From NCBI RefSeq assembly GCF_013166605.1, contig NZ_JABKKF010000004.1:186001-250000 (forward strand): DNA of 64,000 nucleotides, read 5' to 3'. The notes under the pieces were generated by a model. That model was not told where the DNA came from. It saw only the letters and a list, made by a program, of their open reading frames with translations, and searched no databases. This stretch comes from Xylanibacter muris (GTDB lineage: Bacteria > Bacteroidota > Bacteroidia > Bacteroidales > Bacteroidaceae). Of this stretch, positions 1 through 64,000 are shown in pieces. The translations under genes were made by a program, and so were the position numbers. Numbering within the stretch: the stretch's first letter is position 1; the number at the start of each line of letters is the position of its first letter.

Positions 1-1
1 C

Positions 2-340
2 GGCATACTTACCGCCCGCGAAATATCCCTACTCGACCTCAGCGGCACAGATCTTGTCGTTCTCTCGGCATGTCGTACCGGTGCCGGTGAGATAAAGGAC
101 GACGGAGTATTCGGGCTTCAACGCGGATTCAAAAAGGCCGGAGCCACGACACTCATCATGAGTCTGTGGAGCGTAAGCGATGCTGCCACAATGCAAATGA
201 TGACCGCATTCTATTCTGGACTGATGCGGGGTCTTTCAAAACATGAGGCATTCCATGAGGCACAGATTTCCGTACGTTCAGCCGGCTTTGAAGATCCCTG
301 CTATTGGGCCGCTTTCGTGATGCTTGACGGAGCAAATTAA
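2..340 (+). CDS. CHAT domain protein, C-terminal fragment
   Basis: The reading frame is open from base 2 to a TAA at 338-340, so this is the last 112 residues of a larger protein that starts before the window. The fragment carries the catalytic cysteine motif LSACRTGAGE (Cys about residue 24 of the visible part), followed by GLQRGFKKAGA and LWSVSD, which are hallmarks of CHAT domains (caspase/clan CD-type proteases, often fused to TPR repeats). The catalytic His lies upstream and is not visible. Known CHAT proteins cleave protein substrates in regulatory or defence pathways; substrate and partners cannot be told here. The gene converges on the pectate lyase gene across a 630 bp gap. Confidence 0.85.
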   Translation, partial: GILTAREISLLDLSGTDLVVLSACRTGAGEIKDDGVFGLQRGFKKAGATTLIMSLWSVSDAATMQMMTAFYSGLMRGLSKHEAFHEAQISVRSAGFEDPCYWAAFVMLDGAN

Positions 341-347
341 ACTAACG

Positions 348-743
348 TTTGCGATAAGACGGATGACAAATTGATGTCTCGGACCTGCCAAATATAAGTA
401 CTTCTCTAAAGATTCCCTCCGACAAGAGTGCTTTCCGCCTGACACGTGCCAAAGGTACGTCCCTACATGTCGGGTGAAGAGCCATTCCGGATAACCTGGA
501 AAGGAGGAAGGAGCCCCTCCTAACCTCCCCAAAGGGGAGGGAAAGGGATGGAATGTGGAAGCATCGGGTATATATGCCGAACCATGCACCATGTAGGGAC
601 ATCGCTTCGCGATGTGTCTGATGTAATGCATACTACAACCGAGCTTATTTATTAAGGGATATTTACGTCTGACACATGCCGAAAGCACGTCCATACATTG
701 AGGAAGAAAGGCAAAAAACGGATATTTGCGATAAGACGGATGA
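348..743. repeat. Degenerate dispersed repeat copies
   Basis: The 19-mer TTTGCGATAAGACGGATGA occurs at 348-366 and again at 725-743. Inside it, a roughly 33-bp element (CTGACACRTGCC...ACGTCC.TACAT) occurs at 438-470 and 668-700, and a related copy lies inverted around 588-618. The copies differ by several substitutions, so the family looks old. No open reading frame or transposase is linked to them. Confidence 0.6.
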
Positions 744-868
744 GCTATATTAAATTCGCTTGAATCTTGTCAGAACATTGTCATGTCGAGAAAATACGGA
801 TGAAATAAAACTGCCAGGAAAGCATCACGAAGACAAATGGGCAGTTCTTTGCTGGCAAACAAGCCATT

Positions 869-923
869 CTTTTCCAATGAACAGGCCATTCATCGCTGAT
901 GAATGGCCTGTTCATTGGAAAAG
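869..923. terminator. Perfect 26-bp inverted repeat, likely bidirectional terminator
   Basis: Bases 869-894 and 898-923 are exact reverse complements around a 3-nt loop (GCT), giving a 26-bp perfect hairpin on either strand. It lies between the converging CHAT and pectate lyase genes, 49 bp beyond the pectate lyase stop. There is only a short A/T run at the edges (CTTTT/AAAAG), so termination is inferred from position and stability. Confidence 0.6.
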
Positions 924-971
924 ATACTTACATCTATAGGAAAGTGTAAATGGATTTCGGGAAAGCTTATA

Positions 972-2756
972 TTAAAGCCCCATAACCTTTTTTGTACGTA
1001 TGCTGCCGTCGGAAAGCGTTTCCCTCACGATGCTCACACCTTTTGAAGATGACGCGGAAACGGTTCCGCCAATAGTATATTCTGCACGGGATTCTACACT
1101 GTCGGTTCTGACCGCATCCACTGCCGTTGCATCTTCCGTCTCATATTTCGCCTTGTCTATCGTTCCGTCAGCCACACCGTTGAGATAAATTTCGAGATTG
1201 GTGTATCCTCCTGCCGTTACAGACACACCGTCTGTTGGATTCTCAGGATTCAGTCCCATTTCGGTTTCATAGGCATCAGGCATGCCGTCACCGTCAGTGT
1301 CCTTCATATATTTCTCTCCCTTGCGTAAACCGAGATACGGCCATGCCTTTGCTATTACCTCTGTCTTTGAACCGTCCGCACCTTCATATATGGCAGTGAA
1401 CGTGTCATGTTCGGACAGCATGACATCCTCTGGAGAGTTTATGATGCCAAGTCCACGGCTATAACTGCCGTTTTGCTCAATACCGGCGAATATTGGGTCT
1501 TGCAGACCTGCCGCCTCATCGAGAAGGCGACGGTCCACCTCATCATATCTCGGCAGTGATGCTCCGGCCGTTGTCGTCACCTTTATGTATGCCTCATCTG
1601 CTGTTTCGGCCACTATACCACTGGCAGCAGTCTGATTGGAAACAATGTTCTTCTTAATGAAATCAGCAGGTGTGCCAGTAGTGAAGTTTATAGTCCGTCC
1701 GGCATTTTTTGTGTCTATGCCATAATAATTGTTTGCAGCCACGAGTTTCAATATATTGTCTGCCCATACGTTTCCTGAAGGCGCGAAGGCCGATGATTCC
1801 TCAAACTTGTTGCCTTCGAGAAGCCACTGTCCCATACCCTTGTTTTTGTTTGAAGCCTCCACAAAATAACGGTTTGACTTCACGTAGTTCTGTGTAGTTG
1901 GTCCTGGACGGAAATAATTGCCTTTCATATATACACGGTTATAGCTGTCGCCTCCGTTTATCGTCGGGTCGCATTCTCCTCCGTAAACAGAGTTCGGCTT
2001 TCCCCAGTTGAATATCACGTTGTTGAAAAATTCCGAATCCACATGCTGGTCGTGATCACCCGGATTGTTGCTGTTGTCACGCACTCCGTTAAAACGCGGT
2101 GTACGGTTGTTGCAGTTAGTTATAAGACAGTGGTGCATGGTACTGTGCTCGCCTCCCCACTGAGTGGCGTATGCACGGGCTCCCTTGGTGTTTTTTGAGT
2201 TGTAAAGTCCTTCGCCTATTATACAGTACTGCACGGTTGTGGAATCGCAGTCATACATTGTGAGACATTCTTCCATCGACCACGTTAATGAGCAATGGTC
2301 TATAATCACGTGGTCTGTGTTTTCCACATCGAGCGACGGCATGCTCTTTGCCGGATAGTCACCGGCACGGAATCTCAGATAGCGCAGTATTACGTTCGGC
2401 TTGCATACATATATCTTATATCCAGCTATGCATATACCGCCTCCCTGAGCCGTCTGTCCGGCTATGGTCACATTCGGATGAGAGAACTTCAGCTGACTCG
2501 TAAGATATATAGTTCCGCTTGTCTTGAACAGAATGGTACGCGGTGTGTCATCACCGGTGCGCAGTGCCCACCGGAGAGTCCCCTCTACAAGATTATTGTC
2601 CGTACAATCATCGTTACGCGTGACATAATATATGTTTCCTCCGCGTCCGCCTGAGGTGTACTTCCCAAAACCTTCCGCCCCGGGAAAGGCAAGTTGCTGC
2701 GCAACGGATGCCATGGACGACAGGGCGCAGAAAGTAAGTGTGATAAGTTTCTTCAT
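972..2756 (-). CDS. Secreted pectate lyase, PL1-like
   Basis: This 594-residue protein starts with a signal peptide (MKKLITLTFCALSSMASVAQ). The body has the parallel beta-helix pattern of pectate lyases: AFPGAEGFG, SGGRGG, VTIAGQTAQGGG, VILRYLRFR, DHCSLTWS and NCNNRTPRFNG. Such enzymes cleave polygalacturonate by beta-elimination. A calcium-binding-like stretch, DTDGDGMPDAYE, lies around residue 478, and the tail (GGTVSASSSKGVSIV...) resembles the short C-terminal sorting-like module seen on other secreted Bacteroidales enzymes; export by a type IX-like route is inference. The pectinesterase and GH105 genes 12 kb away fit the same substrate. The gene follows the PEP-synthase-like gene by 67 bp on the same strand; I saw no clear promoter between them. 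Confidence 0.85.
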   Translation of the reverse strand: MKKLITLTFCALSSMASVAQQLAFPGAEGFGKYTSGGRGGNIYYVTRNDDCTDNNLVEGTLRWALRTGDDTPRTILFKTSGTIYLTSQLKFSHPNVTIAGQTAQGGGICIAGYKIYVCKPNVILRYLRFRAGDYPAKSMPSLDVENTDHVIIDHCSLTWSMEECLTMYDCDSTTVQYCIIGEGLYNSKNTKGARAYATQWGGEHSTMHHCLITNCNNRTPRFNGVRDNSNNPGDHDQHVDSEFFNNVIFNWGKPNSVYGGECDPTINGGDSYNRVYMKGNYFRPGPTTQNYVKSNRYFVEASNKNKGMGQWLLEGNKFEESSAFAPSGNVWADNILKLVAANNYYGIDTKNAGRTINFTTGTPADFIKKNIVSNQTAASGIVAETADEAYIKVTTTAGASLPRYDEVDRRLLDEAAGLQDPIFAGIEQNGSYSRGLGIINSPEDVMLSEHDTFTAIYEGADGSKTEVIAKAWPYLGLRKGEKYMKDTDGDGMPDAYETEMGLNPENPTDGVSVTAGGYTNLEIYLNGVADGTIDKAKYETEDATAVDAVRTDSVESRAEYTIGGTVSASSSKGVSIVRETLSDGSIRTKKVMGL

Positions 2757-2823
2757 CTTTTTTAGTTTGTAATATGTTTTCGGTTATAATATATCGTATG
2801 TCTTCTGCAATCGACCGAATGTG

Positions 2824-5790
2824 TCACGACTCATCCATCGTCACTACCCCTTCCTGTCTCATTCCGTCCATCATTATCCTCAACGGATGCCCGAAACGCA
2901 CATGACGCACATGTTCTGTTTCCTCCACAGCCGGCATTGCATCAAGAACATCCTTGCGGAAAAGTCCGTCGCCATTGAAAGTGTTGATTGTAAAATAGCC
3001 CACACCGAATGATGTGAGATTCTGGAAGAAATGTGTTCCCTGACTCGGATCAACACGATAGTTCTTCAATCCCGACTCTACGATGAGGCGGGCCGCACTG
3101 ATATGCGGCCATTTCACCGGTATGCCGAGCCAATAGTCACTTGAGCCCCACCGTCCCGGCCCCACAAGCACATAGTTGCGTCCGTCGGCAAGGAATTTTC
3201 TGTTTATCCGTTCTATCTCACAGGCTATGGCCGGATTGTCTGCGGCGGTAAAGTCGTCACCGGTCTTTACATACAGTACGTCTGTAACGTCTTCCGATAT
3301 TCCATGGCCGAGGGAGTTATGCGAACGCAGCAGACATTTGTCGTCGGGTATTGCCATAATGTCTTCGTCGAGCATCTGTTTGCTGTCGACAATAGGACGT
3401 ATCTGAAGAAGATAAAGCGCACCTGTCTTATCTGAATCTATGTTACAGGCAAACTCTATCTCGACGGGACGGCGCATCTCATCTGCTCCGAGACGCTGTA
3501 TATCCTGCAACAGTTCCGGAAGAGGGAACACCCCGTGACGCAATACGCCACTGAAAGATATCACCTTGCGTCCCCCATCATATATGCCGTCGCGTATCAC
3601 CTGGTCATAAGGGTCGTATGTCGATGCTATATACTGAAGGGAGCCGTCCTTGTCGGCTTCCTTCACACGCAGGTTGAGGATATTGAATCCGTCGTCCACT
3701 TCGAAATTCTCGCCCACGTGTTTCATGTCGAGTGCATAGAATCGTGTCTGTGTATCACGCAGGGCTGTCTCCATCTCGCTTGTCTGAAGCACCTGTGTCG
3801 GATGATACGGACTTACGCGCAACGTCTGTCCGCCGTCTACAATATACTTGCCCAGCCCGAGAGCGAGGTTTGCTATGCCCTCACCGGCTTTCTCGTCGCC
3901 TATGGGATAATAGTTTATAGAACGCAACACTCCGCTGAAATTGGGGTAAAAGCGCCCGTCGTATTCCTTGCCGACAACTTCCTGAAGTATCACGGCCATC
4001 TTCTCCTGATCTATCACGTTGCTCGTGGCTGTCATATATGCCTTCGAGTCTCTGTAATACACCGAGGCATATACTCCCTTTATCGCACATGCCAGCATGC
4101 GCAACATCTCATACCTATCCTCAAGATACGGTATCATATATGTGGAATATATCCCTGCAAAAGGCTGGTAATGGCTGTCTTCGAGAAGCGATGACGAACG
4201 CACGGCAATCGGAGCTTTCACGGCATCGAAGAATGTAAAGAAGTCTGCAATGAGCGAATCCGGAAGCTGTGCTCTCATGAAATGGTTTAGAATGTCTTGG
4301 TCAGACGCATCGCTGAGGGCTATCTGATAAAGATTGTTCTTCTCCATGAACTCATCGAACAGGTCGGTACACAGCACGAGTGTCTTGGGTATTGTCACAA
4401 CGGCATTGTCGAACCTGTTCAGTTCCGGATGACGCTTTATGATATTGTCGAGAAATGCAAGGCCGCGCCCTTTTCCTCCTAAGGAGCCGTCGCCAATACG
4501 CGCAAAATGGCCGTAGGCATCGAACTTTCCGCGGTCAAACACCGCTACGATACCGATGTTCTTCATCCTGCGGTATTGCACGATTGCATCAAAGATTATT
4601 TTCCTATGGGCGTCCACATCCTGAAGTTTATGCCAGGTAACGTTTTTCAGAAATGCCGATACGGGAAATATGGCCCTGGCACACAGCCAACGGCTCATGT
4701 GGTTGCGCGACACATGATAAAGCATGGAATCGTTCGGTATCTTGAAAATATTGTCCTGCAGCTCCTTAAGAGTGTGTATACGCATTATCTCGTTGTGAGT
4801 GGCCGGATCGCGGAAGATAAAGTCACCGAACCCCATGTGCTCTTCCATAAGCTTGCGCAGGTCGATATTCATTTTCTTGGAGTTCTTGTCGACGAAGCGG
4901 AAACCTTCAGCCTCAGCCTTATCCCGGTTAAGAGACTCCGAACTCTCCATAATCAGGGGCACATACTCATCTCTGCGGCGTATCTCGCGCAACAGCTTCA
5001 GTCCCGCCTCAGCATCTTTCACACCGTCTTTCGGAAAACGTGCGTCGCTTATCACACCGAGAGTGTTGTCGGCATATCTTTCATAAAGTTCCATGGCCTC
5101 TTCGTATGTACGGGCAAGCACTACCTTCGGGCGGCCTCGCTTGCGTTGTGCCGCAGCATGTGGATTCAGTGCTTCTGTCGAGAAACTTTTGCTCTGAAGA
5201 AGAATATAATTATAAAGGTTCGGAAGGATGGAAGAATAGAACCGTATACTGTCTTCCACAAGCATTATCATCTGAACACCGGCCTCGCTGATATCGTGGT
5301 CGATGTTCATCTTGTCTTCAATAAGCTTTATTATCGACAGTATCAGGTTGGTGTTGCCGAGCCAGCAGAATACGTAGTCGAACATCGACAAGTCTTCATC
5401 CTGTATCCTTCGGGTAATTCCGTGAGAGAACGGGGTGAGAACAACACAGGGTATGTCGGGGAAATCGGCTTTCACGGCACGGGCTACATCAAAGGCATCG
5501 TTGTCCGCATTTCCCGGCATACAGATTACAAGGTCTATGTCCGTTGTCTTGAGTACCTCGTTTGCCTCTTCCGTCGTGCTCACCTGAGTGAACGTTGGAG
5601 GATAGCGCAGCCCCAAATCCATATACTCATCGAATATTTTCTCGTCTACACGCCCGTCATCCTCCAACATAAACGCGTCATAAGGATTGGCAACAATAAG
5701 GACATTGAATATGCGGCGTGTCATAAGGTTTACGAAAGACACGTCTTTCAGATAGAACTGATTCCATTCCTGCGGAATTTTAGCACTCAT
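2824..5790 (-). CDS. Receiver-PEP/pyruvate-binding protein (PEP synthase-like)
   Basis: The protein has 988 residues. Two response-regulator-like domains come first. The one at about 25-165 lacks the acceptor aspartate (DLVICMPGN where DLVxxD is usual). The one at about 172-330 keeps the acidic pair (LVEDS), the acceptor Asp (VISDARFP) and the Lys (VDKNS). An ATP-grasp PEP/pyruvate-binding domain follows, with GDGSLGGKGRG, APIAVRSSSLLEDS and LLQIRPI. I cannot find the phosphohistidine swivel or the TIM-barrel domain of true PEP synthase or PPDK. The C-terminal part (LVGPGRWGSSDYWLGIPVKW) is a separate conserved module. The likely role is an ATP-dependent phosphotransfer or sensing protein rather than a classical PEP synthase; the reaction is unknown. 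Confidence 0.75.
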   Translation of the reverse strand: MSAKIPQEWNQFYLKDVSFVNLMTRRIFNVLIVANPYDAFMLEDDGRVDEKIFDEYMDLGLRYPPTFTQVSTTEEANEVLKTTDIDLVICMPGNADNDAFDVARAVKADFPDIPCVVLTPFSHGITRRIQDEDLSMFDYVFCWLGNTNLILSIIKLIEDKMNIDHDISEAGVQMIMLVEDSIRFYSSILPNLYNYILLQSKSFSTEALNPHAAAQRKRGRPKVVLARTYEEAMELYERYADNTLGVISDARFPKDGVKDAEAGLKLLREIRRRDEYVPLIMESSESLNRDKAEAEGFRFVDKNSKKMNIDLRKLMEEHMGFGDFIFRDPATHNEIMRIHTLKELQDNIFKIPNDSMLYHVSRNHMSRWLCARAIFPVSAFLKNVTWHKLQDVDAHRKIIFDAIVQYRRMKNIGIVAVFDRGKFDAYGHFARIGDGSLGGKGRGLAFLDNIIKRHPELNRFDNAVVTIPKTLVLCTDLFDEFMEKNNLYQIALSDASDQDILNHFMRAQLPDSLIADFFTFFDAVKAPIAVRSSSLLEDSHYQPFAGIYSTYMIPYLEDRYEMLRMLACAIKGVYASVYYRDSKAYMTATSNVIDQEKMAVILQEVVGKEYDGRFYPNFSGVLRSINYYPIGDEKAGEGIANLALGLGKYIVDGGQTLRVSPYHPTQVLQTSEMETALRDTQTRFYALDMKHVGENFEVDDGFNILNLRVKEADKDGSLQYIASTYDPYDQVIRDGIYDGGRKVISFSGVLRHGVFPLPELLQDIQRLGADEMRRPVEIEFACNIDSDKTGALYLLQIRPIVDSKQMLDEDIMAIPDDKCLLRSHNSLGHGISEDVTDVLYVKTGDDFTAADNPAIACEIERINRKFLADGRNYVLVGPGRWGSSDYWLGIPVKWPHISAARLIVESGLKNYRVDPSQGTHFFQNLTSFGVGYFTINTFNGDGLFRKDVLDAMPAVEETEHVRHVRFGHPLRIMMDGMRQEGVVTMDES

Positions 5791-5823
5791 CGGTATAAAA
5801 AATGAATTAAACTATATCTGATG

Positions 5824-5831
5824 CAAAATTA
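5824..5831 (-). promoter_or_regulatory. -7 element of the PEP synthase-like gene
   Basis: The reverse complement reads TAATTTTG, a match to the Bacteroidota -7 consensus TAnnTTTG, 34 bp upstream of the start codon. No -33 element sits at the ideal spacing (CAAA copies lie at 16 and 24 bp), so this is a partial match. Confidence 0.45.
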
Positions 5832-5974
5832 ATGAAAATAGCATTAACAAAAGAACAAATGCCATGAAAACGCAAGTATGCGGAATAAAAACCATGACAG
5901 TGAATGCAATCAAATACCATAATCCAATTAAAACGGCAAAAGGGTTAAACAACATTAAAATCCACATACAAGAT

Positions 5975-6005
5975 TTTGTATACTGGTAATAAGTAATTAT
6001 CTTTG
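5975..6005 (+). promoter_or_regulatory. Bacteroidota-type promoter of the SPFH operon
   Basis: TTTG at 5975-5978, a 19-bp spacer, and TATCTTTG at 5998-6005 match the -33/-7 consensus exactly. Transcription would start near 6010, leaving a leader of about 45 nt before the ATG at 6055. Confidence 0.75.
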
Positions 6006-6054
6006 TGATATCAAAACAATATCATTATTTCTAATCTTTAAAGCTATCACAATT

Positions 6055-7032
6055 ATGGAAAGTAAAGAGTTTAAATTCAACGGTGCTACAGTAAACGGAT
6101 TTGCAATGCTGTTTCTGAACATTGCGATGAACATTGCCGGTATCGCATCTATTGTCTACGGTGCAATGCTCGAAGGCACAGTCGGTGGAATAGTTCTTAT
6201 GTGTCTTGGCATAGCAATGCTGATCACCACATTGTTTATATGGGGAGGATTCATAAAGCTCGAACCTGGCGAGGCCCGCGTGATGGTGTTTTTCGGCAAA
6301 TATCGCGGCACTTTCACCGACACAGGCTACTTTTGGGTAAACCCGTTCATCACTACAAAAAAACTTTCACTCCGGGCACGCAACCTCGATGCCGATCCGA
6401 TAAAGGTGAACGACAAGACAGGCAATCCGGTGATGATAGGTATGGTGCTCGTATGGAAATTGCACGACACCTACAAGGCCATGTTTGAGATAGACTCCCA
6501 GACCATGGCACAGTCATCAGGCTCAACGAATAAAAACGAAGTGTCGATAGGCACATCTGTGACAAGCATGATGAGTGCGTTTGAGAACTTCGTAAGGGTG
6601 CAGAGCGATGCGGCATTACGTCAGGTGGCAGGACAATATGCATACGATGACACAGACAGTGACGGAAAGGAGCTTACCCTCCGCAGCGGTGGTGAAGAGA
6701 TAAACCAGCAGCTTGAGCAGAAGCTTGACGAACGCCTGGCAATGGCCGGCATCGAAATCGTAGAGGCACGTATAAACTACCTGGCATACGCTCCCGAGAT
6801 TGCTGCGGTAATGTTGCGACGCCAACAGGCCACCGCTATAATATCCGCACGCGAGAAGATTGTGGAAGGTGCGGTGTCGATGGTTAAGATGGCACTCAAC
6901 AAGCTCTCCGACGAAAACATTGTAGAACTCGACGACGACAAGAAGGCGGCCATGGTAAGTAATCTGCTTGTGGTCCTCTGTGGCGACGAGTCGGCACAAC
7001 CGGTTGTAAACACAGGTACCCTTAACCACTAA
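6055..7032 (+). CDS. SPFH/band 7 domain membrane protein
   Basis: The protein has 325 residues. Two hydrophobic segments near the N-terminus (about 14-36 and 43-65) anchor it in the inner membrane. A band 7 (stomatin/prohibitin-like) domain follows, recognisable from KLEPGEARVMVFFGKYRGT, GYFWVNPF and LSLRARNLDADPIKVNDKTG, and ends in the helical ARINYLAYAPEIAAVMLRRQ stretch typical of the family. SPFH proteins form large ring or cage oligomers that organise membrane proteases or lipid domains; the specific partner is not evident. It is the first gene of a plus-strand operon with the ribbon-helix-helix gene (3 bp gap) and the DUF1648 gene (1 bp gap), under the promoter at 5975-6005. Confidence 0.85.
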   Translation: MESKEFKFNGATVNGFAMLFLNIAMNIAGIASIVYGAMLEGTVGGIVLMCLGIAMLITTLFIWGGFIKLEPGEARVMVFFGKYRGTFTDTGYFWVNPFITTKKLSLRARNLDADPIKVNDKTGNPVMIGMVLVWKLHDTYKAMFEIDSQTMAQSSGSTNKNEVSIGTSVTSMMSAFENFVRVQSDAALRQVAGQYAYDDTDSDGKELTLRSGGEEINQQLEQKLDERLAMAGIEIVEARINYLAYAPEIAAVMLRRQQATAIISAREKIVEGAVSMVKMALNKLSDENIVELDDDKKAAMVSNLLVVLCGDESAQPVVNTGTLNH

Positions 7033-7035
7033 CCC

Positions 7036-7224
7036 ATGGCAAAGAAAGAAAACAGTACGAAAAGCTTCATACTGCGCATCGACAGCGAGACAATGGGAGC
7101 AATCGAGGCTTGGGCGGCAGACGAGTTCCGCTCGACCAACGGACAGCTCCAAAGGATTATCGCCGAGGCCCTGCGCAAGGCCGGACGGCTGCCGAAGAAG
7201 AAAAAAAAGACTGGGGAGGAATGA
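7036..7224 (+). CDS. Arc/ribbon-helix-helix-like small protein
   Basis: This is a 62-residue basic protein beginning 3 bp after the SPFH stop codon. The core (STKSFILRIDSETMGAIEAW, then TNGQLQRIIAEALRKAGR) matches the strand-helix-helix layout of Arc/CopG-type DNA-binding proteins, and the tail is lysine-rich (PKKKKKTG). Members of this fold bind DNA as dimers through the N-terminal strand. Its place between two membrane-protein genes in one operon suggests either autoregulation of the operon or a cytoplasmic adaptor role; both are inference. Confidence 0.75.
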   Translation: MAKKENSTKSFILRIDSETMGAIEAWAADEFRSTNGQLQRIIAEALRKAGRLPKKKKKTGEE

Positions 7225-7225
7225 C

Positions 7226-7741
7226 ATGACAACGATAAATCCAAACAACGACAGACGCGACATAAAGGTATACCGGACAACCGAAGGTACGGTTTTCGAA
7301 CTGATGGGAGCTGTGATTGTCATAATATTATGGGCACTCACACTATGGTTTTACCAAACCTCTCCCGACAAGATTCCGACACATTTCGACATTACAGGCA
7401 CTCCGGATGCCTATGGTGACAAGTCTTCGCTGATACTTCTGGCTCTGACGGGGACAGCGATTGTTACCGTCACTCTCTGCACCGCCTACTTTCCACGACT
7501 GTTCAATACGCCTGTGAAAATAAGCAACGCAGTCCAATATGCCATTGCAATAAGGATGGTGAGGATAATATCGATCCTGTGCGGAGTCATGTTTCTTATG
7601 ATTACCGTAATGTCGGGATGTGGAAATGAAAGAATGACAGGTTTATGTTCAAAACTGCTGATTGCCGTACTTGTCTTAATCCTTCTTGTCACTATTTATT
7701 ACACAGAAAAGATGCGCAGAGCAGGAAAGAAACATGATTGA
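7226..7741 (+). CDS. DUF1648 domain membrane protein
   Basis: This 171-residue hydrophobic protein has about four predicted membrane segments (roughly residues 28-46, 68-88, 103-121 and 141-160). The stretch after the first helix, PDKIPTHFDITGTPDAYGDK, is the DUF1648 signature, found in SdpI-like and other small membrane proteins of unknown biochemistry. The gene begins 1 bp after the preceding stop and is translationally linked to the Arc-like gene. Function unknown; co-transcription with an SPFH protein suggests a membrane-organisation or stress role. Confidence 0.75.
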   Translation: MTTINPNNDRRDIKVYRTTEGTVFELMGAVIVIILWALTLWFYQTSPDKIPTHFDITGTPDAYGDKSSLILLALTGTAIVTVTLCTAYFPRLFNTPVKISNAVQYAIAIRMVRIISILCGVMFLMITVMSGCGNERMTGLCSKLLIAVLVLILLVTIYYTEKMRRAGKKHD

Positions 7742-7818
7742 CTTGCACGGACGGTGATTTTTTAATACCTTTACAGCCGATTTATAAAACCCTACACAAA
7801 ATTAAAAGCAATAAAGAA

Positions 7819-9102
7819 ATGAGTAAGAAACTGAAAACGGCATCGCTATGCGTCCATGCCGGCTACAAGCCAAAGAACGGTGAGCCAATAGAACTTCCAA
7901 TTATTCAGAGTACCACATTCAAATATGACAACAGCGAGGAAATGGCCATGCTGTTCGACCTGAAAAAAGAGGGATACTTCTATACCCGTCTTCAAAACCC
8001 GACAAATGATGCCGTGGCAGCAAAGATTGCCGCCCTTGAAGGCGGCATCGGTGCCGTACTCACATCGTCAGGACAGGCGGCCAACTTCTACGCCGTGTTC
8101 AATATATGCGAGGCCGGCGACCATATCGTGACGTCAAACGAGATATACGGGGGAACGTTCAACCTGTTTGGAGTGACTCTCAAAAAGCTCGGTATAGAAT
8201 GCACTTTCATTAATCCTGATGCAAGTGAGGAGGAAATACAACAGGCTTTCAGACCCAACACAAAAGCCATGTTCGGAGAGACGGTTTCCAATCCGGGATG
8301 CAGGGTCCTCGACATAGAGAAGTTTGCAAGGATTGCCCATAGGAACGGTGTGCCGCTCATCATAGACAACACGTTTGCCACACCGGTGAACTGCCGCCCC
8401 TTTGAATGGGGATGCGACATCATCACACACTCGACGACAAAATACATGGACGGCCACGCCACACAGGTAGGCGGATGTGTGGTGGACAGCGGAAACTTCG
8501 ACTGGAACGCATACGCAGATAAATTTCCCGGACTGTGCTCTCCTGACGAGTCATATCATGGGCTGACATACACGAAGGCTTTCGGCAAAATGGGATATAT
8601 TACAAAACTTGTGGCGCAGCTGATGAGAGACCTCGGCTCCATTCCCTCGCCTCATAACTCATTCCTTCTCAACCTCGGACTGGAAACCTTGCATCTGCGC
8701 ATGCGCCAGCATTGCGGCAATGCACAGAAAGTGGCGGAATTTCTGAGCGGTGACAGTCGTGTGGCATGGGTGAACTATCCTGGCCTGAAAGAATCGCCAA
8801 GTCATGCATTGGCAGAAAAGTATCTTCCTGGAGGAAGCTGCGGAGTAATGGCGTTCGGTCTGAAAGGCAACCGCGATACGGCAATAAAGTTTATGGACGC
8901 CCTTAAGATGATAAACATCGTGACCCACGTGGCCGACATACGCACATGCGTGCTGCATCCGGCCAGCCATACCCATCGCCAACTCAGCGAGGAACAGCTC
9001 CGAGCTGCCGGCATAGCTCCGGACCTAATACGCCTTTCCGTTGGTATAGAGGATGCCGATGATATTATCGATGACATCCGCCAGGCACTCGACAATCTGT
9101 AA
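7819..9102 (+). CDS. metY: O-acetylhomoserine sulfhydrylase (MetY-type)
   Basis: This 427-residue PLP enzyme belongs to the Cys/Met metabolism family and would form homocysteine (or methionine) from O-acetylhomoserine and sulfide (or methanethiol) in the cytoplasm. Visible motifs: YTRLQNPTNDAVAAKIAALE, LTSSGQAAN, DNTFATPVNCRPFEWG and HSTTKYMDGHATQVGG, whose Lys holds the PLP; the C-terminal VGIEDADDIIDDI segment closes the family pattern. The start is taken at 7819 (MSKKLKTASLCVHAG), because the in-frame ATG at 7738 lies within the previous gene and adds 27 residues without family similarity. A weak -7-like TACCTTTA lies at 7766-7773. I saw no SAM or other methionine riboswitch. Length and motifs favour MetY over MetB/MetC. 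Confidence 0.85.
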   Translation: MSKKLKTASLCVHAGYKPKNGEPIELPIIQSTTFKYDNSEEMAMLFDLKKEGYFYTRLQNPTNDAVAAKIAALEGGIGAVLTSSGQAANFYAVFNICEAGDHIVTSNEIYGGTFNLFGVTLKKLGIECTFINPDASEEEIQQAFRPNTKAMFGETVSNPGCRVLDIEKFARIAHRNGVPLIIDNTFATPVNCRPFEWGCDIITHSTTKYMDGHATQVGGCVVDSGNFDWNAYADKFPGLCSPDESYHGLTYTKAFGKMGYITKLVAQLMRDLGSIPSPHNSFLLNLGLETLHLRMRQHCGNAQKVAEFLSGDSRVAWVNYPGLKESPSHALAEKYLPGGSCGVMAFGLKGNRDTAIKFMDALKMINIVTHVADIRTCVLHPASHTHRQLSEEQLRAAGIAPDLIRLSVGIEDADDIIDDIRQALDNL

Positions 9103-9126
9103 GACAAACCATAAAATATAAAAGAG

Positions 9127-9182
9127 TAACGGGTAGTGTTCCAAAATGGAAAGGACATTACCCGTTAACCATATAAAGTTTT
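9127..9182 (+). terminator. Terminator after metY
   Basis: Bases 9127-9141 pair with 9153-9167 (15 bp, two G-U pairs) around an 11-nt loop. The hairpin is followed shortly by a T run at 9178-9182. It lies 24 bp after the metY stop. Confidence 0.7.
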
Positions 9183-9368
9183 TGATGTTAATACTTATCC
9201 GAATATGCCAACGTGGGCCGGATAAATATTCTCTGAAATATCCATAGCATGTCTGCAGTTTTACTATGCAATTTTATTCCATAATCCCGATTAAGGCTTA
9301 AGAAGCCGGAAAAACGCCAGTCTCCTGGCTCAACAATCATAGGCACGAAGAACGAACAACAAATGTTA

Positions 9369-9468
9369 AAAGTGTATTTGGGCTAAATACACTCTGTATG
9401 CAGGCTGAATACACAGTGTATGTAGGCTAAATACACTGTGTATATAGCCCAAATACACTTTATGAACT
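9369..9468. repeat. 22-bp phased palindromic repeat array
   Basis: Four consecutive 22-bp units begin at 9381, 9403, 9425 and 9447, each of the form GGCTNAATACACNNTGTATNNA; the last is diverged. Three of them carry a 13-bp dyad at a constant 22-bp step: ATACACTCTGTAT (9387-9399), ATACACAGTGTAT (9409-9421) and ATACACTGTGTAT (9431-9443). The last two are perfect palindromes around the centre base. The array is bounded by a 17-bp perfect inverted repeat (9369-9385 against 9445-9461). Spacing of about two helical turns suggests protein binding on one DNA face. Direct contiguity without unique spacers excludes CRISPR. Confidence 0.75.
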
Positions 9469-9623
9469 GCCGTATGGTCTGTGCCCTTCTGTAGCGCCTT
9501 GTTTATCCGATGAACCGACATCTACATCCAACAGGCCGATTGACATAAAATAAGATTAAAGTATTAGGATTCCTCAACAGATAATAATGTAGAATCCCTG
9601 CGTACGGTACTGGAGACTATACA

Positions 9624-11138
9624 TCAAATGTCATTACCCGTGGAATCGGCCTCTGCTTTTGGCTGCGTATTTTCCTTTTGCCTGTTGCTGAATGCGGAAT
9701 CGGCAGATGGCACATGATGTTCCTGAGCGTCAGCATGACGTACATTTCCCGGATGCAAACCGGCCGAGTCGGCTGCCACAGGCGACGGAGTATGTATTCC
9801 TGAACCGTCGGCCTGGGTAAGAAACCTGGCATAGCGGCTGCAGAAACGCGGATTATAGGCATTGAATATATTATTTGCAAAGAGAATGTCTGTTATGCCG
9901 TTGCCAACGACATATTCTTTCATATTCTTTGTAAAATACCGCGTATCCACCACATGCACTTCCTCGAACGAGAAGAACAGATATCCGGGTATGGCATTGC
10001 CGAAACTGTCTTTAAGTATGAGCACACGGCGGCCGTTGTTTGTCGACGTGACAACCTTCGTTATCTTGGCGTCGCTGCCCATGAAGGTGCAGTAGGCTCC
10101 GCCGCTGCCGTCCTTAAACTTATAAAAGAACGGGCCTTTATACGGTTTGCCCATTCCTGTCACATGATAACTCTTGTCTATCCGGTAGTCGATATATGTT
10201 GTGTTGAATGTCACTCCCGAAGGCACGTAATACACAAAATCCTCCGGAGCGTTCTTTATGGATATATCCTTTGAATAGCCGTACATGCTGCCTACATATC
10301 CGTGAACGACCTTGCGGGTATAGCTGTCCAGCTCTCTGAACGGCACTCCGGCCACACGTGCGAATTCCTTTGCCGCATAGAATGCTCCGAGCGGTGACCA
10401 GTGGTGATCCGTACGCAGATAGATATCCTCATCGGCATGCTTGCCCAACGATGTATATACATCCACTGCCTTCACATTGCCGTTCAGCCGGGAATGCACG
10501 TTGTTTATGGTAGGCCACTGTCTGTTTGTCGCCTTTCTGGCCTGTTCGGGACAATAATACTCTATGGCCGTGGGAATGACCATACAGTATACATTCACTT
10601 TGCTTCCGAATGTTTCCTTGTACTTATTTGCCACATCGGCGTATGCGCCTCCTCCGCGAGGGCCTCCTCCGTAAGCCATGAGCGCACGCACCTTGTCGCC
10701 CCTGCCTACAATCACTATTCCTGCATTGGCAATCTTTGCGCTTCCGTCGTCCGGGGTGTCGTTGACGTAGCCGTCCACAAGTCCGTCACCTCCGGAATCC
10801 GACACCGCCCCTGTATCTTCATCATCTTCTGTCACAACGGCATCCGTTTTCTCCGCGGCATGAAAGGTTATCTGGTCTTCTGAGGCGGACAGACGCATAA
10901 AATCCTTGAGATGCAGGCTGACGGCCATCAGTTCGTCACGAAAAGGCTCGCTGTCGCTGAACCACGAAGACACCTCCTTTGTAAAAGCACCGCTTATAAG
11001 CCTCTCAACGGTAAAGTCGGGGAACACGGCCAGGTCGCGTTTTTCCAAATGGGAATACGTGCTGCGCGGAAGCGTATCGAACACCGTGACAAAGGCGGCA
11101 AACACCAGGCCTATAATGAATATATACAGTTTGTTCAT
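9624..11138 (-). CDS. DHHW family protein (AlgX/AlgJ-like), long form
   Basis: The protein has 504 residues. An N-terminal membrane anchor (about residues 4-21) is followed by a catalytic SGNH-like domain with the signature TDHHWSPLGAFYAA (Asp244, His245, His246) and a later KDSFGN block (Ser378), the likely nucleophile. DHHW proteins work with MBOAT acyltransferases to transfer acetyl groups to extracellular polysaccharides, as AlgX/AlgJ do for alginate. A polar, Asp/Gly-rich insert (about 95-135) and a low-complexity tail after 440 separate it from its shorter neighbour (11207-12304), with which it shares most core blocks. It is the last gene of the SGNH-MBOAT-DHHW-DHHW run. The polysaccharide acted on is unknown. 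Confidence 0.8.
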   Translation of the reverse strand: MNKLYIFIIGLVFAAFVTVFDTLPRSTYSHLEKRDLAVFPDFTVERLISGAFTKEVSSWFSDSEPFRDELMAVSLHLKDFMRLSASEDQITFHAAEKTDAVVTEDDEDTGAVSDSGGDGLVDGYVNDTPDDGSAKIANAGIVIVGRGDKVRALMAYGGGPRGGGAYADVANKYKETFGSKVNVYCMVIPTAIEYYCPEQARKATNRQWPTINNVHSRLNGNVKAVDVYTSLGKHADEDIYLRTDHHWSPLGAFYAAKEFARVAGVPFRELDSYTRKVVHGYVGSMYGYSKDISIKNAPEDFVYYVPSGVTFNTTYIDYRIDKSYHVTGMGKPYKGPFFYKFKDGSGGAYCTFMGSDAKITKVVTSTNNGRRVLILKDSFGNAIPGYLFFSFEEVHVVDTRYFTKNMKEYVVGNGITDILFANNIFNAYNPRFCSRYARFLTQADGSGIHTPSPVAADSAGLHPGNVRHADAQEHHVPSADSAFSNRQKENTQPKAEADSTGNDI

Positions 11139-11206
11139 CTCAATGATATTTTTCTGTCTTTCCTATATATTATATCTTTGTAAAAATCACATGCAGTAAT
11201 ATGCGG

Positions 11207-12304
11207 TCACTGCTGTTCCATCATCATCCTGTAACGCCTGCCTGTAGACGCCATGTTTGCATGTATAAGATTGTTGGCAAACAACACGTCTGTAATTCCG
11301 TTGTCCTTGCCGTATGATATCACGTTTCCCGTGAAATATCTGAAATCCACCACATGTATCTCCTCAAAGGAGCCGAACAGATATCCCGGCAGGGCATTGC
11401 CGTAGCTGTCTTTGAGTATCATAAGCTTCCGGCCGTTCTTAGCGGATGTCGACACTTTCACCATACGTGTGTCACCGCCCATAAAAGTGCAGTATGCCCC
11501 ACCGTGGCCGTCGCTGTATGGAATGAAGAAACGTCCGTCCTCAGGTTCGCTCACTCCTATGACATTCTTACGGCTGTCGAATTTGTAATACCTGTATGTA
11601 GTGGTATACGATGAATCCTGAGGGACATAATACACAAAATCTTCCGGAGCTTTCTTAACCGCGATATTTCCTGAAAAACGGTACATGCTGCCTACATAGT
11701 CTCTTACAGTCCGCACATCATACTCTGTTATATCCCTGAACGGCACACCTGCCTTTCCGGCAAAGGCCTCTGCGGCATAATATGCGCCGAGCGGCGCCCA
11801 ATGATGGTCTGTGCGGGAATAGATAGGCTCTCCGGCACGGCTCTGCAACACCGGAAAAATATCGACCGGTGCAACCGAATCGGACAACAGGGAATACATA
11901 TCGCATATCGCCTGATACTCATCGCGTGTTTTCCCGCGCATGCTGTCCGGACAATAAAACGCAACGGCTGTGGGGATGACCATACAATATACATTCACAC
12001 TGTCGCCCAAAGCCCGCTTATAGCTGTTTACCGCCGCCACGTATTCTTCCGCATACTGTCTGGAACCGTGAAATATCTCAAGCGCACGGGTGTTCATTCC
12101 GGTGTCTACGACGAGTATTCCCTCTGACCGGCGCGGCACCGCACGACGCACAGGTCTGCGGGCGGTCTTTCTGCGCACCGTCTTCTTCCTTACCGCAGTT
12201 TTTCCTGCCGCAGGTCTCACTGCCATATAGGCAACCGCATATACGCCTGTTCCACCGGCAAAAATCATGGACAGCATTATCAGTGATATTATTATCTTGT
12301 TCAT
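11207..12304 (-). CDS. DHHW family protein with Arg/Lys-rich linker
   Basis: The protein has 365 residues from the start at 12304 (MNKIIISLIMLSMIFAGG); a further in-frame ATG upstream at 12394 would overlap the MBOAT gene and put 30 unrelated residues before the membrane anchor. After the anchor comes a very basic linker (about residues 34-60, many KK/RR pairs), then the catalytic domain with RTDHHWAPLGAYYAA and LKDSYGNALPGYL. Core blocks such as VNVYCMVIPTA, YVGSMY and APEDFVYYVP are shared almost word for word with the downstream DHHW protein, so the pair arose by duplication. Role: periplasmic or surface O-acetyl transfer with the MBOAT partner. The gene starts 25 bp after the MBOAT stop. 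Confidence 0.8.
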   Translation of the reverse strand: MNKIIISLIMLSMIFAGGTGVYAVAYMAVRPAAGKTAVRKKTVRRKTARRPVRRAVPRRSEGILVVDTGMNTRALEIFHGSRQYAEEYVAAVNSYKRALGDSVNVYCMVIPTAVAFYCPDSMRGKTRDEYQAICDMYSLLSDSVAPVDIFPVLQSRAGEPIYSRTDHHWAPLGAYYAAEAFAGKAGVPFRDITEYDVRTVRDYVGSMYRFSGNIAVKKAPEDFVYYVPQDSSYTTTYRYYKFDSRKNVIGVSEPEDGRFFIPYSDGHGGAYCTFMGGDTRMVKVSTSAKNGRKLMILKDSYGNALPGYLFGSFEEIHVVDFRYFTGNVISYGKDNGITDVLFANNLIHANMASTGRRYRMMMEQQ

Positions 12305-12329
12305 AAACAGTATTTTATATGTTACATCA

Positions 12330-13793
12330 TCAGAATCTCGTATATATGAAGGCATTGTTTGTGGCTCCAACGAGAAGTGCCGCACTAATGCCAAGCATTG
12401 CCACCGATATGACTACGCGCACTGTGAATATCACAGCCGAATGCACGCATCCGCTCTCTCCTGTAATGCGGCTCACAAGCCTGTAACCATAGCTGCGCAA
12501 GGGCATACAGAACGCCACGGCCACTATCCATAGCCAGAAATTATCCATAAGCGAGGCTTCGGCAACAAAGTCGGTAAACTGTTCCGCATTGCCTGTGAAG
12601 GCATTGAAAAACAACTGAAGCGAATTGAAGTCATCGAAATAGAATATCCCCCATCCCGCTATCACAAGCAGCATGCTGTATATATGCAGCAACGGTGACG
12701 GGATACGGTCTTTTATTCTCAGCAACGTATACTTCTCCAGCATCACTATCACACCGAAATACACGCCCCAGATTATAAAGTTCCAGCTTGCACCGTGCCA
12801 CATTCCTGTCAAAAACCATACCACCATGATATTGAATGCCTGGTGACTGCGGTTACCTCCCATTGGAATATATACATAGTCGCGGAAAAAGCTTCCGAGA
12901 GAAATATGCCATCTGCGCCAGAAATCCGTTATAGTGTCGCAGCAATACGGATGGTTGAAGTTCTCCCTGAAATGGAATCCAAGACACCGGCCTATTCCTA
13001 TTGCCATGTCGGAATAGCCGGAAAAGTCGAAGTATATCTGAAGCGTATATGCCGAAATGCCAATCCAGGCACCAAGGGTGGTCAGTTCTCCAAGTCCCGT
13101 GCCCGAGGAAAGGAAAGCATCCGATATCTCCGACAACTGATTGGCCAGTATCACCTTTTTTCCAAGCCCTATGAGAAAACGGTATGTCCCGGCCGCCACA
13201 TCACCGGAAGTCACCTTACGACAGGCTATCTCAGCCGCCACCGTACCATAACGCACAATAGGACCGGCGATAAGCTGTGGAAACATGGATATGTAAAGCA
13301 GCAGATCCATAAACCGGCGCTGCACGGGCGACTCACGACGGTAGACATCCACCAGATATGATATGGACTGAAATACATAGAAGCTTATACCTATCGGAAG
13401 GGCAATTTTCGGCACTCCTACGTTCACGCCCCAATCATTGATCGTCTGGGCAAAGAAGCCTGCATATTTGAAAGTTCCCAATATGCTGAGATTGCATATC
13501 ACGCCAAAGGCAAGTGCCAGCTTCCTCCTGATGTTTCCACCGCTGATACACAGACCGGTCAGATAGTTAAGCAACACACAAAGAAGCATCAGAAATACAT
13601 ATACCGGTTCGCCCCAGGCATAGAATACAAGCGAGAAAAAGACTAATACAAGATTCTTGGCCTTATTCATATTGACACAGCCGGCCTCATCACGGCTTAC
13701 AGGAAGACAGCGGTCGACCCATGCACCCATGAGATAGCAGAGCATGAAAGCCGGAAGAAACACAAAAAGAAAAAAAAGATCAGAAAATACCAT
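12330..13793 (-). CDS. MBOAT family O-acyltransferase (AlgI-like)
   Basis: The protein has 487 residues and many membrane segments. Family blocks are FNHPYCCDTITDFWRRWHIS, SLGSFFRDYVYIPMGGNR and GMWHGASWNFIIWG; the His in the last block is the invariant MBOAT catalytic histidine. AlgI/PatA-type MBOATs carry acetyl groups across the inner membrane and hand them to SGNH/DHHW proteins outside. It lies 25 bp upstream of one DHHW gene and 104 bp after the SGNH hydrolase gene, all on the minus strand, which supports an exopolysaccharide O-acetylation unit. A long minus-strand cluster with no intervening terminator suggests one transcript. Confidence 0.9.
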   Translation of the reverse strand: MVFSDLFFLFVFLPAFMLCYLMGAWVDRCLPVSRDEAGCVNMNKAKNLVLVFFSLVFYAWGEPVYVFLMLLCVLLNYLTGLCISGGNIRRKLALAFGVICNLSILGTFKYAGFFAQTINDWGVNVGVPKIALPIGISFYVFQSISYLVDVYRRESPVQRRFMDLLLYISMFPQLIAGPIVRYGTVAAEIACRKVTSGDVAAGTYRFLIGLGKKVILANQLSEISDAFLSSGTGLGELTTLGAWIGISAYTLQIYFDFSGYSDMAIGIGRCLGFHFRENFNHPYCCDTITDFWRRWHISLGSFFRDYVYIPMGGNRSHQAFNIMVVWFLTGMWHGASWNFIIWGVYFGVIVMLEKYTLLRIKDRIPSPLLHIYSMLLVIAGWGIFYFDDFNSLQLFFNAFTGNAEQFTDFVAEASLMDNFWLWIVAVAFCMPLRSYGYRLVSRITGESGCVHSAVIFTVRVVISVAMLGISAALLVGATNNAFIYTRF

Positions 13794-13897
13794 TTCGTAT
13801 CTGTTGATGAATCCGTTTATTAAGTAATAACCTCTATTATAGTATGTATATGATAGTTCCGAACATCTTCAAATCAGGAATCAATACACCTCGCGAA

Positions 13898-14719
13898 TCA
13901 GAAATGAAGCATCGGAGCTATCATATTGGCGATATAGTATCCGTTACGCCGTGCCCCGTACTCACTGGTATGCACCCCGTCACCGGTGGTTCTCCGGACA
14001 TTTGTGCCCCGGACACCATATACGGCACCGCCATAATCCTGACGTATGACATTTATACCCATCATCCGACCGCACTCCTCTATCACATCACCCGCCTTTC
14101 TTATCATATCGGCCGGCACCTTTGCCGACTGTATCGGAGTAAGCATAACTATCTGTGCATCAGGAAAGGCTTCAATAAGCAATTCGCAGCCATAGCGCAC
14201 AGATTCGGCAAGAGACAGCACCGACGACACCTTGCGTCCGGTGATGTATCCCGTGGAAACGGCAAACACATCCGCAACAGACTTTCCGAAAACTCCCGGA
14301 CGTTTGCCATGAAACCACGCGTCGTTGGTGCCGGCCGATATGACAATCAGTTGCGGAACCGGCTGAACACCTTTGCGGCAGGCTTCCACAAGACGGTTTA
14401 TCTGATTATATATGACATTATTGTCGCCAAGCACACTTATATTCTCTGCCGTGGCATACACCGTGCGGGAAGTATTGCTCCACGTGGCACCACTGCGTGC
14501 ATAGCTTATACATGAGGCCGGGGCAAACCGCTCCTTAAACCATTTGCTCCACCCCGTGGCGACATTACAGCTGTCACCTCCTATAGATGTATTGGAATCA
14601 CCAAGAAGCACAACGTTAATACTCCCGTGTGCATCGGCTGCCGGATGTCCGGCAACATTTGCCGGTAAAAATACCGAAAACAATAACCGGACAAAAACGG
14701 CAAAAACTTTGTTTCTCAT
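13898..14719 (-). CDS. SGNH/GDSL hydrolase
   Basis: The protein has 273 residues. Start at 14719 (MRNKVFAVFVRLLFSVFLPANV) gives a normal signal peptide; the longer frame to 14857 adds 46 residues that do not look like secreted protein. Catalytic blocks are LLGDSNTS (Ser nucleophile), SAGTNDAWF and DGVHTSEYGA (Asp and His). Enzymes of this type remove acyl or acetyl esters from carbohydrates. It heads the minus-strand cluster with the MBOAT and DHHW genes, so trimming or transferring acetyl groups on the same polysaccharide is likely. A TATTTTTG -7-like element lies at 14787-14794 on the minus strand, without a clear -33 partner. Confidence 0.75.
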   Translation of the reverse strand: MRNKVFAVFVRLLFSVFLPANVAGHPAADAHGSINVVLLGDSNTSIGGDSCNVATGWSKWFKERFAPASCISYARSGATWSNTSRTVYATAENISVLGDNNVIYNQINRLVEACRKGVQPVPQLIVISAGTNDAWFHGKRPGVFGKSVADVFAVSTGYITGRKVSSVLSLAESVRYGCELLIEAFPDAQIVMLTPIQSAKVPADMIRKAGDVIEECGRMMGINVIRQDYGGAVYGVRGTNVRRTTGDGVHTSEYGARRNGYYIANMIAPMLHF

Positions 14720-14836
14720 TAAAAACTTAAAGACCTTTTTCCTTAAACTGTTCTGTGAATGAACAATACCTTTATTTTCAAGGATGCAAAAATACAAAAA
14801 AACAAGCAAACAAACCCGAAATACAGAGATTTTTCG

Positions 14837-14844
14837 TAAATTTG
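14837..14844 (+). promoter_or_regulatory. -7 element of the pectinesterase operon
   Basis: TAAATTTG matches the -7 consensus TAnnTTTG. I see no TTTG at the correct distance upstream. It would start transcription near 14850, about 68 nt before the pectinesterase ATG. Confidence 0.45.
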
Positions 14845-14917
14845 CCTGTGATAACAAACTGCGGCAACCGTTTGCCGCCTACAATCCAAGTAACTTAAAA
14901 ACAAACATCAATAAAAA

Positions 14918-15892
14918 ATGAAGAAAGTATTTTCATTTCTTACCATGCTCATGGTAACCTTTGTCGCCATGGCCCAGACAAAAGAAAAGTACGACTTTGT
15001 CGTTGCACAAGACGGCAGCGGAGACTTCAAGACCGTTCAGGAAGCGATCAATGCTGTTCCGGATTACCGCAAGGCCGGTGAGACAAGAATCCTGATACGT
15101 AAAGGGGTATACAAAGAGAAAGTCATTGTACCGGAAAGCAAGCAAAACGTGACGCTGATTGGCGAAGACGAATATGAAACTGTACTCACATACGACGACT
15201 ACGCCTCGAAACCTAACATATTCGGAGAAAATAAAGGCACATCCGGCTCATCGTCATTTTATGTCTACGGTCCGGACTTCCATGCCGAGAACATCACTTT
15301 CAGCAATACTGCCGGTCCGGTAGGACAGGCAGTGGCGATGTTTGTAAGCGGCAATAGGGCCATATTCGTAAACTGCCGCTTCAAAGGCTTCCAGGACACA
15401 CTTTATACCTATGGCAAACGCTCTAAGCAATACTATAAGAACTGCTATATAGAAGGAACGGTTGACTTTATATTCGGTGCGTCCACATGTTTCTTCGACA
15501 ACTGCGAAATACGAAGTCTCGGGCGAGGGTATCTCACCGCCGCATCCACACTCCAGGACGTAGAATACGGGTATGTGATGTATCAATGCCGTCTCACCGC
15601 TGCTGACAAAGTGGAAAAAGTGATGCTCGGACGTCCGTGGCGTCCTTATGCAAAGACTGTATTCATTGACTGTCTCATGGACACCCACATCGCACCCGAG
15701 GGATGGCACAATTGGGGCGTTGAAAAAGAAAAAACGGCATTCTACGGCGAGACAGGTTCACACAATTATGCCAACGATCCGATAGACGTAAGCAAACGTG
15801 TGACATGGACGCGAAAGATAAATCCGCTTGACTACACTATAGACAAGGTGTTGTCAGACCCGGACAAACCGGACTGGTACTTAAACATATAA
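14918..15892 (+). CDS. Pectinesterase (CE8)
   Basis: This 324-residue secreted enzyme has a signal peptide ending near AMAQ-20. It would remove methyl esters from polygalacturonate. Family motifs are complete: GQAVA (136-140), QDTLY with Asp160, DFIFG with Asp183, and LGRPW with Arg239, which together form the active site of family 8 carbohydrate esterases. De-esterified pectin is the substrate of the pectate lyase encoded at 972-2756. The GH105 gene starts 23 bp downstream, so the two are very likely one operon. Confidence 0.92.
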   Translation: MKKVFSFLTMLMVTFVAMAQTKEKYDFVVAQDGSGDFKTVQEAINAVPDYRKAGETRILIRKGVYKEKVIVPESKQNVTLIGEDEYETVLTYDDYASKPNIFGENKGTSGSSSFYVYGPDFHAENITFSNTAGPVGQAVAMFVSGNRAIFVNCRFKGFQDTLYTYGKRSKQYYKNCYIEGTVDFIFGASTCFFDNCEIRSLGRGYLTAASTLQDVEYGYVMYQCRLTAADKVEKVMLGRPWRPYAKTVFIDCLMDTHIAPEGWHNWGVEKEKTAFYGETGSHNYANDPIDVSKRVTWTRKINPLDYTIDKVLSDPDKPDWYLNI

Positions 15893-15915
15893 ATGATTTC
15901 CGATACATTCCGCCC

Positions 15916-17232
15916 ATGCGCATACTAATGACAATATCACTGCTTCTGGCTGTCACGGCATCCAAGGCCGACACCTTTGTGAGCGACACGGTGATGAAAC
16001 ATGCAGATAACGTGGCTTCCTATTTCATGACCCGATATCCTGATGTCGGAGCTGACAGCTACGTAGACGGGAAAAAACGTAACAGCCGTATATGGACCCG
16101 CAGTGTCTTTTACGAAGGACTGCTCAACATATATAGAGAACAGCCAAAAGAAGAATGGCTGAAGTATGCCGAAGACTGGGGAAGGTTCCACAAATGGATA
16201 AGCAGCTCCGACAGCGAGGCACGCAACGCCAACGCCGACTATCAGTGTTGCGGACAGGCATATCTGCAAATGTATATGATGAAGCCGTCTGAGACCGTAA
16301 GGATGGAACACATCAAGATGCGCATAGACCAGATGACTGCCACAGGAAAGACTGACTACTGGTCGTGGATAGATGCCATACAGATGAGCATGCCTGTGTT
16401 CGCGCTTCTTGGAGACATAACACATGACGGCATCTACTGGCAACGGATGTACGAACTGTACCAATTCACACGCAATCGTCACGGAGGCAGCAAAAAAGGA
16501 GGCGGCAAACCGCTGTTCAACACCGCCACCGGCCTCTGGTACCGCGATTATCAGTACGATCCGCCATACCGCGACCTTACCGAACCTGACAAAGACTGCT
16601 ACTGGAGCCGCGGCAACGGTTGGGTGTACATGGCACTGGTACGCGTGATGCAGTTCACTCCCGAAACGGAACCACACCGTACGGAATATATCAACGACTT
16701 CCTGCTAATGAGTAGCGGGTTGCTCGGATGCCAGCGTGCCGACGGCTCATGGAACGTAAGCCTGGCCGCACCGACAAACTATGGACAGCCCGGAAGCGAA
16801 GGACCGGAGATGACAGGCACGTCATTGTTTGTAGGAGGAATGGCCTACGGTGTGCGGACAGGATTGCTCGACAGCGCGACATACATGCCTGCAATAAGAA
16901 AGGGATGGGAAGCGATGCGCCGTGCAGTGCACGACGACACCGGATTCGTGGGCTATCTACAGGGAACGGGAGCAAAGCCCGAAGACGGAGGTGTCATCAC
17001 ATACAATTCCATTCCAAATTTCGAGGATTTCGGATACGGATGCTGGCTGTGGGGAGCCGCGGAAGTGCATGCCCTGGCCAAAAAACTCGAATCCTCAGCG
17101 AGCGGAATAAAGGAAACAAAAGATTCCGGAAACACATACGACGGATATTACTACGACCTCACAGGACGCCGCGTATCATCACCGGTAAAAGGAAACATAT
17201 ACATACACCGCAAGCATGCGGTGATATTCTAA
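15916..17232 (+). CDS. GH105 unsaturated rhamnogalacturonyl hydrolase
   Basis: The protein has 438 residues with a signal peptide (MRILMTISLLLAVTASKA). The (alpha/alpha)6-barrel pattern of YteR/RhiN-type enzymes is seen in RIWTRSVFYEGLL, DYWSWIDAIQMSMP (Asp153, the expected catalytic acid), WYRDY, YWSRGNGWVYMAL and NYGQPGSEGPEMTGTSLFV. Such enzymes remove the 4,5-unsaturated uronic acid left by pectin or rhamnogalacturonan lyases, so this is the downstream step to the lyase in the window. The C-terminal tail, YYDLTGRRVSSPVKGNIYI, is the short sorting-like module found on many Bacteroidales secreted enzymes. It follows the pectinesterase by 23 bp. Confidence 0.88.
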   Translation: MRILMTISLLLAVTASKADTFVSDTVMKHADNVASYFMTRYPDVGADSYVDGKKRNSRIWTRSVFYEGLLNIYREQPKEEWLKYAEDWGRFHKWISSSDSEARNANADYQCCGQAYLQMYMMKPSETVRMEHIKMRIDQMTATGKTDYWSWIDAIQMSMPVFALLGDITHDGIYWQRMYELYQFTRNRHGGSKKGGGKPLFNTATGLWYRDYQYDPPYRDLTEPDKDCYWSRGNGWVYMALVRVMQFTPETEPHRTEYINDFLLMSSGLLGCQRADGSWNVSLAAPTNYGQPGSEGPEMTGTSLFVGGMAYGVRTGLLDSATYMPAIRKGWEAMRRAVHDDTGFVGYLQGTGAKPEDGGVITYNSIPNFEDFGYGCWLWGAAEVHALAKKLESSASGIKETKDSGNTYDGYYYDLTGRRVSSPVKGNIYIHRKHAVIF

Positions 17233-17245
17233 GTAGCGAAAATAT

Positions 17246-17291
17246 AATCCCGGATAATCCGATAACATTTTCTTACGGATTATCCGGGATT
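17246..17291. terminator. Terminator after the GH105 gene
   Basis: Bases 17246-17261 and 17276-17291 are a perfect 16-bp inverted repeat with a 14-nt loop, starting 14 bp after the GH105 stop. TTTTT follows about 10 bp later. The converging gene on the other strand ends at 17471. Confidence 0.75.
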
Positions 17292-17470
17292 CATAAAACT
17301 TTTTATGTTTATAATAACTTATATCAGGTGTATACCCTAAAAAAGTATTATCGCAGACTGTCATGGATTCTTATCTGCGGGCCTTGCCACGAAGAATCTC
17401 CCTATGCTTCCGATCCTTTTTCTCAGAGACATCACACCCCATCCGGCTTATCAAAAAGATTATGTTATGA

Positions 17471-18478
17471 CTATTGCCCATTAAGACGGCTGAAAAACTC
17501 AAGAATATCCTCCCATGTTTTGAATGTTTCCGAGCCCAGTTCTATACGCGTACTCATAAAGTCGGCCGAACCACCGTTACTGCAGGCGTCTATAAGATAG
17601 TCACCGTATAAAAGGTCCTTACGGTTGGTAAGTATAAGCTTTCTATATGCAGGCACACCGAGATTGTCGAACGTCCATTCCTGCATTCTTACGGGGTACG
17701 AGGAATCATTGTCTGGCAGTGCGGCCACTATATACACGTCATACTTCTCTATCAGATATCTGTAGGTCTTCATCATACTCGGCATCGGTATGCCGTTGCG
17801 TTCCATCGTGTCTTCTAGAGAGATGTATATGATGTTACGGCATATTCCATTTTGCCGGTCGTCAACAAGGCGTATAACCGGCATTACGGAATGCATCAGA
17901 ACGGTGTCGTTCATCCTGTGCTCCCCATGAAAGCGAAGCGCGTTCTTATAGTTTTGGGAAAATATTCCGTATGTGTCAACCACGGGGTCATCGGTACCGA
18001 AAAGTCCGAACACGCGGTCTTGCTCATCATCGGTGATACCGCTGAAGCATTGACCACACATTTCCAGATACTGCTCCTGCAGATGTTTGGTCATGATAAA
18101 ATCCTTTGCCCCGTCCTTTCTCGGGTTGAAGAACGTTATCTTACCGAGCATATTTCTCTTGAGAATGGTTTCCCCTATGCGAAACGCCGGATTGATAAGT
18201 ATGCGGTCGAAGCCACGGAGCATCTCCGTATACATCCCGCCCATAGATGTGCCTATGATAAGGTCAGGACATTGTTCGTCACACGTGTCACGGAGCAGGG
18301 CCATGGCTTCCCGGGGAATTATGGGCAAGTCGGGGGCTATCACCTCAGTTCCTGGCAGCAACTCGCGTATCCTCGTGACCGTTCCGGACTGTCCCGATGA
18401 GCCGAAACCGTGTACATACAATATTTTCTTGCCTTTCATCACATCGGGATATTGCTTTATATAAGAATTCGTTGCCAT
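17471..18478 (-). CDS. YqiA-like alpha/beta hydrolase fused to NT5C-like domain
   Basis: The protein has 335 residues and two modules. Residues about 18-205 are an alpha/beta hydrolase of the YqiA/YcfP type: YVHGFGSSG, the nucleophile elbow GTSMGG (Ser78), GTDDPV (Asp165 area) and HGEHRM (His187). Residues about 215-333 resemble the 5'(3')-deoxyribonucleotidase (NT5C, HAD) fold: KYDVYIVAA, DYLIDA and TWEDILEFF. The HAD motif I position reads IIYISLEDTM, with Ser and Glu where DxD is required, so the second module is probably not a phosphatase. The substrate of the esterase half is unknown. The gene is divergent from the MutS-like gene; TAACTTTG on the minus strand (18529-18536) is its likely -7 element. 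Confidence 0.75.
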   Translation of the reverse strand: MATNSYIKQYPDVMKGKKILYVHGFGSSGQSGTVTRIRELLPGTEVIAPDLPIIPREAMALLRDTCDEQCPDLIIGTSMGGMYTEMLRGFDRILINPAFRIGETILKRNMLGKITFFNPRKDGAKDFIMTKHLQEQYLEMCGQCFSGITDDEQDRVFGLFGTDDPVVDTYGIFSQNYKNALRFHGEHRMNDTVLMHSVMPVIRLVDDRQNGICRNIIYISLEDTMERNGIPMPSMMKTYRYLIEKYDVYIVAALPDNDSSYPVRMQEWTFDNLGVPAYRKLILTNRKDLLYGDYLIDACSNGGSADFMSTRIELGSETFKTWEDILEFFSRLNGQ

Positions 18479-18528
18479 GCTTACAGTAGAAATCTATTAA
18501 TAATTCTTGCTATCATTTAAAAGTCTTG

Positions 18529-18536
18529 CAAAGTTA
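18529..18536 (-). promoter_or_regulatory. -7 element of the YqiA-like gene
   Basis: The reverse complement is TAACTTTG, 50 bp upstream of the start codon at 18478. The nearest CAA (18562-18564) is 25 bp away, longer than the usual 19-21 bp. Confidence 0.45.
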
Positions 18537-18554
18537 ATAAAATAATTGTTCTGC

Positions 18555-18587
18555 ATTGTGACAACAGGGGAAAAAGCCCTAACTTTG
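18555..18587 (+). promoter_or_regulatory. Promoter of the MutS-like gene
   Basis: ATTG at 18555-18558, a 21-bp spacer, and TAACTTTG at 18580-18587 fit the Bacteroidota promoter pattern. The ATG at 18615 would lie about 22 nt after the start of transcription. Confidence 0.6.
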
Positions 18588-18614
18588 CACGCAATTTTAA
18601 ATATTACATAAGTA

Positions 18615-20408
18615 ATGTCGGAAAATTTATCTGAAAAGTATTCGGTACAGGCGGATATCCTGACCGGCAAAGTGCACAGATGCAGACAGAAAGGACGTAT
18701 GTTCGTTGCCATGGAACTTGGGGCCTTTACCGGTGCGGTGGCGATGACAGTACTATACACCGTCTATGGATCAACACCATATATAATAACAGCGGTATTG
18801 CTGTTAGGCGCATATATTACCATGAGGCAGTTTGATGCTTCAAACAGCAAGAAAGCAGAGCGTCTTGAGGCACTGCACAAAGTATATATAAACGAACTTC
18901 GTTATCTTTCCGGTGATTATTCGTGTTTTGACGACGGAACAGTATATATAGATCCATCTCACGCTTACTCATACGATATGGACCTGTTCGGAAAACTGTC
19001 GCTTTTCAACAGGATAAACCGTACTGTCACCATCGGAGGCCGCGACCGGTTAGCACATTGTCTCACATCATTATATATGAATAAGGAAGAGATAGACCGG
19101 CGTGCGCTTGCCGTGAACAGGATTGCAGAAATGGAACGGGAAAGGGCAGCATTCATGGCCGTCGCTTCAAGAGGACCTATAGACACCCAACTTGTTCTCA
19201 ACATTATTTCCCGTGTGGAAAAAATGAATTTGCCATTATGGCCGGCCTCAACAGTCGCTTTTGTTGCGGCATCGGTCTCAGTGGCTGTGTTTGCCAGTCT
19301 CGTGGCTCTTTCAATCTTTACTGACCTCACCCCGGGAGTTCCGTTCCTGTGGGCTACGCTTCAGTTTGCCACAGTGCTTGTTTTATGTTCTCGGGCATGC
19401 CGTAAGATAGGCAGTGCGGCAGACTGTCTGTCGAAACATCTCAAAGGTTATACGGAGCTGATGCGCATCATTGATGAGACCGGCCTTGACAACATGGCTG
19501 CTTCAGAACTTAAGTCCGGTGGGATGGCAGGTGCCTTGTCGGCATTCTGCGAACTTGACAAGCTGCTTCGCGGTTTCGACCGCCGTAGCGGAATGCTTGG
19601 TCCGTTGGTGTTCGACACACTGGAACTTAAGGGGTACTTCCTCATAAGAGGCTTTCTCGTGTGGCGCAGAAACTACATCAACCGTATGAGCGGATGGATA
19701 AACGATGTAAGCATTCTCGATGCACTTGTGTCGATGGCTACTTTCAGATACAATGAGCCGTCAGCCGGACAAGCAGTCATTTCCGATGAAGATAAGGTGG
19801 TTTACAACGTGAAAGGCCTGCGCCATCCGTTTTTGGGACAAAAAGCCGTAGGCAACGATTTTACGGCAGCAGACGGGAACTACTATATTATAACAGGAGC
19901 CAACATGGCAGGCAAGAGCACGTTTTTGCGGGCACTTGGAATAAACTATATACTGGCAGTAAACGGCATGCCCGTATTTGCCGACAGCATGAATGTGTCT
20001 CTGTTCAATCTATTCAGCAGTATGCGCACCAACGATGACCTCGGTCATGGCATAAGCTACTTTAATGCCGAACTGCTGAGACTAAGACAGCTTACGGAAA
20101 GTTGCAAGACCGCCCCGCACACATTAATTATATTGGATGAAATTTTAAAGGGCACCAATTCTCTCGACAAACTCAACGGTTCACGCATGTTTCTTGAGGC
20201 GGTGTCACGCCTGCCTGTCACGGGAATCATAGCAACACATGACCTGGAACTGTCAAGGATGGCGGATGAGCGTCCGGAGAGGTTTCATAACTGCTGTTTC
20301 GAGATTGAGCTGTCCGACAAGATTACATATACATACAGGCTCACAGACGGAGTAGCCAGAAATCAAAATGCCACATACCTTCTTCGAGACATTATATCCG
20401 GTATCTGA
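18615..20408 (+). CDS. Membrane-anchored MutS-family ATPase
   Basis: The protein has 597 residues. The C-terminal half is a MutS-type ABC ATPase: Walker A GANMAGKST (428-436), SMRTNDDLGHGISYFNAEL (signature region) and LIILDEILKGTNS (Walker B). The N-terminal half lacks the mismatch-recognition domain of MutS1. Instead it has hydrophobic segments near residues 37-72 and about 213-265. Such short MutS relatives are common in Bacteroidota and their role is not established; mismatch repair should not be assumed. It has its own promoter (18555-18587) and is followed by a 260 bp gap before the aldolase gene. Confidence 0.8.
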   Translation: MSENLSEKYSVQADILTGKVHRCRQKGRMFVAMELGAFTGAVAMTVLYTVYGSTPYIITAVLLLGAYITMRQFDASNSKKAERLEALHKVYINELRYLSGDYSCFDDGTVYIDPSHAYSYDMDLFGKLSLFNRINRTVTIGGRDRLAHCLTSLYMNKEEIDRRALAVNRIAEMERERAAFMAVASRGPIDTQLVLNIISRVEKMNLPLWPASTVAFVAASVSVAVFASLVALSIFTDLTPGVPFLWATLQFATVLVLCSRACRKIGSAADCLSKHLKGYTELMRIIDETGLDNMAASELKSGGMAGALSAFCELDKLLRGFDRRSGMLGPLVFDTLELKGYFLIRGFLVWRRNYINRMSGWINDVSILDALVSMATFRYNEPSAGQAVISDEDKVVYNVKGLRHPFLGQKAVGNDFTAADGNYYIITGANMAGKSTFLRALGINYILAVNGMPVFADSMNVSLFNLFSSMRTNDDLGHGISYFNAELLRLRQLTESCKTAPHTLIILDEILKGTNSLDKLNGSRMFLEAVSRLPVTGIIATHDLELSRMADERPERFHNCCFEIELSDKITYTYRLTDGVARNQNATYLLRDIISGI

Positions 20409-20589
20409 CATAGCATATAACCGGCCATACCGAGTCCGGGCTATGCCATACATATTATCACCAGTCTGTCATAAAACACTACAGCTATGATTTTGTAATC
20501 TGTGTTTTACAATTAATGTGAATTTGATGGAAAGAATCAGAATATATAATGATAATCATAGTTTGCAGGCTATAAAAATGTTGATAATT

Positions 20590-20621
20590 CTTGTATTTGC
20601 GGAATTTAAATATTAACTTTG
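20590..20621 (+). promoter_or_regulatory. Promoter of the aldolase gene
   Basis: CTTG at 20590-20593, a 20-bp spacer, and TAACTTTG at 20614-20621. The position rules out the longer in-frame start at 20619, which would lie inside the promoter, and supports the ATG at 20670. Confidence 0.7.
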
Positions 20622-20669
20622 CGCCCGGAAAATCGGAATTTTCTAATTAACAACAAAATATATAAGAAT

Positions 20670-21674
20670 ATGGCAAGTTACAAAGATTTAGGCCTCGTGA
20701 ACACCCGCGAGATGTTTAAGAGAGCTATCAACGGCGGTTATGCCGTACCTGCGTTCAACTTCAACAACATGGAGCAATTGCAGGCAATTATCAAAGCTTC
20801 TTCAGAACTTAAGTCTCCGGTTATATTGCAGGTGTCAAAGGGTGCCCGCAACTATGCCAACCAGACTTTGCTGCAGTATATGGCACAGGGTGCCGTAGAA
20901 TATGCCAAGGAACTCGGTTGCGCACATCCTGAGATTGTACTCCATCTTGATCATGGCGACAGTTTTGAGCTTTGCAAGAGTTGTGTTGACATGGGCTTCT
21001 CTTCAGTAATGATTGACGGTTCTTCTCTTCCTTACGATGAGAACGTTGCCCTGACAAAGAAAGTTGTTGAATATGCTCACGCACACGATGTTACAGTAGA
21101 GGGTGAGCTCGGTGTTCTTGCCGGTGTAGAGGACGAGGTTGCCTCAGAGGAATCTCATTATACAAAGCCCGAAGAAGTTATAGACTTTGTGACAAAGACA
21201 GGAGTTGACTCTCTGGCCATATCAATAGGCACTTCTCACGGTGCTTACAAGTTCAAGCCCGAGCAGTGTACTCTTGATCCAGAGACAGGTCGTCTTGTTC
21301 CTCCTCCATTGGCATTCGATATTCTTGATGAGATCATGCAGAAACTTCCTGGTTTCCCGATTGTTCTCCACGGTTCATCTTCTGTACCTCAGGAATATGT
21401 AGATATAATCAACCAATATGGCGGCAAGTTGCCTAATGCGGTAGGCATCCCGGAAGAACAGCTTCGCAAAGCCTCAGAGAGTGCTGTTTGCAAGATAAAC
21501 ATAGACTCTGACTCGCGTCTTGCTTTTACGGCTGCCGTTCGCAAGACACTTGCGGAAAAACCTGCAGAGTTTGACCCGCGCAAGTATTGCGGTCCAGCAC
21601 GTGACCTCATGGAGGAAATGTACAGACATAAGATTACAGAAGTTCTCGGCTCAGACAATAAACTGGCAGAGTAA
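20670..21674 (+). CDS. fba: Class II fructose-bisphosphate aldolase
   Basis: This 334-residue zinc-dependent aldolase interconverts fructose 1,6-bisphosphate with glyceraldehyde 3-phosphate and dihydroxyacetone phosphate in glycolysis and gluconeogenesis. Motifs: YAVPAFNFNNMEQ, VLHLDHGDSFELCK (zinc His and catalytic Asp region), GFSSVMIDGSSLPYDENV, EGELGVLAGVEDEV, LAISIGTSHGAYKF and PIVLHGSSSVP. The start is set at 20670 (MASYKDLGLVNTREM), because a strong promoter overlaps the longer in-frame start. It is a single-gene transcript ending in a hairpin shared with the converging gene. Confidence 0.93.
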   Translation: MASYKDLGLVNTREMFKRAINGGYAVPAFNFNNMEQLQAIIKASSELKSPVILQVSKGARNYANQTLLQYMAQGAVEYAKELGCAHPEIVLHLDHGDSFELCKSCVDMGFSSVMIDGSSLPYDENVALTKKVVEYAHAHDVTVEGELGVLAGVEDEVASEESHYTKPEEVIDFVTKTGVDSLAISIGTSHGAYKFKPEQCTLDPETGRLVPPPLAFDILDEIMQKLPGFPIVLHGSSSVPQEYVDIINQYGGKLPNAVGIPEEQLRKASESAVCKINIDSDSRLAFTAAVRKTLAEKPAEFDPRKYCGPARDLMEEMYRHKITEVLGSDNKLAE

Positions 21675-21709
21675 TTCTGAATAGACATATTTCAATTTTC
21701 ATTCATTTT

Positions 21710-21741
21710 TCGGGCGATAAGGCAATGTCTTACCGCCCGAA
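21710..21741. terminator. Bidirectional terminator between fba and the OMP gene
   Basis: Bases 21710-21721 pair with 21730-21741 (12 bp, one A-C mismatch) around an 8-nt loop. T runs lie on both sides (TTTTT before, ATATTTTT after), which suits termination from both converging genes. Confidence 0.75.
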
Positions 21742-21759
21742 TATTTTTATTCAACCATT

Positions 21760-23028
21760 TCACCTTATATCATATCTCAGGCCTACACTAAGACTGAAAC
21801 TGAGCGGTTTGTCATTATAGAAAGTGGGAACACTGCTGTGATTGTTTAGATAATAATTAACCCCTGGCTCCACAAAAAGACCTATACGGCGGTAAAGACT
21901 AAGCCCTGCTCCCAACGACCCGCCTACAGACAGTTGCAGAGGAGATATCGAAACATTCTCTGTGGAATATGTATCAGGCCGGCCAAATACACTTACACGT
22001 GTATGCGTCTTCCCGCTAACCATCTTCTCAACCATTCCGCCTCCGGAAACATACAGGTTAATATACTTGCTGCGCCATATACTGTAGCTAATCTCTAAAG
22101 GAATACCTATATAATGAAGTTTCTGATTGGAATATGACGAATGATTGATTCCTTCCATACCTATATCGGAACGGAGAATACTATACACTATACCGCTTTC
22201 CAAACTCCAACGGCCAGTAAGACGATAACCAACGCCTATTCCTATACGCACAGGCTGATGATGACGTACTTCTGTAACAGGCTGTCCTACCGGACTGCCA
22301 TTTGAGTCATGTATACCATTGGAACCCATTCCCCCATAATAATCATTCTCAACAATGTCATTACCTTTCATTTCCGACATCGTCCCACCGGCAACAGAGT
22401 TGCCCATATACAACCCAGCCATAAGACGACTATCCTTATATGAATAATCCTTATTCCGAACGACCTTATGCCGGTCTGAACGATAACGGTCATCTTTGGA
22501 AAATACGTTATATGAATAAGCATACTCCGTATCTTTATCCTGCACATCCTCCACACCGACAGTATCTACATCTACCGGTTTTACAGCCAATACTTCATGC
22601 TCCGATTTGATTTGCTCGGAAGTCTCTACCTTATGCCGAGCATCCCGACCATCAACATCATCAGGCAATGATTCCAACGTTCCGTCCACAGACCTTATCT
22701 CATCTCCGACTGCCCTTATATGGGAAAGCAATCCACCGGTTTCATCCGTATTCTTCTCCACGCCAGCCCTTTTCACAACGACAACCTCCCGGCTAATCTC
22801 ATCATTCATAACCACACCGATACCGATAAGAATCAACAACACAGCAGCCACGGCTGCAATATGCCGGCTCCACACAACGGGCCTGTTTTCAACATCAGGC
22901 TTCCGGCTACGCCCGTCAATGTCATGCAATGCGCGTTCCACCTCATGCCATGACACATCAGGCAAGGGTGCCGCATGACTTTCCATCATCCGCCTAATAT
23001 CATCTTTCCATCGTCCGTTCATGCTCAT
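21760..23028 (-). CDS. Anti-sigma-like trans-envelope protein with outer-membrane barrel
   Basis: The protein has 422 residues. The N-terminal region (1-50) is a short cytoplasmic part, with DVSWHEVERAL recalling helices of anti-sigma factors. It is followed by one inner-membrane helix (about 55-74), a long polar Asp/Glu/Lys-rich periplasmic stretch (about 80-260), and a C-terminal beta-barrel (from about 265: VRIGIGVGYRLTGRWSLESG to LSFSLSVGLRYDIR) of the porin/OMP_b-brl_2 type. The start codon overlaps the stop of the sigma gene (ATGA), so the two are translationally coupled. A single chain that could contact the sigma factor, cross both membranes and sense events in the outer membrane is the simplest reading; that role is inference. 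Confidence 0.7.
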   Translation of the reverse strand: MSMNGRWKDDIRRMMESHAAPLPDVSWHEVERALHDIDGRSRKPDVENRPVVWSRHIAAVAAVLLILIGIGVVMNDEISREVVVVKRAGVEKNTDETGGLLSHIRAVGDEIRSVDGTLESLPDDVDGRDARHKVETSEQIKSEHEVLAVKPVDVDTVGVEDVQDKDTEYAYSYNVFSKDDRYRSDRHKVVRNKDYSYKDSRLMAGLYMGNSVAGGTMSEMKGNDIVENDYYGGMGSNGIHDSNGSPVGQPVTEVRHHQPVRIGIGVGYRLTGRWSLESGIVYSILRSDIGMEGINHSSYSNQKLHYIGIPLEISYSIWRSKYINLYVSGGGMVEKMVSGKTHTRVSVFGRPDTYSTENVSISPLQLSVGGSLGAGLSLYRRIGLFVEPGVNYYLNNHSSVPTFYNDKPLSFSLSVGLRYDIR

Positions 23029-23615
23029 CGGTGTTTTTTTCTATATTCATTTAACTTTCCGGCAAGTATTATTCTTGCCCTGTGATACTGCGAAGCCGAA
23101 GTAGTCTCTTTTATGCCAAGTAATTCTGATATTTCCTTATGACTCCTATTCTCGATGACAAACAGGTTTAGCACCGTGCGATATCCCAACGGCAATTCCC
23201 TTATCATCGCATGGACCACATCAGGAGGAATACCGTCCACATCAGGATCATCCCATTCCGGATCTGACACTCCGGAAACACCATAAACAGAGAAACTGGC
23301 ATCATCGTCCATGGAAACTATCGAACGGTAATCATTCTTCTTTATAAAATCAAGGGACATATTCACGGTAATCCTTACAGACCAGTTTTTCAACGAGCCT
23401 TTACCACGGTATTCAAACTTTTCTATACTGCCGAATATTTTTATCAGACAATCCTGAACTATGTCTTTCACATCTTCATCATTACCAATATAACGTGAAC
23501 AGACAGAAGAAAGGAAGCCTCCATAACGTTTATAGAACTCCCGCATAGCCAAAGGTTCTCCTTTACGAAGACGCCTCACAAGCTCCCTTTCCTCATCATG
23601 TCCGACAAAAAGCAT
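23025..23615 (-). CDS. ECF-type RNA polymerase sigma factor
   Basis: The protein has 196 residues. Region 2 is seen in FYKRYGGFLSSVCSRYIGN and DVKDIVQDCLIKIF, followed by GSLKNWSVRITVNMSLDFIKK. Region 4 is seen in LPLGYRTVLNLFVIENRSHK and EISELLGIKETTSASQYHRA. The acidic linker between them (SDPEWDDPDVDGIPPD) is typical of Bacteroidota ECF factors. Start and stop codons overlap with both neighbours (TGATG with the NigD-like gene, ATGA with the barrel gene), so the three proteins are made together. It should direct RNA polymerase to a small regulon and be held in check by the product of the next gene. Confidence 0.9.
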   Translation of the reverse strand: MLFVGHDEERELVRRLRKGEPLAMREFYKRYGGFLSSVCSRYIGNDEDVKDIVQDCLIKIFGSIEKFEYRGKGSLKNWSVRITVNMSLDFIKKNDYRSIVSMDDDASFSVYGVSGVSDPEWDDPDVDGIPPDVVHAMIRELPLGYRTVLNLFVIENRSHKEISELLGIKETTSASQYHRARIILAGKLNEYRKKHR

Positions 23616-24313
23616 CAGTCTGCCGTGTCCTTACGCTGGAAATATGTAAATTCTCTTGTTCTTTCGCCTGTATACGACTTCCACATAAGAATAATCTTAA
23701 AGGGTTCCCCTCCTTCGTTGAAATAGTCTGGAAGTCGGAATGCAACAACGCCGTCACCGGCTACTCCCGTATATGTATCACCGTCTGCCTTATGGCTGAA
23801 CTGTAATATAGGACCATCATGATTTATATCATCACGAAGCACAAGGTTCACAGCATGTTTACTGCCTGGATTCCAACGCGTACGAAAACGTATTGTCAGA
23901 TAACCGTCTTCCGTTCCCATCTCCCAGGAATCCAATATTTCCACGGGATCCGTAGCAAAATCCGGATTATCCCTGAAATCCCTTATGGAATAAGTCGGCT
24001 TGGTAAGGATGCTGTCTATCCAGTTTATCCTTACATTCATGTCTGACATGCCGGTAGAAAGCCTTGTATAGTTTACAAATGCCCTCACCTCCTTATTACC
24101 GAAAGGCGATGACTTCATATTCTGGGGAACAAGAATCTTATTGTCCGTCAGCTGCAGTACAAACGATGTATTATCGCTATTAGGCTTAACCGTGACTATG
24201 GCATTAGGAACAGATGATATATACACCATATCATCATCGTTGTCACACGAAGACAAAACAAACGACAACACCGGAATAAGCATAACTAATAAAAAGAATC
24301 TGAATCTGTTCAT
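23615..24313 (-). CDS. NigD-like lipoprotein
   Basis: The protein has 232 residues. A lipoprotein signal peptide ends in LSSC with the lipidated Cys23, followed by DNDDD, which in Bacteroidota can act as a surface-export signal. The rest matches the NigD-like layout: NAIVTVKPNSDNTSFVLQLT, NYTRLSTGMSDMNVRINWID, SILTK, then a beta-rich C-terminal domain (YLTIRFRTRWNPGSKHAVNL). NigD-like proteins are widespread in Bacteroides and Prevotella; their role is unclear. Here it is the first gene of a translationally coupled operon with an ECF sigma factor and a barrel-bearing anti-sigma-like protein, which suggests a signalling part at the cell surface. Confidence 0.75.
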   Translation of the reverse strand: MNRFRFFLLVMLIPVLSFVLSSCDNDDDMVYISSVPNAIVTVKPNSDNTSFVLQLTDNKILVPQNMKSSPFGNKEVRAFVNYTRLSTGMSDMNVRINWIDSILTKPTYSIRDFRDNPDFATDPVEILDSWEMGTEDGYLTIRFRTRWNPGSKHAVNLVLRDDINHDGPILQFSHKADGDTYTGVAGDGVVAFRLPDYFNEGGEPFKIILMWKSYTGERTREFTYFQRKDTAD

Positions 24314-24466
24314 AACATTTTATGGTTTAATTGTTAATAACTGCCTGTTGCATGATTACTACACAATACAGGCTTATACGTAAAAAATAATGAGCCGACT
24401 GTTGCAACCGCTCATATATAAAACAGAATTAAACATAAACCTCGCACCGCAAAACGTTAAACAGAG

Positions 24467-25153
24467 TTAAAGAAGTCCTTCTTCCCTATATGAATAATAT
24501 TTCCCATCGGTAATTATAATATGATCAAGAAAATATATTCTCATCGCAGCACATGCAGCCTTAACCATTTCTGTCAGCCGTGTGTCCTCTGCGCTCGGCC
24601 TTGCATTATTGCTGGGATGATTATGACACAGTGCCACCACCGTTGCATTACACAGCAATGCATCGCGCATTATCACACGCACGTCGACAGCAGTCTCACT
24701 GAGCCCGCCATGCGACAGTCTCTCTTTCTTTATAAGCTTCAGACTCCGATTCATAAACAACACCCAAGCCTCCTCAACATCAAGATCCTGCATGACCGGA
24801 TGCATGATATTGTATATGGCTGTGGCAGAACTCAAGTCAGGCCTATCCTCCGCCTGCTCCAACTGTCTGCGCTTACCGAGCTCACATGCGGCAAGTATGG
24901 ATATAGCCTTTGCCGGGCCTACCCCTTTATATTTTGTCAGATCGCTTATAGACTTCTTGCCGAGTGTGTTCAGATTGTTATTGCAATCACTCATAACACG
25001 CTTCATAAGTTCCACCGCACTTTCCTTAGGCGAGCCGGAACCAATGAGTATGGCCAAAAGCTCTGCGTTCGACAACGCAGGTGCTCCCATTCTTTCCAAT
25101 TTCTCACGCGGACGGTCTTCCTCCGCCCACATGTTGATGCTCAGTTTGCCCAT
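24467..25153 (-). CDS. radC: RadC/JAMM domain DNA repair-like protein
   Basis: The protein has 228 residues, the usual length for RadC. It has the N-terminal helix-hairpin-helix (KGVGPAKA, 76-83) and the C-terminal JAB/MPN domain with the metal-binding pattern HNHPSN...SAED (His177, His179, Asp190). The family is conserved, but its repair function has been questioned and the biochemical role is unsettled. The gene lies 45 bp downstream of the glycosyltransferase gene on the same strand and may be co-transcribed. Confidence 0.9.
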   Translation of the reverse strand: MGKLSINMWAEEDRPREKLERMGAPALSNAELLAILIGSGSPKESAVELMKRVMSDCNNNLNTLGKKSISDLTKYKGVGPAKAISILAACELGKRRQLEQAEDRPDLSSATAIYNIMHPVMQDLDVEEAWVLFMNRSLKLIKKERLSHGGLSETAVDVRVIMRDALLCNATVVALCHNHPSNNARPSAEDTRLTEMVKAACAAMRIYFLDHIIITDGKYYSYREEGLL

Positions 25154-25198
25154 ATATTGCTATTTAATTAACGGCAAAGAATGTTTCCCCGGATATTA

Positions 25199-26236
25199 TT
25201 AGCTGTAAAAGTTCTTCTCAAACGCCTGAAACTCATTCCTTCCCATTACACAACGCTTCCACCACGACTCTATGAACCCGAAGCCGTATCCCATAAGTTG
25301 CACAAAGGCTGCCGCAATGGATATTAAGCCTATTTTCAGACTATGGTTCTTAAACGACGAGTCAACAAATACTATGAGACTATATAGAAGCAATGGAATC
25401 CACGGAGCCGCACACAGCCAATACCATTTGTCTATATCATCGTAGTGCATCATCACACGACCTACGGCAGACACTATCACCAACGCAATCACTCCCAACG
25501 TGAACACCATGGGAAGAAGATGCACAAGCTTCAGCGACTCAGGATATTTTTTATAAAGATTTATACGGGCAATACCGCTATTATAAACCTGACGGAAAAA
25601 CTTACGCAAGTCTGTACGACGCTTATGCCACACCCATGCCTTTGGAAACAGCCTGCAACGACATCCCGCCTTAAATATGCGTATACTGAAATCGATATCT
25701 TCTCCGAAACGCATCTTAGAGAAACCTCCAAGACGCATATATACCTCACGGCGTATTCCCATGTTGAAAGAGCGCGGATAAAACTTATCCAGTTTCCTCT
25801 TTCCACCGCGTATGCCTCCCGTGGTGAAAAAACTGGTCATGGAGTAGCTGATAGCCTTCTGCGTATCGGTGAACGAACTGTGCGCCCTGTCCGGACCTCC
25901 GAAAGCATCAGCCGGTTCTGCCTGGAGCTCATCCTCCACAGCCTGAAGATATCCCTTTGGTAACACCACATCGGAATCCAACACTATTAGATATTCACCG
26001 CAGGCGCGTTCCGCACCGTAATTACGGCTCTGTCCAGGACCTGAATTCTGTTTCATATAATAATGTATGTCGAGCCGATCAGAATATCTGTCAGCCTCGG
26101 CACGGCAGTTGAGCTGAGAACCGTCTTCAACGATTATCACTTCAAAATCGGTAAACGTCTGGCATGTCAGACTGCCAAGAAGCTCTTCAACCTCATCCGG
26201 ACGATTGAAAACAGGAACTATTATCGAGTATTTCAT
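25199..26236 (-). CDS. Family 2 glycosyltransferase, membrane-bound
   Basis: The protein has 345 residues. The N-terminal GT-A domain shows VPVFNRPDEVEELLGSL, FEVIIVEDGS, SRNYGAERACGEYLIVLDSD (the DxD-like metal site) and NMGIRREVYMRLGGF. The C-terminal third has about three membrane helices (roughly 237-260, 275-295 and 303-325), so it acts at the cytoplasmic face of the inner membrane. Donor and acceptor cannot be told. A TATATTTG -7-like element lies on the minus strand at 26366-26373, 130 bp upstream, without a clear -33 element. Confidence 0.85.
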   Translation of the reverse strand: MKYSIIVPVFNRPDEVEELLGSLTCQTFTDFEVIIVEDGSQLNCRAEADRYSDRLDIHYYMKQNSGPGQSRNYGAERACGEYLIVLDSDVVLPKGYLQAVEDELQAEPADAFGGPDRAHSSFTDTQKAISYSMTSFFTTGGIRGGKRKLDKFYPRSFNMGIRREVYMRLGGFSKMRFGEDIDFSIRIFKAGCRCRLFPKAWVWHKRRTDLRKFFRQVYNSGIARINLYKKYPESLKLVHLLPMVFTLGVIALVIVSAVGRVMMHYDDIDKWYWLCAAPWIPLLLYSLIVFVDSSFKNHSLKIGLISIAAAFVQLMGYGFGFIESWWKRCVMGRNEFQAFEKNFYS

Positions 26237-26548
26237 TTTCTATTATTTATTAACTGTCACTGTCAGTGGAAAGAAAATAACAACTTAAAAACATGCCTCC
26301 TCTAAATTACCGGCAACTTTAGTAAAAATGAGCATGAAACATACCATATTTAATGATAATATCTGCAAATATACAAAATGTTCTACATAAAATCGGTCTA
26401 TTTACTTATTTATGCATACTTTGCTGTAAAATTTACGGTATAATGTAGGTATAGACACAAAGCATAACTAAAAAATGGGGTATTGAGCATTATCGTCACC
26501 ATGACGACAAAACTCAATACCCCAACTATATTTAAGGGTTTTAAAATC
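26237..26548. other. Intergenic region: GT2 leader and efp terminator
   Basis: No gene is supported here. It holds a possible -7 element for the glycosyltransferase (26366-26373, minus strand) and the efp terminator (26470-26523). The rest is AT-rich without visible structure. Confidence 0.65.
26470..26523 (-). terminator. Rho-independent terminator of efp
   Basis: GGGGTATTGAG at 26477-26487 is the exact reverse complement of 26513-26523, and a second inner stem (CGTCA/TGACG) strengthens the hairpin. On the minus strand it is followed by ATTTTTTAG. It starts 25 bp past the efp stop. Confidence 0.85.
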
Positions 26549-27115
26549 TTACTCTTTCACACGGTTAAGATAACTTCCGTCACGTGTGTCAACCTGCACG
26601 AGGTCACCTTCGTTTACAAACAGAGGAACACGAATCTCAACACCTGTCTCCAAGGTTGCAGGTTTTGTGGCATTAGTGGCAGTATCCCCTTTTACACCCG
26701 GCTCACTGTGAGTAACGCGCAAATTTGTCTTAACCGGCATTTCAGCAAAAAGAATTGTCTCGGTATCCGCATCGCTCACAACTTCAACTATATCCTCCGG
26801 TTTCATGAAGTCCACACCTGTTATAAGGTCTTTCATTATTATAACATCCTCCCAAGTCTCCTGGTTGAGGAAGTGATAGTCACCACCATCAGCATAGGAA
26901 TACTGATACGGACGGCGCTCCACGCGAACATCCTCAAGTGCCTCACCAATATTAAAACGCTTCTCCAACACACGACCACTTACAACATCCTTCAATGTTG
27001 TACGCATTATAGTGTTACCCTTACCCGGCTTTACGTGCAGGAAGTCAATACAGAAGTACAACTTGCCGTCCATACGGATGCAAGTACCTTTCTTAATGTC
27101 TTGTGACTTAATCAT
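26549..27115 (-). CDS. efp: Translation elongation factor P
   Basis: The protein has 188 residues, the usual EF-P size. It relieves ribosome stalling at polyproline stretches. The KOW-like domain I carries the tip loop HVKPGKGN, with Lys32 in the position that is modified in many bacteria; domains II and III are seen in GGDYHFLNQETWEDV, ETILFAEMPVKTNLRVTHSEPG and the C-terminal VNEGDLVQVDTRDGSYLNRV. It is a single-gene unit with a near-ideal promoter (27161-27191) and a strong terminator. Confidence 0.95.
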   Translation of the reverse strand: MIKSQDIKKGTCIRMDGKLYFCIDFLHVKPGKGNTIMRTTLKDVVSGRVLEKRFNIGEALEDVRVERRPYQYSYADGGDYHFLNQETWEDVIIMKDLITGVDFMKPEDIVEVVSDADTETILFAEMPVKTNLRVTHSEPGVKGDTATNATKPATLETGVEIRVPLFVNEGDLVQVDTRDGSYLNRVKE

Positions 27116-27160
27116 ATTCTATCTGAAATATTTATTTTAGTTATCTCCAATATTTTGCTG

Positions 27161-27191
27161 CAAAGGTACTGTAATTAGACTGAATTACAAA
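27161..27191 (-). promoter_or_regulatory. Promoter of efp
   Basis: On the minus strand TTTG (27191-27188), a 19-bp spacer, and TACCTTTG (27168-27161) match the consensus exactly. The leader before the efp ATG is about 42 nt. Confidence 0.75.
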
Positions 27192-27293
27192 ATAAATCAG
27201 TTGTTTTTTATACTTCACAAGGCTTAAAAGATAACGTAAGTGCCTATCTTACACGAAAAAAGCATAAAAAAGGCGCTATTTTCGCTCAATTTC

Positions 27294-27324
27294 TTTGTTG
27301 TTTAAAAAATTATGAGTACTTTTG
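27294..27324 (+). promoter_or_regulatory. Promoter of rpmH
   Basis: TTTG at 27294-27297, 19 bp, then TACTTTTG at 27317-27324, an exact consensus match about 112 bp upstream of the rpmH start. Confidence 0.75.
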
Positions 27325-27435
27325 CACCCCAAAGCGAAGCATGTCCTGAAACATCACGCGATACAGCATAATAAGTGAGACAGGATATACAAAACAGAAC
27401 ACCAAGAAAATAATAACAATAAAATAACAAAAGCA

Positions 27436-27591
27436 ATGAAAAGAACATTTCAGCCGCACAACAGAAGAAGGGTAAACAAGCACGGCTTCCGTGAAAGAAT
27501 GTCTACCAAGAACGGCCGCCGCGTATTGGCTTCACGCCGTGGCAAAGGACGCAAGAAGCTAACAGTTTCTGACGAGCATCACGGAAAATAA
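27436..27591 (+). CDS. rpmH: 50S ribosomal protein L34 (bL34)
   Basis: This 51-residue, very basic protein is encoded from ATG 27436 to TAA 27589-27591. The sequence [20 protein letters not shown] followed by [20 protein letters not shown] is the bL34 signature almost in full, with a short C-terminal extension ending HHGK. It is a structural part of the large ribosomal subunit. It has its own promoter (27294-27324) and terminator (27620-27668). Confidence 0.97.
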
Positions 27592-27619
27592 TTTCTGTTT
27601 CTAAAGAAAATCATTTACG

Positions 27620-27668
27620 ACAGGCTGCACGATAAGCAACATTATCATGCTGCCTGTTTGTTTTTTGG
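27620..27668 (+). terminator. Terminator of rpmH
   Basis: Bases 27620-27635 pair with 27642-27657 (two mismatches in 16 bp), followed by TTGTTTTTT. It lies 29 bp after the rpmH stop and overlaps the ATG at 27658, which argues against that ATG as the start of the next gene. Confidence 0.8.
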
Positions 27669-27690
27669 GAATATTATTAAATCTATCTTT

Positions 27691-28122
27691 ATGATCAAAC
27701 ATATTGAACTATGCCGAGATTATGATGTTCTGACAAATATATGGACAGCATCTGTAATGGCCACACATGATTTCATATCGGAAAACGACATTGAGTTTTA
27801 CCGTCAGAAAATCCCTCATGACTATATGCCTAATATTGAATTATATGCCGTCAGAAATAGCAATGGGGAATTATGCGCCTTTATAGGATTAAACAAGGAT
27901 ATTATTGAAATGCTGTTTGTTCATCCTGATGACATGGGAAAAGGCTATGGCTCCTTATTGCTGCAATTTGCAAAAGAGAGCAAAGGAATACGGAAAGTAG
28001 ACGTAAACGAGCAAAACCATCCTGCTGTAAGATTCTACATGAGACATGGGTTCTCCATCATCGGACGTGATGCATTTGACGGGGAGGGAAAACCTTATCC
28101 TATATTACATTTAGGATTATAA
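27691..28122 (+). CDS. GNAT family N-acetyltransferase
   Basis: The protein has 143 residues from ATG 27691 (MIKHIELCRDYD); the in-frame ATG at 27658 lies in the T run of the rpmH terminator. The GNAT fold is shown by motif A, LFVHPDDMGKGYGSLLLQFA (acetyl-CoA binding), followed by VDVNEQNHPAVRFYMRHGF, which is motif B. The acceptor substrate is unknown. I found no clear promoter, so read-through from rpmH or a weak promoter is possible. Confidence 0.85.
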   Translation: MIKHIELCRDYDVLTNIWTASVMATHDFISENDIEFYRQKIPHDYMPNIELYAVRNSNGELCAFIGLNKDIIEMLFVHPDDMGKGYGSLLLQFAKESKGIRKVDVNEQNHPAVRFYMRHGFSIIGRDAFDGEGKPYPILHLGL

Positions 28123-28234
28123 TCCATACATCAAATCAACGTTGCAGGCGGAAGACCATACAATATTGGAAATTCCATGTTCAACGATCAAAACAAGAAT
28201 ACACTCATATAATAACATTTTAAACCTTCTATCA

Positions 28235-28266
28235 CTTGGATGTTTCGTATATAACTGTTATCTTTG
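28235..28266 (+). promoter_or_regulatory. Promoter of the dead Rpn-type gene
   Basis: CTTG at 28235-28238, 20 bp, TATCTTTG at 28259-28266. The intact paralogue at 55500-56435 has the same elements with the same spacing, so promoter and gene descend together. Confidence 0.6.
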
Positions 28267-28271
28267 CATAA

Positions 28272-29136
28272 ATGGGGAATTACATACGATTTGAATGGGC
28301 AATGAAACGCCTCTTACAACAAAGTTAACTTTGGAGTGCTCGAAGGGTTGTTGACAACCCTGCTCAATGAAAAGATTACAATCTGCAAGCTTCTTGAAAG
28401 CGAAAGTAATCAGGAGGAAGAGTACGACAAATACAACCGTGTGGACATGCTTGCCGAAAATGACAGCGGTGAACTGTTTCTCATAGAGGTACAGAATAAC
28501 AATGAATATGCTTATTTCCAAAGCATGCTCTTCGGGACATCAAAACTGGTCACCGAATATATAAATCGCGGTGAAGGATATCGAAAGATATACAGTATAA
28601 ACATTGTATATTTCTCTCTCGGTTCCGGTACAGACACAGTATACCTCGGAAAAACCGAATTTCGCGGTATACACAACGGTGAGACACTTGAACTTTCACC
28701 ATTCCAGAAACAAACTTTCAAAGCCGAAACCATAAGCCAACTTTACCCTGAGTACTATATCCTTAAGGTGAACGACTTCAATAAGGTGGCTTAAACACCT
28801 TTGGAAGAGTGGATATAATATTTAAATACAGGTGATGTATCTTCTGATGCGACAGCTCCCGGTCTCGACAAAGTCCGCGAACGTCTGAAATTAGACCGCA
28901 TGACAAAAGACGAACTCTCGGCATACTACCGTCATCTTGACAACATTGTAATCCTTCGAGACAACATATTTACAGAAAGAGCAGAAGGAAGAGCAGAGGG
29001 TAAAGCTGAAAGTAGAACAGAGGGTGCAATAAATAAAAGTATAGAAATTGCACGCGATATGAAAAACGATGGATTACCTGTTGAAATGATAACAAAGTAT
29101 ACCGGACTACCTGTTTCTGATATTGAAAAGTTATAA
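28272..29136 (+). pseudogene. Rpn/PD-(D/E)XK family transposase-nuclease, broken copy
   Basis: Translation from ATG 28272 gives MGNYIRFEWAMKRLL, which matches the start of the intact paralogue at 55500-56435 (MANYIRFDWAMKRLL). A 2-nt deletion near 28312 then shifts the frame; after it the sequence continues NFGVLEGLLTTLLNEKIT in the new frame. Two in-frame stop codons follow: TAA at 28792-28794 (Lys in the paralogue) and another TAA near 28816 (Tyr in the paralogue). A 9-nt deletion also removes three residues near 28590. The end is the RAEG-repeat region and GLPVSDIEKL. The family (PDDEXK_2, recombination-promoting nuclease) is related to mobile-element nucleases. No product is expected. Confidence 0.85.
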
Positions 29137-29283
29137 ACGATTCTGCATGAATTTTCCAAGTTTTATAGTTTGAAGGTTATTGTTATAATTGACAAATACA
29201 GGATAATATACAACCTCCTATAAGATAAATATCCATATTCGAGCTCATATAACAAAAATCCTAACACCAGTATTGAGTATATC

Positions 29284-29339
29284 ATTCATAAAACATTTAC
29301 AGGCGGGCCAAATGGCCCGCCTGTAAATGTTTTATGAAT
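29284..29339. terminator. Perfect 26-bp inverted repeat, likely bidirectional terminator
   Basis: Bases 29284-29309 and 29314-29339 are exact reverse complements around a 4-nt AAAT loop. It lies 7 bp beyond the stop of the coiled-coil lipoprotein gene and between that gene and the converging pseudogene. The GC-rich top (GGCGGGCC) and AT-rich base fit a terminator in both directions. Confidence 0.7.
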
Positions 29340-29346
29340 ATAATCC

Positions 29347-30195
29347 TTATTTCACAAGAACAACAAGATATTTGCTTGTACTCCAAAATAGCTGCGGATT
29401 ATTTATACGCAATACATATTGCTTGTTTGCATCCCTCTGAAGTGTATAACTGCCCATTGGATGCGACGTAAGCATCTTTGCCGAACGAGAATAAAGCTTT
29501 ATCTCCTTATCTATACGTATATCGACTTTTGTGAAATAATCCTTGTTAAAGTTTGACTGCAGAACCTTGCCGTCTACATATATATTTTGCGCCTTAAGTT
29601 CACTCTTTGTTCCAAAAACAAACCATGCAGTATTCAGTTGTTTATCCTGTGAACTTATTTGCTGCGATTTCTGATTACTTTCCTCTGTTAGATTTGTAAC
29701 ATTAGAGTTCAAATTCGCAATATCCTCATTAAGTTCTGTAATATGAATGTCTTTAGCATCAAGCTCCGCACGCAATGCCTGAAGCTGCCTGTCTTTCTCC
29801 TCAAGTTGCTTTGTCAGATTTTCTACAGATTTACGGAACTGGTCGCCACGTACAGAACTCTCCCTAAGCTGTTGCTTCAGTTTATTTATAAGTTCACGGT
29901 TCTGCTTCATGGTCTGCTGGATGAATTGGATATTCTCCTTTATCCTCTGAGTTTTGTCAGCCCCTTCACCTTGCTTTGCTATACTTACACGATTCTGAGC
30001 CTCATTGATTTCGCGGAATCCCTCCTCTATCTCATTCATCGTGGTCATCATGTCATTAATCTCATTCTCTTTCTGCTCAATCACTTTATTAAGAGAATCA
30101 CGTTGCTGAACCACCGCAGGGTCAGCCTGAGGCTTTTCCTGCTTGCATCCGGCAAATATAGCCAGACAAAATACTGCAAATAATAACTTCTTCAT
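29347..30195 (-). CDS. Coiled-coil lipoprotein of unknown function
   Basis: The protein has 282 residues. The signal peptide ends in a lipobox (FAGC, Cys17), so it should be lipid-anchored. Residues about 30-185 form a long heptad-rich coiled coil (KVIEQKENEINDMMTTMNEI to LTEESNQKSQQISS). A compact C-terminal domain (about 190-282, NTAWFVFGTKSELK to SKYLVVLVK) is conserved-looking but unknown to me. It lies 21 bp downstream of rsmI on the same strand and may be transcribed with it. A spacer or structural role in the envelope is plausible; nothing more can be said. Confidence 0.75.
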   Translation of the reverse strand: MKKLLFAVFCLAIFAGCKQEKPQADPAVVQQRDSLNKVIEQKENEINDMMTTMNEIEEGFREINEAQNRVSIAKQGEGADKTQRIKENIQFIQQTMKQNRELINKLKQQLRESSVRGDQFRKSVENLTKQLEEKDRQLQALRAELDAKDIHITELNEDIANLNSNVTNLTEESNQKSQQISSQDKQLNTAWFVFGTKSELKAQNIYVDGKVLQSNFNKDYFTKVDIRIDKEIKLYSRSAKMLTSHPMGSYTLQRDANKQYVLRINNPQLFWSTSKYLVVLVK

Positions 30196-30216
30196 AGTCT
30201 TGTACTTTTCGTTATT

Positions 30217-30966
30217 TTATTCTTTGTTTACGTCTCCCTCTTCATTTCGGGAATACCGTTCCTTATTACTTATCTTTTTTCTTTTCTGAACAGCTACATC
30301 ACATCCTGAAACCACAATCACGATTTCTCCACGCGGAGGTATCTCTGTAAAATGTCCTACAAGCTCATCAAATGTACCCCGTACACATTCCTCATGAATC
30401 TTCGATATCTCACGGCATACACACGCCTGACGCTCAGAACCGAATACCGCAGAAAACAGCATCAGGGTTTTCAACAGTCTGTGCGGTGACTCGTAGAAAA
30501 CCATCGTACGTACTTCCTCAGAAAGAGACTCCAGCTTGGTCGCACGTCCTTTCTTTTGCGGAAGAAACCCTTCGAAAGCGAAACGGTCACACGGAAGTCC
30601 GCTTGACACCAAAGCCGGAACAAACGCCGTAGCTCCTGGAAGACACTGCACTTCTATCCCCGCTTTTACAGCCTCCCGCACGAGATAAAATCCCGGATCG
30701 CTTATGCCTGGAGTACCAGCATCGGAAATAAGGGCTATCACCTGTCCGGCCAACAACCGTCCTACCACTGCAGAAGCCGTACCATGCTCATTAAACTTAT
30801 GATGAGACATCAGATGGTTATTGATGTCAAAATGCTTTAACAGCATACCCGATGTACGGGTATCTTCAGCCAACACAAGATCAGCCTCCTTGAGAATCCT
30901 GACTGCACGATATGTCATGTCCTCCATATTTCCTACCGGAGTAGGTACTATATATAATGTGCCCAT
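30217..30966 (-). CDS. rsmI: 16S rRNA (cytidine1402-2'-O)-methyltransferase
   Basis: The protein has 249 residues from ATG 30966 (MGTLYIVPTPVGNMEDMTYR). The longer frame up to 31089 runs across the divergent promoters and into tdk, so it is rejected. It is a tetrapyrrole-methylase fold enzyme with the RsmI blocks VPTPVGNMEDMT, LAEDTRTSGMLLKHF, ALISDAGTPGISDPG, LPGATAFVPALVSSGLP and FYESPHRL. It methylates C1402 of 16S rRNA with RsmH. A basic C-terminal tail (KRKKISNKERYSRNEEGD) is added. Promoter elements end 9 bp before the start codon, so the mRNA is predicted to have almost no leader. Confidence 0.93.
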   Translation of the reverse strand: MGTLYIVPTPVGNMEDMTYRAVRILKEADLVLAEDTRTSGMLLKHFDINNHLMSHHKFNEHGTASAVVGRLLAGQVIALISDAGTPGISDPGFYLVREAVKAGIEVQCLPGATAFVPALVSSGLPCDRFAFEGFLPQKKGRATKLESLSEEVRTMVFYESPHRLLKTLMLFSAVFGSERQACVCREISKIHEECVRGTFDELVGHFTEIPPRGEIVIVVSGCDVAVQKRKKISNKERYSRNEEGDVNKE

Positions 30967-30974
30967 ATTTAGTA

Positions 30975-31005
30975 CAAATGTATACAAATAATGGGTATCG
31001 TCAAA
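30975..31005 (-). promoter_or_regulatory. Promoter of rsmI
   Basis: On the minus strand TTTG (31005-31002), a 19-bp spacer and TACATTTG (30982-30975). The last base of the -7 element is only 9 nt from the start codon, which predicts a leaderless or 1-5 nt leader transcript. Confidence 0.65.
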
Positions 31006-31020
31006 AAAAGCATTGAAATC

Positions 31021-31052
31021 TTTGCAATTTTTAAAACGTATTTGTACTTTTG
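31021..31052 (+). promoter_or_regulatory. Promoter of tdk
   Basis: TTTG at 31021-31024, 20 bp, TACTTTTG at 31045-31052. The tdk ATG is at 31060, so the start of transcription (about 31056-31060) nearly coincides with the start codon. Confidence 0.65.
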
Positions 31053-31059
31053 CACGCAG

Positions 31060-31650
31060 ATGACAGAGAACCATACAGGGGAGACACACCGCCCCGGCAG
31101 AATAGAAGTGGTGTGCGGCTCTATGTTTTCAGGAAAGACGGAGGAGCTGATACGCAGACTTCGCCGTGCCGAGTTTGCAAGACAAAAAGTGGAAATATTC
31201 AAACCTGCCATAGATACAAGATACTCAGAAGAGGAAGTTGTGAGCCATGACAGGCATTCAATACCTTCAACACCGATAGACTCATCAGCACAGATTTTGC
31301 TACTGTCATCGGAAACAGATGTCATAGGAATTGACGAAGCCCAATTCTTTGATGACGGACTGATAAAAGTATGCAACGAACTTGCCAATCGTGGCGTAAG
31401 GGTAATCGTGGCTGGACTCGACATGGACTTTAAGGGAATTCCATTCGGACCAATACCCTCATTATGTGCCATTGCCGATGAAGTAACAAAAGTACATGCA
31501 ATTTGCGTAAAATGCGGGGCTTTGGCATATGTAAGCCACAGAACTGTAGCTAACGAACGTAGGGTTCTACTCGGTGAAACAACAGAATACGAACCACTAT
31601 GTAGGGATTGTTACAGGAGAGCCATGGAGAAAGAAACAGGAGGTAAATAA
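31060..31650 (+). CDS. tdk: Thymidine kinase
   Basis: The protein has 196 residues from ATG 31060 ([20 protein letters not shown]), the length and N-terminus expected for Bacteroidales enzymes; the ATG at 30991 precedes the promoter. It phosphorylates thymidine in the salvage pathway. Motifs: the P-loop [15 protein letters not shown], Walker [12 protein letters not shown], the lasso region [14 protein letters not shown], and zinc-binding pairs CVKC and CRDC. It is divergent from rsmI; the following AI-2E gene starts 86 bp downstream. Confidence 0.95.
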
Positions 31651-31736
31651 TAAAAGGATCTCCACCACTATTCCGTTCCGTATATTGCTGACTACACACA
31701 ATTATCACTTCAAAAATACTCAATCCAAACAAAACG

Positions 31737-32837
31737 ATGTTAGAAAAAACAATTACATTCGACAAATTTGTCAGACTAATGCTCGGAGGATTACTCACAA
31801 TATTCATACTATATATACTGAATTATCTGAGCAACGTATTATTGCCGTTCTTCATAGGATGGTTATTGGCATATCTCATTTATCCTGTCGTCCGTTTCAT
31901 ACAATACAGAATGCACGTGAAGGGAAGAGTTCCAAGCATCATCATAGCCATGATTCTCATTACCGGAATAATCGGTATTCTGACATACCTTATCATTCCA
32001 CCTATGTTTGAACAATTTGAAAGACTCAGCTATCTTATTGCACAGTATCTGCACAGTACCACACATATAGGCAACTTCCAAACCGCCATACATGAATGGC
32101 TAAGCAGGAATTATGATAACATACAACAGTTTTTTCAAGATGAAGAAATAAATGAAACCATAAGGAATGCCATGCCTAAAGTTTTCAGCGTGATAGGACG
32201 CACTGCAAGTATGGCACTGAGCATAGTCGCATCACTTATCACCTTATTATATACGTTTTTTATTCTTCTTGACTATGAGGTGCTTGCGGAAGGCTTCATC
32301 AAGATTTTTCCAAAGAAAAACCGTCCTTTCTGGAGGTCACTTATAAGTGATGCAGAACGTGAGCTGAACAGCTATGTACGCGGACAGAGCCTTGTAGCAT
32401 TGTGCATCGCAGTTCTTTCATGCATTGGATATACAATAATCGGATTTCCAATGGCTATCGGATTGGGAATTATGATTGGTATAATGAGTCTTATACCGTA
32501 TGTGCATTCACTGGCATTAATACCTATCGTTTTTCTTTCATTGCTCAAAGCTGCAGACACAAACAGCAATTTCTGGATGATATTATTAGGAGCACTCGCT
32601 GTATTTGGAATTGTACAAGTGATAACGGACATGATACTCACACCTAAAATAATGGGAAAGGCTATGGGACTTAATCCTGCAATTCTACTCCTGTCACTAT
32701 CTGTATGGGGGGCATTATTAGGTTTTATAGGACTTATAATAGCCTTACCGCTTACCACCCTTCTCATTGCTTACTACCAAAGATACATAACAAAAGAGCA
32801 TAAATTGGAGGATAATCAAGAAAAACTTGCAAAATAA
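31737..32837 (+). CDS. AI-2E family transporter
   Basis: The protein has 366 residues with about seven to eight membrane helices in the AI-2E/PerM arrangement: two N-terminal helices (about 22-65), a central soluble segment (about 90-160), and the conserved C-terminal block (LNSYVRGQSLVALCIAVLSC, GFPMAIGLGIMIGIMSLIPY, MILTPKIMGKAMGLNPAILL). The family includes quorum-signal exporters, Na+/H+ antiporters and permeases of unknown cargo, so the substrate is open. It is probably transcribed with tdk. Confidence 0.88.
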   Translation: MLEKTITFDKFVRLMLGGLLTIFILYILNYLSNVLLPFFIGWLLAYLIYPVVRFIQYRMHVKGRVPSIIIAMILITGIIGILTYLIIPPMFEQFERLSYLIAQYLHSTTHIGNFQTAIHEWLSRNYDNIQQFFQDEEINETIRNAMPKVFSVIGRTASMALSIVASLITLLYTFFILLDYEVLAEGFIKIFPKKNRPFWRSLISDAERELNSYVRGQSLVALCIAVLSCIGYTIIGFPMAIGLGIMIGIMSLIPYVHSLALIPIVFLSLLKAADTNSNFWMILLGALAVFGIVQVITDMILTPKIMGKAMGLNPAILLLSLSVWGALLGFIGLIIALPLTTLLIAYYQRYITKEHKLEDNQEKLAK

Positions 32838-32869
32838 TTTGGAGATATCGGGAAAACTCCGTACCTTTG
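32838..32869 (+). promoter_or_regulatory. Promoter of tRNA-Lys
   Basis: TTTG at 32838-32841, directly after the preceding stop codon, 20 bp, then TACCTTTG at 32862-32869. The tRNA begins 50 bp later. Confidence 0.7.
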
Positions 32870-32918
32870 CACTCGCTTTTAAGGGTTATCCCTTATTAAA
32901 AACAAAAACATTCAGGTA

Positions 32919-32991
32919 GATCCGCTAGCTCAGCTGGTAGAGCACAACACTTTTAATGTTGGGGTCTTGGGTTCGAGCCCCAAGCGGATCA
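32919..32991 (+). tRNA. tRNA-Lys (anticodon TTT)
   Basis: All four arms fold: acceptor GATCCGC/GCGGATC, D arm GCTC/GAGC, anticodon stem CAACA/TGTTG with loop CTTTTAA, and T arm TTGGG/CCCAA with loop TTCGAGC. The discriminator is A and CCA is not encoded. The accessory restriction operon begins directly downstream, so this gene is a plausible integration site. Confidence 0.95.
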
Positions 32992-33001
32992 CTAATCAAA
33001 C

Positions 33002-33046
33002 AAGCCAAATTGCTGAATATTAGCAATTTGGCTTATTTCTTTTCTC
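33002..33046. terminator. Terminator after tRNA-Lys
   Basis: AAGCCAAATTGCT (33002-33014) is the exact reverse complement of 33022-33034, with a 7-nt loop and a T-rich tail (ATTTCTTTTC). It can also serve the RhuM-family gene, which converges on it. Confidence 0.8.
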
Positions 33047-33087
33047 GGAATTGTCTGCAAAATCAAGGAGCAGACAAAAGTTTGGGG

Positions 33088-34092
33088 TCATTTTTTGTCG
33101 TTGAGACGCTTGCGTTCGGCTTCGAAAACTTCGAGGAAGTGGATCTCTACAAGCGAAAGTTGGCTTTGGGTGCGTTCGCGAAATTTGTCGTACTCTTTGT
33201 CGGCTTTCAGTTTAGCGACCTCGGCTGACACGCTTCCGGCATGGGTCAGCAATTCCTTTCCTGACAGTTTGAGAAAATCATCGAGCTTCTGAATCCAGTC
33301 TTTCATATACATCGGTACATGGCTCTTGGCTTGTAGCTCGGCGAAATCAAGATAAAGACTGACGATGCGGTTGAGCATATCCACCTCCTCTTCCGATAGG
33401 TAGTTCTTTGTAATCTCTGCTTCTTGCTTTGTCGGCATCGCGCTGCGCCATGATGTAAGACCCATAAAATCATTTTCGGCATTGGCACGATTATAGATTA
33501 CCTCGGCTGCCGTATGTCCGTGTACGGCAAAGTGCATTTTGTTTTGCACCGTCTTGAAGAACCGTTGAGTGGTTTCCGTGCGTGGATCGTAGTCGATACT
33601 CAGGGCATAAATCTCCAGCACTTTGCGATAAAACACCTTCTCTGAGCTACGGATATCACGGATTCTCGCAAGCAATTCATCGAAGTAGTTGCCTTGACCA
33701 GCATTCTTCAACAGATCATCATTCAGCGCGAATCCCTTTATCATATACTCCTTCAAAACACGGGTAGCCCACTGTCTGAACTGCACACCACGATGTGAAT
33801 TGACACGATACCCCATACTGATAATCATATCGAGGTTATAGATTGGGATTTTGCGCTCGACCTGTCGCTTGCCTTCAGTTTGAACTTGTGCAAAAAATGC
33901 ACAAGTTGAATCAGTTGTCAATTCGCCCTCGTCGTAAATCCGCTTGATATGCCGTTGTATAGTTGAGCGGTCGCGTTGAAACAGCTCCGCCATTTGGTCT
34001 GCGGTAAGCCACACTGTCTCGTTGGCAAGTCGAACCTCAATCTTCGTCTCGCCACCCTGCGTCTGGAATAATATTATCTGCCCGTTATCCAT
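33088..34092 (-). CDS. RhuM-family protein
   Basis: This 334-residue protein belongs to the virulence RhuM family. Diagnostic stretches are IEVRLANETVWLTADQMAEL, FQRDRSTIQRHIKRIYDEGE (a helix-turn-helix-like segment), NLDMIISMGYRVNSHRGVQF and RQWATRVLKEYMIKGFALND. RhuM was named from Salmonella pathogenicity island 3, but relatives are common next to restriction systems; the molecular role is unknown, and a DNA- or nucleic-acid-binding adaptor is likely. It is the last gene of the five-gene operon, starting 5 bp after the HD-ATPase stop. Confidence 0.85.
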   Translation of the reverse strand: MDNGQIILFQTQGGETKIEVRLANETVWLTADQMAELFQRDRSTIQRHIKRIYDEGELTTDSTCAFFAQVQTEGKRQVERKIPIYNLDMIISMGYRVNSHRGVQFRQWATRVLKEYMIKGFALNDDLLKNAGQGNYFDELLARIRDIRSSEKVFYRKVLEIYALSIDYDPRTETTQRFFKTVQNKMHFAVHGHTAAEVIYNRANAENDFMGLTSWRSAMPTKQEAEITKNYLSEEEVDMLNRIVSLYLDFAELQAKSHVPMYMKDWIQKLDDFLKLSGKELLTHAGSVSAEVAKLKADKEYDKFRERTQSQLSLVEIHFLEVFEAERKRLNDKK

Positions 34093-34097
34093 AACTA

Positions 34098-37000
34098 TTA
34101 CCTATCAGGCTTACTCATTTTTGTTCCATCAAGGAATTTAAACGTCCAGTCATTATATTGATTCCAAAACTCATCGCTTATTTTACTAATCATTGTCTTA
34201 CGATCAACCTTACCTGGACAAATAATAATATTGTCAATATCCATGTTGGTCACGAGCAAAGTCCACCCGTTTTTTACGCCTTCATAATATATGGGTTCTA
34301 AGTCCTTAATTGGCTCTAATAACTCATTATCACGAGGGGTTAGGATGGAAGGAGAAATATATGCAAGATAAGGAGTACAAGATTTTCCATAAGGGAAGCT
34401 TTCCTCAAAGTCCATACATTGAAATTTGCTCTTCTTATTATCAAATGCATGAATATACGAATCTCTTGACTTTCCGAAATTACTATCGACAGTATAAATA
34501 CCTATTCCAGGATTCACAAGCCGAGCATCTTGAAAAAATAGTTCATTGTAACAATTGCTATATGCATGCACAGATACAGCGTTACTGTTTGGAACAGCAT
34601 CCGGATATCTTAAACTATCAATCAGTCTTTTTGGAACAAGAGGGTATAAGTTAGAAATGATATCATACTCTTTGAAGGTGTCATTCTCAACTGCTGGGAC
34701 AAGATATCTTGAATATTCCCAAAAATCCTCTGTTTCGGGAATAGGATTCTCTGAATTTCTAGTTATTTTTATAGTAGTATTATTGATGGCCTCTATGTTT
34801 TCTGCGCTTATGAATAGAGCACATACAAGCATTTTGCTCAAATAGTCTAACTGAGCGTGATTATATTGGTATAGCAATATCTCATTTAGTGATAGTAATT
34901 CCCGTATTGTCATATCCTTACCAGTAAGACTCTTGACTGAAGGCCACAATATATTACCCAACTCAGATTTTGCTAAATTATTAACAAAAATCGACTGAGC
35001 ATTTCCCATCCTATTAAAAATATACCTCCAAATTAGATTTACAGCATCTATATTATCGGATAAATTATATAGTTTAATATGTCTATGAGCAACCTCTATA
35101 ATCTTAATTATATACTTTTCGATGACTTCTCGGTATTTTTCGGAATAGTCACTTGATAAGGATATAATTTCTCTTCTATCAACACTTAGCTGGGGCTTTA
35201 TGGAACCAATATAGTTTATACTCCCGTTTAATCTTAAGCGACTATAATATTCATTTCTATCAGAAAGTCTATCTTCAACACTGATTCCATCAACAGAAAT
35301 AGAAGATCCTTGCACCTCTAATAATTTGAACAAAAGTGTTTCCTTATCAAAAGTCTGCATGCCTGGCAATGGGAGTGCCATTATAGAATTATACTCTATA
35401 GATTCTGTTTTGATATGAATAGGGTATAATTTTAGATGCTTTTGAAGTTCTACGAGTGATCCATTAAATTCATAGAATGAGCCTCTTTGAAGAACTCTAT
35501 CAATGAAATTTTGGTCTTCTGGTTCAATGCCCAAATCACCTATATTCAATGTGAACGGTTTATCCATAATAATCTGAGTGGAATTATCAGAGAATCGGAC
35601 TTGGAGTGTTATTTCAGAAGGCACGTTATTGATATAATCATTTAGATAATGGTATATACTCGTTTCCCATATTTCATAAATAGGATTGTAGTTAACAAAA
35701 TCGTCTGTCAACACTCCATTTGGCTTGTACTGAAGCACTAACCCCAATTTTTTAATAGGTGTATTGTTTATCTTTTTTACATACTTAGAATGCAAAAATA
35801 CTTTTACTATGGTACCACTTTCAGAAATTTGTTCCTCATCTTCTCTTGATGGTACTTTATAGTAAAAATTCTCTTTAGCTCCATCAATGCAGCACACAAT
35901 GCATTGATGTGTTTCTATTGATTTTGTTATGATCTCAATTCGGGAACCAATAATAAAACATGACAATATGCCTATACCGAACTGAGAAACAGGAGTATAT
36001 GTCGAACCCCACTGAGATTGTTTCCTATAAAACTCTCTTGAATTATAGAAGGAATTTCCAATCTTTAAAAGGAAATTCTCAATTATATATTCGTCCATTC
36101 CAATCCCATTATCTTTGCAATAAAGAAATTGACCTTCATTTCCTTGTTCAAGGCCAAACTCAATTTCTCCAGTCAATGTCTGTCCACTCATTTCAGCTAT
36201 TGCTAAACGACAACGGCAAGCATCAAGAGAGTTTTGATACAATTCCCGTATTGAAGAGAACGGGTCTTTATATAGTTTTACACCCATTAACAGTTCGATA
36301 ATTTTATTTTGACTGAGGGTGAATTTTTTGTCTTTTACCGGTATAAACTTTGACTTGTCGTAGTCTACATTACTACGATCAACTTCATTAATATTGATTT
36401 GATATTTGGGTTCCCATCCTCTTTTCAAAAGATCGAAATTATTAATTTCTTCATCTATCCAATTTAAATAATCTTGCAGATGATAATAGTCTTTTGGTGT
36501 TTGGCAGCTAGCCATAAATGTAATTACACCATCTTTTATAGTGTAATTAAGACCTATTTTATTTAACCATTCATTTTTACTATATTCTGATTGGAAGGAC
36601 ATTGCGTTTCTAAGAATAGACGGAGCTCTATCTGAACTATAATGTATTATATCTCCAAGGCGTAGCATCATAGATATGAATTGCAAATTTGCCATATCTA
36701 AACCTATGTATTTAACATCCTTCTTTAGTTTACGCATGAATTCAATATCCTCTCCATGAGACATACAAATATCTGCTAAATCTGAAAAGAGGCGGTGAAT
36801 CCATACCTCACCTAAAATATCAATGGCTACTTTTTGTAAGTTCTTTACATATTTAGCTGATTTTCTATGATGAGAAGTCCGTATAAAATCTACTCTAATA
36901 GAATGATTTAATGCTTCAAAAGTGTCATTTTTTACCGCTTCATTAATTATATTAATATAGCCATTCCTAAATGCCTGATATTCAATAAGCATTTCTGAAA

Positions 37001-37508
37001 GAGAGTCCTTGAGATCATTCTCGTTATCAGGTGCGAAGTACCAATTTTTTATATCATCAAAGCTATTATATAAATCCTGTTTATTATTGTCAATGAATTC
37101 TTTTGCTTCTCTGAAAGTAAAAGGTCTCCTTCCATCATTGGAAATTGACTTTATAGAGCTTGCATGAGAATCATATCCCTCAGTCATTTCCATTAATGAT
37201 AATTCCCAATCTGCGGGAGCCATCCCACAATCGTGAAGAAAAGATGCCGCTAATAATAGAAATAACTCTACAGAAGACAGCTCTGTTAATAGTGCATCCC
37301 CTAATAACAACGCAATATTTTCTTCGACTTTTTCCAAATGGGTAGAGTCATGAAGATCAAATTCAGGCATAATTTTTATAACTCTTTTCTGATGTTCAGT
37401 TGATAACTCAATAACCCTTTGAGCTAGCAAATAAAGCCTATTATCAAGACTGTCAGGATTTATTGAAGCACGTTGTTTAAGAACGGAAATAATATGACTC
37501 ATAGCCAT
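34098..37508 (-). CDS. HD domain - GHKL (Hsp90-like) ATPase fusion protein
   Basis: The protein has 1136 residues. Residues about 30-295 form an HD-type domain: DLHDSTHLEKV (His53, His57), SFLHDCG (His92-Asp93) and MLRLGDIIHYSSDR (Asp285). Residues about 400-560 form a GHKL ATPase: SIRELYQNSLDACRCR (Glu422, Asn426, Asp429: N box), CKDNGIGMDEYI (G1 box) and SQFGIGILSCF (G2 box), as in Hsp90 and MORC-like proteins. The remaining 570 residues (about 565-1136) have no motif I recognise; by position they may correspond to the middle and dimerisation parts. The gene sits between the type III methyltransferase (5 bp gap) and RhuM (5 bp gap). Its base composition is clearly more AT-rich than the chromosomal neighbours, a sign of transfer. 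A defence role is inference from context; the HD part could act on nucleotides or phosphodiesters. Confidence 0.75.
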   Translation of the reverse strand: MAMSHIISVLKQRASINPDSLDNRLYLLAQRVIELSTEHQKRVIKIMPEFDLHDSTHLEKVEENIALLLGDALLTELSSVELFLLLAASFLHDCGMAPADWELSLMEMTEGYDSHASSIKSISNDGRRPFTFREAKEFIDNNKQDLYNSFDDIKNWYFAPDNENDLKDSLSEMLIEYQAFRNGYINIINEAVKNDTFEALNHSIRVDFIRTSHHRKSAKYVKNLQKVAIDILGEVWIHRLFSDLADICMSHGEDIEFMRKLKKDVKYIGLDMANLQFISMMLRLGDIIHYSSDRAPSILRNAMSFQSEYSKNEWLNKIGLNYTIKDGVITFMASCQTPKDYYHLQDYLNWIDEEINNFDLLKRGWEPKYQININEVDRSNVDYDKSKFIPVKDKKFTLSQNKIIELLMGVKLYKDPFSSIRELYQNSLDACRCRLAIAEMSGQTLTGEIEFGLEQGNEGQFLYCKDNGIGMDEYIIENFLLKIGNSFYNSREFYRKQSQWGSTYTPVSQFGIGILSCFIIGSRIEIITKSIETHQCIVCCIDGAKENFYYKVPSREDEEQISESGTIVKVFLHSKYVKKINNTPIKKLGLVLQYKPNGVLTDDFVNYNPIYEIWETSIYHYLNDYINNVPSEITLQVRFSDNSTQIIMDKPFTLNIGDLGIEPEDQNFIDRVLQRGSFYEFNGSLVELQKHLKLYPIHIKTESIEYNSIMALPLPGMQTFDKETLLFKLLEVQGSSISVDGISVEDRLSDRNEYYSRLRLNGSINYIGSIKPQLSVDRREIISLSSDYSEKYREVIEKYIIKIIEVAHRHIKLYNLSDNIDAVNLIWRYIFNRMGNAQSIFVNNLAKSELGNILWPSVKSLTGKDMTIRELLSLNEILLYQYNHAQLDYLSKMLVCALFISAENIEAINNTTIKITRNSENPIPETEDFWEYSRYLVPAVENDTFKEYDIISNLYPLVPKRLIDSLRYPDAVPNSNAVSVHAYSNCYNELFFQDARLVNPGIGIYTVDSNFGKSRDSYIHAFDNKKSKFQCMDFEESFPYGKSCTPYLAYISPSILTPRDNELLEPIKDLEPIYYEGVKNGWTLLVTNMDIDNIIICPGKVDRKTMISKISDEFWNQYNDWTFKFLDGTKMSKPDR

Positions 37509-37513
37509 AATTG

Positions 37514-39367
37514 TTAGAATGCGAAGAACTTGTCTTGCATTTTGTTTTTGAGGTTGAACTTCTTGGTGGAGTCAAGGGCGCGCTCAATGCAGATGAACTT
37601 TGTGTCGGTATGCTGCATGAAATATTCGACTGTTGAATCTTTCAATTCACTATCAACACAGATATAGGCGGTTTTTATGCTGTCTGTTGCGAGATAGACG
37701 GTATTATCCGTGAATGTCGGCTGCTGTTCGAGCTTGTATGTGAGCATAAATCCTCTGGAAATGAGGATTTCGGTGATGAGTTCGTCATTGATAAATGGCA
37801 TTGTTGTTTGTAGCTCTTTTTGACGAATATATTCACGGAACAGTTCAAGATTCTCTTTTTCTGACTTATCCGGGTCAGGGGCAAAGTCCGTGCGAGGAAA
37901 TGATGACCTGGAGAGTGTGAAGACCTTAAAGCCGAGTTGTTCTAATTGCTGCTGATCTTCAAACGTAGTAATTTTTCCAACAAAGGATTCTTCCACCTTT
38001 TTAGCAACAGCTTTGTTTCGAGCGATTGTTATGTCGCTAATTTTCTTGAATCCGGATCGTCGGGCATTACTGTTTTCAGAAGTTATCTCAGGAACTTGCA
38101 CGAGTATGTATTTCCTGTTCCCATTATCTTCGGTGTTGAGTTCAGTTACAGCTTGCCCGGTGGTTCCAGAACCTCCAAAGAAATCTAATACGATTGAATT
38201 TGCCGATGTCCCAGCTCTTAGAATATGTTTGAGAAAGAATACAGGTTTTGGGAAAGGGAATATACCGCCCAAACCTAATTCTTCCATGTCATTCTGACTT
38301 GATTTAAATTCATTGTCATTCAAGAGAGTGCGCAGTTTCTTGCCTTCAGCCATACGTTGCTTAAACTGAACAGACCATTGCCCATCATCTTTATGAACAA
38401 ATCGTACTTCTCCATCTGCTTTATCTTGGAGAAAGCGTTCTTCGCTCCGAAACCAATTACCTTCCAGCATTGTCCCATCTGGAGCTTCAATTAGGTAAGG
38501 AATCGTTGCAGTGCAGGAACGTTCCATTGTATCCCAAAAATATTTCCCTTTTTCATCTTCATAAGCATATCTCTTTAGATATGCTTGGTCAAATGGGATG
38601 AACATGTTTGGAAGAGAATTTTTATCTTTAGCATACACTACCACAAAATCATTTTCGATTGCGAAAAATTTGGAAGCACTTCCTCCTCCAGCTTTGGTGC
38701 GGCGAGATAGTATAGCTAAGAAGTTTTCTATTCCAAATACTTCATCGCACACTTTCCTAAGATGGTGTAATTCGTGTTCCGCAATAGATATAAAAATCAC
38801 TCCATCTGAATGAAGAAGATTCCTTGCCACAAGCAAACGGCTATACATCATATCCAACCAATTACTGTGAAAACGACCGCTCGCATCTGAGTTAGAGTCA
38901 AGCGTGATGCCATCCTCAGATTGTTCTGTTCGCTCCCAATAGGCTTGACGATTTTCCGCAAAATTGTCATTGTATAGGAAATCTTCACCTGTATTATATG
39001 GAGGGTCGATATAGATTACCTTCACCTTATTTCGATATCCCGCCAATAGAATTTTCAAAACTTCAAGATTCTCACCTTCAATTATAACATTTTCCGTCTT
39101 TTCAGGATTGACGCTTCGCGATTCATCATAATGCAAAGTGGCGCGAGTCGGCATAAATGCATTTCGCTTCGCTTTTGATTTGCCGAACCAACGGAACTCA
39201 TATCTTTCAGTTTCCTCAATACCTTCCGGGTTGACGGCTTTCTTAATCTCGTTGATATCAAGTTGCCCCTCTTGGGTGAACCAATCAGGGAAAAGGTTAC
39301 GAAGCGTTTCAAGACGTTCAGCGTTCATATCCGGGGATTGTATTATATGGTCTTTATATGTTTCCAT
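37514..39367 (-). CDS. mod: Type III restriction-modification methyltransferase (Mod)
   Basis: The protein has 617 residues. It is a beta-class adenine methyltransferase: DPPYNTG (121-127) precedes the AdoMet motif FFGGSGTTG (396-404). The target-recognition region lies between them. It would methylate adenine in the recognition site and direct the Res subunit. The ORF starts inside the 3' end of res (14 bp overlap), so it is translated from the same message. Order is res-mod rather than the usual mod-res. Confidence 0.9.
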   Translation of the reverse strand: METYKDHIIQSPDMNAERLETLRNLFPDWFTQEGQLDINEIKKAVNPEGIEETERYEFRWFGKSKAKRNAFMPTRATLHYDESRSVNPEKTENVIIEGENLEVLKILLAGYRNKVKVIYIDPPYNTGEDFLYNDNFAENRQAYWERTEQSEDGITLDSNSDASGRFHSNWLDMMYSRLLVARNLLHSDGVIFISIAEHELHHLRKVCDEVFGIENFLAILSRRTKAGGGSASKFFAIENDFVVVYAKDKNSLPNMFIPFDQAYLKRYAYEDEKGKYFWDTMERSCTATIPYLIEAPDGTMLEGNWFRSEERFLQDKADGEVRFVHKDDGQWSVQFKQRMAEGKKLRTLLNDNEFKSSQNDMEELGLGGIFPFPKPVFFLKHILRAGTSANSIVLDFFGGSGTTGQAVTELNTEDNGNRKYILVQVPEITSENSNARRSGFKKISDITIARNKAVAKKVEESFVGKITTFEDQQQLEQLGFKVFTLSRSSFPRTDFAPDPDKSEKENLELFREYIRQKELQTTMPFINDELITEILISRGFMLTYKLEQQPTFTDNTVYLATDSIKTAYICVDSELKDSTVEYFMQHTDTKFICIERALDSTKKFNLKNKMQDKFFAF

Positions 39368-42074
39368 TATTGTTGATTGTTTGATTAGCTTGCGCTTTAA
39401 AGGTTTCGTATTCCTTTATGGGAGCTTTATAAAAGGCTTCGATGCCCAGAGATTTGAAATGTTTGACAGCACATTTTATTCTGCCAATTTCATGTGGGGT
39501 TAAAGCTCTCGTATCATTTATATCATTGGTGCCTTTTATCTCCACAACGAAATAATACTCCTTGTCTTCTGCATGATTATTGAGGGCTCTCTTGTGCAGA
39601 ACAATTCCAAAATCAGGCTCATAGTTGCCGATAGGAGTGAGGATCTTATACCATCTGGGGAATTTAAGGAAGCATAAAACTTCGGTATTGGTGATTTTGT
39701 CTGCTTCTATTGCAAAATCCTTTTCATGGAGACTGTCATAAAGCGTTTTATCCCATACTCCATGATTTGGGGTGGCGACCCAATCATCGCAGCCATCTTT
39801 GGAAAAATCACTAAAGTCAAAGCCATAAGTTTCTCCAGTAGGCTTGTATTCAACACAGCGTACAAGCTCATCGAGCTGAACTTGTCGAATCTTGAAGACT
39901 GCCTGTTCCATGAACACAGGAGGATTCTTGATATATTGGTCTTTATTGCTGATTCCTTCAATAATCTTTAGTACAGAGGTGTAGCACAGACCTGTCTTCT
40001 CGCTAATTTCTTCAACAAGATCATGGGGATTATACTTAGCTTTTCCCACATACGATTCAGAGCCAAAATATTCAGCAGTCTCCAAATTACTGATGTCCGT
40101 GACTCTCATACTTTGAACATCGAGGGTATAGTCATTGATACGTATTTCGTCTAATGACTCTATACTCTTTCTGATCAAAGTTTCCTCGTCCATGTGTACA
40201 CGATAGGATGTTTTTCTGGAAACGACATTCCAGAAACGATGGAATACGCCCATGACTGTTTCATCCTTTTTTAACTTGAACGTCACACGATTTAAGCGTT
40301 TACCTTTATGTGTTCGTTTCGGCTTAGGAATATGAACTCCGTTACCATATTGTTCCTCATATTCCTGTTGATAACAACGGGCAAATGTTTCGTATGTCTC
40401 GTTTGGGACAATGGTAAGCTGATTAAGCAATTCATCTTCCGGAGTCTCGTCATCATCATAAATCCGTTCTCCATTTTGATTGACACATATACGCAAACCA
40501 CGTCCTATCTCCTGGCGTTTCTTGTTTTCCGAATAGCTTTCGTTAAGGGTGGCGATACCAAAAACATTCGGGTTGTCCCAGCCCACACCCAAAGCCGAGT
40601 GGGAAAAGATAAACTCTATAGGGCTGTCAAAAGAAAGAAGGTGTTGCTTATTATGGAGTATTTCATCAAAAATCTCTTTATTTCTTCTGCAAGCATCCTC
40701 CTTATCAGTATATTCGCCTTGTGTTGTTTTGGCAAAGTAGAATCCTTGAACTGATTGAATTTCTATGTCTGTTGGCTGTTTACCCTCGTTGTATTCCGGA
40801 TAAACCTCACGATACTTCTGCTCAAAAATTTGTTTGATTATGGGCCGTTCAACGCTCATATAGTTGGCGACCCTATCAATAAAAATCAGAGACAGATTCT
40901 TAATACCTTTGGGCTTTAACCTATTCTTATTCTCAAAGTGCCTCCGAATCAGCCATTCAAGCTGTAATGCCCAAACTTGTTCTTTATTAGCGGAAGATGC
41001 ACCTTCAACAATTTCCGTGCCATTAGTAAATGCCACATGCCATTTACGGTCTGACATAGACTTATAGATTCGGCTAATAGTGAAATCCAGATATGATTCA
41101 TTGCCGGATTTATCGGCGAGATTGTCATCTTTTTTCAACCACCCGGAATCTTTGAATTCAAATCGTCCTTTTGTTTTATTGAGTTTCCAAAATTTCAATT
41201 TTACCTTGACCTGTGAAGCGGACGGTTGAACATCTCTTATCTCCAATTTCATGGTAGCCTCATCATTACTTTCAGATACGGTAAGCACCTCAAGCCTCTT
41301 CACAAGCCCAAGTCGATAACTTTCAGCAGGGGTGAGCTGATAAAGAACATTCTTCTTAACCGCGTGAGTCGCAGAATATCGAAACTTAAACAACGGATTA
41401 AGCTTTGCTATCCATTGTTTTGAGTTTTCGGTATCCATGCCCTCTTGTGGCTCGTCCATAAAGACAATAGGATGGGTCTGTGCCAATGCATCCCGATAGG
41501 AAAGCTCATTAAAAAGAATCTCTCGTTCTACTTGATTCAGAATTTTATCTTCTGAATTGAACGCAGCCAATGTCAGAACCATAATCTGCAATTGATCTGA
41601 TGTAATAAAATCATTCAATGCAGATATTTTTGAACTATCATAGACAAAAGCATTTGGAGTTATATCGTACTTATCTACAAGCTGTTCTTTGAAATTGTCA
41701 ATTGTATCTATAACTCCTTGACGTATAGGAACAGATGGAACAATAATAATGAATTTGCTTAAGCCGTACTCCTTATATAGCTCGTATGCAGTTTGTATGT
41801 AAGTCAGTGTCTTGCCTGTACCTGTTTCCATCTCAATACATGCTTCGTTCTCATCGCATATAAAAAATTGGGAATCAGGTATGCTATTATCTTGTATTAC
41901 TCGTTGAATATTTTCGTGAAGCTGTTGATTTGACAGAGAACAGACATTTGTATGAATGTCCTCGATATGAGCATTGTCATAGGTATTGCGCTCCATACCA
42001 CGAAAAACCTCAACCACACTCTGTATGGCTGATATCTGATGTTGCGGATTTTCGAGCTTAAATTGCATAATCAA
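39354..42074 (-). CDS. res: Type III restriction endonuclease subunit (Res)
   Basis: The protein has 906 residues (or 904 if the second ATG, MQFKLENP, is used). It is a superfamily 2 DNA translocase with EMETGTGKT (Walker A, 82-89) and FMDEPQ (Walker B/motif II, 207-210), plus FSHSALGVGWDNPNVFGIAT and KKRQEIGRGLRI (motifs V and VI). The C-terminal part has the PD-(D/E)XK nuclease pattern (YEPDFGIVL ... YYFVVEIKGT, about residues 818-852). With Mod it cleaves unmethylated DNA after translocation. It starts 3 bp downstream of the XRE regulator stop. Confidence 0.92.
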   Translation of the reverse strand: MIMQFKLENPQHQISAIQSVVEVFRGMERNTYDNAHIEDIHTNVCSLSNQQLHENIQRVIQDNSIPDSQFFICDENEACIEMETGTGKTLTYIQTAYELYKEYGLSKFIIIVPSVPIRQGVIDTIDNFKEQLVDKYDITPNAFVYDSSKISALNDFITSDQLQIMVLTLAAFNSEDKILNQVEREILFNELSYRDALAQTHPIVFMDEPQEGMDTENSKQWIAKLNPLFKFRYSATHAVKKNVLYQLTPAESYRLGLVKRLEVLTVSESNDEATMKLEIRDVQPSASQVKVKLKFWKLNKTKGRFEFKDSGWLKKDDNLADKSGNESYLDFTISRIYKSMSDRKWHVAFTNGTEIVEGASSANKEQVWALQLEWLIRRHFENKNRLKPKGIKNLSLIFIDRVANYMSVERPIIKQIFEQKYREVYPEYNEGKQPTDIEIQSVQGFYFAKTTQGEYTDKEDACRRNKEIFDEILHNKQHLLSFDSPIEFIFSHSALGVGWDNPNVFGIATLNESYSENKKRQEIGRGLRICVNQNGERIYDDDETPEDELLNQLTIVPNETYETFARCYQQEYEEQYGNGVHIPKPKRTHKGKRLNRVTFKLKKDETVMGVFHRFWNVVSRKTSYRVHMDEETLIRKSIESLDEIRINDYTLDVQSMRVTDISNLETAEYFGSESYVGKAKYNPHDLVEEISEKTGLCYTSVLKIIEGISNKDQYIKNPPVFMEQAVFKIRQVQLDELVRCVEYKPTGETYGFDFSDFSKDGCDDWVATPNHGVWDKTLYDSLHEKDFAIEADKITNTEVLCFLKFPRWYKILTPIGNYEPDFGIVLHKRALNNHAEDKEYYFVVEIKGTNDINDTRALTPHEIGRIKCAVKHFKSLGIEAFYKAPIKEYETFKAQANQTINNNGNI

Positions 42075-42077
42075 TAC

Positions 42078-42293
42078 TTATATAGACTCAACAAACTTCT
42101 TATTGACCAACTCATTAATGTCAACTTCTAAAACCGTTGCAATTCTAACGAGAGTGGGTAAATCTGGTTGCGAACTATTTGTACACCATTTTGAGACGGT
42201 GGACGGATTGACATTTAATTGTTCACATAGCCATTTATTTGTCTTCTTTTTCTCTGCTAAAACTACTTTTAGACGGTTTACATCTGTTTCCAT
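42078..42293 (-). CDS. XRE-family controller protein
   Basis: This 71-residue protein is almost only a Cro/C1-type helix-turn-helix (NKWLCEQLNVNPSTVSKWCT, then SQPDLPTLVRIATVLEVDIN). It is the first gene of the restriction operon, 3 bp ahead of res, with the promoter just upstream. Small XRE proteins in this position usually act as C-proteins, which time expression of methyltransferase and nuclease; autoregulation is inferred. Confidence 0.85.
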   Translation of the reverse strand: METDVNRLKVVLAEKKKTNKWLCEQLNVNPSTVSKWCTNSSQPDLPTLVRIATVLEVDINELVNKKFVESI

Positions 42294-42318
42294 ATCAATA
42301 AAACTTGTTGTCTAAGCG

Positions 42319-42348
42319 CAAAATTAATGAAAATTCTTCAATCGGCAA
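42319..42348 (-). promoter_or_regulatory. Promoter of the restriction-HD/ATPase-RhuM operon
   Basis: On the minus strand TTG (42348-42346), a 19-bp spacer, and TAATTTTG (42326-42319). The leader to the XRE ATG is about 22 nt. No other promoter is evident among the five tightly packed genes. Confidence 0.65.
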
Positions 42349-42569
42349 TAATGACAGCTGAAAAAGTATGATGAGATACAGAAATATAAGTATTTTTTAG
42401 TGTCTGCCACTTATACCGCGTTTTTGCTGAGGAGGTTTCATCATTCGATGACCTGCATCATGCAGCGGTAGGCGAAGCGGCGGTCATCTTAATCGTCCTT
42501 GCGACCCCAGGGGAGTGAGTTGGCTCACCCGACAATTCAGTGGAGGAATAAAATTGTGAATATCCGTAA

Positions 42570-42908
42570 AAATTACTTTCTTTGCATTATGGAACAAAAA
42601 TACGGAAATACAATGACCCAGATCTGTGCCTCATCCATATACAACGTGAATACAATGACGACAAATCCCTGAGACCGCCTTATCTGCTCATCCATAAGAG
42701 GTTTGCCGAAATAAAGGTTTTCTAAACTTTCTGTCACGGCATATATCTATACATCCTGTTCTGTCTGTCGCCCGGCACCGCCACCAACGTCACCTCTTTC
42801 ATGCTCATTTCAAAAGAGATGAGACGCAAGGCCACCATAGAAGGCGACTATAAAACCGATGACGTGCTGACAGCTATGCGCAATGCCGGATTCGACATCA
42901 CGATATGA
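42570..42908 (+). pseudogene. Decayed coding relic, unknown family
   Basis: One frame is open from 42570 with no start codon, runs through KYNDPDLCLIHIQREYNDDK and PPYLLIHKRFAEIKVF, meets a TAA near 42723, then continues in the same frame as CLSPGTATNVTSFMLISKEM, EGDYKTDDVLTAMRNAGFDI and a TGA at 42906-42908. An ATG at 42589 is in a different frame. The residue pattern looks protein-like, but I do not recognise a family. It may be the remains of a gene cut by insertion of the adjacent island. Confidence 0.35.
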
Positions 42909-43006
42909 AACAAGTATATGGTCGGCCGATTTTATCAGCCATTCACATTTGTTTTATTACAATTCATAAAACCTTATAAACATTCTTATAGAACAGCATG
43001 ATGGTG

Positions 43007-43037
43007 CTTGGAATCCAATGAGGATTGATTATATTTG
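43007..43037 (+). promoter_or_regulatory. Promoter of the nitroreductase gene
   Basis: CTTG at 43007-43010, 19 bp, TATATTTG at 43030-43037; the ATG at 43063 follows 26 bp later. Confidence 0.65.
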
Positions 43038-43062
43038 TGGCGTTTAACACCCATAAAGACGT

Positions 43063-43677
43063 ATGATTATGAAGAGAAACTTTCAAGAAGCATTGGAAAA
43101 CCGCAGAAGCTATTACAGACTGTGGGACAAGTCGCCGGTGAGCGACAATAAGATAGTGGAAATGCTGCGGACGGTCATCAGGCATGTGCCATCTGCATTC
43201 AACTCGCAATCCACACGTATGGTTCTGTTGCTCGGGGATCATCATCGCCGGCTATGGGACATCGTGAAGACAGAACTGAGAAAGATTGTGTCTCCGGAAG
43301 CCATAAAAGGTACGGAAAGAAAAATCGACAACGGCTTCCGTTCGGGATACGGTACGGTTCTTTTTTATGAAGACCGTACGACCGTGGCCAGACTACAACA
43401 TGAAAACCCTCTGTACAGCAACCGATTTCCCAATTGGGCACAACAAACTTCCGGCATGCACCAACTTGCAGTATGGACCATGCTGGAGGATATGGGATTC
43501 GGAGCATCCCTGCAACACTATAATCCGATTATAGACAGTGCCGTACGCAAAGAGTGGAATATCAGCGGAGCATGGGAACTTATAGCCCAGATGCCTTTCG
43601 GCTCACCCGCAGAGGACATGCTGAACAAGACATTCATTCCTGAGAATGAAAGAGTGGTCACTTTCGGATGTCTATGA
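43063..43677 (+). CDS. Nitroreductase family protein
   Basis: The protein has 204 residues (202 if the second ATG is used). It belongs to the FMN-dependent nitroreductase family of the Frm2/HY2-like kind: ALENRRSYYRLWDKSPVSDN, HVPSAFNSQSTRMVLLLGDH, RSGYGTVLFYED, MHQLAVWTMLEDMGFGASLQ and MPFGSPAE. These enzymes reduce nitro or quinone compounds with NAD(P)H, often in stress response; the physiological substrate is unknown. It is a single-gene unit with its own promoter and terminator. Confidence 0.88.
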   Translation: MIMKRNFQEALENRRSYYRLWDKSPVSDNKIVEMLRTVIRHVPSAFNSQSTRMVLLLGDHHRRLWDIVKTELRKIVSPEAIKGTERKIDNGFRSGYGTVLFYEDRTTVARLQHENPLYSNRFPNWAQQTSGMHQLAVWTMLEDMGFGASLQHYNPIIDSAVRKEWNISGAWELIAQMPFGSPAEDMLNKTFIPENERVVTFGCL

Positions 43678-44124
43678 CGTTTTTCAAGAAACAACCTTAA
43701 TTTCCTATACTGAAATAACATCGAATGGGAGACAAGCAAGAATCACAGGTGCCTTGTCTCCCGTTTCCTTTTCATACGGATATGGGATACACGACTGGAA
43801 AAAGACAATACTCATTGCCACCAACCACGACAATATCGGAATAAAGACAACACAAGAGGACCATATAAAACACTCTTCATAATTTTGCACTTACTCCTAT
43901 CCATAATACAGGTTATCAATGCAAAAAAAGCAGAAAAAGCCTTATAAGAAACTATCAGAAATGATATATTTACCGATTTTTCCATATATTTGCCGAATAT
44001 AAATATACTCTGTATTTGAAAAGGATTTCATTAAACAGGGTCTATACTAAATTTACAGTATCATTAAAGCGGATTATTCCGATTGTGATACAAAATGTCT
44101 AACTAACAAAGAAAGGGATAACTT
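43678..44124. other. Intergenic region downstream of the nitroreductase gene
   Basis: It contains the nitroreductase terminator (43727-43770) and then AT-rich sequence leading to the small ORF at 44125. I see no other supported feature; the short frames here have no family pattern. Confidence 0.6.
43727..43770 (+). terminator. Terminator of the nitroreductase gene
   Basis: GGGAGACAAG (43727-43736) is the exact reverse complement of 43753-43762, followed by the T-rich GTTTCCTTTTC, about 50 bp after the stop codon. Confidence 0.65.
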
Positions 44125-44286
44125 ATGAACTATTCAGAAAAAGAAATGAAGACAATGCCGTCAGGCATGAATCCTGGACTACCGATCCAGCAAGTAATTA
44201 TTGAAGGAACAAATCCTACAGAAAAAGAAGTAAAGGATGCAACCGATGAAATGAGCAGGGATCCCGAAACAAGAGAGCGCGGATAA
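44125..44286 (+). CDS. Small hypothetical protein, 53 residues
   Basis: The frame runs from ATG 44125 to TAA 44284-44286. A purine-rich GAAAGGG at 44111-44117 precedes the start by about 8 nt and could be a ribosome binding site. The product is hydrophilic (MNYSEKEMKTMPSGMNPGLP, then acidic TEKEVKDATDEMSRDPETRE) with no signal peptide or membrane segment. I do not recognise it. It stands alone between the nitroreductase gene and the converging TPR gene and shares the terminator at 44347-44383. Confidence 0.5.
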   Translation: MNYSEKEMKTMPSGMNPGLPIQQVIIEGTNPTEKEVKDATDEMSRDPETRERG

Positions 44287-44346
44287 GATACATTTGTATG
44301 CCCCTGTGCAAACTTCGGACGAGCATACTCCTTTTCACATAAAACA

Positions 44347-44383
44347 ACAGTGTCATAAAGAACAACAATCTTTATGACACTGT
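44347..44383. terminator. Bidirectional terminator between the small ORF and the TPR gene
   Basis: ACAGTGTCATAAAG-type arms at 44347-44360 and 44370-44383 pair over 14 bp with a 9-nt loop, with T-rich sequence on both sides. It lies 19 bp beyond the TPR gene stop. Confidence 0.75.
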
Positions 44384-44401
44384 GTTTAGTTTATATACTT
44401 A

Positions 44402-45823
44402 TTACTTCGAAAGAGCCTGCATAGCCTGCTTTGCCTGCTCATTTTCAGGGTCTACTTCAAGAAGTTTTGTCCAATAGCTTACGGACGTTGCCTTGTCATT
44501 CTTTACAAGATAATAATAACCAAGATAGCGGTATGACTCAATGAGCCTTGCCTTGTCGGCAGCGGTCTTCTCCGCACGCGCTTCAATCATCCCGGCCAAC
44601 TTCTCATAGAAAGGCTTGGCAAGACCTTCGCTTGTCTCAGGATCCTTGTATGAATTAATACGTGCTTTCTGGAATATTGCATATTCTTCTGAATCCGCAA
44701 ACTTCGCCACCATGTTGTCATACACTTTCTCAGCCTCCACAAGATTTGCAATCATCTGCTCACCGGTTTGCTTGCTTGCTGCCTGAACATATATCTGGGC
44801 AAGTGACGGATAATCATTTACCGACGGATTCTCCACAGTCTCGAAATACTGCTTATATGAAGCAATGGCATTATCATAGTCATCCACACTGCTATAAGCC
44901 TCTGCAAGTTGCTTTATGACACCCGCACGTTTTTCCTTATTGTCTATATCCATTGTCAATGCCTTCTTATACATCTCGATAGCCTTGTCCGGTTGCTTTG
45001 CACCACTGTAAGCATTACCGTAATATGTATAATCAAAATATGAGAGTTTTGCACTGTCCGACTTATTAAACAACGCGTCTGCATACATAAAGGCAGAATC
45101 ATAATCTTTCAAGTCTGTGCTGTTAAAGAATGCAAGACGATTGAACGCCGCATCACGCGGATTCTTTGTAAGACCAAACTTTGCAATCTCCAAACTCTCC
45201 TGATTCTTTCCTGTGAAGAACAATGACATGGCATATTCTGTAATATCACGTTCTTCCAAGAGATTTCTATCTGCCTTGGAATAACAGTCTATAGCCTTGC
45301 CAAACTCGTTGGAAGAGTAGTAAATACGGCCTTTCCACGCATCCACAGCTATATCCGGGCGATGTGACCGAAGATTCTCCAACTGCTCAACAGCTTCTGT
45401 AGGACTTATCTTACGGTATACATTGGCATACTTGTAATAGGCAGACGCGTTTTTAGGATCAAAGTGGATGGCATTCTGATACATAAGCGCTGCGGCACCT
45501 CCATCATTTCCCAAAGCAGCAATATCACCTTTCAGCATATAAGCCTCACTGCATGAACTGTTCGCCTTTATAGCATAATCGGCATAAATAAGGGCGTTAG
45601 CCGTATCCTTCGCCTCATAATAGGCACGTCCGATACCAACAAGAACATCTGAGTTCTTTTTGTTTTTCTTATAAACAGCCTTCACCTGATCAGCAAGATC
45701 CGCCGGTTTTTCCTTAATCACCTTGGCTATTGACTCTACAACAGCCTTATCATCCTGAGCCATTACAGTTGTGCTAACACCCATGGCCAGTGCTCCTAAC
45801 ATAAAATATTTAATTGCTTTCAT
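44402..45823 (-). CDS. Periplasmic TPR protein
   Basis: The protein has 473 residues with a signal peptide (MKAIKYFMLGALAMGVSTTV-MAQ). At least eight tetratricopeptide repeats follow, for example VGIGRAYYEAKDTANALIYA, AALMYQNAIHFDPKNASAYY, DKAIEMYKKALTMDI and YYLVKNDKATSVSYWTKLLE. It is the last gene of the run ExbB-ExbD-ExbD-TonB-PstS-TPR, an arrangement familiar from Bacteroidota. A 127 bp gap separates it from the PstS-like gene, so it may have an added promoter. A scaffold role in the envelope near the TonB machinery is inferred. Confidence 0.85.
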   Translation of the reverse strand: MKAIKYFMLGALAMGVSTTVMAQDDKAVVESIAKVIKEKPADLADQVKAVYKKNKKNSDVLVGIGRAYYEAKDTANALIYADYAIKANSSCSEAYMLKGDIAALGNDGGAAALMYQNAIHFDPKNASAYYKYANVYRKISPTEAVEQLENLRSHRPDIAVDAWKGRIYYSSNEFGKAIDCYSKADRNLLEERDITEYAMSLFFTGKNQESLEIAKFGLTKNPRDAAFNRLAFFNSTDLKDYDSAFMYADALFNKSDSAKLSYFDYTYYGNAYSGAKQPDKAIEMYKKALTMDIDNKEKRAGVIKQLAEAYSSVDDYDNAIASYKQYFETVENPSVNDYPSLAQIYVQAASKQTGEQMIANLVEAEKVYDNMVAKFADSEEYAIFQKARINSYKDPETSEGLAKPFYEKLAGMIEARAEKTAADKARLIESYRYLGYYYLVKNDKATSVSYWTKLLEVDPENEQAKQAMQALSK

Positions 45824-45950
45824 ATCCTAAAATATTTATTTAAAATTGTCTTACACTATATTCGACAGAAATAACCTGATAAAGTTACTCCGTTTCTATT
45901 CTTTTACCACAAAAACGTATTTCTTAAAACAAATTAAGCTTCCGAAACCA

Positions 45951-46910
45951 CTATTCGCTGCTGACATTTACTTCCCTTACGGTAAGATTACCCCTCACAG
46001 GCAACAAAGCTGACTTGAAGATTATCATCTGTCCCTGAGGAGATGTGATAAAACCCGTAAATCCCCATGGGAGCCTGTGCAGAGGGTCGTTAAGAAGCGC
46101 ATAGATTGTACGCACCAACGGGTAGTTTCTATTATATAGATAATACTGGTAAGGCTTCCAGCTGTTTGAGGCAACAGCCGAATCCATCTTGCTCACCGCC
46201 ATTACTTTTATTTCCTTATTAAAAGTGACATTAGTGGTGTCACGTTTGTCATTCAACCAGTTTGAACCTATTATTCCGATTGAATTCTTGTGTTTCGACA
46301 CATAATCAACCACTTCCGCACTCTTCTTCACTGCCTCTATATTAGGACTGTTTATCGGGACACCTCCTAAAATAGAGTCAACACAATAGTGCACGGTACT
46401 TGACTTTGCATTGTCAAAAACGACATCAATATCTCCCATTGACGAGTTGGGATACACATCCTTCCATTTCTTTGCCTTACCGCTAAGGATTCTGGCAAAA
46501 TCCTTTACCGTAATACAAGAGTCAGGGTTGGAGTTGTTTACAATGATTGCCAACCCGTCGTATGCTATAGGGATGGCCACCGGCATGAACTTACGTTCTT
46601 TCAGGTTCTGCAACTCCGCATCTGTAAATCTGCGTGAAGTTATGGCAAGCCATACCTTCTCTTTCATGAGCATGTTTACGGCATCAAGCTCGTTAGTATA
46701 TTCAGCATTAAGCTTGGCTTGCGGATATATACTCTCAAAAACCTCTACACACTCGTCTATAATAGGACTGAAACTCTCGTCTGCCGTAAATTTTATCGTA
46801 CCGGAAGAATAAGTGTCAGTTCTACCGTTTTTGGGTTTGTCGCTGCAAGACAGCAACAAACCCAAAACTATCGTTAATCCAACTGTTATGCTGAATATTC
46901 TTTTCTTCAT
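45951..46910 (-). CDS. PstS-like substrate-binding lipoprotein
   Basis: The protein has 319 residues from ATG 46910 (MKKRIFSITVG); another ATG lies three codons upstream. A lipobox (LLLSC) makes it lipid-anchored. The fold is that of phosphate-type periplasmic binding proteins: GTIKFTADESFSPIIDECVE, AITSRRFTDAEL, AIPIAYDGLAIIVNNSN, ILSGKAKKWKDVYPNS and NYPLVRTIYALL. No ABC permease or ATPase genes are nearby, and it sits in the TonB operon, so it may serve the Ton system rather than a phosphate importer. Ligand unknown. Confidence 0.85.
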   Translation of the reverse strand: MKKRIFSITVGLTIVLGLLLSCSDKPKNGRTDTYSSGTIKFTADESFSPIIDECVEVFESIYPQAKLNAEYTNELDAVNMLMKEKVWLAITSRRFTDAELQNLKERKFMPVAIPIAYDGLAIIVNNSNPDSCITVKDFARILSGKAKKWKDVYPNSSMGDIDVVFDNAKSSTVHYCVDSILGGVPINSPNIEAVKKSAEVVDYVSKHKNSIGIIGSNWLNDKRDTTNVTFNKEIKVMAVSKMDSAVASNSWKPYQYYLYNRNYPLVRTIYALLNDPLHRLPWGFTGFITSPQGQMIIFKSALLPVRGNLTVREVNVSSE

Positions 46911-46927
46911 ATAAAACATTAGTCTTA

Positions 46928-47764
46928 TTACTGCAGTCTGAATGTTACAGGAACAGTAAACTTCACACGCACGGGAGAACCGTTCTGCTTACCGGGAAGC
47001 CAGTTCGGCATACTCTTTACCACACGCATAGCCTCCTTATCAAGAGAGGGGTCTACTGATTTCGCTACCTTAACATCGGTGATAGAACCGTCACGCTCAA
47101 CAACGAATGTCACAATAACACGTCCCTGTACTCCATTCTCTTCTGCAACAACAGGATACTTGATATTCTTCTGAAGATATTGCATCAAAGCGACGTCACC
47201 ACCAGGGAACGAAGGCATCTGCTCAACAACATCGAACACCTTCTCCTCCTCTACCGGCGGAACTTCTTCTGCAATCACTTCCTTAGCTTTCAGAATCTCT
47301 CCTGCCGCCTCATCATTACCCTTGACATCAAAAGTACCGATCGCTGTGTTAAGCTTAGACAGGTCATCCTGAGATTTCAGTTCATCCTCCGGAGCAACAT
47401 CCTCATCTTTTTTGATTACCGGTGCAACGAATTTAACAGAACTCTTTACCTTCTCAATGACCTTCTGCTCCTCAACCTTAACAATCTGTTCCTTTCTTTC
47501 AACCTTTGCCTCTTTCTTCTTTTCCGCAAGTTTTGAAAGCTCCACATCAGTTGTTACGGCAACCTTTGATCTCATACTGTTCTCTACAATACCTTTAACG
47601 GCTACGAGAACAGCTATGATTACTGCAGCAAGGAAAACGACGCCAAGTGCCTTTACGTTTCTGGCTGAAGTCTCTTTACGAAGCTTGTATGCTCCATATT
47701 CCTTATTACGTCCTTCAAAGACAAGATCCACCCAGCTGTTATCAATCAAATCTATTTTTGACAT
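46928..47764 (-). CDS. tonB: TonB energy transducer
   Basis: The protein has 278 residues. It has a short cytoplasmic N-terminus (WVDLVFEGRNKEYGAYKLRK, the Bacteroidota TonB pattern), one membrane helix (about 40-61), a charged Lys/Glu/Val-rich periplasmic linker (about 75-185), and the C-terminal TonB domain (MPSFPGGDVALMQYLQKNIK, NGVQGRVIVTFVVERDGSIT, SMPNWLPGKQNGSPVRVKFT). It carries proton-motive energy from ExbB-ExbD to outer-membrane receptors such as SusC-type transporters. It follows the second exbD by 29 bp. Confidence 0.93.
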   Translation of the reverse strand: MSKIDLIDNSWVDLVFEGRNKEYGAYKLRKETSARNVKALGVVFLAAVIIAVLVAVKGIVENSMRSKVAVTTDVELSKLAEKKKEAKVERKEQIVKVEEQKVIEKVKSSVKFVAPVIKKDEDVAPEDELKSQDDLSKLNTAIGTFDVKGNDEAAGEILKAKEVIAEEVPPVEEEKVFDVVEQMPSFPGGDVALMQYLQKNIKYPVVAEENGVQGRVIVTFVVERDGSITDVKVAKSVDPSLDKEAMRVVKSMPNWLPGKQNGSPVRVKFTVPVTFRLQ

Positions 47765-47793
47765 AGCTTTTCTTTTTTAATGTTTATCAATGA

Positions 47794-48435
47794 CTACTTT
47801 ATACCTCTCTGCTGAAGAAGTTTCTCATCATTAGGACTAACCTTGTCAATGACATACTTACCAATACTGCAAATCTGCATCTCGTCAAGAGCATCTACCA
47901 TATTCTTATAAGAGGCAGTGTCAAGCGGTTTGATAATGATAGTAAGAGTAGGTATCTTCTCACCGTCAATCTTTCCGTTTTTAAGTTCTGACAATTCTTT
48001 CTGATAAGCCTCGTCAGACATATTTGTAGACACTTTCTTCTCATCAAGCTTCTGCTTGGCCACCATGATTTTGGCTACCGGATTGATACCCTCCTCTGTT
48101 GTATGGTTAATCAGAACCTTGCGAATACCGTCTTTACCCCATGTAGTCTCCTTTATACAGCTCGGATCTTCATAGTTAGGAAGCCCGTCGATATGGTATA
48201 TCTTGTCGTTTCCTCCAAGGAAGATGGTTATAGTATGCGATGCCTTCGTCACACTCTTATCTTCTTCCGTCATATTCTGATCGTTGCTTGGCATGACCAA
48301 CTGCATTGCCTGAGGCTTACTCAGTGTAGTACAGAGCATGAAGAATGTAATCAAAAGCATCATCATGTCCACCATCGGCGTAAAGTCTACGCGGGTGTTC
48401 TTTTTATTCTGCTTACTTGCTTTCTTTTTTGCCAT
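47794..48435 (-). CDS. exbD: ExbD biopolymer transport protein
   Basis: The protein has 213 residues. A basic N-terminus (MAKKKASKQNKKNTRVDFTP) leads to the single membrane helix with the proton-path aspartate (FTPMVDMMMLLITFFMLCTT), followed by a periplasmic domain larger than that of the enterobacterial protein. It is the second of two tandem exbD genes (3 bp after the first). Confidence 0.9.
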   Translation of the reverse strand: MAKKKASKQNKKNTRVDFTPMVDMMMLLITFFMLCTTLSKPQAMQLVMPSNDQNMTEEDKSVTKASHTITIFLGGNDKIYHIDGLPNYEDPSCIKETTWGKDGIRKVLINHTTEEGINPVAKIMVAKQKLDEKKVSTNMSDEAYQKELSELKNGKIDGEKIPTLTIIIKPLDTASYKNMVDALDEMQICSIGKYVIDKVSPNDEKLLQQRGIK

Positions 48436-48438
48436 GTA

Positions 48439-49050
48439 TTATTCCTCCGCAGTTTTTAGGTTTGTAATAAGCTGATAGCGGTTTTCGTTCATATCCTGAA
48501 GCTCCGACATCATCCTTTTAACAACTTTATAAGGAGTTGTGGCGTCACACTTGATAGCGACCTTTAGGTCCGGATTTGCCTCACGGGCAGCCTTTACCCA
48601 CTCCTGGAATTCACTCATACCTCCATCGATACTATCGGTAGGTATACCGAGTGTCTGGATTTGCTCTGTCATTTTCTCCGGGTCGAGACTCAGATAGCTG
48701 CCCAATACATTCAACGGTGCTCCGATCATTGCATCTTCCCTGAAGTGCTTGATCTGTGTTGAATTAAGAGTGATACCGAACTTGTCGGTAACAGTCTGAA
48801 GCATCGCATTCATGTCATTCTTGTTGTCTGTGCCGATAAATATCTGGCCTTTAGGACTAACAAGGATGTTGAGAACATTATTCTCAGGCACCTTTATCTC
48901 AGACACAGAGCTTGGCGTATTGACGGTAACCGGTTCCGGCTGCAAGAATGTTGATGTCAACATAAAGAAGCACAGAAGCAGCGTCATAACGTCAGACATA
49001 GGTGTCATGTCAATCCAGACGTCCTTCTTTTGAATTTTTATTTTACCCAT
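48439..49050 (-). CDS. exbD: ExbD biopolymer transport protein
   Basis: The protein has 203 residues. The N-terminal part holds the conserved WIDMTPMSDVMTLLLCFFML helix with the functional Asp, followed by a periplasmic region ending in KCDATTPYKVVKRMMSELQD, the ExbD/TolR C-terminal pattern. It lies between exbB (27 bp gap) and the second exbD. Two different ExbD chains encoded side by side fit a mixed ExbD dimer inside one ExbB ring. Confidence 0.9.
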   Translation of the reverse strand: MGKIKIQKKDVWIDMTPMSDVMTLLLCFFMLTSTFLQPEPVTVNTPSSVSEIKVPENNVLNILVSPKGQIFIGTDNKNDMNAMLQTVTDKFGITLNSTQIKHFREDAMIGAPLNVLGSYLSLDPEKMTEQIQTLGIPTDSIDGGMSEFQEWVKAAREANPDLKVAIKCDATTPYKVVKRMMSELQDMNENRYQLITNLKTAEE

Positions 49051-49077
49051 TATTTATGAAATTAAAAGGTAAAACAA

Positions 49078-49908
49078 TTAAACTTCCTCTGTGTGATTAA
49101 CGTCGTAAGTTGTTGCAATAGTGTAACCAACCTCGTCAAGAGCGTATGTCAACTTGTCAATCTTATTTGTAAAGAAGTTATAGATAACAACAGCGAACCA
49201 AGAAGTCAAAATACCTGAAGCAGTATTAACCAAGGCCTCTGAAATACCTGCAGACAAAGCCATAGAGTCAGCACCGCCACCGCTTGACAAAGCCTGGAAA
49301 GAGTTGATCATACCCAACACTGTACCGAACAGAGCGGTAAGAGTACCAAGTGTAACGATTGTTGCAACGATAGGCAGGTTCATCTGCAGTGTCGGCATCT
49401 CAAGCTGTGTTGCCTCCTCGTGTGCCTGCTGTATCTTTGAAATCTTCTGAGCCTTTTTCATTGTGTTGTTGTTCTCAACTTCCTGATAAGTTGTGATTGA
49501 AGCCATAACAACATTTGCTACAGAACCTCTCATCTTGTTGCAGAGAGCCTTTGCCTCATCAAATCTGCCGGCCTTGATAAGAGCCTTGATTTCTGTTGTG
49601 AACTTAGACAGGCTCATTGTACCGAATGCGCTGCGGAGAGCGAAGAAACGCTCTACACCGAGGCAGATAACAGAAAGCAGCAATGTAAGAATGATACCTA
49701 CAACGACACCACCCTTATATACGGTACCCATAAGGTTAGCCGGATGACCTGCTCTGTCACCACCAACGAAGTTTTCTGGATTACCAAGAATGAAGAAATA
49801 GAAAGAATATGCAGCAGCGCAGCATATTACAAGAATCCAAAATGCGTTCTTAATACCTCCGAAGCCCTCTTTTTTAGCCGGGGCAGCAGCTTTCTTTGTA
49901 GTTGCCAT
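49078..49908 (-). CDS. exbB: ExbB/TolQ-type proton channel protein
   Basis: The protein has 276 residues. After an Ala/Lys-rich N-terminus come three membrane helices: about 19-41, a second near 67-90 (GGVVVGIILTLLLSVICLGV), and the paired C-terminal segments (NLPIVATIVTLGTLTALFGT and ISEALVNTASGILTSWFAVV). The GTLTALFGTVLGMINSF block is the MotA/TolQ/ExbB signature. It is the first gene of the operon; a -7 element is at 50023-50030. Confidence 0.93.
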   Translation of the reverse strand: MATTKKAAAPAKKEGFGGIKNAFWILVICCAAAYSFYFFILGNPENFVGGDRAGHPANLMGTVYKGGVVVGIILTLLLSVICLGVERFFALRSAFGTMSLSKFTTEIKALIKAGRFDEAKALCNKMRGSVANVVMASITTYQEVENNNTMKKAQKISKIQQAHEEATQLEMPTLQMNLPIVATIVTLGTLTALFGTVLGMINSFQALSSGGGADSMALSAGISEALVNTASGILTSWFAVVIYNFFTNKIDKLTYALDEVGYTIATTYDVNHTEEV

Positions 49909-50022
49909 AATTTAATGTTTTTAATTTTTTAGTTATGTTTGAATTTAAATTTATAGATTCCACGATTTAACCTTAAGCTCAGATTGTGAAAAAAGATAAC
50001 ACGGAAAGTCTGCATCTTTCTG

Positions 50023-50051
50023 CAAAGATACAAAAATCATACTTACCTCAA
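50023..50051 (-). promoter_or_regulatory. Promoter of the exbB-tonB operon
   Basis: TATCTTTG on the minus strand (50030-50023), with TTG (50051-50049) 18 bp further upstream, one base shorter than usual. It lies 115 bp ahead of the exbB start. Confidence 0.5.
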
Positions 50052-50108
50052 TTAACATTAAGAGCTTTTAACATCGTTTAATTTGCCTGACAGCAGGGGT
50101 TACTTCAA

Positions 50109-51302
50109 TCATTTTAAAACCGACAAGGCTTCTTTTATGCGCCTCATCGCCTCTATTATATTGTCATCACTCGTAGCATAGCTCATCCTGAAACAGTCGT
50201 CATCACCGAACGCACCGCCTCCAACGGTGGCGACGTGTGCCTTTTCAAGAAGATACATGGCAAAATCGGAAGAGTTTCCTATTGTCACATTGCCGTCGGA
50301 CTTCCCGTAGAAACTGCTGCATCTCGGGAAAAGATAGAAAGCGCCTTCCGGAACATTGACCTCGAGCCCCGGTATTTCCCCCGCCAGCCTTACAATCAGG
50401 TCACGCCTGCGCTCAAACGCCTTGCGCATCTCCTCTACACATTCCTGACTGTCGTTATAGGCATATTCCGCAGCTTTCTGGCTTACGGAACAAGGGCCGC
50501 TGGAATACTGTCCCTGAAGCTTATTGCATCCTTTTACAATCCACTCCGGTGCGGCGATATATCCTATGCGCCATCCTGTCATGGCGTATGCCTTTGACAC
50601 ACCGTTCACTATTATCGTACGCTCCTTCATTCCTTCAAACTGAGCGATACTCTCGTGCTTCCCTATATAGTTTATATGCTCGTATATCTCATCGGCAAGC
50701 ACAAACAGGCCGTCGTGTTTTTTTATCACCTCCGCCAAAGCCTTCAATTCCTCCTTTGAATACACGCTTCCGGTGGGATTGCTCGGAGAGCACAGTATCA
50801 AAAGACGGGTTCTTGGAGTGATTGCCTCTTCAAGCTGCTCGGCCGTCATTTTGAAATTCTGTCCGAATCCGGCTTCAACAATAACCGGGACACCTCCGGC
50901 AAGTTTCACCATCTGAGGATAGGAAACCCAATAAGGCGCGGGGATAACAACCTCATCACCCGGGTTGACCAGAGCCAACACCGTGTTGCATACACTTTGT
51001 TTGGCACCATTGGACACCAAGACCTCATTTATCGTATAGTCAAGATTATTCTCACGCTTCAACTTGCTGACAACAGCCTTACGCAAGTCTGCATATCCCG
51101 GAACCGGCGAATAACGTGAGTAATTATCGTCCACAGCCTTTTTCGCAGCCTCCTTGATACGGTCCGGAGTATTAAAATCCGGTTCTCCGACGCTCATGTT
51201 TATAACGTCAATACCCTGAGCCTTCATCTCAGAGCTTTTCTGAGACATCGCCAACGTGGCCGACGGCGAAAGCCTTTGCAGGCGATCAGATAATTGTGCC
51301 AT
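50109..51302 (-). CDS. Class I PLP aminotransferase (aspartate aminotransferase-like)
   Basis: The protein has 397 residues of fold-type I. Motifs: NMSVGEPDFNTPDRIKEAAK, YSPVPGYADLRKAVVSKLKR, SNGAKQSVCNTVLALVNPGD, LCSPSNPTGSVYSKEELKAL, VLADEIYEHINY, and NGVSKAYAMTGWRIGYIAAP, whose Lys forms the Schiff base with PLP. This Ib subgroup includes aspartate and prephenate aminotransferases; aspartate with 2-oxoglutarate is the likely pair. It is a single gene under the promoter at 51330-51359, downstream of ribBA. Confidence 0.9.
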   Translation of the reverse strand: MAQLSDRLQRLSPSATLAMSQKSSEMKAQGIDVINMSVGEPDFNTPDRIKEAAKKAVDDNYSRYSPVPGYADLRKAVVSKLKRENNLDYTINEVLVSNGAKQSVCNTVLALVNPGDEVVIPAPYWVSYPQMVKLAGGVPVIVEAGFGQNFKMTAEQLEEAITPRTRLLILCSPSNPTGSVYSKEELKALAEVIKKHDGLFVLADEIYEHINYIGKHESIAQFEGMKERTIIVNGVSKAYAMTGWRIGYIAAPEWIVKGCNKLQGQYSSGPCSVSQKAAEYAYNDSQECVEEMRKAFERRRDLIVRLAGEIPGLEVNVPEGAFYLFPRCSSFYGKSDGNVTIGNSSDFAMYLLEKAHVATVGGGAFGDDDCFRMSYATSDDNIIEAMRRIKEALSVLK

Positions 51303-51329
51303 ATTTTCGTTTGTTTTTTATAGTAACTG

Positions 51330-51359
51330 CAAAATTACTTAATTTATTCTTTTTTGCAA
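51330..51359 (-). promoter_or_regulatory. Promoter of the aminotransferase gene
   Basis: On the minus strand TTG (51359-51357), 19 bp, TAATTTTG (51337-51330), 28 bp before the ATG. Confidence 0.65.
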
Positions 51360-51422
51360 CAATAATTATATCTTTTTAATCATTTAGCCACAAAAGGGAA
51401 AGTTTTCATTTAGACCAAGACA

Positions 51423-52634
51423 TCAGTCAAGGTGAAGCGTATGCCCCATACGGTCTTTCTTCGTCTTCAGATATTTATAGTCATATTCGTTCGGGCATAT
51501 CTCAATAGGTACATTCTCGACTATTTCCAAGCCATAGGCTTCCAGCCCTACCCTCTTTGTGGGATTATTTGTCAACAGCCTCATCTTATGCACACCGAGA
51601 AACCTCAGCATCTGCGCGCCACATCCATAGTCACGCTCATCCGGCTTGAAACCAAGATGAATGTTCGCCTCAACGGTGTCAAGTCCCTCTTCCTGCAGTT
51701 TGTATGCCGCAATCTTGTTCATAAGACCAATGCCCCGGCCCTCCTGCTGCATATATATAACGACCCCCCGGCCCTCCTTGTCTATCATCTCCATCGCTTT
51801 ATGGAGCTGTTCACCACAGTCGCAGCGCTTGCTGCCAAGGATGTCGCCGGTGGCACATGAGGAATGCACTCTTACAAGCACGGGGTCTTCCGCGTTCCAT
51901 TCTCCCTTTATCAACGCAATATGCTCAAGGCCGTTGCTTTTCTGCCGGAAAGGAACGAGCCTGAAATGACCGTAGGCAGTAGGCATGTCCACTTCATTGC
52001 CTACCTCTATCAAAGTTTCCCTCTCAAGCCTATATGCTATGAGGTCTGCAATGGATATTATCTTCAGGCCATGGGTCCGTCCGAATTCCACCAGATGCGG
52101 AAGTCTTGCCATTGTACCGTCATCATTCATTATCTCCATAAGCGCGCCTGCAGGATAGAGTCCGGCGAGTTTGCACAGGTCCACGGCAGCCTCCGTATGT
52201 CCGGAACGGCGCAGCACACCGTTGTCCTGGGCATATAAAGGATTTATGTGTCCGGGACGCCCAAAAGTTTTCGGAGTACTTGCAGGATCGGCAAGCGCCT
52301 TTATTGTTTCGGCACGGTCATGCGCGGACACTCCCGTGGAACACCCTTCAAGCTTATCTATAGTAACAGTGAACGGGGTGCCGAGCACGGATGTATTATC
52401 CTCTACCTGCCTCGGAAGATCCAGTTCCTCACTGCGGCTTATAGTTATGGGAGCGCAAAGCACGCCTCTGGCGTATTTCAGCATGAAATTAACCTTTTCC
52501 GCCGTTATCTTTTCAGCGGCGATAATAAGGTCACCCTCATTCTCACGGTCTTCATCATCCACAACGATGACAAACTTTCCTTCTCTGAAATCCGCAAGAG
52601 CCTCTTCAATGGTATTTAATTTAAAATTTTCCAT
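51423..52634 (-). CDS. ribBA: Bifunctional DHBP synthase / GTP cyclohydrolase II
   Basis: The protein has 403 residues. The N-terminal half (about 1-205) is Rib[41 protein letters not shown] and [20 protein letters not shown]. The C-terminal half (about 206-403) is Rib[21 protein letters not shown] with the three zinc cysteines, [11 protein letters not shown] and LLTNNPTKR. Together they make the two starting compounds of riboflavin synthesis, from ribulose 5-phosphate and GTP. It lies 29 bp downstream of the LptF/G-type permease gene and is probably co-transcribed. I saw no FMN riboswitch upstream. Confidence 0.95.
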
Positions 52635-52663
52635 AACATAAAATATTATACCTTATTATATAT

Positions 52664-54571
52664 CTATGAGGATATTCTCTCATTTATTCTTCTCAATATA
52701 TTGTCGTTTGTAGTCCTTATCACCTTCAAGTCACGCAACAGGCGCAACCTGAAACGCCACATCCTCAAATAAAAGAATATGCCTAACGGAAAGATTATGA
52801 ATGCCGCAACATTCATCCATCTCCGGCCGAAAGGCCGCGTATGGGCATGAGTGGCAATAATAGGATAATTATTCAGTTCGTTTATTATCACATGGTCACG
52901 TGAATTTGACAGGTCTTCTATTATCTGCTCCATCTCACTGTCTATTTCTTCTATAAGATGGTCTTCCCCTGTCCCGAAAAACACGTTGAAAGGATTTGGA
53001 GCCTTAAGCAGGCTGTTCTCGCGTGAATACGCCATTATCTCCTCCGTGATTCTGCTGAGCTTGCCTGAATCAGAGACATAGTCCGGTTCGGTAATCACCA
53101 CTTCCTTCCGGTATATGTTTCTGCTTTGGCGCAAACCCAATATCTTCGCCATCAGGCTCTTATACAGATCCATATTGAAAACGACAGAGTCCTTGTTCGC
53201 TTTATATGTGATAAATACGGCAAGCGGTGTAAGCACAAACAGCGATATGGTCTTTCCGAAGAAAACGGTCCATGTCCCGTCCCTCGCCATTTTCATTCCG
53301 GCATTGTCGAAGATAAAATGAATTATAAACACCAGCACAGACAATATCATAGGCACACCGAGACCTCCCTTACGTATGATCGCGCCCAATGGGGCGCCTA
53401 TAAAGAAGAACAGCAGGCATGTAAGGGAGACCGTTATCTTTGTGTACGCCTCTATCCTGTGTTTGCGCTCCGTACGGTTAAGCTCATTTGTATAAGCCCC
53501 TTTCATCTCCAAATTCGACTTCGCCATATTCACGTCATTCACCATAACACGCATCACATCCGCCTTTTCCTCTGATTGAAGACGCGCGAACAAGGTATCG
53601 GTGCTCACACTACCCCCTGAGCCTCTCTTTATCGCATTTATGGTGTCATTATGCGACAGACGAGAGTACGCATACATCATCCCGTTTTTCGACTGTTCAT
53701 AGAACGCATGCCCCACACTGTCGTTAAACTCACGTATGGAATCAAGGTCGTTGACTATCTGTCCAAGGCTTTTTGAACGCGCATCCGATGATATTCCCGA
53801 CGCTTCAGCCATATTGAAATCACCGTCAAAATCCAGCAATATTGTCTTTGAAACAAACGTCTCCCTCCTATATGGTATATTTGCACTCCCTGCAATATCC
53901 TGGGAATTCATGTTCTCGAACCACTCTCCGCTATGCAATGTCAGCATTAAATGCTTTTTCTCGGCCGTAGACTGAAGCATGCCTGAATCAGCAAGGATTA
54001 TCGTAGCATCATCATATCCTCCGTTAAGACGGTATATCATTATGCCATAGAGCATGCCTGTGCTCATATCCTTCTTCTGAACATACAGGTTACAGTTTGG
54101 AATGCCGTCATAGAACACCCCTTCCGGAATTTCCAGTTCCGGACTCTTCTGTTTCATGGAAAGCAGCAATTGATAAAAAGACTTGTTCGCCTCCGGACCG
54201 ATGACGTTCTGAAAATAAAACGAGCAGCAGGTGATAAGCGCGACTATCACTATCAAAGGACGGAAAGCCTGCATGAGAGATATTCCTGCGGCCTTGATTG
54301 CCGTGAGCTCGGAACTCTCACCCAAGTTACCGAAAGTGATAAGCGACGAAAGCAGGATAGCAAGAGGAAAAGCCTGAGGCACAAGCCATAAGCCCATATA
54401 CCAGAAAAACTGTGCGAGCACGTCCATTGTCAGTCCCTTGCCTATCAGCTCATCAACAAATCGCCATACGGCCTGCATCATCAGCACAAACAGACAGATA
54501 AAAAACGCCCCCGCAAACAACAGGGCAAAGTGCTTTATTATGAAGATATCTAATTTCTTTATGCGGAACAT
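52664..54571 (-). CDS. LptF/LptG (YjgP/YjgQ) family permease
   Basis: The protein has 635 residues, longer than the usual 360, because of an extended periplasmic part and a C-terminal extension with a further hydrophobic segment near 585-605. N-terminal helices (about 13-34, 60-83, 100-121) contain the family blocks DIFIIKHFALLFAGAFFICL, WLVPQAFPLAILLSSLITFG and LGESSELTAIKAAGISLMQA. After the periplasmic jelly-roll (about 130-375) come helices with FFFIGAPLGAIIRKGGLGVP. These permeases extract lipopolysaccharide from the inner membrane for transport with LptB. A weak TAATTTTG -7 element lies at 54611-54618. Confidence 0.88.
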   Translation of the reverse strand: MFRIKKLDIFIIKHFALLFAGAFFICLFVLMMQAVWRFVDELIGKGLTMDVLAQFFWYMGLWLVPQAFPLAILLSSLITFGNLGESSELTAIKAAGISLMQAFRPLIVIVALITCCSFYFQNVIGPEANKSFYQLLLSMKQKSPELEIPEGVFYDGIPNCNLYVQKKDMSTGMLYGIMIYRLNGGYDDATIILADSGMLQSTAEKKHLMLTLHSGEWFENMNSQDIAGSANIPYRRETFVSKTILLDFDGDFNMAEASGISSDARSKSLGQIVNDLDSIREFNDSVGHAFYEQSKNGMMYAYSRLSHNDTINAIKRGSGGSVSTDTLFARLQSEEKADVMRVMVNDVNMAKSNLEMKGAYTNELNRTERKHRIEAYTKITVSLTCLLFFFIGAPLGAIIRKGGLGVPMILSVLVFIIHFIFDNAGMKMARDGTWTVFFGKTISLFVLTPLAVFITYKANKDSVVFNMDLYKSLMAKILGLRQSRNIYRKEVVITEPDYVSDSGKLSRITEEIMAYSRENSLLKAPNPFNVFFGTGEDHLIEEIDSEMEQIIEDLSNSRDHVIINELNNYPIIATHAHTRPFGRRWMNVAAFIIFPLGIFFYLRMWRFRLRLLRDLKVIRTTNDNILRRINERISS

Positions 54572-54744
54572 TATAATATTCTAAGCTCACATTTAAGTGC
54601 ATCCAACATGCAAAATTACCACAAATAAGCGAGAGAACATATCTTTTTTCGTTTTTTTATTAAAATTTGCACGCCGGACAATGATTCCGCAGGAAGCGAC
54701 AGGTGTGAATTGCCGGCCCGTCAAGCCTCCGGAACAGACAAAGG

Positions 54745-55146
54745 CTAAATACCGCTTATACGATGGAGACGCTCTATATTGTTATCCCAAATATCCTCAA
54801 GAGCCTCTGTCTCGTCAGGCTCGGCATAGTCGGTGACAACAAGAGTCAGGCTGCCTGTAAGCTCACTTTTCTCTATACGCATCTCCATATAGGCTTCCGG
54901 ACATTCCTCATCATCAGCCCGGAACCTTATATATTCGTTCTTCTTTTTATCCAGAACGCAAAAGGTTATACTATGATGTTCCGTCCATTCCTCGCCCCAT
55001 GTGAAAACAAACGAGTTTTCATTATCCACATCCACATAATCCGCTATCCATTTCTGCAGTCCTGAGGCTTCACCTATCAGTCCCCAGACCATTGACGGGG
55101 ATTTTGCGGACAACTGATATTCTTTTCTGATTCTCTTTTTTTGCAT
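54745..55146 (-). CDS. START-like (SRPBCC) domain protein
   Basis: The protein has 133 residues from ATG 55146 (MQKKRIRKEYQLSAKS); another ATG three codons upstream is possible. The layout fits the Bacteroidota START-like proteins: a short strand, then SPSMVWGLIGEASGLQKWIA, DENSFVFTWGEEW-like strands, and a C-terminal helix (EALEDIWDNNIERLHRI). The fold has a hydrophobic pocket, but the ligand is unknown. It is a single gene upstream of, and divergent from, the tRNA with CAT anticodon. TATTTTTG (minus, 55200-55207) may be its -7 element. Confidence 0.7.
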   Translation of the reverse strand: MQKKRIRKEYQLSAKSPSMVWGLIGEASGLQKWIADYVDVDNENSFVFTWGEEWTEHHSITFCVLDKKKNEYIRFRADDEECPEAYMEMRIEKSELTGSLTLVVTDYAEPDETEALEDIWDNNIERLHRISGI

Positions 55147-55247
55147 GCTTGTCATTAAGGAATATTTGCTTTAAATCAACAGTATTATCGTTTCGTGTAC
55201 AAAAATACGATTATTTTAAGAAAAACATGAAAAAAGTCGGTTTTTTT

Positions 55248-55278
55248 TTTGCAAATCCAAATATTTACATTACCTTTG
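55248..55278 (+). promoter_or_regulatory. Promoter of the CAT-anticodon tRNA
   Basis: TTTG at 55248-55251, 19 bp, TACCTTTG at 55271-55278. The same -7 octamer precedes tRNA-Lys. Confidence 0.7.
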
Positions 55279-55296
55279 CACCCGCAAAACAACGAT

Positions 55297-55370
55297 GGCG
55301 GGATAGCTCAGCTGGTTAGAGCGTCGGATTCATAATCCGGAGGTCGAGGGATCGTGACCCCCTCCCGCTA
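55297..55370 (+). tRNA. tRNA with CAT anticodon (elongator Met, or Ile2)
   Basis: The cloverleaf folds with acceptor GGCGGGA/TCCCGCT (first pair G-U), D arm GCTC/GAGC, anticodon stem TCGGA/TCCGG with loop TTCATAA, and T stem GAGGG/CCCCC with one A-C mismatch. The T loop reads ATCGTGA rather than the usual TTCGANN. CCA is not encoded. It is not an initiator by its D-arm and acceptor end; whether it is Met or lysidine-modified Ile cannot be read with certainty. Confidence 0.85.
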
Positions 55371-55371
55371 C

Positions 55372-55413
55372 AAAAAAGGAATCCTGATTTTCGAGGATTC
55401 CTTTTTTGTTTTT
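55372..55413 (+). terminator. Terminator after the tRNA
   Basis: AAAAAAGGAATCCT (55372-55385) pairs exactly with 55394-55407 around an 8-nt loop, ending in TTTTTT-G-TTTTT. Confidence 0.9.
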
Positions 55414-55499
55414 AAGGAAAAGACATTACCGCCACTTCATTCATTTTGGGGAAGAGCGACATTATGGGGCAGCTGATATTATCTGTGTTTTGCCAAATT

Positions 55500-56435
55500 T
55501 TATAATTTTTCTATGTCTGCAACAGGCAGTCCTGTATACTTGGCTATGATTTCAACAGGCAGTCCGTCGTTTTTCATGCCACGGGCAATTTCAATACTTT
55601 TATTGAAGGCCCCTTCGGTTCTTCCTTCAGCTTTTCCCTTGGTAATCCCCTCGGCAATCCCTTCAGCCCTACCTTCTGCTCTTCCTTCAGCCCTACCTTC
55701 TGCTCTTCCTTCAGCTCTTTCCGTAAAGATATTGTCCCGGAGGATTACGATATTGTCAAGATGCCGGTAGTATGCAGACAGTTCATCCTTTGTCATGCGT
55801 TCCAGTTTCAGATGCTCGCGCACTTTGTCAAGTCCCGGTGCAGTTGCGTCTGAAGTAACCTCTCCTGTGTTCAGATAGTAAATCCATTGCTCCAGTGGTG
55901 TCTTTGCCACGGTATTGAAGTCGTTCACTTTGAGGATGTAATATTCCGGATACAGCTGGCTTACGGTGTCAACCTTGAAGGTCTGTTTCTGGAACGGCGA
56001 AAGGTTCAGAATCTCTCCGTTGTGTATTCCCCGGAACTCCGTCCTTCCCCGGTATACCGTGTCGGTTCCTGCGCCGAGCGAGAAATATACGATGTTTATA
56101 CTGTATATCTTCCTTATCTTCTGATAGCCCTCTCCCCGGTTTATGTATTCGGTCACCAGCTTGGATGTCCCGAACAACATTCTCTGGAAATATGCGTATT
56201 CGTTGTTGTTCTGTATTTCTATAAGAAACAGGTCTCCCTTTTCGTTCTCCGCAAGCATGTCCACCCGGTTGTACTTGTCATACTCATCCTCCTGATTGCT
56301 TTCACTTTCAAGCAGCTTGCATATTGTGATTTTTTCTTTGAGCAATGTTGTCAGCAGTCCTTCGAGCACCCCGAAGTTGGCCTTGTTGCGCAAAAGCCGT
56401 TTCATTGCCCAATCGAATCGTATGTAGTTTGCCAT
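55500..56435 (-). CDS. Rpn/PD-(D/E)XK family nuclease-transposase, intact
   Basis: The protein has 311 residues from ATG 56435 (MANYIRFDWAMKRLLRNKAN); the longer frame to 56483 starts upstream of the -7 element and is rejected. It belongs to the PDDEXK_2 (Rpn-like recombination-promoting nuclease) family: NRVDMLAENEKGDLFLIEIQ carries the nuclease Asp and the E-x-Q core, then YFQRMLFGTSKLVTEYINRG and YSINIVYFSLG. The C-terminal part has tandem RAEG tetrapeptide repeats (about 240-265) that vary in number between copies. A broken paralogue lies at 28272-29136. Known Rpn proteins promote RecA-independent recombination; mobility of this copy is unproven. Confidence 0.88.
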   Translation of the reverse strand: MANYIRFDWAMKRLLRNKANFGVLEGLLTTLLKEKITICKLLESESNQEDEYDKYNRVDMLAENEKGDLFLIEIQNNNEYAYFQRMLFGTSKLVTEYINRGEGYQKIRKIYSINIVYFSLGAGTDTVYRGRTEFRGIHNGEILNLSPFQKQTFKVDTVSQLYPEYYILKVNDFNTVAKTPLEQWIYYLNTGEVTSDATAPGLDKVREHLKLERMTKDELSAYYRHLDNIVILRDNIFTERAEGRAEGRAEGRAEGRAEGIAEGITKGKAEGRTEGAFNKSIEIARGMKNDGLPVEIIAKYTGLPVADIEKL

Positions 56436-56452
56436 AGTCCTTTGTTTTTGTG

Positions 56453-56484
56453 CAAAGATAACTGTTAAATGTGAGAAATCCAAG
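56453..56484 (-). promoter_or_regulatory. Promoter of the intact Rpn-type gene
   Basis: On the minus strand CTTG (56484-56481), 20 bp, TATCTTTG (56460-56453). The same elements precede the broken copy at 28235-28266. Its position fixes the start codon at 56435. Confidence 0.65.
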
Positions 56485-56734
56485 ATTTATCATGTTTTAA
56501 TTTGATATACAAGTGAAAGGGACTCATGGAACACGAACAGGAATCACATTGCCCAAAATCATCATGCCCACGTCCGGGCCGTAGCCCAGACCACACAACA
56601 GGAAGGCAGCAGCAGGCATTTCGCAACATTTATTCACGACTAACCACAAAACACACCTGCCGTTTTACCGTTTAACCGCAAAAAGCATTAAATTTGCAGT
56701 GCTTTTAATTCAAAATTCAAAACCTTTAAAAATC

Positions 56735-57400
56735 ATGGCACGTAAAATCAAATTCAGCGTACACCGCAATCCGTTGAAAGACACGGAAGGCCAGACCACC
56801 TATCAGGTGCGTCACGAGAGTTATTACACAGCAAACAGCACCGACCTCAAGGAACATCTCAAGCAGCACGGCCTGTTGCGCCCGGAGGTGATGGAAATGA
56901 CTCTCGACGTATTAAAAGAGGAAATCATCGAATTTCTTACCGACAACAAACGGCTGCATATCAACGGATTCGGCACATTTTACCTGAAAGTGGGATTCAA
57001 AAAGCAGCACGACGAAACAGGAAACGAACAAAAACCGCATTTCACTAATCCGGCCGACATCACCGGACACGACATCGGCATAGAAACAATAGGATTCATA
57101 CCAGACAAGAGTTTCCTCAACATGCTGAACGACAACGAATACGGATTCGAGAACATGACCGGACGAGGTAGAGTGGGACACTCAAAGACGTATAAAAGGG
57201 AGGAAATAATACAGCTGATAGACAGCCACCTTGATGAACACGGAGTGATAACCCGGCAAGACTTGATAAGGAAGTTCGGACTGACAAAACATGCCGCCAT
57301 CAAATTGCTTGAGAGCCTCACATCCGCGCCTGACGCTTTTTTAAGCACACAAAAAATCGGATGCACGTTTATATACCACCGGCGTTCAAAAAAAGAATAG
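56735..57400 (+). CDS. HU-like DNA-binding protein with winged-helix C-terminus
   Basis: The protein has 221 residues from ATG 56735 (MARKIKFSVHRNPLKDTEGQ); an ATG at 56699 lies too close to the -7 element TAAATTTG (56689-56696) to be used. The N-terminal ~125 residues match the HU/IHF-like domain family of Bacteroidota (LLRPEVMEMTLDVLKEEIIE, RLHINGFGTFYLKVGF). The C-terminal part (about 152-215, YKREEIIQLIDSHLDEHGVI and RQDLIRKFGLTKHAAIKLLE) looks like a winged helix. Chromosome organisation or gene regulation is likely. Confidence 0.8.
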   Translation: MARKIKFSVHRNPLKDTEGQTTYQVRHESYYTANSTDLKEHLKQHGLLRPEVMEMTLDVLKEEIIEFLTDNKRLHINGFGTFYLKVGFKKQHDETGNEQKPHFTNPADITGHDIGIETIGFIPDKSFLNMLNDNEYGFENMTGRGRVGHSKTYKREEIIQLIDSHLDEHGVITRQDLIRKFGLTKHAAIKLLESLTSAPDAFLSTQKIGCTFIYHRRSKKE

Positions 57401-57457
57401 CGTACGTTTTTAATTCAAAACGTACAATCACAGACTTGAAAGTGCCTGTTCGCAGAC

Positions 57458-57522
57458 CTTCCGACTACAGCCGGAAAAGCTTCCGACTTAAGTCAGACAC
57501 CTTTCCGACTTAAGTCGGAAGG
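57458..57522. repeat. Three related TTCCGACT palindromic units
   Basis: Units CCTTCCGACTACAGCCGGAA (57458-57477), CTTCCGACTTAAGTCAGA (57480-57497) and CTTTCCGACTTAAGTCGGAA (57501-57520) are variants of one dyad; the last is a perfect palindrome over TTCCGACTTAAGTCGGAA. They lie about 21 bp apart. Confidence 0.6.
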
Positions 57523-57549
57523 TTTTGCACCAGCCTGTTTGCGATTGAC

Positions 57550-57584
57550 CAACGGTCTGTTTTCAATTTGAGAACAGACCGTTG
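57550..57584. terminator. Terminator of the HU-like gene
   Basis: Bases 57550-57564 pair with 57570-57584 (15 bp, one mismatch) around an AATTT loop. Only a short T-rich tail follows, so the assignment rests mostly on position and stem. Confidence 0.55.
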
Positions 57585-57672
57585 TCATTTCATCCGCATC
57601 CCCTTCCGCAAACGCGCATTTTGGGGTAAATCAAGTAAAAAGCCGGCCGCATAACATTTTTCTTATAAATAT

Positions 57673-57703
57673 GTTGCGCTGTCGCCTGTTTTTAGTATCT
57701 TTG
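57673..57703 (+). promoter_or_regulatory. Promoter of purH and possibly the mre operon
   Basis: GTTG at 57673-57676, 19 bp, TATCTTTG at 57696-57703; the purH ATG follows 41 bp later. Confidence 0.65.
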
Positions 57704-57744
57704 CAACCCAAACAGATTTTTCATATATATAATGTTATAGACAC

Positions 57745-58338
57745 ATGGCAGGAACAAAGCAAATTAAAACCGCATTAATCTCAGTTTATCACAAAGATGG
57801 CTTGGACGAATTGTTGAAAAAGTTAAACGAAGAGGGTGTTGAATTCCTATCCACAGGAGGTACGCAGAGCTTTATCGAGTCGCTCGGCTACAAGTGCCGG
57901 AAAGTGGAGGACGTGACAACATATCCTTCCATACTCGGTGGAAGAGTGAAGACCCTTCACCCGAAAATATTCGGAGGCATTCTCGGACGCCGCGACAACG
58001 AGGGCGACCAGGAACAGATGAAACAGTACGAAATACCTGCCATTGACCTTGTCATAGTAGACCTCTATCCCTTCGAGGACACAGTGGCAAGCGGAGCTTC
58101 GGATGCAGACATCATCGAAAAGATAGACATAGGCGGAATATCACTTATCCGTGCCGGTGCAAAGAATTTCAATGATGTTGTCATCGTGCCGAGCAAGGCC
58201 GAATACGGTGTCCTCCTCGACATCCTCGAAAAGAAAGGAGCAAACACGGATATAGAAGACCGTAAGATGCTTGCCGGACGTGCCTTCGGTGTGAGCAGCC
58301 ATTACGACACGGCCATCCACAACTGGTTCACAAAATAA
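57745..58338 (+). CDS. purH: IMP cyclohydrolase (stand-alone PurH N-terminal domain)
   Basis: The protein has 197 residues and equals the IMPCH domain of bifunctional PurH (usually about 510 residues); it stops at the domain border (HYDTAIHNWFTK). It closes FAICAR to IMP, the last step of purine synthesis. The active-site set is complete: RVKTLHP (Lys), DLYPFEDTV (Tyr), and IDIGGISLIRAGAKNF (Asp and Lys). The AICAR transformylase half is absent, so that activity must come from another gene. No frameshift remnant of it follows: mreB begins 39 bp downstream. Confidence 0.9.
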   Translation: MAGTKQIKTALISVYHKDGLDELLKKLNEEGVEFLSTGGTQSFIESLGYKCRKVEDVTTYPSILGGRVKTLHPKIFGGILGRRDNEGDQEQMKQYEIPAIDLVIVDLYPFEDTVASGASDADIIEKIDIGGISLIRAGAKNFNDVVIVPSKAEYGVLLDILEKKGANTDIEDRKMLAGRAFGVSSHYDTAIHNWFTK

Positions 58339-58377
58339 TCAGCACATCCCCGCAACCCGTAAACCAACAATTTCAAA

Positions 58378-59400
58378 ATGGGATTTTTTTCATTCGTTCA
58401 AGAGATTGCGATGGATCTTGGCACAGCCAACACCATCATTATCAGTGATGATAAAATTGTAGTCGACGAGCCTTCCGTAGTTGCCTTAGACCGCCGTACC
58501 GACAAAATGATTGCCGTAGGCGAAAAGGCAAAAATGATGTATGAGAAGACACATGACAACATACGGACCATACGCCCCCTGCGCGACGGTGTGATAGCAG
58601 ACTTCTCAGCCTGCGAGCAGATGATGCGCGGACTTATAAAAATGGTGCATACGGGCAACCGTATGTTCTCACCGTCTCTCAGAATGGTCATCGGTGTTCC
58701 GTCAGGCTCAACAGAGGTGGAGCTTCGCGCCGTACGCGATTCGGCCGAGCATGCCGACGGACGTGACGTATATCTGATATTTGAACCTATGGCCGCAGCC
58801 ATAGGAATCGGCATTGACGTAGAGGCTCCCGAGGGCAACATGATTGTCGACATAGGCGGAGGCTCCACCGAGATTGCCGTGATTTCTCTCGGAGGCATTG
58901 TCAGCAACAACTCCATACGCACAGCCGGCGACGACCTCACAGCCGACATCCAGGAATACATGAGCAGGCAACACAATGTGAAAGTGAGCGAACGAATGGC
59001 GGAGCGAATAAAAATACATGTGGGATCCGCACTCACCGACCTTGGCGACGAGGCACCGGAAGACTATGTCGTACATGGCCCGAACCGCATCACCGCCCTT
59101 CCCATGGAGGTGCCTGTATGCTATCAGGAAATAGCGCACTGTCTTGACAAGACAATAGCAAAGATTGAGAACGCCGTATTGTCTGCCCTGGAACAGACGC
59201 CTCCGGAGCTTTATGCAGACATCGTGAAGAACGGTATCTATCTGAGCGGAGGAGGAGCATTGCTCCGCGGTCTTGACAAGAGGCTGAAAGACAAGATAAA
59301 CATAACGTTCCATATTGCCGAGGATCCGCTGCACAGCGTGGCAAAAGGCGCAGGTATCGCCCTCAAGAACGTCAACCGTTTCTCTTTCCTGATGAGATAA
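58378..59400 (+). CDS. mreB: Rod shape-determining protein MreB
   Basis: The protein has 340 residues, the usual length. It is a bacterial actin that forms membrane-bound filaments and guides the elongation machinery. Nucleotide-binding blocks are MDLGTANTIIISDDKIVVDE (phosphate 1), MIVDIGGGSTEIAVISLGG (phosphate 2) and GIYLSGGGALLRGLDK (adenosine). It is the first gene of the mreB-mreC-mreD-mrdA-rodA run. Confidence 0.97.
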   Translation: MGFFSFVQEIAMDLGTANTIIISDDKIVVDEPSVVALDRRTDKMIAVGEKAKMMYEKTHDNIRTIRPLRDGVIADFSACEQMMRGLIKMVHTGNRMFSPSLRMVIGVPSGSTEVELRAVRDSAEHADGRDVYLIFEPMAAAIGIGIDVEAPEGNMIVDIGGGSTEIAVISLGGIVSNNSIRTAGDDLTADIQEYMSRQHNVKVSERMAERIKIHVGSALTDLGDEAPEDYVVHGPNRITALPMEVPVCYQEIAHCLDKTIAKIENAVLSALEQTPPELYADIVKNGIYLSGGGALLRGLDKRLKDKINITFHIAEDPLHSVAKGAGIALKNVNRFSFLMR

Positions 59401-59421
59401 GGGGAAAAGGCGTAAAGAACC

Positions 59422-60300
59422 ATGCACAACTTAATTGAATTTATTACAAAACAATACCACTGGCTACTTTTCATTTTCCTGGAAGTAGTCAGTGTGGTTT
59501 TGTTGTTCCAGTACAACAACTATCAGAGTAGCGTGTGGTTTACATCCGCCAATGCCGTAACGGGCAAGATATACGAATGGAGTTCCGCCATTGAATCCTA
59601 CTTGTCACTGACGCATGTAAACAAAGAATTAACCCTCCGCAACTTCCACCTTGAACGCCAGCTCAACCAGCTTTCACGCCTCTACGGAGAACTTACGGAA
59701 GACACTACGGCGGCTGAACGTGCAGGCCTGAGAATACTCGAACAATACAGCCTTGTTCCCGCCAAAGTCATAAGCAATACCATCGACAGGCCGGACAACC
59801 TAATTACAATAGACAAAGGACGTGCCGACGGAGTGGAAACGGACATGGGAGTGGCGTGCGGAAACGGAATAGTAGGAATCGTATATCTCGTATCCGAACA
59901 CTATTCGATAGTGATGCCCGTACTCAACACACATTCCCGAATAAGCTGCTCTATCAGAAAAAGAGGATATTTCGGATATCTCAAATGGAACGGTGGGGCA
60001 AGCGACATTGCATACGTGGAGGATGTGCCGCGACACGCCCATTTCAAACGCGGCGACTGGGTGGAGACAAGCGGATACTCGTCTATTTTCCCCGCCGGTG
60101 TTCTCGTGGGCAAAATAGTGGAGGTATATAATTCAAGCGACGGCCTGTCGTATAAACTGAAGGTACATCTCACGACCGACTTCGGCAACCTGCGCGACGT
60201 ATGTGTAATCAACGACAGGACCATCGCAGAAAGGGCAAAGCTGCTTGAGGCCGCACGTGATTCGATACGGCAGAATTCGGGAGCGGCAATAACAAAATAG
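59422..60300 (+). CDS. mreC: Rod shape-determining protein MreC
   Basis: The protein has 292 residues: one N-terminal membrane helix (about 12-32), a coiled coil (about 60-95), and the periplasmic beta domains with VISNTIDRPDNLITIDKGRA, GVACGNGIVGIVYLVSEHYS and WVETSGYSSIFPAGVLVGKI. It links MreB to PBP2 in the elongasome. It starts 21 bp after mreB. Confidence 0.95.
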   Translation: MHNLIEFITKQYHWLLFIFLEVVSVVLLFQYNNYQSSVWFTSANAVTGKIYEWSSAIESYLSLTHVNKELTLRNFHLERQLNQLSRLYGELTEDTTAAERAGLRILEQYSLVPAKVISNTIDRPDNLITIDKGRADGVETDMGVACGNGIVGIVYLVSEHYSIVMPVLNTHSRISCSIRKRGYFGYLKWNGGASDIAYVEDVPRHAHFKRGDWVETSGYSSIFPAGVLVGKIVEVYNSSDGLSYKLKVHLTTDFGNLRDVCVINDRTIAERAKLLEAARDSIRQNSGAAITK

Positions 60301-60311
60301 CAAACGCGGAT

Positions 60312-60821
60312 ATGATAACGGAATTCATGAAAAAACTGACACTGTTCTGTATACTGTGCCTCACACAAGTGCTGGTGCTCAACAATATCCATCTGTTCAA
60401 CTGCGCCACACCGTTGCTCTATGTCTTTTTCATCCTTACAATGCCGTACAACTATCCCAAATGGGGCATCTTACTGTGGAGCTTTACGCTTGGCATAACC
60501 ACAGACACATTTACCAATACCCCGGGCGTTGCGGCGGCATCACTGACTGTCATCGGAGCGATACAGCCGTATCTGCTCACACTTTTCATACAGAGAGACG
60601 AAAGGAACGAACAGACAAGCGTAATACCGGCAATGAATACAATCGGTGCCATGAAATACACTTTCTACACCATTATCATGGTACTTGTATACACCATAAT
60701 ATATTTCACCCTGGAAACACTATGCTTCTTCAACTGGCAGCACTGGCTTGAATGTATCCTCGGCAGCACTGTCATTACCACAACGCTCATACTCACCTTA
60801 GAAAGCCTGAGAAAGAAGTGA
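60312..60821 (+). CDS. mreD: Rod shape-determining protein MreD
   Basis: The protein has 169 residues, nearly all hydrophobic, with about five to six membrane helices, as expected for MreD. FTNTPGVAAASLTVIGAIQP is the family-like loop and helix. It starts 11 bp after mreC, and its stop codon overlaps the GTG start of mrdA. Confidence 0.88.
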   Translation: MITEFMKKLTLFCILCLTQVLVLNNIHLFNCATPLLYVFFILTMPYNYPKWGILLWSFTLGITTDTFTNTPGVAAASLTVIGAIQPYLLTLFIQRDERNEQTSVIPAMNTIGAMKYTFYTIIMVLVYTIIYFTLETLCFFNWQHWLECILGSTVITTTLILTLESLRKK

Positions 60822-62659
60822 AAGACTTTGGACTTGAAAACCGCAAATATGTAATTGCCGGAGTGGCCGTTGCCATTGTGGCCATATACATCGTGCGGCT
60901 CTTCACACTTCAGATCATGAGTGACGACTATAAGAGAAACGCCGACTCAAACGCTTTTTTCAAGAAGATAGAATTCCCGTCAAGAGGCATCATCAGCGAC
61001 CGCAACGGAAAACTGATGGTATACAATCAGCCGGCCTACGACATAATGGTGGTCATGAATGAAGAGAAAGGGCATCTGGACACGACAGAATTCTGTAATG
61101 CGCTGAACATATCCAAGGAGTTCTTCATAAAGAGAATGGACGCGATAAAAGCCGCACCCGGATACTCCAGGTTCACCCAGCAACTGTTCATGAGTCAGCT
61201 TTCAGACAAGGATTTCAGCATCTTCCAGGAAAAGATGTTCAAGTTTCCAGGATTCTATATACAAAAACGCAGCATAAGGCAATACCAATACCCCTATGCC
61301 GCACATATCCTCGGCGATATGGCGGAAGTGTCGCCCGCCGACATTGAGGAAGACGACTACTACCAGCCGGGAGACTTTATCGGCAAACTGGGAGTAGAAC
61401 GCAAATATGAAAAGGTTCTGCGCGGAGAGAAAGGCGTGCAGATCCTGCTACGTGACGCACGTGGAAGAATCAAGGACAGATATCAGAACGGGGCTTTCGA
61501 CAGGCGTCCTGTGCCCGGGAAGAATCTCACGCTCAGCATTGACCTTAAGCTTCAGGCCCTGGGGGAATATCTCATGAATGGCAAGATTGGAAGTATAGTG
61601 GCCATCGAGCCGGCTACCGGAGAAGTGCTCTGTATGGTGTCATCACCTACCTACGACCCGCGGATAATGACCGGCAGGCAACGCGGCAAGAACCACAGGA
61701 TGCTCAACCTCAACCCGTGGAAACCGCTGCTCAACCGGAGTATAATGGGACAATACCCTCCAGGCTCTACATTCAAGACGACACAGGCGCTTACCTATCT
61801 CAGCGAGGGAATAATAACACCGTCCACACCATTCTCATGCAATCATGGCTTCTACCACCGCGGCCTTCACGTCGGATGCCACGGACACGGATCGCCACTC
61901 GCACTGACAAGCGCGCTTACCACATCATGCAACGGATACTTCTGCTGGGGACTGTACTACATGATCGGCAACCGCAGGAAATACCACAGTCCGCAAGAAG
62001 CGATGAACACTTGGAGAGACTATATGGTGAGCATGGGATTCGGATATAAACTCGGCATAGACCTCCCGGGCGAGAAACGCGGCCTTATACCCAATGCCGA
62101 ATTTTACGACAAGGCATACAAGGGCTCATGGAACGGACTTACAATAATAAGTATATCCATCGGCCAGGGAGAGGTTAACCTGACCCCACTTCAAATAGCA
62201 AATCTCGGGGCGACTATTGCCAACAGGGGATATTACTACACCCCTCACGTGGTGAGGAAAATACAAGGTATGCCCCTGGATACCGCATACACCACAAGAC
62301 ATTACACAAAAGCACCGGAATGGACATACAGGCAGGTTGTCGAAGGAATGCGCGGGGCAGTACTTAAAGGAACGTGCCGTGCGGCAAACAGAGCCGACTA
62401 TGCCGTATGCGGAAAGACAGGAACAGCGGAGAACCGCGGCCAGGACCACTCGGTGTTCATGGGATTCGCGCCCATGGAAAATCCGAAAATAGCCATTGCC
62501 GTATATGTAGAGAACGGAGGGTTCGGAGCCGAATATGGAGTGCCTATAGGCGCGCTCATGATGGAACAGTATATAAACGGCAAGTTAGACGACAATTCAA
62601 GGAAGAAAGCGGAGGATTTCCACGACAGAACAATATTCTATGGCAAGGGAGACAGATAA
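60818..62659 (+). CDS. mrdA: Penicillin-binding protein 2
   Basis: The protein has 613 residues when started at GTG 60818 (VKDFGLENRKYV); GTGA overlaps the mreD stop, and the ATG at 60752 lies inside mreD in another frame and is not family-like. It has one membrane helix (about residues 10-30), a dimerisation/pedestal region, and the transpeptidase domain with STFK (Ser317, Lys320), SCN (370-372) and KTG (533-535), so the active site is complete. It crosslinks peptidoglycan during elongation with RodA, encoded next (20 bp overlap). Confidence 0.95.
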   Translation: MKDFGLENRKYVIAGVAVAIVAIYIVRLFTLQIMSDDYKRNADSNAFFKKIEFPSRGIISDRNGKLMVYNQPAYDIMVVMNEEKGHLDTTEFCNALNISKEFFIKRMDAIKAAPGYSRFTQQLFMSQLSDKDFSIFQEKMFKFPGFYIQKRSIRQYQYPYAAHILGDMAEVSPADIEEDDYYQPGDFIGKLGVERKYEKVLRGEKGVQILLRDARGRIKDRYQNGAFDRRPVPGKNLTLSIDLKLQALGEYLMNGKIGSIVAIEPATGEVLCMVSSPTYDPRIMTGRQRGKNHRMLNLNPWKPLLNRSIMGQYPPGSTFKTTQALTYLSEGIITPSTPFSCNHGFYHRGLHVGCHGHGSPLALTSALTTSCNGYFCWGLYYMIGNRRKYHSPQEAMNTWRDYMVSMGFGYKLGIDLPGEKRGLIPNAEFYDKAYKGSWNGLTIISISIGQGEVNLTPLQIANLGATIANRGYYYTPHVVRKIQGMPLDTAYTTRHYTKAPEWTYRQVVEGMRGAVLKGTCRAANRADYAVCGKTGTAENRGQDHSVFMGFAPMENPKIAIAVYVENGGFGAEYGVPIGALMMEQYINGKLDDNSRKKAEDFHDRTIFYGKGDR

Positions 62660-64000
62660 AAGACCAAGCGTAATACGATCGATAGACTGGTGGACGATAT
62701 GTATCTATATTGCCCTTCTCACATTCGGGTGGATAAGTGTATGCGGCGCAAGCTACACTTATGGAGACACGGACATCTTCAGCCTCAGCACACGTTCCGG
62801 CATGCAGCTCGTATGGATTGGCACATCTGTATGCATAGGATTTGTGCTCGTCATGCTTGACGACAGGTTTTACGACACATTCTCATACATTATATACGGC
62901 ACGCTGCTGCTGCTGCTGTTTGCAACGATTTTCAATCCCCATGAGATAAAAGGCTCACGCTCATGGCTGGTGTTAGGCTCGCTGCGCCTGCAACCGGCCG
63001 AATTCGCCAAGTTCGCCACGGCACTGGCTCTGGCAAAATTCATGAGCACATTTGGATACAGTATTCACAAGCTGAAGGATTTTGCCATAACGATGGCCAT
63101 CGTATTCACACCGATGGTATTCATCATACTACAAAAAGAAACCGGCTCGGCACTTGTATATCTCGCGTTCTTTCTCGTTTTCTACCGCGAAGGAATGACA
63201 GGAAGCGTATTGTTTACAGGTGTGGCGGCTGTCATCTACTTTGTGATAGGCATACGCTTTGAACAAATACCGCTTCTGGACACTCCGACATCAGCAGGGA
63301 AATTTACGGTGCTGCTTCTTATACAACTGTTCTCAATAGCAATGGTACTGATATACTGCCGGAATAAAGCCCTGGCATGGAAGATGTTTTTCTGCTGCAT
63401 GACAGCCACGGCCATCTTTCTCTTATTCTCCATCTATGTCATACCATTCGACATTGTATGGATACAGCTTGTTACAAGTGCCATACTCATCGGCTGGCTT
63501 CTATGGGAAGGACTTGGCTCGCGGATCCGAAACTATTATCTGATTGTCTTGTTCGCCCTTGGCTCCATGGCATTCTTCTATTCTGCCGACCATGTGCTTA
63601 ACAATGTATTGGAAATACACCAGCGCACCCGCATAAACGTTCTTCTCGGGCTTGACGACGACCTGGCAAGAGGCGGCTATAACGTGCATCAGAGCATGAT
63701 TGCCATAGGGTCCGGAGGAATCGAGGGAAAAGGGTTCCTCAACGGCACACAGACAAAACTGAAATTCGTTCCGGAACAGGATACAGACTTCATATTCTGT
63801 ACTGTAGGAGAAGAAGAAGGGTTCATAGGTTCGGCCGGAGTCCTGCTGCTTTTCCTCGCACTGATACTCAGGCTTATACATCTCGCGGAACGCCAGCCTT
63901 ACCGTTTTGGAAGAGTATACGGATATTCAGTGCTTTCCATATTCCTCTTCCACGTGTTCATAAATGTAGGCATGGTGCTCGGACTGACCCCGGTCATCGG
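62640..64000 (+). CDS. rodA: Rod shape-determining protein RodA (SEDS glycosyltransferase), 3' end outside the window
   Basis: The frame is open from ATG 62640 (MARETDKRPSVIRSIDWWTI) to the window end, 453 codons, and overlaps mrdA by 20 bp. It is a polytopic membrane protein of the SEDS family: GSRSWLVLGSLRLQPAEFAK, then YNVHQSMIAIGSGGIEGKGF and TKLKFVPEQDTDFIFCTVGE, which are the family's active-site regions. It polymerises glycan strands from lipid II and works with PBP2. The C-terminal helices are not in the window. Confidence 0.93.
   Translation, partial: MARETDKRPSVIRSIDWWTICIYIALLTFGWISVCGASYTYGDTDIFSLSTRSGMQLVWIGTSVCIGFVLVMLDDRFYDTFSYIIYGTLLLLLFATIFNPHEIKGSRSWLVLGSLRLQPAEFAKFATALALAKFMSTFGYSIHKLKDFAITMAIVFTPMVFIILQKETGSALVYLAFFLVFYREGMTGSVLFTGVAAVIYFVIGIRFEQIPLLDTPTSAGKFTVLLLIQLFSIAMVLIYCRNKALAWKMFFCCMTATAIFLLFSIYVIPFDIVWIQLVTSAILIGWLLWEGLGSRIRNYYLIVLFALGSMAFFYSADHVLNNVLEIHQRTRINVLLGLDDDLARGGYNVHQSMIAIGSGGIEGKGFLNGTQTKLKFVPEQDTDFIFCTVGEEEGFIGSAGVLLLFLALILRLIHLAERQPYRFGRVYGYSVLSIFLFHVFINVGMVLGLTPVI

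Follow-up and report, generated by a model that had tools for sequence, protein, structure and literature searches.

A window of 64,000 nucleotides from the genome of Xylanibacter muris, by which we mean the whole stretch of DNA that was analysed, very probably contains a Prevotella-type Das/Dma (EcfO-Reo) operon, in which the Dma protein would restrain an adjacent ECF sigma factor, stress would free it and the lipoprotein NigD would be produced as the output. The central interpretation, a link from the cell surface to sigma through one protein chain, is essentially a published class, to which the window adds a member. The assignment is based on gene layout, domains, family membership, conserved pairing, a promoter-like motif and tether length, as given by sequence and structure prediction; inhibition of sigma, induction by outer-membrane stress and the output role of NigD would follow by analogy with the published relatives.

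Operon layout and predicted proteins

The genes follow one another on the minus strand in the order nigD, sigma and dma, and their coordinates are exact (Table 1). The junction of nigD and sigma is TGATG, a 1-nt overlap, and the overlap of sigma and dma may couple the translation of these two genes. The preliminary description, which had all three genes overlapping in one operon, was confirmed for the window, but the nigD/sigma overlap is not general and was present in 13 of the 42 loci with co-directional nigD that were counted among relatives (a 43rd, L118, lies outside that count). A terminator-like hairpin between dma and a convergent aldolase gene closes the operon, and the radC-like gene upstream of it has its end at 24467.

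Table 1 Features of the operon in the window
Feature	Position	Strand	Description
nigD-like lipoprotein gene	23615..24313	-	232 aa, lipobox LSSC then DNDDD; Pfam/NCBIfam matches
ECF sigma factor gene (das/ecfO-like)	23025..23615	-	196 aa; domain matches, homology
dma, anti-sigma/barrel gene	21760..23028	-	422 aa; domains and AlphaFold2
Sigma/dma stop/start overlap ATGA	23025..23028	-	4 nt; read in sequence
Putative cytosolic anti-sigma domain, Dma residues 1-52	22873..23028	-	predicted helices 4-17 and 27-37
Predicted inner-membrane helix, Dma residues 53-74	22807..22872	-	AlphaFold2 and hydropathy peak of 2.7
Predicted disordered periplasmic tether, Dma residues 75-201	22426..22806	-	127 aa; residues 75-200 mostly pLDDT < 50
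Predicted 8-stranded outer-membrane barrel, Dma residues 202-422	21763..22425	-	OMP_b-brl_2, AlphaFold2 and Foldseek
Two-box promoter-like element GGTGCGAGGTTT-N8-TTCTGTTTTATA	24417..24448	-	103 nt upstream of nigD ATG; divergent copy of family motif
Terminator-like hairpin, bidirectional	21709..21741	.	-21.1 and -20.1 kcal/mol, z -5.7 and -5.0

The lipobox of NigD and the acidic residues after its cysteine were read in the sequence; the protein is predicted to be a surface lipoprotein, and the acidic stretch DNDDD is taken by us to be the surface export signal. Pfam detected NigD_N and NigD_C above cut-off, the score against the NCBIfam model NF051862 ('NigD1/NigD2 family lipoprotein') was 191.4 bits at a cut-off of 60, which places the protein in that family, and the solved structures 3k0y, 3k6o and 4pqx are related to it by sequence. 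The sigma product carries Sigma70_r2 and Sigma70_r4_2 above cut-off and shares 42% identity with its homologue in Phocaeicola massiliensis; phage relatives were found in 10 records, with identities of at most 31% among the five matches listed.

Dma contains OMP_b-brl_2 above cut-off and, at residues 7-74, a weak match to the NCBIfam anti-sigma model NF052375 (E 0.006, below cut-off). Its full-length identity with the homologue of P. massiliensis is 24%, identities with the relatives aligned are just 21-34%, and no solved structure matching Dma by sequence was found. AlphaFold2, supplied with 63 sequences (its own and those of 62 relatives from named genome records, out of 77 listed at full length), returned a model with a mean pLDDT of 71.3 and a pTM of 0.56, in which barrel residues 202-421 mostly exceeded a pLDDT of 90, except in a loop of low confidence at 215-239. 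The top PDB matches of the barrel in Foldseek were to the OmpA transmembrane domain. With an even number of strands, the barrel would have both its ends on the periplasmic side, which is needed if the chain arrives from the inner membrane. That one chain runs from the cytosol to the outer membrane and partners the neighbouring sigma had been proposed from the first reading of the sequence; model and homology agree on it, and it is the published Dma/Reo architecture.

W7 and P23 of Dma are nearly invariant in the 63 aligned sequences, and residues 1-52 presumably bind sigma. Were Dma an ordinary outer-membrane protein, residues 1-74 would represent an uncleaved signal or a mis-called start instead of an anti-sigma region, a reading with which the below-cut-off score against NF052375 is consistent. 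However, N-terminal region and barrel are equally well conserved (mean top-residue frequency 0.45 vs 0.46), and the pairing with sigma, the existence of sigma-Dma fusions and the genetics published for relatives, as far as the available texts describe them, favour the anti-sigma role, so that we consider this reading scarcely credible.

Two other segments of the window were also recorded. Type III restriction-modification genes (Mod 37514-39367, Res 39354-42074) are located within 33088-42074 on the minus strand, together with a gene for a large HD-CE/HATPase protein after them (34098-37508, minus strand) and one for a RhuM-family protein matching the PADLOC candidate defence family PDC-S05, and this segment is likely a defence island. 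At 9624-13793 (minus strand), an MBOAT acyltransferase and a DHHW/AlgX-like pair are encoded, as in polysaccharide O-acetylation loci.

Published relatives, sigma-dma pairing and the place of NigD

FecR-type and RseA-type anti-sigma factors are membrane proteins that control ECF sigma factors; their chains reach no further than the periplasm and need a separate partner, either a receptor in the outer membrane or a protease, whereas the chain in the window continues into an outer-membrane barrel. In this respect it resembles, by description, Dma1-Das1 and Dma2-Das2 of Bacteroides thetaiotaomicron, since the text of PMC13088901 (J Bact 2026) describes Dma as an anti-sigma domain, a membrane helix, a disordered tether and a barrel, with an adjacent ECF21 sigma factor and a link to NigD. 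The window sigma is adjacent and overlapping as in that family, the ECF21 label being the description given for the published relatives, and the window system is of the Prevotella type as against the two systems of B. thetaiotaomicron. Unlike the Dma2 operon, which is described there as carrying other genes, the window operon starts with nigD.

Dma3 of B. thetaiotaomicron is described as having a built-in sigma domain (PMC13088901), and the one further Dma homologue of the X. muris genome is a Dma3-like sigma-Dma fusion of 567 residues (positions 3816-5519 of locus L034, on contig G000:C23), in which sigma, anti-sigma and barrel form one chain, whereas the window pair consists of two genes. 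Four more fusions were detected in three or more related genomes, and all five form one fully supported clade; such natural fusions tie the functions of sigma and Dma together. Likewise, Reo of Phocaeicola vulgatus is described as spanning all compartments with EcfO as its partner (PMC9308784, PMC13114119), and the EcfO-Reo systems of P. vulgatus and Bacteroides fragilis, as presented in these texts, share with the window an anti-sigma factor spanning both membranes, an adjoining nigD (judged by locus number) and NigD as output. EcfO-Reo was reported in all Bacteroides and Phocaeicola species analysed (PMC9308784), and the single family match in the P. massiliensis genome, at a locus where nigD, sigma and dma lie together, is therefore as expected for EcfO-Reo. 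No paper joining the name Dma with Prevotella was found in a full-text search of the available literature.

The conservation of the pairing was assessed in the best 80 of at least 583 candidate loci, obtained by a profile scan of genome contigs with the sigma alignment A2, with gene starts taken as longest-ORF starts. In all 80, dma lay directly downstream of sigma, within 41 nt, a count that is biased upward because the sigma factors that make up A2 were themselves taken from loci with an adjoining dma; the two genes overlapped in 65, and the overlap was the identical 4 nt in 34. A pairing of this regularity is not due to chance. Adjoining nigD genes were identified at 49 of the 80 loci, 43 co-directional and 6 divergent, the divergent ones (L135, L136, L143, L145, L151 and L152; Phocaeicola, Bacteroides-labelled and Mediterranea) having an intergenic region in common with sigma-dma. 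The window, with its co-directional nigD, thus differs from the two Phocaeicola loci L135 and L151. Beside the remaining 31 pairs, including all nine Flavobacteriia loci, nigD was not found, one of them (L110) having too little upstream sequence.

Family matches were present in 30 of 60 genomes (X. muris and relatives). In a tree of 118 sigma rows, linkage to nigD was clustered (12 changes vs 39 when shuffled), and the window sigma fell among nigD-linked Prevotellaceae, but no starred branch holds it. A phylum-wide profile search at E <= 0.001 yielded matches in 42 of 198 genomes, near full length in a single stretch in two of them, X. muris included; the partial matches in the others may stem from barrels or anti-sigma factors of other kinds. 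A second NigD-family gene of X. muris (G000:C11:22946-23251; L033 / L070) is located away from sigma-dma.

The preliminary description had suggested that NigD might carry the surface signal. As such a sensor, NigD would bind an outside ligand and push on the barrel, and its predicted surface location and its presence at 49 of the best 80 loci are compatible with that role; against it stand the 31 pairs without nigD and the behaviour of the published NigD proteins of P. vulgatus and B. thetaiotaomicron, which follow sigma activity in the accounts of PMC13114119 and PMC13088901. NigD1 of B. thetaiotaomicron is described as an output of Dma1 signalling, being induced in a dma1 mutant and needed for hypervesiculation (PMC13088901), and the nigD genes of P. 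vulgatus are described as transcribed by EcfO, the tested NigD protein being absent without EcfO (PMC13114119). We therefore abandoned NigD as signal carrier and regard a sensor role as very unlikely.

A promoter-like motif upstream of nigD

Word counting upstream of nigD-first operons revealed GCAAG and ATTTA boxes, from which an expectation-maximisation model was obtained. The family motif, ATGCAAGgTTT-N7/8-nngGATTTA, has 22 bits and usually lies about 60 nt or less from the start. At least 15 bits were reached by 42 of 54 held-out upstream regions and by 0 of 1080 shuffled ones, 9 of the 54 scoring below 10 bits; these figures were obtained with a motif seed taken from this very region set and with random folds that ignored clade, and some of the 54 regions are near-duplicates of one another (such as L042/L134, L047/L128 and L109/L119). 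The motif also reached at least 15 bits in 10 of 57 regions without co-directional nigD, which were outside training, and a variant, ATGCAGTATT...ATTTA, preceded sigma in three and nigD in two of the six divergent loci.

The copy in the window scored 18.4 bits, or 14.6 under a model trained without the window, and was the top score on both strands of the 64 kb, the runner-up having 13.0; it is among the weaker copies of the family and is 103 nt from the ATG, compared with about 60 nt or less for most. A strict pattern, shaped to include the window copy, had one match in the whole genome. The motif before most nigD-sigma-dma operons, together with this copy, implies that the operon may activate itself, and the simplest reading would be self-activation with NigD as a co-product. 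No strong motif was found near the second nigD gene or the sigma-Dma fusion of X. muris.

A regulon beyond the operon could not be defined, because a relaxed pattern, with 111 and 89 sites, is not specific: its reversed form still matched 48 and 54. Among the relaxed-search sites scored (the first 30 loci of each search), the best had 20.2 bits (G000:C1:214907-214935, minus strand, L155) and lay 52 nt before a glycosyltransferase gene. This site was attractive since P. vulgatus is described as inducing an LPS-region glycosyltransferase (PMC9308784), but none of 29 homologue loci (29 of the 38 matched besides its own, two with possibly misplaced starts) exceeded 5 bits. The candidate was accordingly dropped, and the site is probably due to chance or species-specific. 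According to the text of PMC7366714, B. fragilis already has a published EcfO motif, which dates from 2013, and we make no claim that the motif described here is new.

Tether length and the proposed coupling of Dma to sigma

In the proposed mechanism, Dma would be anchored in both membranes by one chain, and its cytosolic helices would hold the co-translated ECF sigma. Outer-membrane stress or failed barrel assembly would change or remove Dma and thereby free sigma, which would transcribe its own operon from 24417-24448; transcription would supply NigD, a surface lipoprotein, as the response output, as well as more sigma and Dma, and the new Dma would restore inhibition. EcfO-Reo of P. vulgatus is described as induced by the toxins BcpT and Bd-A (PMC9308784, PMC13114119), of which Bd-A is described as a BamA inhibitor (PMC8546649).

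The tether of Dma is constant in length rather than in sequence. In the 63-sequence alignment its median length was 132 residues (5-95% range 118-161, CV 0.11; 127 in the window), whereas the length of the first barrel loop had a CV of 0.33, and its mean top-residue frequency was 0.21, far below the values of barrel and cytosolic part given above. In a wider set of 116 sequences the medians were 130 for 102 Bacteroidales, 143 for 9 Flavobacteriia and 122 for the 5 fusions, with CVs of 0.16, 0.05 and 0.06, respectively; the Bacteroidales ranged from 19 to 191 with a few outliers, and the tether ends depend on the alignment. The linker had initially been called acidic, which is mildly so in the window (30 D/E and 21 K/R in 127 residues) but is not a family trait, as the net charge per residue varied from -0.17 to +0.05 in the 63 sequences. 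Acidity was thus rejected as a functional trait, and the narrow length combined with drifting sequence and charge indicates that length, not composition, is kept.

How a change at the barrel would reach sigma can be explained in more than one way. In regulated proteolysis, stress would expose the tether to a periplasmic protease, an RseP-like site-2 protease would then cut the inner-membrane helix and release sigma, and the barrel would be the sensor end only. A disordered tether of 127 residues is a natural protease substrate, the membrane helix contains helix-weakening glycines in its sequence, and two predicted periplasmic proteases of P. vulgatus are described as rising upon BamA inhibition. 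The X. muris genome also has one Peptidase_M50 match above cut-off, the family of site-2 proteases, although such matches occurred in all 14 control genomes and their presence therefore says little. On the other hand, the tether, at the low residue conservation stated above, has no conserved cleavage motif, and the available text of PMC13088901 describes no proteolysis of Dma. We hold proteolysis to be a substantial possibility, somewhat short of probable; it concerns the coupling step and not the family assignment.

Alternatively, the tether may act as a spring set by its length, an idea that we offer tentatively and consider rather doubtful. By estimate, 127 residues measure 48 nm along the contour and 6-9 nm as a free chain, and a worm-like-chain calculation gives a pull of about 5-14 pN for a tether spanning 20-25 nm, with persistence lengths taken from textbooks and the periplasm assumed to be 20-30 nm wide; under these assumed parameters the estimate suggests why tether length would matter. 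Extended to about half of its contour, such a spring would report by its pull that the barrel is assembled and the distance between the membranes is right. Because sigma and Dma would be translationally coupled, each new Dma not inserted by BAM would leave its partner sigma free. If true, the spring would be a self-reporting gauge of outer-membrane assembly, and a separate sensor would be unnecessary.

Neither the motif nor the constant tether was met in the available texts on the relatives. The motif allows the regulon to be sought from sequence, and since tether length is kept while the letters drift, the question of Dma signalling can be tested by length alone. With this operon, a Prevotella-type lineage very probably joins the systems with direct control of sigma from the outer to the inner membrane.
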